Source: an uncultured Phocaeicola sp.
Lineage (GTDB): Bacteria; Bacteroidota; Bacteroidia; Bacteroidales; Bacteroidaceae
DNA: 21,226 bases
Assembly: GCA_958434805.1 (NCBI GenBank)
Contig: CAUBDX010000038.1
Span: 1-21,226, forward strand
Reading direction: 5' to 3'
In this document: positions 1 to 21,226 of the stretch, piece after piece
Layout of the letters: every line of letters starts with the position of its first letter
Position numbering within the stretch: position 1 is the first letter of the stretch
Notes under the pieces: generated by a model
Seen by the model: the letters and a program-made list of their open reading frames with translations, nothing else
Databases searched by the model: none
What the model was told of the DNA's origin: nothing
Translations under genes and position numbers: made by a program

Positions 1-6
1 GACATT

Positions 7-219
7 ATGAACATACGTTACCCAATATACGAGGGAGTTTATCGAATACTTACGTATGATAATGGAAAAGAAGAAAAAAGAATTTTGATAATTGGGATAT
101 TTAACATTTCATTGTACGGACATGGCGATAGCCGCATCCATGATTTTACAGTCATGCGGTACAACCGGGAGACTGCAAGGCAGTTAATGGAAATTAACGG
201 TTCCCCTTCAGGAACGTAA
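7..219 (+). CDS. small hypothetical protein (70 aa)
   Basis: An intact 70-codon ORF starts at an ATG almost at the window edge and ends in TAA. The protein is mixed charged and hydrophobic, with a run of branched hydrophobics (ILIIGIFNISL) near residues 26-36 that is too short and interrupted to be a confident membrane helix. I do not recognise a family. The region is AT-rich, unlike the GC-rich transfer genes further right. A strong terminator-like hairpin follows about 90 bases downstream, which supports a transcribed rightward gene here. The true start could lie upstream of the window. Confidence 0.5.
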   Translation: MNIRYPIYEGVYRILTYDNGKEEKRILIIGIFNISLYGHGDSRIHDFTVMRYNRETARQLMEINGSPSGT

Positions 220-309
220 AATCACGATCCTGACAGTAAAAGAACAAACTAATATATTTATTTGAATAACCAGTAATGATAAATCAGGCGACTTCGGAGC
301 TTAGGAAGC

Positions 310-358
310 GGACGGTTTAGCGGCTTAATTGCCGTTAAACCGTCCGGTTTTCGTTTAA
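310..358 (+). terminator. Rho-independent terminator-like hairpin
   Basis: A 15-bp stem (310-324 with 331-345, one G-T wobble) encloses a TTAATT loop and is followed by GGTTTTCGTTT. It probably ends the transcript of the ORF at 7-219. The tail is interrupted by GG and C, so efficiency is uncertain. Confidence 0.7.
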
Positions 359-592
359 CGAAAACACAACTTGCTGTCCGCAGGAGCGGACCACGTTTAT
401 CCAATAATTATTGTGTATCAGCCCATTGCATGGCTGTTTCCCTGTGGCTTGCGGGGCATTTCCATCAGGTATTTGCCGGCTGCTCTCCCCATAAAAGGAT
501 GGATATCTCTCCATAACCATGTGACTTACGCCCATAATTCGGGGATAAGGAGGCGAATATACGTAAAATCTGCCCTTTACATGCCCTATTGT
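359..592. other. intergenic stretch, no supported gene
   Basis: Open frames here (for example 371-646) have no family resemblance and run into the tandem repeats that begin at 593. I see no convincing gene, tRNA or strong promoter. Confidence 0.5.
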
Positions 593-1240
593 CCATTAAT
601 GGATTGTTACTTCTACACTTCTACAAATGGAGAAATGGGCAGATAGCCATATACGACTTATGTTTTCTTTTCATTGTCTCCATTAATGGATTGTTACTTA
701 TACACTTCTGCAAATGGAGAAATGGGCAGGTAACCATGCACGACTTATGTTTTTTCTTCATTGTCTCCATTAATGGATTGCTACTTATACACTTCTGCAA
801 ATGGAGAATGGGCAGGTAGCCGTGTATGACTTATTTTTTTTCTTCATTGTCTCCATTAACGGATTGTTACTTATACACATCTGCAAATGGAGAAATGGAC
901 TGGTAGCCGTATATGCCTCATGTTTTTCTTCATTATCTCCATTAACGGATTGCTACTTATACACTTCTGCAAATGGAGAATGACAGGTAGTCGTATGTGA
1001 CTTATGTTTTTTCTTTATAGTCTCCATTAATGGATTGTTACTTATACACATCTGCAAATGGAGAATGGACAGGTAGCCGTGTACGACTTATTTTTTTTCT
1101 TTATTGTCTCCATTAATGGATTGTTACTTATACACTTCTGCAAATGGAGAAATGGGCAGGTAGCCGTGTACGACTTATTTTTTTTCTTCATCGTCTCCAT
1201 TAACGGATTGCTACTTATATACTTCTGTAGACTGATAATT
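593..1240. repeat. tandem array of eight ~86-bp repeats (last one partial)
   Basis: The core CCATTAAYGGATTG recurs at 593, 680, 767, 853, 939, 1024, 1110 and 1197, a period of 85-87 bases. Each unit holds the palindrome CCATTAATGG (CCATTAACGG in some units), then TTATACACWTCTGCAAATGGAGA, a GGCAGGTAGCCGTGTACGACTTA-like segment of which parts vary, and a T-rich tract of up to nine T. TCTCCATT at the unit start can pair with AATGGAGA about 28 bases later, so it competes with the short palindrome. Unit lengths that are not multiples of three break any reading frame, so the short repetitive ORFs here are not genes. Two units (871-879 and 1042-1050) contain TTATACACA, an E. coli-type DnaA box; most others have TTATACACT. 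The array could be an iteron-like origin or transfer site, a protein-binding array, or a structured RNA. The sequence does not decide. Confidence 0.9.
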
Positions 1241-1553
1241 TAAGAATCCGTATCAGGACAGGTACGTGCTCCCACACCTACCCATAAGGATTGAAAAGGA
1301 CCGGTGGAGAAGGAAACGGAATCCTGCCCGCTTTTCCACACTTCTACGGGCAGCGGACCTCTGACGTCACCTCCGTATAGGAAGAACCGTCCGAGCGCAG
1401 CGGCATGTCCGTCCACCCGTCATGTGTATCATGACAATAACCGACTTTGGATGACTATAAGTGACAGGTGGTTCCGTCCTGTACTCTTCTTCCTTTATTT
1501 TGTATTCCGATACAATATCAGTTGTGTAGTTTAATAATTTAAGATTTTAAGAT
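1241..1553. other. leader region of the transfer operon, no supported gene
   Basis: A 76-codon ORF (1304-1534) has no family resemblance and poor coding character. The last 60 bases before the gene at 1554 turn AT-rich, as expected for a leader, but I could not place a promoter with correct spacing. Confidence 0.4.
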
Positions 1554-1970
1554 ATGGATTCAGAAAAGGAAAAGAACCGGCTTTCCGATATCGTTCTCGA
1601 GAGGGTCGGACTCACGGGGAACCTTCTGTCAGCTCCCGTTTCCCCATCCCTGGAACCAGTGGTGGAGATACCAAGTCATGGAAGTCAGGTCCGGGCAGGG
1701 AAAGTGACAGGTCCGGAGGAATACAAGAGGAGGTTTCTGGTTCCCGCTCCCAGAGCCGCTGAGTGGAAGACCGCCTACATTGATGGGAGACTGCACCGCC
1801 GGATCGCCATGCTGGTCAGGGCCGCCGGCTGCGGCAGCATCTCCGGTTTTATCATCCGGTTGTTGGAACTCCATATGGAGGAACACAGGGAGGACATCGC
1901 CTCCCTGCTCGGTGAGGTCTACCGTCCCTGGGATGAGGACGGACAGCCGGGAGGAACACCTCGCCGATAA
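1554..1970 (+). CDS. DUF3408-like conjugation protein (first copy)
   Basis: This 138-aa protein resembles the DUF3408 family found beside traA in Bacteroidales conjugative elements. The conserved part is the C-terminal half, roughly residues 70-115: a YIDGRLHRRIAMLVRAAG segment, then SISGFIIRLLELHMEEHRE, which looks like a ribbon-helix-helix DNA-binding fold. The N-terminal half is low-complexity and variable. A second copy follows 29 bases after the TAA stop, and the ParA gene comes next. The trio may act in DNA processing or regulation at the start of the transfer operon; that role is inferred from position. No Shine-Dalgarno sequence is visible, which is normal for Bacteroidetes. Confidence 0.75.
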   Translation: MDSEKEKNRLSDIVLERVGLTGNLLSAPVSPSLEPVVEIPSHGSQVRAGKVTGPEEYKRRFLVPAPRAAEWKTAYIDGRLHRRIAMLVRAAGCGSISGFIIRLLELHMEEHREDIASLLGEVYRPWDEDGQPGGTPRR

Positions 1971-1999
1971 AACGTTGTCATTGTCCAAGAAGGCATATC

Positions 2000-2404
2000 A
2001 TGACAGGAAAGAACGTAAAAGAGCGGATTGGTCTTGGCGGGATGGACGCGGACCGCATCCGTGAGATCATGGGGGAAGCGCCTGCCTGTCCCCGGAAGAG
2101 ACGTGGAACGTCCGGTAACGACATTATACGTCCCGCAAGGAAAAATGGCCCCATGCAACCGTCCGTCTACGGGGAGGAATACCTGCATGGCATTGCGGGC
2201 GTGCAGCGTCGGTCGCTGCATATTCCCGCCGCCCTGCACCGGAAACTGTCCATCCTGGCGGGAGCCTCGAGAAACGGAAAGGTCACTCTGGAGGGGTTCA
2301 TCAACCACCTTGTCTCGCGGCATCTGGAAGAATACAGGGAAACGACGGACATGATTCTGGAGGAGTCCCTGCCCGGCCCGGTCATAAAGGCTCGTCCCCC
2401 ATGA
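2000..2404 (+). CDS. DUF3408-like conjugation protein (second copy)
   Basis: This 134-aa paralogue of the gene at 1554 shares the block SLHIPAALHRKLSILAGAS (about residues 73-91) and then LEGFINHLVSRHLEEYRE, again a probable ribbon-helix-helix fold. The frame closes with TGA at 2402-2404. Because other genes in this window read TGA as Trp, the stop is ambiguous: readthrough would add 21 residues before TAA at 2465-2467. A short terminator-like hairpin and the traA promoter lie in that extension, so I favour a real stop at 2402. The start overlaps ATCATGACAGG and has no Shine-Dalgarno sequence. Confidence 0.75.
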   Translation: MTGKNVKERIGLGGMDADRIREIMGEAPACPRKRRGTSGNDIIRPARKNGPMQPSVYGEEYLHGIAGVQRRSLHIPAALHRKLSILAGASRNGKVTLEGFINHLVSRHLEEYRETTDMILEESLPGPVIKARPP

Positions 2405-2412
2405 CAGGGGAT

Positions 2413-2437
2413 CTCCCCCGATGGGAGCATTATTTTT
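2413..2437 (+). terminator. weak terminator-like hairpin before traA
   Basis: A 5-bp stem CTCCC/GGGAG (2413-2417 and 2423-2427) is followed by CATTATTTTTG. It sits just after the second DUF3408 gene and partly overlaps the traA promoter. The short stem makes it a weak call. Confidence 0.35.
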
Positions 2438-2465
2438 GTTTCTGAAACAATAGTGTTTAACTTTT
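2435..2465 (+). promoter_or_regulatory. traA promoter with overlapping palindromic operator candidate
   Basis: TTTG (2435-2438), a 19-base spacer, then TAACTTTT (2458-2465) matches the Bacteroidetes TTTG-N19-TAnnTTTG consensus except for the last base. The perfect inverted repeat TTGTTTC-T-GAAACAA (2436-2450) covers the -33 element, a good position for a repressor, perhaps autoregulation by TraA. The leader to the ATG at 2480 would be very short. Confidence 0.65.
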
Positions 2466-2479
2466 AATGAAAAAGAAGT

Positions 2480-3268
2480 ATGATGAAAAAAGAAAAAGAG
2501 TTGTTGGTTGCCATCGCCAGCCAGAAGGGTGGCGTGGGAAAATCCGTCTTTACGGTACTGCTGGCCAGTGTCCTGCATTACCGCAAAGACGTGCGTGTGG
2601 CGGTTGTGGACTGTGACTCCCCGCAGCACAGCATCGCCCTGATGCGTGAGAGGGACATGGAGAGTGTCATGAAAAATGACGACCTGAAGGTGAACCTGTA
2701 CCGGCAGTACGAGAGAATCCGGAAACCTGCCTATCCGGTCATCAAAAGCGACCCGGAAAAGGGGGTGGAAGACCTGCGGCGTTATATGGACGAAAAAGGG
2801 GAGACTTTCGATATCGTGCTCTTCGACCTTCCCGGAACGCTCCGCAGCGAGGGGGTGGTCCATACCGTCTCCGCGATGGACTATATCTTTGTCCCTCTCA
2901 AGGCGGACAACATCGTCATGCAGAGTTCCCTGCAGTTTGCCAAGGTGCTGGAGGAGGAGCTGATCGCCAAGGGGAACTGCAACCTGAAAGGAATTCGGCT
3001 GTTCTGGAACATGGTGGACAGGCGGGGACGGAAGGACTTGTATGATGCCTGGAATCGGGTCATCCACAGAATGGGGCTACGGCTGCTGTCCTCACACATC
3101 CCGAACACCCTCCGCTACAACAGGGAGGCGGATCCTATCTGCAAGGGTGTCTTCCGCTCCACGCTGTTCCCGCCCGATCCCCGTCAGGAGAAAGGCTCCG
3201 GCCTTCCTGAATTGGTGGAGGAGATATGCCCCGCCATCGGTCTGGAGGAATCCGACACCGACCGGTAG
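2480..3268 (+). CDS. traA: TraA, ParA/MinD-type ATPase
   Basis: This 262-aa P-loop ATPase is the ParA-family protein that opens Bacteroidales tra operons. The deviant Walker A motif QKGGVGKS lies at residues 15-22, motif A' is VAVVDCDSPQ around residue 50, and the Walker B region is FDIVLFDLPGT around residues 112-122. Length and motif order are normal for the family. ParA proteins are membrane- or DNA-positioning ATPases; a role in substrate positioning or regulation of transfer is known only loosely for this group. It has its own promoter (2435-2465), ends in TAG and is followed by a small hairpin (3289-3300). A truncated second copy lies at 4868-5071. Confidence 0.9.
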   Translation: MMKKEKELLVAIASQKGGVGKSVFTVLLASVLHYRKDVRVAVVDCDSPQHSIALMRERDMESVMKNDDLKVNLYRQYERIRKPAYPVIKSDPEKGVEDLRRYMDEKGETFDIVLFDLPGTLRSEGVVHTVSAMDYIFVPLKADNIVMQSSLQFAKVLEEELIAKGNCNLKGIRLFWNMVDRRGRKDLYDAWNRVIHRMGLRLLSSHIPNTLRYNREADPICKGVFRSTLFPPDPRQEKGSGLPELVEEICPAIGLEESDTDR

Positions 3269-3288
3269 CGGACGATAGGATACAGACA

Positions 3289-3306
3289 CCTTAAATAAGG
3301 ACTTTT
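3289..3306 (+). terminator. small hairpin after traA
   Basis: CCTTA-AA-TAAGG (3289-3300) is a perfect 5-bp hairpin followed by ACTTTT, a possible weak terminator 20 bases after the traA stop. It may equally be the first element of the folded leader that follows. Confidence 0.35.
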
Positions 3307-3411
3307 AGCCTAAGATAAAGTAAGCTAATAGCATGATAATAAGGCTCTTATAATTACGACTTCTCCTATAAAAGCATTATCTTAGTAGTATAATAATAAA
3401 GGAGGTAACAA
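3307..3411 (+). promoter_or_regulatory. structured leader of the amidoligase gene
   Basis: Perfect inverted arms CTAAGATAA (3310-3318) and TTATCTTAG (3377-3385) enclose about 58 bases. Inside, AGCC (3307-3310) can also pair with GGCT (3343-3346), so two folds compete. The region ends in AAAGGAGGTAAC, a full Shine-Dalgarno sequence just upstream of the ATG at 3415. Bacteroidetes genes rarely carry such a site, and the same AAAGGAGGTAAC or AAGGAGGTAAC precedes three mini-ORFs at 5855, 6068 and 6284. A regulatory leader is inferred; no known riboswitch was recognised. Confidence 0.5.
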
Positions 3412-3414
3412 ATT

Positions 3415-4344
3415 ATGAACGAGCAAGTTAGAAGCATTTTAGCACAAGAGACAACGAAGACAAGCAAGATCCGGCAGCTGTTCCTTTTGGGGGTTCCCCG
3501 TGCGGAAATCGCAAGAATGGTGACCAACGGCAATTACGGTTTTGTAGTGAACGCCCTGCGCCGGATGAGGGAACGTGAAGGCGGTCTGAATATCCATCCG
3601 GCGACAGCCGCGTTGGACTATACTTTCAACCGCAAGTTCGGTATCGAGATCGAGGCTTACAACTGCTCCCGTGAACGGCTCGCACGCGAACTCCGGGAGG
3701 CCGGTATCGAGGTTACGGTGGAAAGCTACAACCATACCACCCGTCCGCATTGGAAACTCGTGACGGACAGCAGTATAAACGGCAACGACACCTTCGAGCT
3801 GGTCAGTCCGATACTGGTCGGCGAAGCCGGCCTGCGGGAGCTGGAGAAGGTCTGCTGGGTGCTTGACCTGTGTGAGGTGAAGGTGAACGAGAGCTGCGGG
3901 CTTCACGTGCATATCGATGCCGCCGGTTTCAGCATGGCGACCTGGCGTAACCTGGCCCTGAGTTACAAACATTTGGAACCGGTCATCGACAGGTTCATGC
4001 CGGCATCCCGCAGGGATAACTACTATTGCAAGGGATTGTGTCATGTATCTGATGAGATGATACGCTCAGCCCGGACAGTGGACGAGCTGAAAGGAAGAAT
4101 CGGCAACCGTTACCACAAGGTGAACCTCGAAGCCTACTCACGGCACAAGACGGTCGAGTTCCGCCAGCATTCGGGAACGACCAACTTCACAAAAATGCGT
4201 AACTGGGTGTTGTTTCTCCACAAATTGGTTACCTTTGCCACAAGGGAACAGGTGCCTGCGGCCACCGCGCTTCAGGACATCCCTTTCCTGGATAGTGAAC
4301 AAAAACTATATTATAAACTGAGGACCAAAAAATTATCGGCATGA
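3415..4344 (+). CDS. amidoligase family protein
   Basis: This 309-aa protein fits the Amidoligase_2 family, glutamine-synthetase-fold enzymes that form amide bonds between amino groups and carboxylates, often on peptides or proteins. Visible blocks are FGIEIEAYN (75-83), WKLVTDSSI..FELVSP (113-132), CGLHVHIDAAG (161-171) and VEFRQHSGT (about 252-260); the Glu, His and Arg residues are the likely metal and nucleotide ligands. Residues 1-60 form an extra domain resembling a helix-turn-helix (RQLFLLGVPRAEIARMV). The substrate is unknown. It sits as apparent cargo between traA and traD with its own leader and strong Shine-Dalgarno sequence. It ends in TGA overlapping the ATG of the next gene (ATGA). 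Reading that TGA as Trp would run the frame through the next gene, so here TGA most likely stops. Confidence 0.85.
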   Translation: MNEQVRSILAQETTKTSKIRQLFLLGVPRAEIARMVTNGNYGFVVNALRRMREREGGLNIHPATAALDYTFNRKFGIEIEAYNCSRERLARELREAGIEVTVESYNHTTRPHWKLVTDSSINGNDTFELVSPILVGEAGLRELEKVCWVLDLCEVKVNESCGLHVHIDAAGFSMATWRNLALSYKHLEPVIDRFMPASRRDNYYCKGLCHVSDEMIRSARTVDELKGRIGNRYHKVNLEAYSRHKTVEFRQHSGTTNFTKMRNWVLFLHKLVTFATREQVPAATALQDIPFLDSEQKLYYKLRTKKLSA

Positions 4345-4574
4345 ATAAGCATATGTATATTTTGGCGGATGGCGGCAGGATTGCCGCCTCCGACCCTTCC
4401 GAGTTTGTACGCGTCCTGCGTGAGGGCAGCTGGTTTGACAGCGAGTGCACCGACGGGGAGTACATGGTGAATTTCTCCGGGCGGTACAGGGAACTGCACG
4501 GGGTGACGGTGAGGACCGACACGCCGGAGCATTTCATGGACGACCTGAAAAAGTACGGTTACATCACGGGTTGA
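4341..4574 (+). CDS. small hypothetical protein coupled to the amidoligase
   Basis: This 77-aa acidic protein starts within the amidoligase stop (ATGA overlap), so it is probably translationally coupled to it. No family is recognised. It begins MNKHMYILADGGRIAASDPSEFV and ends in an amphipathic HFMDDLKKYGYITG segment. It could be a substrate or accessory factor of the amidoligase, but only adjacency supports that. It ends in TGA at 4572-4574 and a strong terminator begins 25 bases later. Reading TGA as Trp would carry the frame through that terminator, so this is one of the clearest TGA stops in the window. Confidence 0.7.
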   Translation: MNKHMYILADGGRIAASDPSEFVRVLREGSWFDSECTDGEYMVNFSGRYRELHGVTVRTDTPEHFMDDLKKYGYITG

Positions 4575-4598
4575 GAAGCCCGCTCCTTTATTATTGCG

Positions 4599-4646
4599 AT
4601 CCCCGCCGGCCTTGAATGAAGTGTGCCGGCGGGGATTTTTCTTTTT
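4599..4646 (+). terminator. strong Rho-independent terminator
   Basis: A perfect 12-bp GC-rich stem (4599-4610 with 4625-4636, ATCCCCGCCGGC/GCCGGCGGGGAT) is followed by TTTTCTTTTT. It ends the amidoligase transcript and isolates it from the promoter at 4789. Confidence 0.92.
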
Positions 4647-4788
4647 CCACGGTACCGGATATCCGCCGTATCCTGTTTTCCAAGGGGGGGCTGGCTTCAC
4701 GCCTCCCTTCGGGAAAGCCTTTTTTTCTTTTCACCGCCCCTTCCGCCATGACAAAAACTGACTATCCATGACAATACATGACAGGGTA

Positions 4789-4819
4789 TTTGAGGTCATT
4801 CCGCTTGTTATTTCCTTTG
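4789..4819 (+). promoter_or_regulatory. Bacteroidetes promoter for the traD transcript
   Basis: TTTG (4789-4792), a 19-base spacer, and TTCCTTTG (4812-4819) match TTTG-N19-TAnnTTTG with one mismatch. Three ATGACA words lie just upstream (4748, 4768, 4778). The promoter follows a strong terminator, so it should start the traD message and possibly traE onward. Confidence 0.65.
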
Positions 4820-4867
4820 TGGCATGAAACGGCAGGAAAGCTTGCCGGCAACAACCATAAAAAAGAA

Positions 4868-5071
4868 ATGCACATGAAAAAAGAACCTTTATTTATCGAA
4901 TTGACCGGCCGGAAGGGTGAACCCGGCAAGACCTTCTTCACCGTGCTTACGGCGGGTATCCTGCACTACCGCAGGGGATACAACGTTGTCGTGGCGGATT
5001 GTGACCCGTTCCAGCATTATATCGGCCTGACAGAGGAAAAAATGGAACACCCCATGACAAACCTTATGTAG
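4868..5071 (+). pseudogene. 3'-truncated traA (ParA) copy
   Basis: The 67 codons from the ATG at 4868 (or 65 from 4874) match the first ~65 residues of TraA: GRKGEPGKTFFTVLTAGILHY against SQKGGVGKSVFTVLLASVLHY, then VVVADCDPFQHYIGL against VAVVDCDSPQHSIAL. The frame ends in TAG where TraA continues toward Walker B, so no functional ATPase is possible. Walker A is altered (KGEPGKT) but keeps the GK[ST] lysine. The promoter at 4789-4819 lies inside a longer open frame starting at 4778, which rules out that earlier start. It is most likely a decayed duplication; a retained small peptide that interferes with TraA cannot be excluded. Confidence 0.65.
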
Positions 5072-5077
5072 ACCGGT

Positions 5078-5734
5078 ATGGAGTACGCATTCATTCTTCT
5101 GTTCCTGTATGCCTCCTATCTGAGCATAGAAAAGTACGTCCACACGGGCAGCGTCCTTAAATGGAGGGGAGGACAGCGTCCTGCCTCCGGTCTTCCAGTG
5201 AAGGAAGAACCGGCGGAGCCACGGGAGGAAACGTCCGAGGAAGCTGTCATCGGCAGGAGCCGGTACCGGTTATGGCAATCCCCACCTATGGACGAGGAAT
5301 ACGCGATGAGCGAAAAGCGGACGGATACGGCCATGAAAGAGAAAAAGGTGCCTGTGCCCGAATTCCCCGCTCCTTTCGGAAGGCCGGAGGAGGGGGAGGT
5401 GCCGGAACGCTACGAGATCACCGGTTATGTGGAACGTCCCGATCCGCACCGCGCCAGAGGCGTGACCTTCGACGACATGGACCTGCTCTCCAGGTTCATG
5501 ACCACGGACCACCTTTCAGAACCGGAACAGTCCCATGCCCGCCAGACACTGGAACGGCTGGAGGGGACCGACATGGAACGCATCCTGCAGGCCGGCATCC
5601 TGGGCAGCGACGAGACATTGAAACGGTACATGGAACTGTACGTGGACAGTGACAGGGAGCCGCCCCTGCTGGCAGGAAAGGACAGGGAAAGCATAATCAG
5701 GGATTTCGATATCATGGATTTCATACCCCGATAA
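5078..5734 (+). CDS. traD: TraD-like conjugation protein (DUF4122-like)
   Basis: This 218-aa protein has an N-terminal hydrophobic segment (YAFILLFLYASYL, residues 3-15), a Pro/Glu-rich linker (about 30-130) and a C-terminal helical domain with FDDMDLLSRFMTTDHLS and a terminal SIIRDFDIMDFIPR. Its place between the traA group and traE, the single membrane anchor and the acidic linker fit the TraD/DUF4122 proteins of CTnDOT-type elements, whose biochemical role is unknown. It starts 7 bases after the truncated traA copy and ends in TAA. TGG is used for its Trp residues and there is no internal TGA. Confidence 0.7.
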   Translation: MEYAFILLFLYASYLSIEKYVHTGSVLKWRGGQRPASGLPVKEEPAEPREETSEEAVIGRSRYRLWQSPPMDEEYAMSEKRTDTAMKEKKVPVPEFPAPFGRPEEGEVPERYEITGYVERPDPHRARGVTFDDMDLLSRFMTTDHLSEPEQSHARQTLERLEGTDMERILQAGILGSDETLKRYMELYVDSDREPPLLAGKDRESIIRDFDIMDFIPR

Positions 5735-5751
5735 CCAATAATATAATGTAT

Positions 5752-5778
5752 ATGGAGAAGTATCATGATTCAAGCTGA
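5752..5778 (+). CDS. octapeptide mini-ORF A1 (MEKYHDSS)
   Basis: Nine codons, ending TGA-T. An in-frame upstream ATG at 5746 would give MYMEKYHDSS. There is no clear Shine-Dalgarno sequence. The stop is followed at once by the hairpin TCCGC-TTC-GCGGA (5779-5791). It shares Y-H-D-S with the other five mini-ORFs. If TGA were read as Trp the frame would stay open for tens of codons, into the next mini-ORF. Confidence 0.5.
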   Translation: MEKYHDSS

Positions 5779-5854
5779 TCCGCTTCGCGGACATTTTCCC
5801 AAGAAAACAAAAGCCGTCGGGCGGCACAGTTCAATTTTAAAGAAGGAGGTAACG

Positions 5855-5881
5855 ATGTACAGTTATCATGATTCCGGCTGA
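5855..5881 (+). CDS. octapeptide mini-ORF B1 (MYSYHDSG)
   Basis: A perfect AAGGAGGT lies 4 bases before the ATG. The peptide is MYSYHDSG; TGA sits in the loop of CCGGC-TGAT-GCCGG. If TGA is Trp, the product becomes MYSYHDSGWCRQ, ending in TAA at 5891-5893. Confidence 0.65.
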   Translation: MYSYHDSG

Positions 5882-5908
5882 TGCCGGCAGTAAACATACG
5901 GTTACAAG

Positions 5909-5942
5909 AACGGTCCGCAGACATCCGGGTCTGCAGCCCGTT
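5909..5942 (+). ncRNA. structured hairpin, unit 1
   Basis: An outer stem AACGG/CCGTT and inner stem GCAGAC/GTCTGC enclose an ATCCGG loop; AAAAG follows. Units 2 and 3 keep the loop and pairing with different stem bases, which indicates a selected RNA fold. Confidence 0.6.
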
Positions 5943-5974
5943 AAAAGAAAAATTTGACATAATAGAATACTGGC

Positions 5975-6001
5975 ATGAAAGAATATCATGACTCGGGATG
6001 A
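5975..6001 (+). CDS. octapeptide mini-ORF A2 (MKEYHDSG)
   Basis: Nine codons ending GGA-TGA-T. The last codon and stop form the 5' arm of the stem GGGATG/CATCCC (5995-6000 with 6012-6017) with an inner TCC/GGA. There is no obvious Shine-Dalgarno sequence. Readthrough as Trp would run in frame, without TAA or TAG, into mini-ORF B2. Confidence 0.5.
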   Translation: MKEYHDSG

Positions 6002-6067
6002 TCCTTACGGACATCCCATCCCGGAGAGAGCGACACGAGTAGCAAACAATTAACGAAGGAGGTAACG

Positions 6068-6094
6068 ATGTACAGTTATTATGACTCCGGCTGA
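6068..6094 (+). CDS. octapeptide mini-ORF B2 (MYSYYDSG)
   Basis: A perfect AAGGAGGT precedes the ATG. The peptide differs from B1 by His to Tyr at position 5 and a synonymous Asp codon. TGA again lies in the CCGGC-TGAT-GCCGG loop; Trp readthrough gives a WCRQ end and TAA at 6104-6106. Confidence 0.65.
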   Translation: MYSYYDSG

Positions 6095-6123
6095 TGCCGG
6101 CAGTAAACATGCGGTTGCAAGGA

Positions 6124-6153
6124 CGGTCCACGGGCATCCGGAGCCGCAGACCG
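6124..6153 (+). ncRNA. structured hairpin, unit 2
   Basis: Outer stem CGGTC/GACCG and inner GGC/GCC around ATCCGGA. The inner stem is less perfect than in units 1 and 3, but the loop and outer pairing are kept with different bases. Confidence 0.5.
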
Positions 6154-6188
6154 CTAAAAAAGGAAATCCGACATAATAATATATAGGT

Positions 6189-6215
6189 ATGAAAGTGTAT
6201 CATGACTCGGGATGA
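6189..6215 (+). CDS. octapeptide mini-ORF A3 (MKVYHDSG)
   Basis: Nine codons ending GGA-TGA-T. Stem GGGATG/CATCCC is extended by TCTGG/CCAGA, replacing the TCC/GGA of A2, a compensatory change. There is no clear Shine-Dalgarno sequence. Trp readthrough would end at TAA about 18 codons later. Confidence 0.5.
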   Translation: MKVYHDSG

Positions 6216-6283
6216 TCTGGCCAGACATCCCGTTCCGAAGAGACAGCAACACGAGTAGCAAACAATTAACAAAGGAGGTAACG

Positions 6284-6310
6284 ATGTACGGTTATTATGA
6301 TTCCGGTTGA
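6284..6310 (+). CDS. octapeptide mini-ORF B3 (MYGYYDSG)
   Basis: An AAAGGAGGTAACG site precedes the ATG. The peptide MYGYYDSG uses GGT for Gly where B1 and B2 use GGC. TGA lies in the loop of CCGG/CCGG. Trp readthrough gives WCRQ and TAA at 6320-6322. traE starts 98 bases after this TAA. Confidence 0.65.
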   Translation: MYGYYDSG

Positions 6311-6337
6311 TGCCGGCAGTAAACATGTGGTTGCAAG

Positions 6338-6370
6338 GACAAGCCGCGGGCATCCGGCCCGCGGCCTGTC
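6338..6370 (+). ncRNA. structured hairpin, unit 3, upstream of traE
   Basis: GACA/TGTC outer pairing and a perfect 9-bp GCCGCGGGC/GCCCGCGGC stem enclose ATCCG; AAAAAAG follows. It is the strongest of the three hairpins and ends 49 bases before the traE start. Confidence 0.6.
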
Positions 6371-6419
6371 AAAAAAGAAAGTCTGACAAACATTTATTAT
6401 AATAATTGGTATAAGAATA

Positions 6420-6803
6420 ATGAGACATTCAAGAACCCATTCATTTTTACGATTCTCCCCTATGGGCAAAGTGACGGACGTATTGGTATCCCTTATCGGG
6501 CGCATACCGGCCAGAACAGCCTTCCTGCTGGCATGACTGGCCACATGAGCAGCCCCCGCGTTCGCCGCCGGTGACGGGTCCGCCGGGCTGGTACAGGCCA
6601 CGCAGATGGTGAACAGCTATTTTGACCCCGCCGTGAAACTGATTTATGCGGCCGGCGCGCTCTGCGGGCTGATCGGGGCCATCCGCGTGTATTCCAAGTT
6701 CTCGTCGGGCGATCCGGATACGGGCAAGACCGCCGGAAGCTGGTTCGGGGCCTGCGTGTTCCTGATCGTGGCGGCCACGGTGCTGAGGTCGTTCTTCCTG
6801 TAA
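6420..6803 (+). CDS. traE: TraE, DUF4134 membrane protein, interrupted by two in-frame TGA codons
   Basis: Reading from the ATG at 6420 with TGA (6534-6536, codon 39; 6546-6548, codon 43) as Trp gives 127 aa. There is a signal peptide core FLLA-W-LAT-W-AAPAFA with probable cleavage before AGDGS, then the DUF4134 body: MVNSYFDPAVKLIYAAGALCG, RVYSKFSSGDPDTGK and SWFGACVFLIVAATVLRSFFL. Two membrane helices and this C-terminus are typical of TraE, a small inner-membrane VirB2/VirB3-like component. With TGA as stop only a 38-aa peptide is made, and the remaining ORF (from ATG 6606) lacks the signal peptide. An alternative start is ATG 6462. There is no frameshift. It is the first gene after the octapeptide array and 12 bases before traF. 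Confidence 0.85.
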
Positions 6804-6815
6804 CCCCCATGCCAT

Positions 6816-7166
6816 ATGGAATACAAGCTGAACAAGGGCGTCGGGCAGGACGTGGAGTTCTGCGGCCTGAAGGCGCAGTACCTCTACCTCTTTGCCGGCG
6901 GCCTGCTCGCCGTCTTCCTCGTGTTCGTCATCCTCTACATGGCGGGCGTGAACCGCTGGTTCTGCATCGCTCTCTGCGTCGTATCGGCCACGGGAATCAC
7001 CCTGGGCGTGTTCCGCCTGAACAGGAAATACGGCCCCCACGGGCTGATGAAGCTGGCGGCGGCAGGTTACCGTCCCTACTACATCATCAACAGAAAACGT
7101 ATCACCTCACTTTTTAAACGAAGAAAATATGCGAAACATACTCAAAGCGTCCACCCTGGAAAGTAA
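6816..7166 (+). CDS. traF: TraF, DUF4133 membrane protein
   Basis: This 116-aa protein starts EYKLNKGVGQDVEFCGLKAQY, a typical DUF4133 opening. Two transmembrane helices follow (about 24-45, LYLFAGGLLAVFLVFVILYMAG, and 48-67), then a basic tail with KYGPHGLMKLAAAGYRP. In these elements TraF is a VirB3-like inner-membrane protein encoded just before the VirB4 ATPase. It overlaps traG by 38 bases, so the last ~12 residues may not be conserved. TGG is used for Trp; the stop is TAA. Confidence 0.9.
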   Translation: MEYKLNKGVGQDVEFCGLKAQYLYLFAGGLLAVFLVFVILYMAGVNRWFCIALCVVSATGITLGVFRLNRKYGPHGLMKLAAAGYRPYYIINRKRITSLFKRRKYAKHTQSVHPGK

Positions 7167-9630
7167 GTTTCCCCTTCTCGCCGTCGAGGACGGGTGCATC
7201 CTCTCCAAGGACGCGGACGTGACCGTCGGCTTCAAGGTCCGCCTGCCGGAGATCTTCACCCTCACCTCCGACGATTACGAGGCCATGCACGGCGCATGAG
7301 GGAAGGCCATTAGGGTATTGCCCTGCCATACCATCGTCCACCGTCAGGACTGGTTCCTTGAGGAGGGCTACAGGGCACGCACCGACAGGGAGGAGCTGGG
7401 ATTCCTTGACCGCAGCTTCGAGCTCCATTTCAACGAGCGGCCCTTCCTGAACCACTTCTCGTACCTGTTCATCACCCGTACCACGAAGGGGCGCATGCGG
7501 CAGCAGAGCAACTTCTCCGTCCTCTGCAGGGGGCATATCCTCCCCAGGGAGGTCCGCGACAAGGACGGCGTCCTCCGCTTCCTGGAAGCCGTGGAGCAGT
7601 TCGAGCGCATCATCCGCGACTCCGGGCTGGTCCGTCTGGAACGGCTCACGACGGAGGAGATCACCGGAAAGGGAAAGGAGGCCGGCCTGGTGGAGAAATA
7701 CTTCTCCCTCTCGCAGGAGGACACCACCACGCTGGAGGACATCCGGCTCGGGGGCGCGGAAATGCGCGTCGGCGACAAACGGCTCTCGGTGCATACGCTT
7801 TCCGACGCGGACGACTTGCCCGCCGCGGTGCGGACGGACGGGCGGTTCGAGAAGTATTCCACCGACCGCAGCGACTGCCGCCTCTCCTTTGCCGCCCCCG
7901 TGGGGCTGATGCTGCCCCATAACCATATCTGCAACCTGTACGTGTTCATAGATGATCCGGCAGAGACCCTCCGGAATTTTGAGAAAGCGGCCAGGAATAT
8001 GCGCTCCCTCTCGCGCTACAGCCGCGCCAACGAGATCAACCGGCAGTGGACGGAGGAGTACCTGAACGAGGCGCATTCCTTCGGGCTGGTCCCCGTGCGT
8101 TGCCATTGCAACGTCATGGCCTGGTCGGAGGACAGGGAGAGGCTGAGGAACATCCGGAACGACACCGGCTCGGCCCTGGCACAGATGGGCTGCAAGCCCC
8201 GGCACAATACCGTGGACGCGCCGACCCTCTACTGGGCTGCCATTCCCGGCGGCGAGGGGGATTTTCCGGCTGAGGAGTCTTTCCATACGTTCATTGAGCA
8301 GGCGGCCTGCCTCTTCATCGGGGAGACGAACTACGCCTCCTCTCCCTCGCCATTCGGCATCAAGATGGCGGACCGGCTCAGCGGCAGGCCGCTGCACCTG
8401 GACATCTCGGACGAGCCGATGAGGCGGGGCATCACGACCAACCGCAACAAATTCATCCTGGGACCTTCGGGCAGCGGCAAGTCCTTCTTCACCAACCATC
8501 TCGTGCGCAACTATTACGAGCAGGGCGCGCACATCCTGCTGGTGGACACGGGAAACAGCTACAAGGGGCTGTGCCGGCTTATCCATGAGCGCACCCGCGG
8601 GGAGGACGGGATCTACATAACGTATGAGGAGGACCGCCCGTTCACCTTCAATCCCTTCTACAGCGAGGACCGGCAGTTCGACGTGGAAAAGAGGGAGAGC
8701 ATCAAGACGCTGATCCTGACGCTTTGGAAGCGGGAGGACGAGGTGCCGAAACGCTCCGAGGAGGTCGCCCTCTCCGGCGCAGTGAACGCCTATATCCGCA
8801 GGATTACGGACAACCCGGAGCTCCGGCCGGACTTCAACGGGTTCTACGAGTTTGTCCGTGACGACTACCGCCGGATGATGGAGAAAAAGAGGGTGCGCGA
8901 GAAGGACTTCGACATCGACGGGTTCCTGAACGTGCTGGAGCCGTTCTACAAGGGAGGGGACTATGACTTCCTCCTGAACTCGGACAAGGAGATCGACCTG
9001 ACCCACAAGCGGTTCATCGTCTTCGAGCTGGACAACATATCATCGAACAAGGTGCTGCTTCCGGTGGTGACGCTCATCATCATGGAGACGTTCATTTCCA
9101 AGATGCGCCGCCTGAAAGGCATCCGGAAGATGATACTGATCGAAGAATGTTGGAAAGCCCTGATGTCGGCCAATATGAGTGCCTATGTCTTGTACCTTTT
9201 CAAGACGGTCAGGAAGTATTTCGGTGAGGCGGTGGTGGTGACGCAGGAGGTGAACGACATCATCTCGTCCCCGATCGTGAAGGAGGCCATCATCAACAAC
9301 TCGGACTGCAAGATCCTGCTGGACCAGAGAAAGTACCTTAACAAGTTCGAACGGATACAGACCCTTTTGGGGCTGACCGACAAGGAATGCTCGCAGATCC
9401 TCTCCATCAACCGTGCCAACGACCCCTCACGCCGGTACAAGGAGGTATGAATAGGACTGGGAGGCGTGCAGTCGGCCGTCTATGCCACGGAGACCTCCAC
9501 GGCCGAGTACCTTACCTACACGACGGAGGAGAGCGAGAAGCTGGAAGTGGAACGGATGGCGGCAAAGACCGGCAGCATGGAACAGGCCATACGGGTACTG
9601 GCCGCCGAAAAGAACAGCGGCAGGAGATAA
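7129..9630 (+). CDS. traG: TraG, VirB4-type conjugation ATPase, interrupted by two in-frame TGA codons
   Basis: From ATG 7129 to TAA 9628-9630 the frame encodes 833 aa if TGA at 7297-7299 (codon 57) and 9448-9450 (codon 774) are sense. The N-terminus MRNILKASTLESKFPLLAVEDG matches TraG. The first TGA lies in YEAMHGA-W-GKAIRVLP, the second in RRYKEV-W-IGLGGVQSAVY; I recall Trp at both places in TraG homologues. Walker A GPSGSGKSFF is near residues 445-454 and the Walker B region MILIEECWKALM near 668-679. The protein energises the type IV secretion channel at the inner membrane. With TGA as stop, translation ends after 56 residues and no ATPase forms. No other stop or frameshift is present; at least six other Trp codons are TGG. 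Confidence 0.92.
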
Positions 9631-9660
9631 TCTTTGTAAAACATTTAAAAGAACGATTCA

Positions 9661-10287
9661 ATGAAACGAAAAATTTTCAGCGCATTGTGCGCCTTTTTAC
9701 TTACCGTACCGGCCATGCACGCGCAATGGGTGGTGACCGACCCGGGCAACCTGGCGCAGGGCATCGTGAACAGCGTCAACGAGATGGTGGAGACCTCCGA
9801 GACGGCACAGAACGCCATGTCCACCTTCAAGGAGGCCTCGAAAATCTATGAGCAAAGCCGGAAATACTACGACATGCTCAAGAGCGTGAACTCGCTGGTG
9901 AGCGGGAGCCTGAAGGTCAAGGAGTCCGTGCTGATGCTCTCGGAAATCTCGGAGAGCTACGTGACGAACTACGGGAAGATGCTCACCGACGAGAACTACA
10001 CGCAGCGGGAGCTGGAGGCCATCGCCTTCGGCTACAACAACATCATGAAGAAAAGCAGCGCGTCCGTGGCCGGGCTGAAGGACATCATCAACCCCACCGG
10101 CATGTCCATGACCGACAAGGAACGGCTGGACCTCATAGAAAGGGTGTACCGTGAGATGAGGCATTACAGGACGCTGGTGAACTACTATACCCGAAAGAAC
10201 CTGCGCGTCTCCTACCTGCGGGCCAGGGAGAAGGGCGAGACCGAGCAGGTCCTGAAACTTTACGGGGAGAACGAACGCTATTGGTAA
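9661..10287 (+). CDS. traI: TraI, DUF4141 conjugation protein
   Basis: This 208-aa protein has a signal peptide (MKRKIFSALCAFLLTVPAMHAQ, cleavage about residue 21), then a mostly helical body starting WVVTDPGNLAQGIVNSVNEMVETS, typical of the DUF4141 TraI proteins and similar in layout to VirB5-like periplasmic subunits. It begins 30 bases after the TraG stop and ends ERYW-TAA. Trp codons are TGG and there is no internal TGA. Confidence 0.9.
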   Translation: MKRKIFSALCAFLLTVPAMHAQWVVTDPGNLAQGIVNSVNEMVETSETAQNAMSTFKEASKIYEQSRKYYDMLKSVNSLVSGSLKVKESVLMLSEISESYVTNYGKMLTDENYTQRELEAIAFGYNNIMKKSSASVAGLKDIINPTGMSMTDKERLDLIERVYREMRHYRTLVNYYTRKNLRVSYLRAREKGETEQVLKLYGENERYW

Positions 10288-10310
10288 ACCTTTAAAAAGA
10301 TACAGACTAT

Positions 10311-11330
10311 ATGGTATTACTATCCCTATCTTTCGACAGCCTGCACGGTATCCTGCGCCGGCTGTATGACGAGATGACCGAACTCTGCCAGCCGATGATG
10401 ACGCTGGCCACGGCCATCGCCGCCCTGGGCGCGCTCTTCTACATAGCCTACCGCGTGTGGCAGTCCCTCTCGCATGCCGAACCGGTGGACGTGTTCGGCA
10501 TGCTGCGCCCCTTCTGCCTGGGCATCTGCATCCTGTTCTTCGACGTGATAGTACTGGGAAGCCTGAACGGTACCCTGAGCCCCGTCGTGCAGGGAACGGG
10601 TGCCATGCTCCACGACCAGACCTTCGACGTGAGGAAGTTCCAGGAGGAAAAGGACAGGCTGCTTTCCGAGATGCCCCTGAAGGTGGCCGTGACCGGGGAG
10701 TTCAACCCCACGGACGAGGAGCTGGAGAAGGAGATCGCCGACATGGGCTGGAACGGGGAGGACTACGCGGTGATGCAGCGGATGTCCCACACCTGTTACT
10801 CCTTCTCCCTGCAAAGCATCGTGCAGACCATCATGCGCAAGGTGATGGAGTTCCTTTTCCGCGCCGCCTCGCTGGTGGTGGACACGATCCGTACCTTCTT
10901 TCTCATCGTCCTCTCCGTGCTGGGGCCTATAGCCTTCGCGATCTCGGTCTTCGACGGTTTCCAGGGCACGCTCGTGCAGTGGCTGGCACGGTATATCAGC
11001 GTATACCTCTGGCTGCCCATCTCCGACCTGCTCGGGGTGATGCTCGCCAAGATACAGACGCTGGTGCTGCAAAGCGAGATGGAAATGATACAGGATCCCC
11101 TGAGCGTCTTCTCCCCGGACGGATCGACGGCCATCTATCTGGTGTTCATGCTCATCGGGCTGGTGGGATACTTCTGTGTCCCTACCGTGGCGAACTGGGT
11201 GGTACAGGCCGGCGGCATGGGGGCGTACAACCGGAACATGAACAACACGGCAAGCAAGGCCGCCAACGTGGGCGGGGCCGTAGCCGGGGCATCCACGGGC
11301 AACGTGGCCGGAGTGCTGCTGAAGAAGTAA
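10311..11330 (+). CDS. traJ: TraJ, polytopic conjugation membrane protein
   Basis: This 339-aa protein has several membrane helices: about 28-48 (MMTLATAIAALGALFYIAYRVW), 65-90, 190-220 (AASLVVDTIRTFFLIVLSVLGPIAFAIS) and 270-295. The charged loop around residues 100-150 and the Gly/Ala-rich C-terminus (GGAVAGASTGNVAG) fit CTnDOT TraJ, a VirB6-like inner-membrane channel protein. It lies 23 bases after traI and ends in TAA. All five Trp are TGG. Confidence 0.9.
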   Translation: MVLLSLSFDSLHGILRRLYDEMTELCQPMMTLATAIAALGALFYIAYRVWQSLSHAEPVDVFGMLRPFCLGICILFFDVIVLGSLNGTLSPVVQGTGAMLHDQTFDVRKFQEEKDRLLSEMPLKVAVTGEFNPTDEELEKEIADMGWNGEDYAVMQRMSHTCYSFSLQSIVQTIMRKVMEFLFRAASLVVDTIRTFFLIVLSVLGPIAFAISVFDGFQGTLVQWLARYISVYLWLPISDLLGVMLAKIQTLVLQSEMEMIQDPLSVFSPDGSTAIYLVFMLIGLVGYFCVPTVANWVVQAGGMGAYNRNMNNTASKAANVGGAVAGASTGNVAGVLLKK

Positions 11331-11367
11331 GGACGAACCGGGTAATAACATTCATTCATTTCAAGAC

Positions 11368-11991
11368 ATGGAATTCAAGAGCTTAAAAAACATCGAGTCC
11401 TCGTTCAGGCAGATCCGCCTGTTCAGTATCGTCTTCCTCGCCTCCTGCACCCTCCTGACCGGTTTTTCCGTCTGGAAGTCCTACCGGTTCGCCGAGGCGC
11501 AGCGGGAGAAGATCTACGTGCTGGACGAGGGGAAGTCGCTCATCATGGCCCTCTCGCAGGATGCCGCGCGCAACCGCCCGGTGGAAGCGAGGGAACACGT
11601 GCGCCGCCTGCACGAGCTGTTCTTCACGCTGGCCCCCGACAAGGCGGCCATCGAGTCGAACATAAACCGGGCGATGTACCTGGCCGACAAGAGCCTGTAC
11701 GGGTATTACCGGGACTGGAACGAGAAAGGGTTTTACAACCGGCTCATCAGCGGGAACGTCAACCAGACGGTGGTGGTGGACAGCATGAGCTGCGATTTCG
11801 ACAGCTATCCCTACCGCGTCACCACCTATGCCAGGCAGATGATCATCCGGGGGAGCAACATCACCGAACGCTCCCTGGTGACACGCTGCCGCCTGCAGAG
11901 CACGGTCCGCTCGGACAACAACCCGCAAGGGTTCCTTGCGGAGCATTTCGAGATTCTGGAAAACAGGGACCTGCGTACCGTGGAAAGGTAA
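11368..11991 (+). CDS. traK: TraK conjugation protein
   Basis: This 207-aa VirB8-like protein has a short cytoplasmic N-terminus (MEFKSLKNIESSFRQIRLFS), one transmembrane helix (about 21-40) and a periplasmic domain with SLIMALSQDAARNRPVEAREHVRRLHELFFTLAPD and a C-terminal FEILENRDLRTVER. These blocks are typical of Bacteroidales TraK, a core bridging component of the transfer apparatus. It lies 37 bases after traJ, within the same operon. Confidence 0.92.
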   Translation: MEFKSLKNIESSFRQIRLFSIVFLASCTLLTGFSVWKSYRFAEAQREKIYVLDEGKSLIMALSQDAARNRPVEAREHVRRLHELFFTLAPDKAAIESNINRAMYLADKSLYGYYRDWNEKGFYNRLISGNVNQTVVVDSMSCDFDSYPYRVTTYARQMIIRGSNITERSLVTRCRLQSTVRSDNNPQGFLAEHFEILENRDLRTVER

Positions 11992-12032
11992 CGGTGTCCC
12001 GCAGTAATCAATCATTCAATAATATCTGGAAA

Positions 12033-12329
12033 ATGGATATAAAATCAACGGCAAGGGAAAGGCTGAAGGCATATTTGGACGGCCTTTCCGAGAAACAGAG
12101 ACGGGGCATCCTCGTGGCGATGCTGGCCTTCACCTGCGTCGCATCGGGTATCGTCCTGCTGCGCGCCGCCGGCCGGCTGACACCGGCAAGGGAGCGCATG
12201 GAGCTTCCCTTCGGGGAAGGCAGCCTCACGGATACCCTGCGCAGGCTGCCCGATCCCCTGAAAGGACAAGTAACAAGTATTTACCGGACCATTAAACAAC
12301 CCCAGCAGAATGGAAAACAGGAAGAGTAA
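12033..12329 (+). CDS. traL: TraL, DUF3989 membrane protein
   Basis: This 98-aa protein starts at ATG 12033 (MDIKSTARERLKAYLDGLSEKQRR), preferred over an in-frame start at 11994 because the DUF3989 homology begins here. There is one transmembrane helix (about 25-43) and a charged tail ending RTIKQPQQNGKQEE, which resembles DUF3989 TraL proteins. It overlaps traM by 20 bases if traM starts at 12310. Confidence 0.85.
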   Translation: MDIKSTARERLKAYLDGLSEKQRRGILVAMLAFTCVASGIVLLRAAGRLTPARERMELPFGEGSLTDTLRRLPDPLKGQVTSIYRTIKQPQQNGKQEE

Positions 12330-13617
12330 CATGGAAGAAGGACACGTGCCCGCCGGGGAAGCCCCGGAAGGCACACGGCCGGCGGAAGCCGGGGATATCC
12401 CCTCCAAAGGGACAAAACCGGAAAAGCGGCTTAGCGGGGAGGAAATCCTGCGCCGCAGGAAATACATCGTCATACCGGTCTTCGTGCTGGTATTCCTGGC
12501 TGTCCTCTACTGGATATTCGCCCCTTCCGGTGACAACGGGGAAACGGTGGCGGGCGGTTCCGGATTCAACGTGAACGTACCGGACCCGGCAGCGGTCCAA
12601 CTGGAAGGGAATAAAACGGACGTTTATGAAAGACAGCAGGCCCGTCGCGAGAAAGACAGACGGATGCAGTCGCTTTCCGACCTTGCCGGAAGGTTGTTGG
12701 AAGGTAAGGGGCAAACGGACAGCGTCACCGCTCCAAACGGCAGCATACGGCAGTCGGCGGACACTTACGAGAAGATCACGGAGCAGCTGGAAAGTTTCTA
12801 CGAGACACCGCAGGAAACGGCCGGCGGCCTGGAACAGAAGGTGGATGAGCTGAACCGCCGGCTGGAAGAGGCAGAAGCGGAAAAACGGCGAGCAGAATCC
12901 CGCGAGCGGATGATGGAACAGTCCTACCGGATGGCCGCCAGGTACCTGACCCCCAACCCGGAAGGCTCGCCCGGCGAGGCGAAGGAGGAAGAAAAGCCGG
13001 AGCCTGTCCCTGTCAGCCGGGCGGAGAGCGGAACGACCTCCGCCCTGGAGCAGCCGCTGGCGGATTCCGCGTTTGTCGCCTCACTGGCCGTGGAGAGGAA
13101 CTACGGTTTCAACACGGCGGTGGGCAGCAGCTACCGGATGGGGATGAACACCATCCCGGCCTGCATCTCCGAGAATCAGACCCTCGAGCAGGGAGGACGG
13201 GTGAAGCTGCGCCTGCTCGAGCCCCTGCAGGCCGGAAGTGTCACTGTGCCGGCCAACAGCCTGGTGACCGGTACGGCCGACATCCGGGGGGAACGTCTGG
13301 ACATCCTGGTAAGCAGCATCGAATATGCCGGGAATATCATCCCGGTAGAACTGGCCACATATGACATTGACGGGCAGCGGGGCATCTTCGTGCCGGGATC
13401 GGAAAGCCGGACGGCCGCCAAGGAAGTATTGGGGGACGTGAGCCAGAGCATGGGAGGCAGCATCTCCTTCGCCGGTTCCGCCGGGCAGCAGGTGGCGATG
13501 GACCTCACGCGGGGTGTCCTGCAAGGCGGGACACGGTTCATCTCGCAGCGGGTCAAGGCGGTCAAGGTAAAGCTGAAGGCCGGGTACAAGGTGTTACTGG
13601 TCACAAAAAAGCAATAA
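12310..13617 (+). CDS. traM: TraM conjugation protein
   Basis: This 435-aa VirB10-like protein has a proline-rich cytoplasmic N-terminus, one membrane helix (about 55-73, YIVIPVFVLVFLAVLYWIF), a coiled-coil segment (about 170-215, ELNRRLEEAEAEKRRAESRE) and a C-terminal beta-rich domain with IPACISENQTLEQGGRVKLRLLE and VPANSLVTGTADI, the signature of Bacteroides TraM. It likely links inner- and outer-membrane parts of the channel. ATG 12331, just after the traL TAA, is an equally good start (428 aa). Confidence 0.92.
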   Translation: MENRKSNMEEGHVPAGEAPEGTRPAEAGDIPSKGTKPEKRLSGEEILRRRKYIVIPVFVLVFLAVLYWIFAPSGDNGETVAGGSGFNVNVPDPAAVQLEGNKTDVYERQQARREKDRRMQSLSDLAGRLLEGKGQTDSVTAPNGSIRQSADTYEKITEQLESFYETPQETAGGLEQKVDELNRRLEEAEAEKRRAESRERMMEQSYRMAARYLTPNPEGSPGEAKEEEKPEPVPVSRAESGTTSALEQPLADSAFVASLAVERNYGFNTAVGSSYRMGMNTIPACISENQTLEQGGRVKLRLLEPLQAGSVTVPANSLVTGTADIRGERLDILVSSIEYAGNIIPVELATYDIDGQRGIFVPGSESRTAAKEVLGDVSQSMGGSISFAGSAGQQVAMDLTRGVLQGGTRFISQRVKAVKVKLKAGYKVLLVTKKQ

Positions 13618-13653
13618 CAAGGTTTAACTGTAATTTTTAAGCAATCATTCAAG

Positions 13654-14547
13654 ATGAGAACATTCATTCTTTTAATCATGGCTGCGCTGGCGGGGATGAC
13701 CTGCCGGGCGCAGGAGCGCAAGCCGGAGGGCGGAGTCAGGATCCTGACCGCCGGCCAGCACATCACGCCCTACAGGATCGGCGTGCCCTTCAGCAAGACG
13801 GTTCATATCCTTTTCCCCTCGGAGGTCCGCTATGTCGACCTGGGCAGCACGGACATCATCGCGGGCAAGGCGGACGGCGTGGAGAACGTGGTGCGCGTAA
13901 AGGCGACCGTCCGGGATTTCCCCGGCGAGACGAACTTCTCGGTCATCACGGGCGACGGATCGTTCTATTCGTTCCTCGTCTCCTACGAGGAGGAGCCGGA
14001 AGCGTTGAACATCAATATGGACAGCCGGTTTCCGACAGAATCCTCCACTGAGGGAAGCGCCGTCCGTGTGACCGAGCTCGGCGAGGAGGACCCTTCGGTC
14101 ATCGCCAGCCTGATGTACACCGTACACCGTCTGGACCGCAGGGACGTGAAGCATATCGGTTGCCGCCAGTTCGGGATACAGGCCCTGCTCAAGGGCATCT
14201 ATGTGCATAAGGACCTGCTGTTCCTCCACATCTCATTGGCCAACTCCTCGCATGTGCCCTTCGACATTGACTTCGTGCGCTTCAAGGTGGTGGACAAGAA
14301 AGTGGCCAAGCGAACGGCACAGCAGGAGACCTACATCGAGCCGGTGCGCGCGCTCAACGAGCTGAGGCGCATAGAGGGCAAGGGGAAAGGACGCATCGTC
14401 TATGCTTTCCACAAGGTGGTCATCCCCGATGACAAGCTCATCGAGGTGGAGATTTACGAAAAAGGCGGCGGACGCCACCAGCGGTTCCATATCGAGAACA
14501 GTGACCTGGTGGACGCCGGACTGGTGGACGAACTGATAAAGGAGTAA
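13654..14547 (+). CDS. traN: TraN, DUF4138 conjugation protein
   Basis: This 297-aa secreted protein has a signal peptide (MRTFILLIMAALAGMTCRAQ) followed by ITPYRIGVPFSKTVHILFPSEVRYVDLGS, the hallmark of VirB9-like TraN. A C-terminal domain (about 190-297) carries RFKVVDKKVAKRTAQQE and DDKLIEVEIYEKGGGRHQRF. It acts in the periplasm as part of the outer core complex. It lies 36 bases after traM and 4 bases before traO. Confidence 0.92.
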   Translation: MRTFILLIMAALAGMTCRAQERKPEGGVRILTAGQHITPYRIGVPFSKTVHILFPSEVRYVDLGSTDIIAGKADGVENVVRVKATVRDFPGETNFSVITGDGSFYSFLVSYEEEPEALNINMDSRFPTESSTEGSAVRVTELGEEDPSVIASLMYTVHRLDRRDVKHIGCRQFGIQALLKGIYVHKDLLFLHISLANSSHVPFDIDFVRFKVVDKKVAKRTAQQETYIEPVRALNELRRIEGKGKGRIVYAFHKVVIPDDKLIEVEIYEKGGGRHQRFHIENSDLVDAGLVDELIKE

Positions 14548-14551
14548 TTCT

Positions 14552-15139
14552 ATGAGGAAATATCTGTTTATAATAATGATGTGCGCCTTCCTGTCCTCTT
14601 TGGCGGGCAAGGTTTCCGCCCAACGCTACCTGCCCGGGCAGACGGGGCTTGAACTGAGGCTGGGCGGCGTGGATGACTTCGGAAGGAACGTAAGGCACCT
14701 GAGGGGGAATTTCCAGATCGGACTGGCCCTGAGCCGTTACAACCGCAACCGCTCGCGCTGGGTATTCGGGGCGGATTATGTGAAGAAGCATTACGCCTAT
14801 AAGAAAATAGCGGTTCCCAAGGAGCAGTTCACCGCGGAGGCGGGCTGTCTCTTCCCGTTCCTCTCGGACAGGGGCAGGAACGTGTTCCTCTCCGCCGGCC
14901 TGTCCGCGCTGGCCGGTTATGAGAGGATAAACCGGAATGGCAGGCTCCTTTATGACGGGGCGACCCTGCTGCACAAGGGGGCCTTCATCTACGGCTTCGC
15001 CCCGGCATTTGAAATGGAGGCGTACCTGACCGACCGCTGGGCTTTTCTTTTCAATGTCCGGCAGCGTGTCTTCTTCGGATCGTCCGTAGGACATTTCCAT
15101 ACGGTAGTGGCCGTCGGACTGAAATATATCATCGATTAA
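14552..15139 (+). CDS. traO: TraO conjugation protein
   Basis: This 195-aa protein has a signal peptide (MRKYLFIIMMCAFLSSLAGKVSAQ) and a beta-rich body with GQTGLELRLGG, GNFQIGLALSRYNRNRSRWVFGADY and a C-terminal HFHTVVAVGLKYIID, typical of TraO, an outer-membrane-associated beta-barrel-like protein. Trp codons are TGG. It is 4 bases from traN and 20 bases from traQ. Confidence 0.9.
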   Translation: MRKYLFIIMMCAFLSSLAGKVSAQRYLPGQTGLELRLGGVDDFGRNVRHLRGNFQIGLALSRYNRNRSRWVFGADYVKKHYAYKKIAVPKEQFTAEAGCLFPFLSDRGRNVFLSAGLSALAGYERINRNGRLLYDGATLLHKGAFIYGFAPAFEMEAYLTDRWAFLFNVRQRVFFGSSVGHFHTVVAVGLKYIID

Positions 15140-15159
15140 TCTTTTAAGAACTGGAAACA

Positions 15160-15654
15160 ATGAAATTAGGAACATTCATCATGGGATGCGCGCTGGCCCT
15201 GCTGGCGTGCACCCTTGCCGGCTGCGACGACCGTCTGGAGGTGCGGCAGGCATACGACTTCTCGCTCTCTTCCTGGTACCTGCAAGAAGGTATTGAGCCG
15301 GATGAGACGGTGGAGATCCGTCTGACGCTTAACCGCGAGGGGGATTATCGCGAGGCCCGTTACCGCGTCGGATACATACAGCTGGAGGGTGACGGTGAGG
15401 TGTTCGCCGCGGACGGCACCAGACTGGTGAACCGCGAGCTGACGGAGCTCTCCGGCATCGCAGGGCTGGACACGACGGACATCCGCCGCCAGGTGTTCAC
15501 CCTCTTTTACCGGAACACGGGTGGGGACAATCCCGGGATCCGCTTCGTGGCGGTGGACAACTTCGGCGTGGAACGGACACTGGACATCCCGTTCTCCATC
15601 GAGGATAAAGATATAACCAACATCGTTAAAAATAAGGAACCATATGTTGATTAG
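15160..15654 (+). CDS. traQ: TraQ, DUF3872 lipoprotein
   Basis: This 164-aa protein has a lipoprotein signal (MKLGTFIMGCALALLACTLAGC) with lipobox LAGC, then CDDRLEVRQAYDFSLSSWYLQ and repeated beta segments with VEIRLTLNREG and FTLFYRN, as in DUF3872 TraQ. traP (primase), which normally sits between traO and traQ, is absent. The stop TAG overlaps the start of the next gene by 11 bases. Confidence 0.88.
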   Translation: MKLGTFIMGCALALLACTLAGCDDRLEVRQAYDFSLSSWYLQEGIEPDETVEIRLTLNREGDYREARYRVGYIQLEGDGEVFAADGTRLVNRELTELSGIAGLDTTDIRRQVFTLFYRNTGGDNPGIRFVAVDNFGVERTLDIPFSIEDKDITNIVKNKEPYVD

Positions 15655-16147
15655 GAGAGTTTGGCAAATGCCCAACAGTCGTACATTCAGTATCAAGCCT
15701 ATTCGGGAACTCATTCAAAAATACGCAAACGGCTATACCATAGATCCGTTTGCGGCCGGGAACAGGCTTGCGAACGTAACGAATGATATTGATCCCCAGT
15801 ATGATACTGATTTTCATATGGATGCCACGGATTTCCTGAATTTATTTAAACCGGATAGTGTGGATACGGTTCTATATGATCCTCCTTATTCTCCACGGCA
15901 AGTTGCGGAATGTTATAAAGCGTTAGGGATCACGGTCAATATGCAAACCACCCAGGCTTCATACTGAAGCAGGCAGAAAGAGGCCATCGGTCGAATTGTA
16001 AAAAAAGGAGGCATTGTAATCACCTGCGGATGGAACTCTGGTGGAATAGGCAAGAAATACGGTTTTGAAATCATAGAGATTCTATTGGTCGCCCACGGCG
16101 GGTGGCATAATGATACGATCGTGACAGTGGAAAAAAAAGTATTATAG
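15644..16147 (+). CDS. adenine-methyltransferase-like protein, interrupted by one in-frame TGA
   Basis: From ATG 15644 (alternative ATG 15668) to TAG 16145-16147 the frame encodes 167 aa with TGA at 15965-15967 (codon 108) read as Trp. Motifs are TIDPFAAGNRLANVTNDIDP (about 36-55), the catalytic-type DPPYS (about 82-86), then QASY-W-SRQKEAIGRIVKKGGIVITCGWNSGGIGKK and LLVAHGGWHNDTI. The small DPPY-containing methylases of Bacteroidales elements have this layout, and I recall Trp after the Tyr. Termination at TGA would remove the last 60 residues, including the GGW block. The gene is clearly more AT-rich than the tra genes, which suggests separate acquisition. The frame after TGA is intact. Confidence 0.85.
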
Positions 16148-16150
16148 AAT

Positions 16151-16615
16151 ATGACGGAACAGGAAAAATACGGCATGGAGCAGCTTGCCGAGTATCTGGA
16201 CATGCGGATACGGAACGAGGAAAAAAATATAAAGGAGAACCGGGATAAACTGGACCGGGATTACCTTTATCATTTTGCGTGGAACGGGGAGGAGCTGTTC
16301 AAGTCCCATTTCATGGTAAAGCAATACGGGGAACTCCGGCAGGTAATCAGGGTGGCGGAAGCTCCCGGGGAGGTGCATGGATATATACAGCATAAACGGG
16401 AGGAATGCCTGAAGGAGCTGGTCAGCGGGAGTATCCGCAGGCGTAGCACGGACGATATTTTCAATCTGGCACATACCTACCGGCTGGAATGTATGCAGGG
16501 ACTGGTCAAGGATTATGCTGGCTTCGAACGGCTTCTGTCCATGAAGGCTCCCCAGAAGGAGATAAAAACGAAGAAGGCCCCTGAAAGAAAGAGGCCGGAC
16601 GGATTAAAGATGTAA
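16151..16615 (+). CDS. hypothetical protein, paralogue 1 of 3
   Basis: This 154-aa charged helical protein is the first of three tandem paralogues. Shared features are an N-terminal helix with L..L.D.[RK]I, a central aromatic patch (YLYHFAWNGEELFKSH) and the C-terminal block RRSTDDIFNLAHTYRLECMQGLVKDYAGFERLL. It ends in a basic tail (KKAPERKRPDGLKM). No known family is recognised. It starts 4 bases after the methyltransferase stop, so it is in the same operon. No signal peptide or membrane helix is seen, so it is cytoplasmic. Confidence 0.75.
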   Translation: MTEQEKYGMEQLAEYLDMRIRNEEKNIKENRDKLDRDYLYHFAWNGEELFKSHFMVKQYGELRQVIRVAEAPGEVHGYIQHKREECLKELVSGSIRRRSTDDIFNLAHTYRLECMQGLVKDYAGFERLLSMKAPQKEIKTKKAPERKRPDGLKM

Positions 16616-16620
16616 CGTAT

Positions 16621-17085
16621 ATGAGGCAGGAAAACTGGAGCGTCCGCAAACTACGGAAATTGCTGGACAACAAGATCGCAGCCGTCGAGAATGTCATGCG
16701 CGAGGGGTTGGAGTCCGCCTCTACGGACTACTGCCGTTTCTTTGAGTGGAAAGCCGCGTACCTGTACAAGGGGGAGCTACTGCGCGGGCATTACCGCCTG
16801 TTACGTAATAAAGTCAGCAGGACGGATGACGTGGAGGATCTGAAGAGGTATTTCGGGGATATCGCCATGTACCACAGGGAAAGGCTGACGGGCGGAACGC
16901 CGGCGGGAAGCGGCACCCACCCGATGGCGGACACCTGCCGCGCGCTGTCGCTGGAATGCTCGCGGCAGGTGCTGAAAGATTGCATGGAGTTCTCGCGTAT
17001 CCTTTCCCTCGGACAGCCGGAAGAGGACGTGAAAAAGGAAAACAGACAACCCGTAAAACATAGGACGAACGGATTAAAACGATAA
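16621..17085 (+). CDS. hypothetical protein, paralogue 2 of 3
   Basis: This 154-aa protein starts 6 bases after paralogue 1. It keeps the pattern DYCRFFEWKAAYLYKGELLRG near residues 36-56 and HPMADTCRALSLECSRQVLKDCMEFSRIL near 100-128, with a basic tail ending NGLKR. Sequence identity to its neighbours is low but layout and length are the same, so the duplication is old. Function is unknown. Confidence 0.72.
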   Translation: MRQENWSVRKLRKLLDNKIAAVENVMREGLESASTDYCRFFEWKAAYLYKGELLRGHYRLLRNKVSRTDDVEDLKRYFGDIAMYHRERLTGGTPAGSGTHPMADTCRALSLECSRQVLKDCMEFSRILSLGQPEEDVKKENRQPVKHRTNGLKR

Positions 17086-17088
17086 GGT

Positions 17089-17556
17089 ATGGAAAGACAG
17101 AACCCAGGCATGGTCCGGTTTATGGACCGGCTGAATGAGAAAATGGAACTCCTGGACGAAAAGATCCAGAACAAGGCGGCAAAAGCCGGTGAGGATTACC
17201 TCTCCTTTTTCGAGTCACACGCGGAAGAGGCGTACAAGGAGTATTACCTGTACAAATGTTTCAGGGACTTGAGAAAGAAGGCAAGGGAATCGGGCAGTCC
17301 GGAAAAAGTGTTGGAGTATCTGAAAAAGAGGCAGAATGTCTGCCTGGACACGTTGCTCAGGCAGGACATCGCCGCCCGCAGTACAAGCCCGATGGCGAAC
17401 ATGGCGCACACGCTGCGGCTCGAATGCGTCCAGCAGCTCGTGGAGGATTACGGGCATTTCATCCGGATACTTGCCGACACGCTACGGCAGCAGGAGACGC
17501 GGCGGGATACCCGGACACTCAAGGAAAAGGAAAACCGGAGGGGGCCAAAACTATAG
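17089..17556 (+). CDS. hypothetical protein, paralogue 3 of 3
   Basis: This 155-aa protein starts 3 bases after paralogue 2. It carries EDYLSFFESHAEEAYKEYYL (about 35-54) and the family block RSTSPMANMAHTLRLECVQQLVEDYGHFIRIL (about 101-132), then a charged tail. The high helix content and repeated Leu/Glu pattern suggest a small helical bundle. Function is unknown; tandem triplication suggests paralogues with different partners or targets. Confidence 0.72.
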   Translation: MERQNPGMVRFMDRLNEKMELLDEKIQNKAAKAGEDYLSFFESHAEEAYKEYYLYKCFRDLRKKARESGSPEKVLEYLKKRQNVCLDTLLRQDIAARSTSPMANMAHTLRLECVQQLVEDYGHFIRILADTLRQQETRRDTRTLKEKENRRGPKL

Positions 17557-17606
17557 CCTTCCCGTTCCCGGATGAGTACGGGAATAAAGAAAAATAAAGT
17601 TAAGTT

Positions 17607-17663
17607 ATGGATAATGAGAGTTATATCATTATGAAAGGTCAGGATGGCCGCTTTACTTTGTGA
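17607..17663 (+). CDS. possible 18-aa ORF with TGA (extends to 32 aa if TGA is Trp)
   Basis: The frame MDNESYIIMKGQDGRFTL ends in TGA at 17661-17663. If TGA is Trp it continues NKNNWT, a second TGA, then GLWSIA and TAA (17703-17705). The L-W-NKNNW result looks protein-like, but the second TGA overlaps the next gene's ATG (17681), so this is weak. It fills the gap between paralogue 3 and the gene at 17681. Confidence 0.3.
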   Translation: MDNESYIIMKGQDGRFTL

Positions 17664-17680
17664 AATAAAAACAACTGGAC

Positions 17681-18010
17681 ATGAGGATTATGGAGCATAG
17701 CGTAAGACGTTGGGAGTCTTACCCGGAAGCAGACACGGAAACCTGCCTGTGGGAAGCCTGCGTGGAGCACGAAGGCGAATATTACGAGGTGCAAGTGGAA
17801 GCAAGGGAGGTCGGCGGTGACAAGATGTATTATATGGGGTATATCAGGAATACCCAATGTATAAAAGCGCATTTCAGTGACGGCTGGCTGGGCTTCGGCT
17901 TTTCCGATATACGTGGCACGTGCAAGTATATCCTGAAGTCAATGCGGAAAGTGATCCGGGGGGACTACAGCTCCATCAGGGGAGCGGGCCATTCGGTAGA
18001 CATGCCTTGA
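17681..18010 (+). CDS. hypothetical protein (109 aa)
   Basis: This acidic, aromatic-rich protein has no recognised family. It contains CVEHEGEYYEVQVEAREVGG and SDGWLGFGFSDIRGTCKYILKSMRK, likely a small mixed alpha/beta domain. ATG 17690 is an alternative start. The end is TGA immediately followed by TAA, so even if TGA were read as Trp only one residue would be added. A strong terminator follows at 18041, which marks this as the last gene of the rightward operon. Confidence 0.65.
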   Translation: MRIMEHSVRRWESYPEADTETCLWEACVEHEGEYYEVQVEAREVGGDKMYYMGYIRNTQCIKAHFSDGWLGFGFSDIRGTCKYILKSMRKVIRGDYSSIRGAGHSVDMP

Positions 18011-18040
18011 TAAATAAACCAGGTCCGGGACGGAGATTTC

Positions 18041-18082
18041 AAGGGCTGTTCTCCCAAATAACGGGGAACAGCCCTTTTTTTG
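18041..18082 (+). terminator. strong terminator at the end of the rightward operon
   Basis: AAGGGCTGTTC (18041-18051) pairs perfectly with GAACAGCCCTT (18066-18076), with further CCC/GGG pairing inside, followed by a run of T to 18082. It separates the rightward genes from the leftward operon that ends at 18103. Confidence 0.92.
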
Positions 18083-18102
18083 TTGCCGCCAGCGGCGAAA
18101 GG

Positions 18103-18879
18103 TTAAAAGAGAGACAGGCTGCTGAAGAGGCAGTGGATGAACAGACGGCCCTTCTCGGTCCACACCGTATGCATGGCCGTACCGGTTTCCCCGCAGCGGC
18201 TCTGCCAGCTGTGCGTATGGGTTTGTGTGTATCCTTCCTTCTGATAACGTGCGGTAAGCAGCCAGGTTCCGCCTTGGCGGAACTGGATACCGAGAGCCTT
18301 CAGCCTCCGGTTCAGCTCCCTGCCGCTCATGCCCAACTCCTTGGCGATCTGCGTGACCGTGTAAGTGCTTGGAGAGTGGAGCACCTCGTCGAAATAACGT
18401 ACTTTCGGGGCCTGCAGGCTCAATTTAAGGGCGTTCAGCGCGTTTTCCTTTTCCAGTCCGGATATGTACCGGTCACGCTCTCTCAGCTTGGCCTCCGCCA
18501 GTTGCAGGGTCCGCGAGAGCAGTTCCGCGTCCGTTTCCCCCTCTTTTCCCAGCAGATAGCCGCCCTCCTTGAGCGTGCGGGGGACCAGCTCGTCGAAGAT
18601 CCAGCTTTCGAACCTCTCGGCCGAGGGCAGGCGGCTACAGGCCATCAGGCGGTACAGGTTCCCCTCGTCGATGAACTTCACTTTCTGTCGGCCGCCTGCC
18701 GTCAGGAGGTCGTGGACGCATACCCCCTTCGGCCTGCAATGCCGGTTGACGGCATCCTTGGGATTGGCGTATCCCAATGCCGAGGCCACGTCCCTGGCGC
18801 AAAACCAGACCCTGCCTCCGGCTTCCACGGTCCGGACCTTGCCGAACTCGGGATGTTCTGTTATGACTAACGTGCGCAT
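18103..18879 (-). CDS. phage-type antirepressor (Bro-N with KilA-type C-terminus)
   Basis: This 258-aa protein has an N-terminal Bro-N domain (about 5-105: VWFCARDVASALGYANPKDAVNRHC, FIDEGNLYRLMACSRL, FESWIFDELVPRTLKEGGYL), a coiled linker, and a C-terminal antirepressor DNA-binding domain (about 170-230: TVTQIAKELGMSGRELNRRLKALG, QGGTWLLTARYQKEGY). Such proteins regulate phage or element repressors. It is the last gene of the leftward operon, 5 bases after the cytosine methyltransferase. All Trp codons are TGG, and it ends in TAA. Confidence 0.9.
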   Translation of the reverse strand: MRTLVITEHPEFGKVRTVEAGGRVWFCARDVASALGYANPKDAVNRHCRPKGVCVHDLLTAGGRQKVKFIDEGNLYRLMACSRLPSAERFESWIFDELVPRTLKEGGYLLGKEGETDAELLSRTLQLAEAKLRERDRYISGLEKENALNALKLSLQAPKVRYFDEVLHSPSTYTVTQIAKELGMSGRELNRRLKALGIQFRQGGTWLLTARYQKEGYTQTHTHSWQSRCGETGTAMHTVWTEKGRLFIHCLFSSLSLF

Positions 18880-18884
18880 GTCGT

Positions 18885-19931
18885 TTACTGTTTATAGGTT
18901 GATTCTATCGCTTTGAATATCTCATGGATTACCTGGGGGACGATGGCGTTCCCGTATCCCTTGACGGACTGCTGCCGCCAGGAAGAAAAGGTAATACCGT
19001 CCAGCTCGTGGGGAACCCCATCATCTCGGCCACAAACAGGGGATTGAGTTGGAAACTCCTCCCAGTTTGGGCAAAGGAATCGGGAAGGCCGCCCTGCCGC
19101 GGGTTCTTCCCCTTCCTCCCAATGTGCTCCAAGGTCGGGAGCAGCCCGTGGAAGTCAAGGAAGTCCGTCAGGCCGTTGGGATTCTTCTCCCCGTCTTCCG
19201 TCTCGTGCATGGAGGTGCGCCCCTGACGTTTCCAACGTTCCACCCGTTGCCAGTGGTGTATCTCCGTTGCTGTCGGGGTGGGCAGCAGCATCTCGCGGAT
19301 GATCTCCGGCAGGCCCTTCTGTTGGCTTCCGGGTCCCCTTACCTTGAAGTCCGAGGCTATCGGCGTGGGCAACAAACCATACACGGTCCCTTCTGTGCGG
19401 GGCACCGACGGCACAAGCCGGAATAAGCAGCGGCTGGACGGTATATCCTTCACGCTCAAGATCACGGCAGATGGTCTCGACGACGTATTCCTCCCGCTTA
19501 CGGTATACAGGCTGATCCTCTCCGAACAGAGAGGGCTGACATCCCACGTGAGCCGCCTTGCCGGGCTGTACCACCTGGAGGATGCCACCAACGTTCTCAC
19601 CAACAATCCAACCGGGCCGGATCTCGTGAATGGCACGGAGCATGTGAGGCCAGAGGTAACGGCTGTCCTCCGCACCCTTTCGCCGGCCGGCAACGGAAAA
19701 GGGCTGGCATGGAAAACCTCCCGTGAGGATGTCGATCCGTCCCCTTCATCCCCGAAAATCCGTAGTTGTAATATCCGTATAACTTTTTGCATGGCTGAAC
19801 CAGTAATTTAAAATTCGGTTACAAAACTCATCTATCTCACAGTGGAAGGCGTTGCGCCATCCCATTCATTCGGCGGCAAGATCTGCCGCACCAAACCCGC
19901 TGAAAAGCGAGGCGTGTACCAGCTGTCTCAT
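18885..19931 (-). CDS. C5-cytosine DNA methyltransferase, interrupted by three in-frame TGA codons
   Basis: The minus-strand frame from ATG at 19931 to TAA at 18885-18887 gives 348 aa if TGA at 19868-19866 (codon 22), 19748-19746 (codon 62) and 19157-19155 (codon 259) are Trp. The motifs then fall in order: motif I SLFSGFGAADLAAE-W (8-22), FRG-W-RGRIDILTGGFPCQPFS with catalytic Cys75, GENVGG (111-116), RRDRVWF (about 180-186), FPTQSPVCGRDDG and motif X GNAIVPQV (about 327-334). The first two TGA lie in blocks where I recall Trp in Bacteroidales homologues. With TGA as stop no fragment holds all motifs. No TAA, TAG or frameshift occurs, and eight or more other Trp codons are TGG. It may protect element DNA from host restriction. 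It starts 5 bases after the upstream gene's stop. Confidence 0.9.
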
Positions 19932-19936
19932 ATTTA

Positions 19937-20311
19937 TTATCTGATTGAAGGTTCCGTTTCTTTTTTTTCTTTCTCCGCCACTTCCAGAATGAAGGCTTTC
20001 TCGTCTATCTTCCGGTAGACGCCCCCCATCTCAAGCATGTTCTTGAGCCGGAGGATGTCGGTGATTTCATAGACTGTCATACCGTTCCGGTGGACGAAAC
20101 GGATGTAGCCTTTCTGTCTTTGTCTTTCCACTTCCTCACGGCTTATCTGCAGCAGTTCGCAGATTTCTTCCAATGTGAAGGTTAGCTGCACTTCCTTCGT
20201 CGCGCAGGCATAGGCCAGGATACTCAGCATCTGCAGGCATTTGCGATGCGCCTTGACAAGAGACGCAAACTTGTTGCGCTCGATCATGATGACTTTACTT
20301 TGATTTTCCAT
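19937..20311 (-). CDS. helix-turn-helix regulatory protein (124 aa)
   Basis: This small protein has a central segment FTLEEICELLQISREEVERQRQKGYIRFVHRNGMTVYEITDILRL (about 45-90) that fits a MerR/excisionase-type helix-turn-helix. The long N-terminal helix contains a Cys/Ala-rich stretch (LSILAYACATKE). Similar pairs of HTH proteins occur at the regulatory ends of Bacteroidales elements. It starts 3 bases after the upstream HTH gene, ends in TAA and is followed by the methyltransferase. Confidence 0.75.
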   Translation of the reverse strand: MENQSKVIMIERNKFASLVKAHRKCLQMLSILAYACATKEVQLTFTLEEICELLQISREEVERQRQKGYIRFVHRNGMTVYEITDILRLKNMLEMGGVYRKIDEKAFILEVAEKEKKETEPSIR

Positions 20312-20314
20312 CTT

Positions 20315-20671
20315 CTATGATTTTTTTACGGGTTTGTTATTTCTGATGTCCGGACTTTCGTCCCTGTATTCCTCACGGAGGAACCGGTATACATCGGAAG
20401 CCCAGAAGTATATCTTGCCGCTCAGCTTGAAATAAGGCAGCTTGCCCGAGTTACGCCAGCGGATGAGGGTCCGGTCACAGACTTTCAGCTGCAGGCGCAT
20501 GTCACGGCTGTCCAGCATCTGTTTGCCATTAAAGCTGGTCATGGCATCCAGTGCCGTTTCCAGCCGGGTGATGAGCTCCCGCTGCTCGGAGAAGCTCTTC
20601 TGGATTAATGCTTTCAGCATTTCGATGTCTTCATTTCCTGCTTCCATCTTTTGTTCTTTTTCGTTCGTCAT
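20315..20671 (-). CDS. helix-turn-helix protein, excisionase-like (118 aa)
   Basis: The C-terminal half, DSRDMRLQLKVCDRTLIRWRNSGKLPYFKLSGKIYFWASDVYRFL (about 55-99), is a typical HTH_17/MerR-like domain found in excisionase-type proteins. The N-terminal half is a coiled coil (IQKSFSEQRELITRLETALDAM). It is the first gene of the leftward operon and ends in TAG. Upstream on the minus strand, AAACTTTG (20697-20690) resembles a Bacteroidetes -7 element, but no good -33 is present at the right spacing. A bidirectional hairpin lies about 40 bases upstream. Confidence 0.82.
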   Translation of the reverse strand: MTNEKEQKMEAGNEDIEMLKALIQKSFSEQRELITRLETALDAMTSFNGKQMLDSRDMRLQLKVCDRTLIRWRNSGKLPYFKLSGKIYFWASDVYRFLREEYRDESPDIRNNKPVKKS

Positions 20672-20713
20672 TTATCCTTCTTTCTGCCGCAAAGTTTGGG
20701 AAAAAGGAAATGT

Positions 20714-20750
20714 AAAAATAGGGCTGACGGATACCGCCAGCCCTATTTTT
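20714..20750. terminator. bidirectional terminator hairpin
   Basis: AAAAATAGGGCTG (20714-20726) pairs perfectly with CAGCCCTATTTTT (20738-20750) around an 11-base loop. A tracts on one side and T tracts on the other allow action in both directions. It insulates the leftward operon's promoter region from the DNA to its right. Confidence 0.8.
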
Positions 20751-20877
20751 TATCTGTAATACACTTATTATCAATACCTATTTCTTTTATTTTTTTTGTT
20801 TGCCCGAATAAAACGCGGCAGGATTGGAAGTTGTCTTTAGATTTTAAAAAGTATCGATATGCCTTCGAATTTCCAAT
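20751..20877. other. AT-rich stretch, no supported gene
   Basis: An 86-codon ORF (20651-20911) crosses two terminators and is very unlikely to be real. Inverted ATTGGAA (20823-20829) and TTCCAAT (20871-20877) bracket the last 55 bases, but the enclosed DNA is too short and unstructured for a tRNA. Confidence 0.4.
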
Positions 20878-20907
20878 AAAAAAAGGACCAGCAAATAATG
20901 CCGGCCC
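20878..20907 (-). terminator. minus-strand terminator
   Basis: Read on the minus strand, GGGCCGGC (20907-20900) pairs with GCTGGTCC (20892-20885, two G-U pairs) and is followed by seven T. It would stop transcripts entering from the right, so a leftward gene may lie beyond the window. Confidence 0.65.
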
Positions 20908-20929
20908 TTAATTAAAAGTTTTCGATTGA

Positions 20930-20961
20930 TTTGTTGCACCCGAAAATATTGACTATCTTTG
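20930..20961 (+). promoter_or_regulatory. strong Bacteroidetes promoter
   Basis: TTTG (20930-20933), 20 bases, then TATCTTTG (20954-20961) is a full match to TTTG-N19/21-TAnnTTTG. It points right, toward the small ORF at 20982 and the palindromes at 21105-21164. Confidence 0.75.
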
Positions 20962-20981
20962 TGATAGAGATATTTGAAATT

Positions 20982-21092
20982 ATGCAGAGAAACGCAATAT
21001 GCAGCAAGACTTTTGCTACTAATGTGTTACCTGTTACCTTTGAAATTAGCCCTTACTTTTTGATTTTCAAAAAGATAAAATCAATCACTTAG
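20982..21092 (+). CDS. possible 36-aa leader or small protein
   Basis: An ATG 20 bases after the promoter's -7 element opens 36 codons to TAG (MQRNAICSKTFATNV, ending in FLIFKKIKSIT). The second half is hydrophobic then basic. No family is recognised. The last third overlaps an inverted repeat (TTGATTTT 21060-21067 with AAAATCAA 21077-21084), so it may be a leader peptide or not a gene at all. Confidence 0.35.
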   Translation: MQRNAICSKTFATNVLPVTFEISPYFLIFKKIKSIT

Positions 21093-21104
21093 ATTTCCTT
21101 AGAT

Positions 21105-21164
21105 GAAACAAAAGTTTTCCAATGGAGAAACTCTAGTTTCCTGCTGAAAAAACTTTAGTTTTTC
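21105..21164. promoter_or_regulatory. three evenly spaced palindromes, probable operator array
   Basis: GAAACAAAAGTTTTC (21105-21119), GAAACTCTAGTTTC (21127-21140) and GAAAAAACTTTAGTTTTTC (21146-21164) share a GAAAC...GTTTC dyad. Their centres lie about 21-22 bases apart, two helical turns, so three dimers could bind one DNA face. They sit about 145 bases after the promoter at 20930. The regulator is unknown. Confidence 0.6.
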
Positions 21165-21226
21165 GATAATGATGTCTTTTCCTGATTTATCTAGACACTT
21201 TTTTTGTTTATAAACGTAATCAGTAG

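What the first reader, a model, noticed from the sequence alone, without database searches (positions are those of the whole stretch)
6420..19931. Eight in-frame TGA codons in four genes all fit as tryptophan
traE (6534, 6546), traG (7297, 9448), the methyltransferase at 15644 (15965) and the minus-strand cytosine methyltransferase (19866, 19746, 19155; lowest base of each) are each open from start to TAA or TAG if TGA is sense. None has TAA, TAG or a frameshift inside. Decay of TGG codons should give TAG about as often as TGA, and should also make stops from Gln or Arg codons; none is seen. Family motifs resume correctly after every TGA. I found no such report for a CTnDOT-type element, though I cannot search. 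Candidate mechanisms are a tRNA-Trp(UCA), programmed readthrough by normal tRNA-Trp, or A-to-I editing of UGA to UGI.
Basis: partly seen in the sequence, partly recalled or inferred. Interest (0 to 1): 0.95.

Follow-up and report, generated by a model that had tools for sequence, protein, structure and literature searches.

The report
Conjugation genes using UGA as tryptophan
A family of mobile elements in gut Bacteroides-type bacteria appears to spell some tryptophans in its DNA-transfer genes with the stop codon UGA, next to a row of tiny UGA-ended genes, which may make transfer depend on a switch in how the cell reads UGA.

Summary
The eight in-frame TGAs are real and do not look like artefact or decay. 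All eight recur in an independent genome, five in B. xylanisolvens XB1A, and several in a second lineage only ~69% identical in TraG, at the same codons although synonymous sites are near saturation. Five of eight sites are mostly Trp in homologues; two traE signal-peptide sites and MTase codon 259 (mostly Gly) are not. In the fullest copy (G001, ~74 kb) TGA is also in frame in mobA, relaxase, coupling-protein, Dam, primase, M23 peptidase and topoisomerase genes, and in none of the regulator and integrase genes. TGA ends 1 of 34 transfer-block genes against 9 of 27 others. No element tRNA was found; the tRNA-Trp genes recovered from two carriers look ordinary and RF2 is present. New: the tra leader holds 4-7 tandem mini-ORFs, M-x-x-[YF]-[YFH]-D-S-[GS]-UGA. 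Searching by that motif alone found six more genomes, all with UGA in the tra genes reached. Best reading: a UGA lock on transfer genes, read as Trp when RF2 is limiting; the mini-ORFs act on or sense RF2. UGA=Trp is supported by comparison only; the mechanism is inferred.

The parts
3415..4344 (+). amidoligase (PF12224), standard code, ends in TGA; with o4341 a marker of recoded elements
   Evidence: Pfam E 5.5e-47; in 7 of 7 recoded contigs tested, 0 of 62 other loci, which reach only ~10 kb from traG
4341..4574 (+). small gene overlapping the amidoligase (ATGA), ends in TGA; no Pfam match
5735..6419 (+). leader of the tra operon with tandem UGA-ended mini-ORFs and GC-rich hairpins
5752..5778 (+). 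mini-ORF 1 MEKYHDSS-TGA (in-frame ATG also at 5746)
5855..5881 (+). mini-ORF 2 MYSYHDSG-TGA, AGGAGG upstream
5975..6001 (+). mini-ORF 3 MKEYHDSG-TGA
6068..6094 (+). mini-ORF 4 MYSYYDSG-TGA, AGGAGG upstream
6189..6215 (+). mini-ORF 5 MKVYHDSG-TGA
6284..6310 (+). mini-ORF 6 MYGYYDSG-TGA, AGGAGG upstream; followed by a motif shared with lineage B
6420..6803 (+). traE (DUF4134); TGA at 6534 (codon 39) and 6546 (codon 43)
   Evidence: PF13572; codon 39 TGA in 9 of 9 recoded copies reached, codon 43 in the three of lineage A only
7129..9630 (+). traG, VirB4-like ATPase; TGA at 7297 and 9448
   Evidence: TIGR03783 1527.9 bits over 1-823; first TGA in 8 of 8, second in 5 of 7 recoded copies reached
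12310..13617 (+). traM; codon 68 is TGG here but TGA in XB1A and in 4 of 4 lineage-B copies
15644..16147 (+). m1, methyltransferase-like (from DPPY motif and a database name, not a family match); TGA at 15965 (codon 108)
   Evidence: Trp in 117 of 120 homologues; no Pfam match
18885..19931 (-). m5, C5 cytosine methyltransferase; TGA at 19866, 19746, 19155 (lowest base)
   Evidence: PF00145; codons 22 and 62 TGA in XB1A and B. finegoldii

Best explanation
This is the transfer region of a CTnDOT-like conjugative transposon of Bacteroidales that works in two codes. Regulatory and integration genes use UGA as stop; transfer genes (tra, mob, primase, topoisomerase and associated methyltransferases) carry UGA codons that are decoded as Trp. 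SHOWN by comparison: the UGAs are old, sit largely at the same codons in two lineages while synonymous sites have nearly saturated, occur in genes under purifying selection on both sides of the UGA, and go with a scarcity of UGA terminators in the same blocks. SHOWN by sequence: the tra leader carries tandem mini-ORFs ending in aromatic-[YFH]-D-S-[GS]-UGA-U, in the recoded elements whose leader could be read and in no other locus examined. INFERRED: UGA is read by near-cognate host tRNA-Trp(CCA) when RF2 is limiting, so the UGAs act as locks that keep transfer genes off until then. INFERRED, weaker: the mini-ORF nascent peptides hold RF2 at their UGA; enough copies lower free RF2 (an effector acting in trans) or they report RF2 activity to the operon (a sensor acting in cis).
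For: Conservation: 8 of 8 TGAs in G001; 5 of 8 in XB1A, which lacks m1, plus a different TGA in its traM; lineage B has TGA at traE39 (6 of 6), traG53 (5 of 5 reached), traG770 (3 of 4), traK36 (4 of 4), traM68 (4 of 4), m5-22 (3 of 3), m5-318 (4 of 4) and m5-62 (1 of 4). Of 32 Trp columns shared by the lineages (33 with m5-271) the 6 TGA columns of lineage A all fall among the 8 of lineage B, hypergeometric 3e-5 on hand-counted columns, while window-G920 third-base agreement for Lys/Glu/Gln is 0.63/0.56/0.78 against 0.58/0.52/0.69 expected. Selection: TraG codons 1-52 are as conserved as the rest (aa identity 0.77; 54-769 0.69; 771-824 0.78; window-G920). Specificity: in 154 loci (some overlapping), ~352,710 aligned codons, 15 of the 16 truly internal TGAs are in this family. 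Element-wide in G001: coupling protein Trp in 52 of 53 homologues, primase codon 53 16 of 16. Terminators: tra genes 0 of 65 TGA in recoded copies vs 224 of 847 elsewhere; traF 0 of 8 vs 112 of 133. Mini-ORFs: a pattern allowing TAA, TAG, TGA or TGG found 24 matches in 158 genomes of XB1A's genus, all TGA, all in the six lineage-B leaders; in those leaders (four of the six aligned) 6 of 60 columns of codons 4-8 vary against 60 of 178 outside, start and stop codons never. Context: mini-ORF UGA is followed by U in 38 of 38; internal UGA by A at 9 of 12 sites and never by U. Hosts: tRNA-Trp genes recovered are CCA; RF2 present; 13 of 33 long ORFs beside the G001 element end in TGA.
Against: No protein, ribosome or transfer data: decoding as Trp and any action of the mini-ORFs are inferred. 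Lineages A and B are monophyletic (support 1.0), so the link between leader and recoding rests on one origin; other genes (amidoligase pair, kilA, m5, o19937) show the same distribution, and P values over related copies overstate the case. Four of six lineage-B leaders are near-copies. Synonymous sites are not fully saturated in all A-B pairs (XB1A-G933 Glu 0.64 vs 0.50). Three of eight window sites, and the mobA and relaxase sites, are not Trp in homologues. The block contrast in terminators was drawn after seeing the data; ten other non-transfer G001 genes have no TGA terminator, and with them it is 1 of 34 vs 9 of 27, P 0.003. The peptide-based search favours synonymous variation; found by DNA similarity alone, the window's six copies vary at 3 third, 2 first and 0 second positions in codons 4-8 (read), and lineage B shows only a weak third-position bias (3, 2, 1 of 20). 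m5 of G933 also has an in-frame TAA and its traG a frame break. Host prfB shows internal TGA, consistent with the usual autoregulation (recalled), which would oppose RF2 depletion. A leader array may trap too few RF2. The XB1A leader is partly N. Mob and topB evidence is from G001, not the window's own element.
Confidence: 0.58

Rival explanations
1. UGA is decoded as Trp, but by a tRNA encoded outside the element or too unusual for the scans; the mini-ORFs are only a cis sensor or attenuator of UGA decoding.
For: Phage code switching uses suppressor tRNAs (abstract of PMC10879173). A conserved GTGGTTGCAAG and a GC-rich hairpin follow the last mini-ORF in both lineages, an attenuator-like layout. 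Only 150 of 247 and 150 of 294 candidate tRNA places were scored in the two genomes, three of XB1A's 56 matches were not fetched, and one tRNA-like gene of undetermined anticodon lies at ~1.0 Mb of XB1A, far from the element.
Against: No tRNA in any element region examined; no UCA anticodon among the tRNAs recovered; no intrinsic terminator in the window leader.
Confidence: 0.25
2. Ordinary leaky UGA readthrough by tRNA-Trp at low level, with the UGAs conserved as dampers that keep transfer proteins scarce; no switch.
For: Largely fixed positions of the UGAs; mostly UGAA rather than UGAU contexts.
Against: Does not explain the scarcity of UGA terminators in transfer genes (0 of 65 tra copies), nor the UGA-only mini-ORFs, nor two or more UGAs per protein.
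Confidence: 0.16
3. Another element gene causes UGA decoding, for example the amidoligase with its small partner gene, or an unknown protein, by modifying RF2, tRNA-Trp or the mini-ORF peptides.
For: Amidoligase and o4341 are in 7 of 7 recoded contigs tested and 0 of 62 other loci; both end in TGA and so fall in the standard-code set.
Against: kilA, m5 and others are equally restricted; no functional link shown.
Confidence: 0.15
4. Pseudogenes: an inactive element spread by hitch-hiking or helped in trans.
For: Standard gene calling breaks these genes; two G933 genes carry other lesions.
Against: No internal TAA/TAG in the TGA-bearing genes of the window, XB1A or G001, purifying selection on both sides, same sites kept across lineages, truncated ORFs of this type in clusters spanning up to 210 contigs.
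Confidence: 0.04
5. Assembly or sequencing error.
For: None found.
Against: TGA at some or all of these codons in nine other records: G001, XB1A, B. finegoldii (m5) and six lineage-B genomes.
Confidence: 0.01

Closest known systems
CTnDOT-type conjugative transposons of Bacteroidetes
   Same: TraG, TraJ, TraK, TraM, TraN families; in G001 also RteC, a hybrid histidine kinase and a sigma-54 type regulator (rteA/rteB-like), relaxase and YWFCY coupling protein
   Different: UGA inside transfer genes, no TGA terminators in the tra genes, tandem UGA-ended mini-ORFs; not seen in the other 150 loci examined, many with short flanks
Phage late-gene stop-codon recoding (code switch; abstract of PMC10879173 seen, PMC9523058 search listing only)
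   Same: Mobile DNA in a standard-code host; recoded codons in one functional class of genes, standard code in the regulatory class
   Different: Conjugative element, UGA to Trp, no suppressor tRNA found, largely fixed codon positions, mini-ORF array
Release-factor trapping by apidaecin (PMC7544508, passages read) and TnaC arrest (PMC8429421, search listing only)
   Same: A short peptide acts on the terminating ribosome; apidaecin depletes free RF2 and causes stop-codon readthrough; TnaC is a leader peptide
   Different: Here a conserved UGA-ended mini-ORF array in a conjugative element; action on RF2 not shown
UGA reading by 4-bp anticodon-stem tRNA-Trp(CCA) (PMC13092985, passages read)
   Same: UGA read as Trp in bacteria
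   Different: The tRNA-Trp genes recovered from two carriers have a 5-bp stem (read by eye)

Membership tests
CTnDOT-type conjugative transposon | Bacteroidetes Tra protein families in operon order | tested here: met
   TIGR03783, 03782, 03781, 03779, 03780 above cut-off
CTnDOT-type conjugative transposon | rteA/rteB/RteC regulators and mobilisation genes | tested here: met
   In G001 only; these genes are not in the window
Phage-type late-gene recoding | Stop codons in frame in one functional class, standard code in regulators | tested here: met
Phage-type late-gene recoding | Cognate suppressor tRNA in the element | tested here: not met
   the XB1A stretch contains N
Genome-wide UGA=Trp code (NCBI table 4) | RF2 lost and TGA unused as stop in the host | tested here: not met
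   prfB present in both carriers; 13 of 33 ORFs of 200 aa or more next to the G001 element end in TGA
UGA-reading tRNA-Trp variants (UCA anticodon, G24A, 4-bp stem) | Variant tRNA-Trp in the carrier | tested here: inconclusive
   Two tRNA-Trp genes recovered in each of G001 and XB1A, all CCA, G24 and 5-bp stem by eye; not every candidate place was scored
Selenocysteine recoding | SECIS-type element and Cys/Sec in homologues | tested here: not met
   Homologues have Trp or other residues at the aligned sites (one Cys among 120 at m1-108); no SECIS or tRNA-Sec match in Rfam scans
Release-factor trapping or arrest leader peptide | Translated, conserved C-terminal peptide with a specific stop | tested here: inconclusive
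   Start, stop and codons 4-8 conserved, TGA in all copies; third-position bias weak in lineage B; translation not shown
Release-factor trapping or arrest leader peptide | Stalls termination or retains the release factor | not testable with these tools
   Needs toeprinting or ribosome profiling
Pseudogene | Mixed lesions and relaxed selection | tested here: not met
   exceptions in G933

The most novel reading that the evidence does not exclude
The element carries its own code switch without a tRNA: an array of minigenes whose nascent peptides, ending aromatic-[YFH]-D-S-[GS] at UGA-U, capture RF2, lower termination at UGA across the cell, and so unlock a set of conserved UGA codons in the transfer genes, which are then read as Trp by the host tRNA. 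Conjugation is thereby gated at the level of codon meaning.
Probability: 0.33. Interest if true: 0.97.

Novelty: new variant of a known kind. Interest (0 to 1): 0.92.

Why it matters
If true, a conjugative element gates its transfer by what UGA means, not only by transcription. Stop-codon recoding by mobile DNA, known from phages with suppressor tRNAs, would extend to conjugative transposons of human gut Bacteroidales and to a route that needs no tRNA. It makes the question of what triggers code switching testable with a 27-base minigene. It also means the transfer genes of this element family are likely to be annotated as fragments: 74 of the 120 best TraG hits do not cover codon 53 (that a TGA is the cause is inferred for most of them).

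Tried and rejected
Methylation or mutation signature: the eight contexts share no motif downstream of the TGA (read by eye). Stop-restart producing two polypeptides: the first 52 codons of TraG are as conserved as the rest, and the SAM-binding start of the C5-MTase (motif placed from memory) lies before its first TGA. Frameshift in the MTase: overlapping frame only. Suppressor tRNA. Viral contigs: two distant TraG loci and no mini-ORF match. A coding-potential scan was insensitive to most sites. Plasmid records gave m5 with TGA at codons 22 and 62 in B. finegoldii; the other two fetched records gave nothing on TGA. Mini-ORFs as a DNA operator only: not excluded, but start, stop and codons 4-8 are kept better than their surroundings. 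Papers: ten searches showed no report of UGA recoding in a conjugative element among the rows listed (at most 20 a search, of up to 354); most subscription papers and preprints are not held. A Fisher test used 36 transfer genes; the right count is 34, rerun. In one search the row for o17681 had shifted coordinates; its TGATAA ending is. The Fisher value for leader against recoding treats related elements as independent and is not used. Many of the 150 other loci have short flanks, so absence of the leader is best tested in the 79 loci L102-L180. Names rteA, rteB, mobA-C and topB are by resemblance; labels 'mfa/fimbria' are from memory and were not searched.
Full report
What is there. The window is the transfer region of a CTnDOT-like conjugative transposon: TraG, TraJ, TraK, TraM and TraN match NCBI's Bacteroidetes conjugative-transposon models above cut-off, with a ParA protein, an amidoligase, a KilA-type antirepressor and a C5 cytosine methyltransferase around them. 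No resistance gene was seen among the window and G001 proteins that I scanned with Pfam, which are not all of them.

Not an artefact. The window's own assembly is not held. The nearest genome, G001, carries the region at 98.6-99.5% identity with all eight TGAs. B. xylanisolvens XB1A (NC_021017) carries the tra genes at ~94% identity with TGA at both traE sites, traG 53, m5 22 and m5 62, TGG at traG 770 and GGA at m5 259, no m1, and a TGA of its own at traM 68 where the window has TGG. A B. finegoldii plasmid record has m5 with TGA at 22 and 62.

What the codons mean. Homologues mostly have Trp at traG 53 and 770, m1 108, m5 22 and m5 62. They do not at traE 39 and 43 or m5 259. TGA and TGG replace each other at the same codon between relatives (traG 770, traM 68, m5 62), and at m5 213 lineage-B copies show TGA, TGG or TGC, as expected if UGA is read as Trp.

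It spans the element. G001 holds a ~74 kb element. In-frame TGA occurs in eleven tabulated genes: traE, traG, m1, m5, mobA (MobC_2 family), the relaxase, the YWFCY coupling protein, a D12-class Dam methyltransferase, a DnaG-type primase, an M23 peptidase and a topoisomerase, with no internal TAA or TAG. Homologues have Trp at the coupling-protein site (52 of 53) and at primase codon 53 (16 of 16), but not at the mobA and relaxase sites; the Dam, peptidase, topoisomerase and second primase sites were not scored. The other tabulated genes, including the rteA-, rteB- and RteC-like regulators and the integrases, have none. TGA ends 9 of 17 genes between the tra and mob blocks, 0 of 10 in an inserted stretch and the integrase end, and 1 of 34 in the transfer blocks, that one being TGATAA; Fisher 6.6e-5 against the 17, 0.003 against all 27, with blocks drawn after seeing the data. 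In other families 224 of 847 tra terminators are TGA against 0 of 65 here; traF alone is 112 of 133 against 0 of 8. These copies are related, so the P values are only a guide.

It is peculiar to this family. In 154 loci (some overlapping) with about 352,710 aligned codons, 15 internal TGAs fall in G001 and XB1A copies and one elsewhere (L144, beside a TAG); the other stops are natural ends of traF, stretches before traE starts, or scattered lesions in L091, L133, L144 and L176. In the protein database 74 of the best 120 TraG hits do not cover codon 53, and clusters span up to 210 contigs (B. caccae) and 146 contigs (P. distasonis).

The leader. The 685 bases before traE hold six mini-ORFs, M-x-x-Y-[HY]-D-S-[GS]-TGA; three have AGGAGG a few bases upstream. 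G001 has seven; XB1A has one plus a stretch of N. None of the other CTn loci then held has one. Over 16 distinct ends the stop is always TGA. That search was by peptide, which itself favours synonymous differences; the window's six copies found by DNA similarity alone vary at three third, two first and no second positions of codons 4-8 and all keep ATG and TGA.

A prediction that could have failed. I searched the mini-ORF pattern alone in 158 genomes of XB1A's genus and 123 genomes of G001's family; the reversed control gave none. Besides XB1A and G001 it hit six new genomes. In all six, four mini-ORFs stand before traE, and the tra genes reached, only ~69% identical in TraG, carry TGA at traE 39 (6 of 6), traG 53 (5 of 5), traG 770 (3 of 4), traK 36 and traM 68 (4 of 4 each), m5 22 (3 of 3), m5 318 (4 of 4) and m5 62 (1 of 4). 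A pattern with relaxed residues and any of TAA, TAG, TGA or TGG found 24 matches, all TGA, all in those six leaders; its reversed control gave one match. In four of these leaders, aligned, 6 of 60 columns of codons 4-8 vary against 60 of 178 outside the mini-ORFs, and no start or stop codon does. Four of the six leaders are near-copies, so this is about three independent sequences.

The positions are kept. Lineage A (window, G001, XB1A) and lineage B form one clade with support 1.0 in a tree of 78 sequences, seven of them recoded. Between window and G920 third-base agreement for Lys, Glu and Gln is near random expectation, but TGA and TGG agree at 28 of 32 Trp codons (Fisher 0.004); other A-B pairs are somewhat less saturated. 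The six TGA columns of A are all among the eight of B, out of 32 (3e-5). TGA is therefore probably not merely tolerated; these codons seem to be kept as TGA.

Context. The base after the mini-ORF TGA is T in 38 of 38 copies (the first pattern asked for T, the second did not); after internal TGAs it is A at 9 of 12 sites and never T, against A at 16 and T at 8 of 46 TGG sites. UGAU is, from memory, the strongest RF2 context in E. coli, so the mini-ORFs look like true RF2 sites and the internal codons like weaker ones.

How it may work. No tRNA was found in any element piece. Both carriers have RF2, and the tRNA-Trp genes recovered are ordinary CCA ones. Because only UGA is affected, RF2 is the natural target: UAA and UAG remain readable by RF1. 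Apidaecin shows that a short peptide can deplete free RF2 and cause readthrough (passages of PMC7544508). I propose that the mini-ORF peptides act on RF2 at their own UGA. Whether they act cell-wide, which is needed for the distant mob genes, or only report UGA decoding to the tra operon cannot be settled here. A conserved GTGGTTGCAAG and a GC-rich hairpin follow the last mini-ORF in both lineages, which suits a sensor; several copies suit an effector.

Against. No experiment; one origin of the trait; other family-specific genes (amidoligase pair, kilA, m5) share the distribution; G933 has a TAA in m5 and a frame break in traG; host prfB shows internal TGA and probably autoregulates; XB1A also has a tRNA-like gene of undetermined anticodon far from the element that I did not follow. 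Ten literature searches showed no such report among the rows listed, but preprints and most subscription papers are not held.

Noticed in passing
window 592-1227: Array of 7.4 copies of an 87-bp repeat with CTCCATT/AATGGAG arms, left of the DUF3408 genes; a similar stretch occurs in XB1A.
   Followed up: no
window 6338-6370 and G001 leader: The 5-bp loop of the GC-rich hairpin before traE is inverted in G001 relative to the window (by eye).
   Followed up: no
lineage-B traG, e.g. L303:1879-4338 (G920), about codon 690: A ~2.46 kb insert carrying an ORF that reads like a group II intron reverse transcriptase (by eye, no family search) interrupts traG in G918, G920 and G1012; G933 shows a frame break at the same place.
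   Followed up: partly
window 18929-19792, minus strand: A second long open frame with repeated LLPTP overlaps the C5-MTase gene in another frame.
   Followed up: no
G001:C1:136218-143167: A ~7 kb insertion with N6-DNA methylases and a tyrosine integrase lies at window position ~17670 in the G001 copy.
   Followed up: partly
window 3415-4574: Amidoligase and small partner gene found in 7 of 7 recoded contigs tested and none of 62 other loci; might modify a peptide or a translation factor.
   Followed up: partly
G001:C1:201854-204071: DarT- and ADP-ribosylglycohydrolase-like gene pair near the element's integrase end.
   Followed up: no
L250 (XB1A ~1,004,546-1,004,617): A tRNA-like gene with undetermined anticodon, near two weaker tRNA matches, far from the element.
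   Followed up: no
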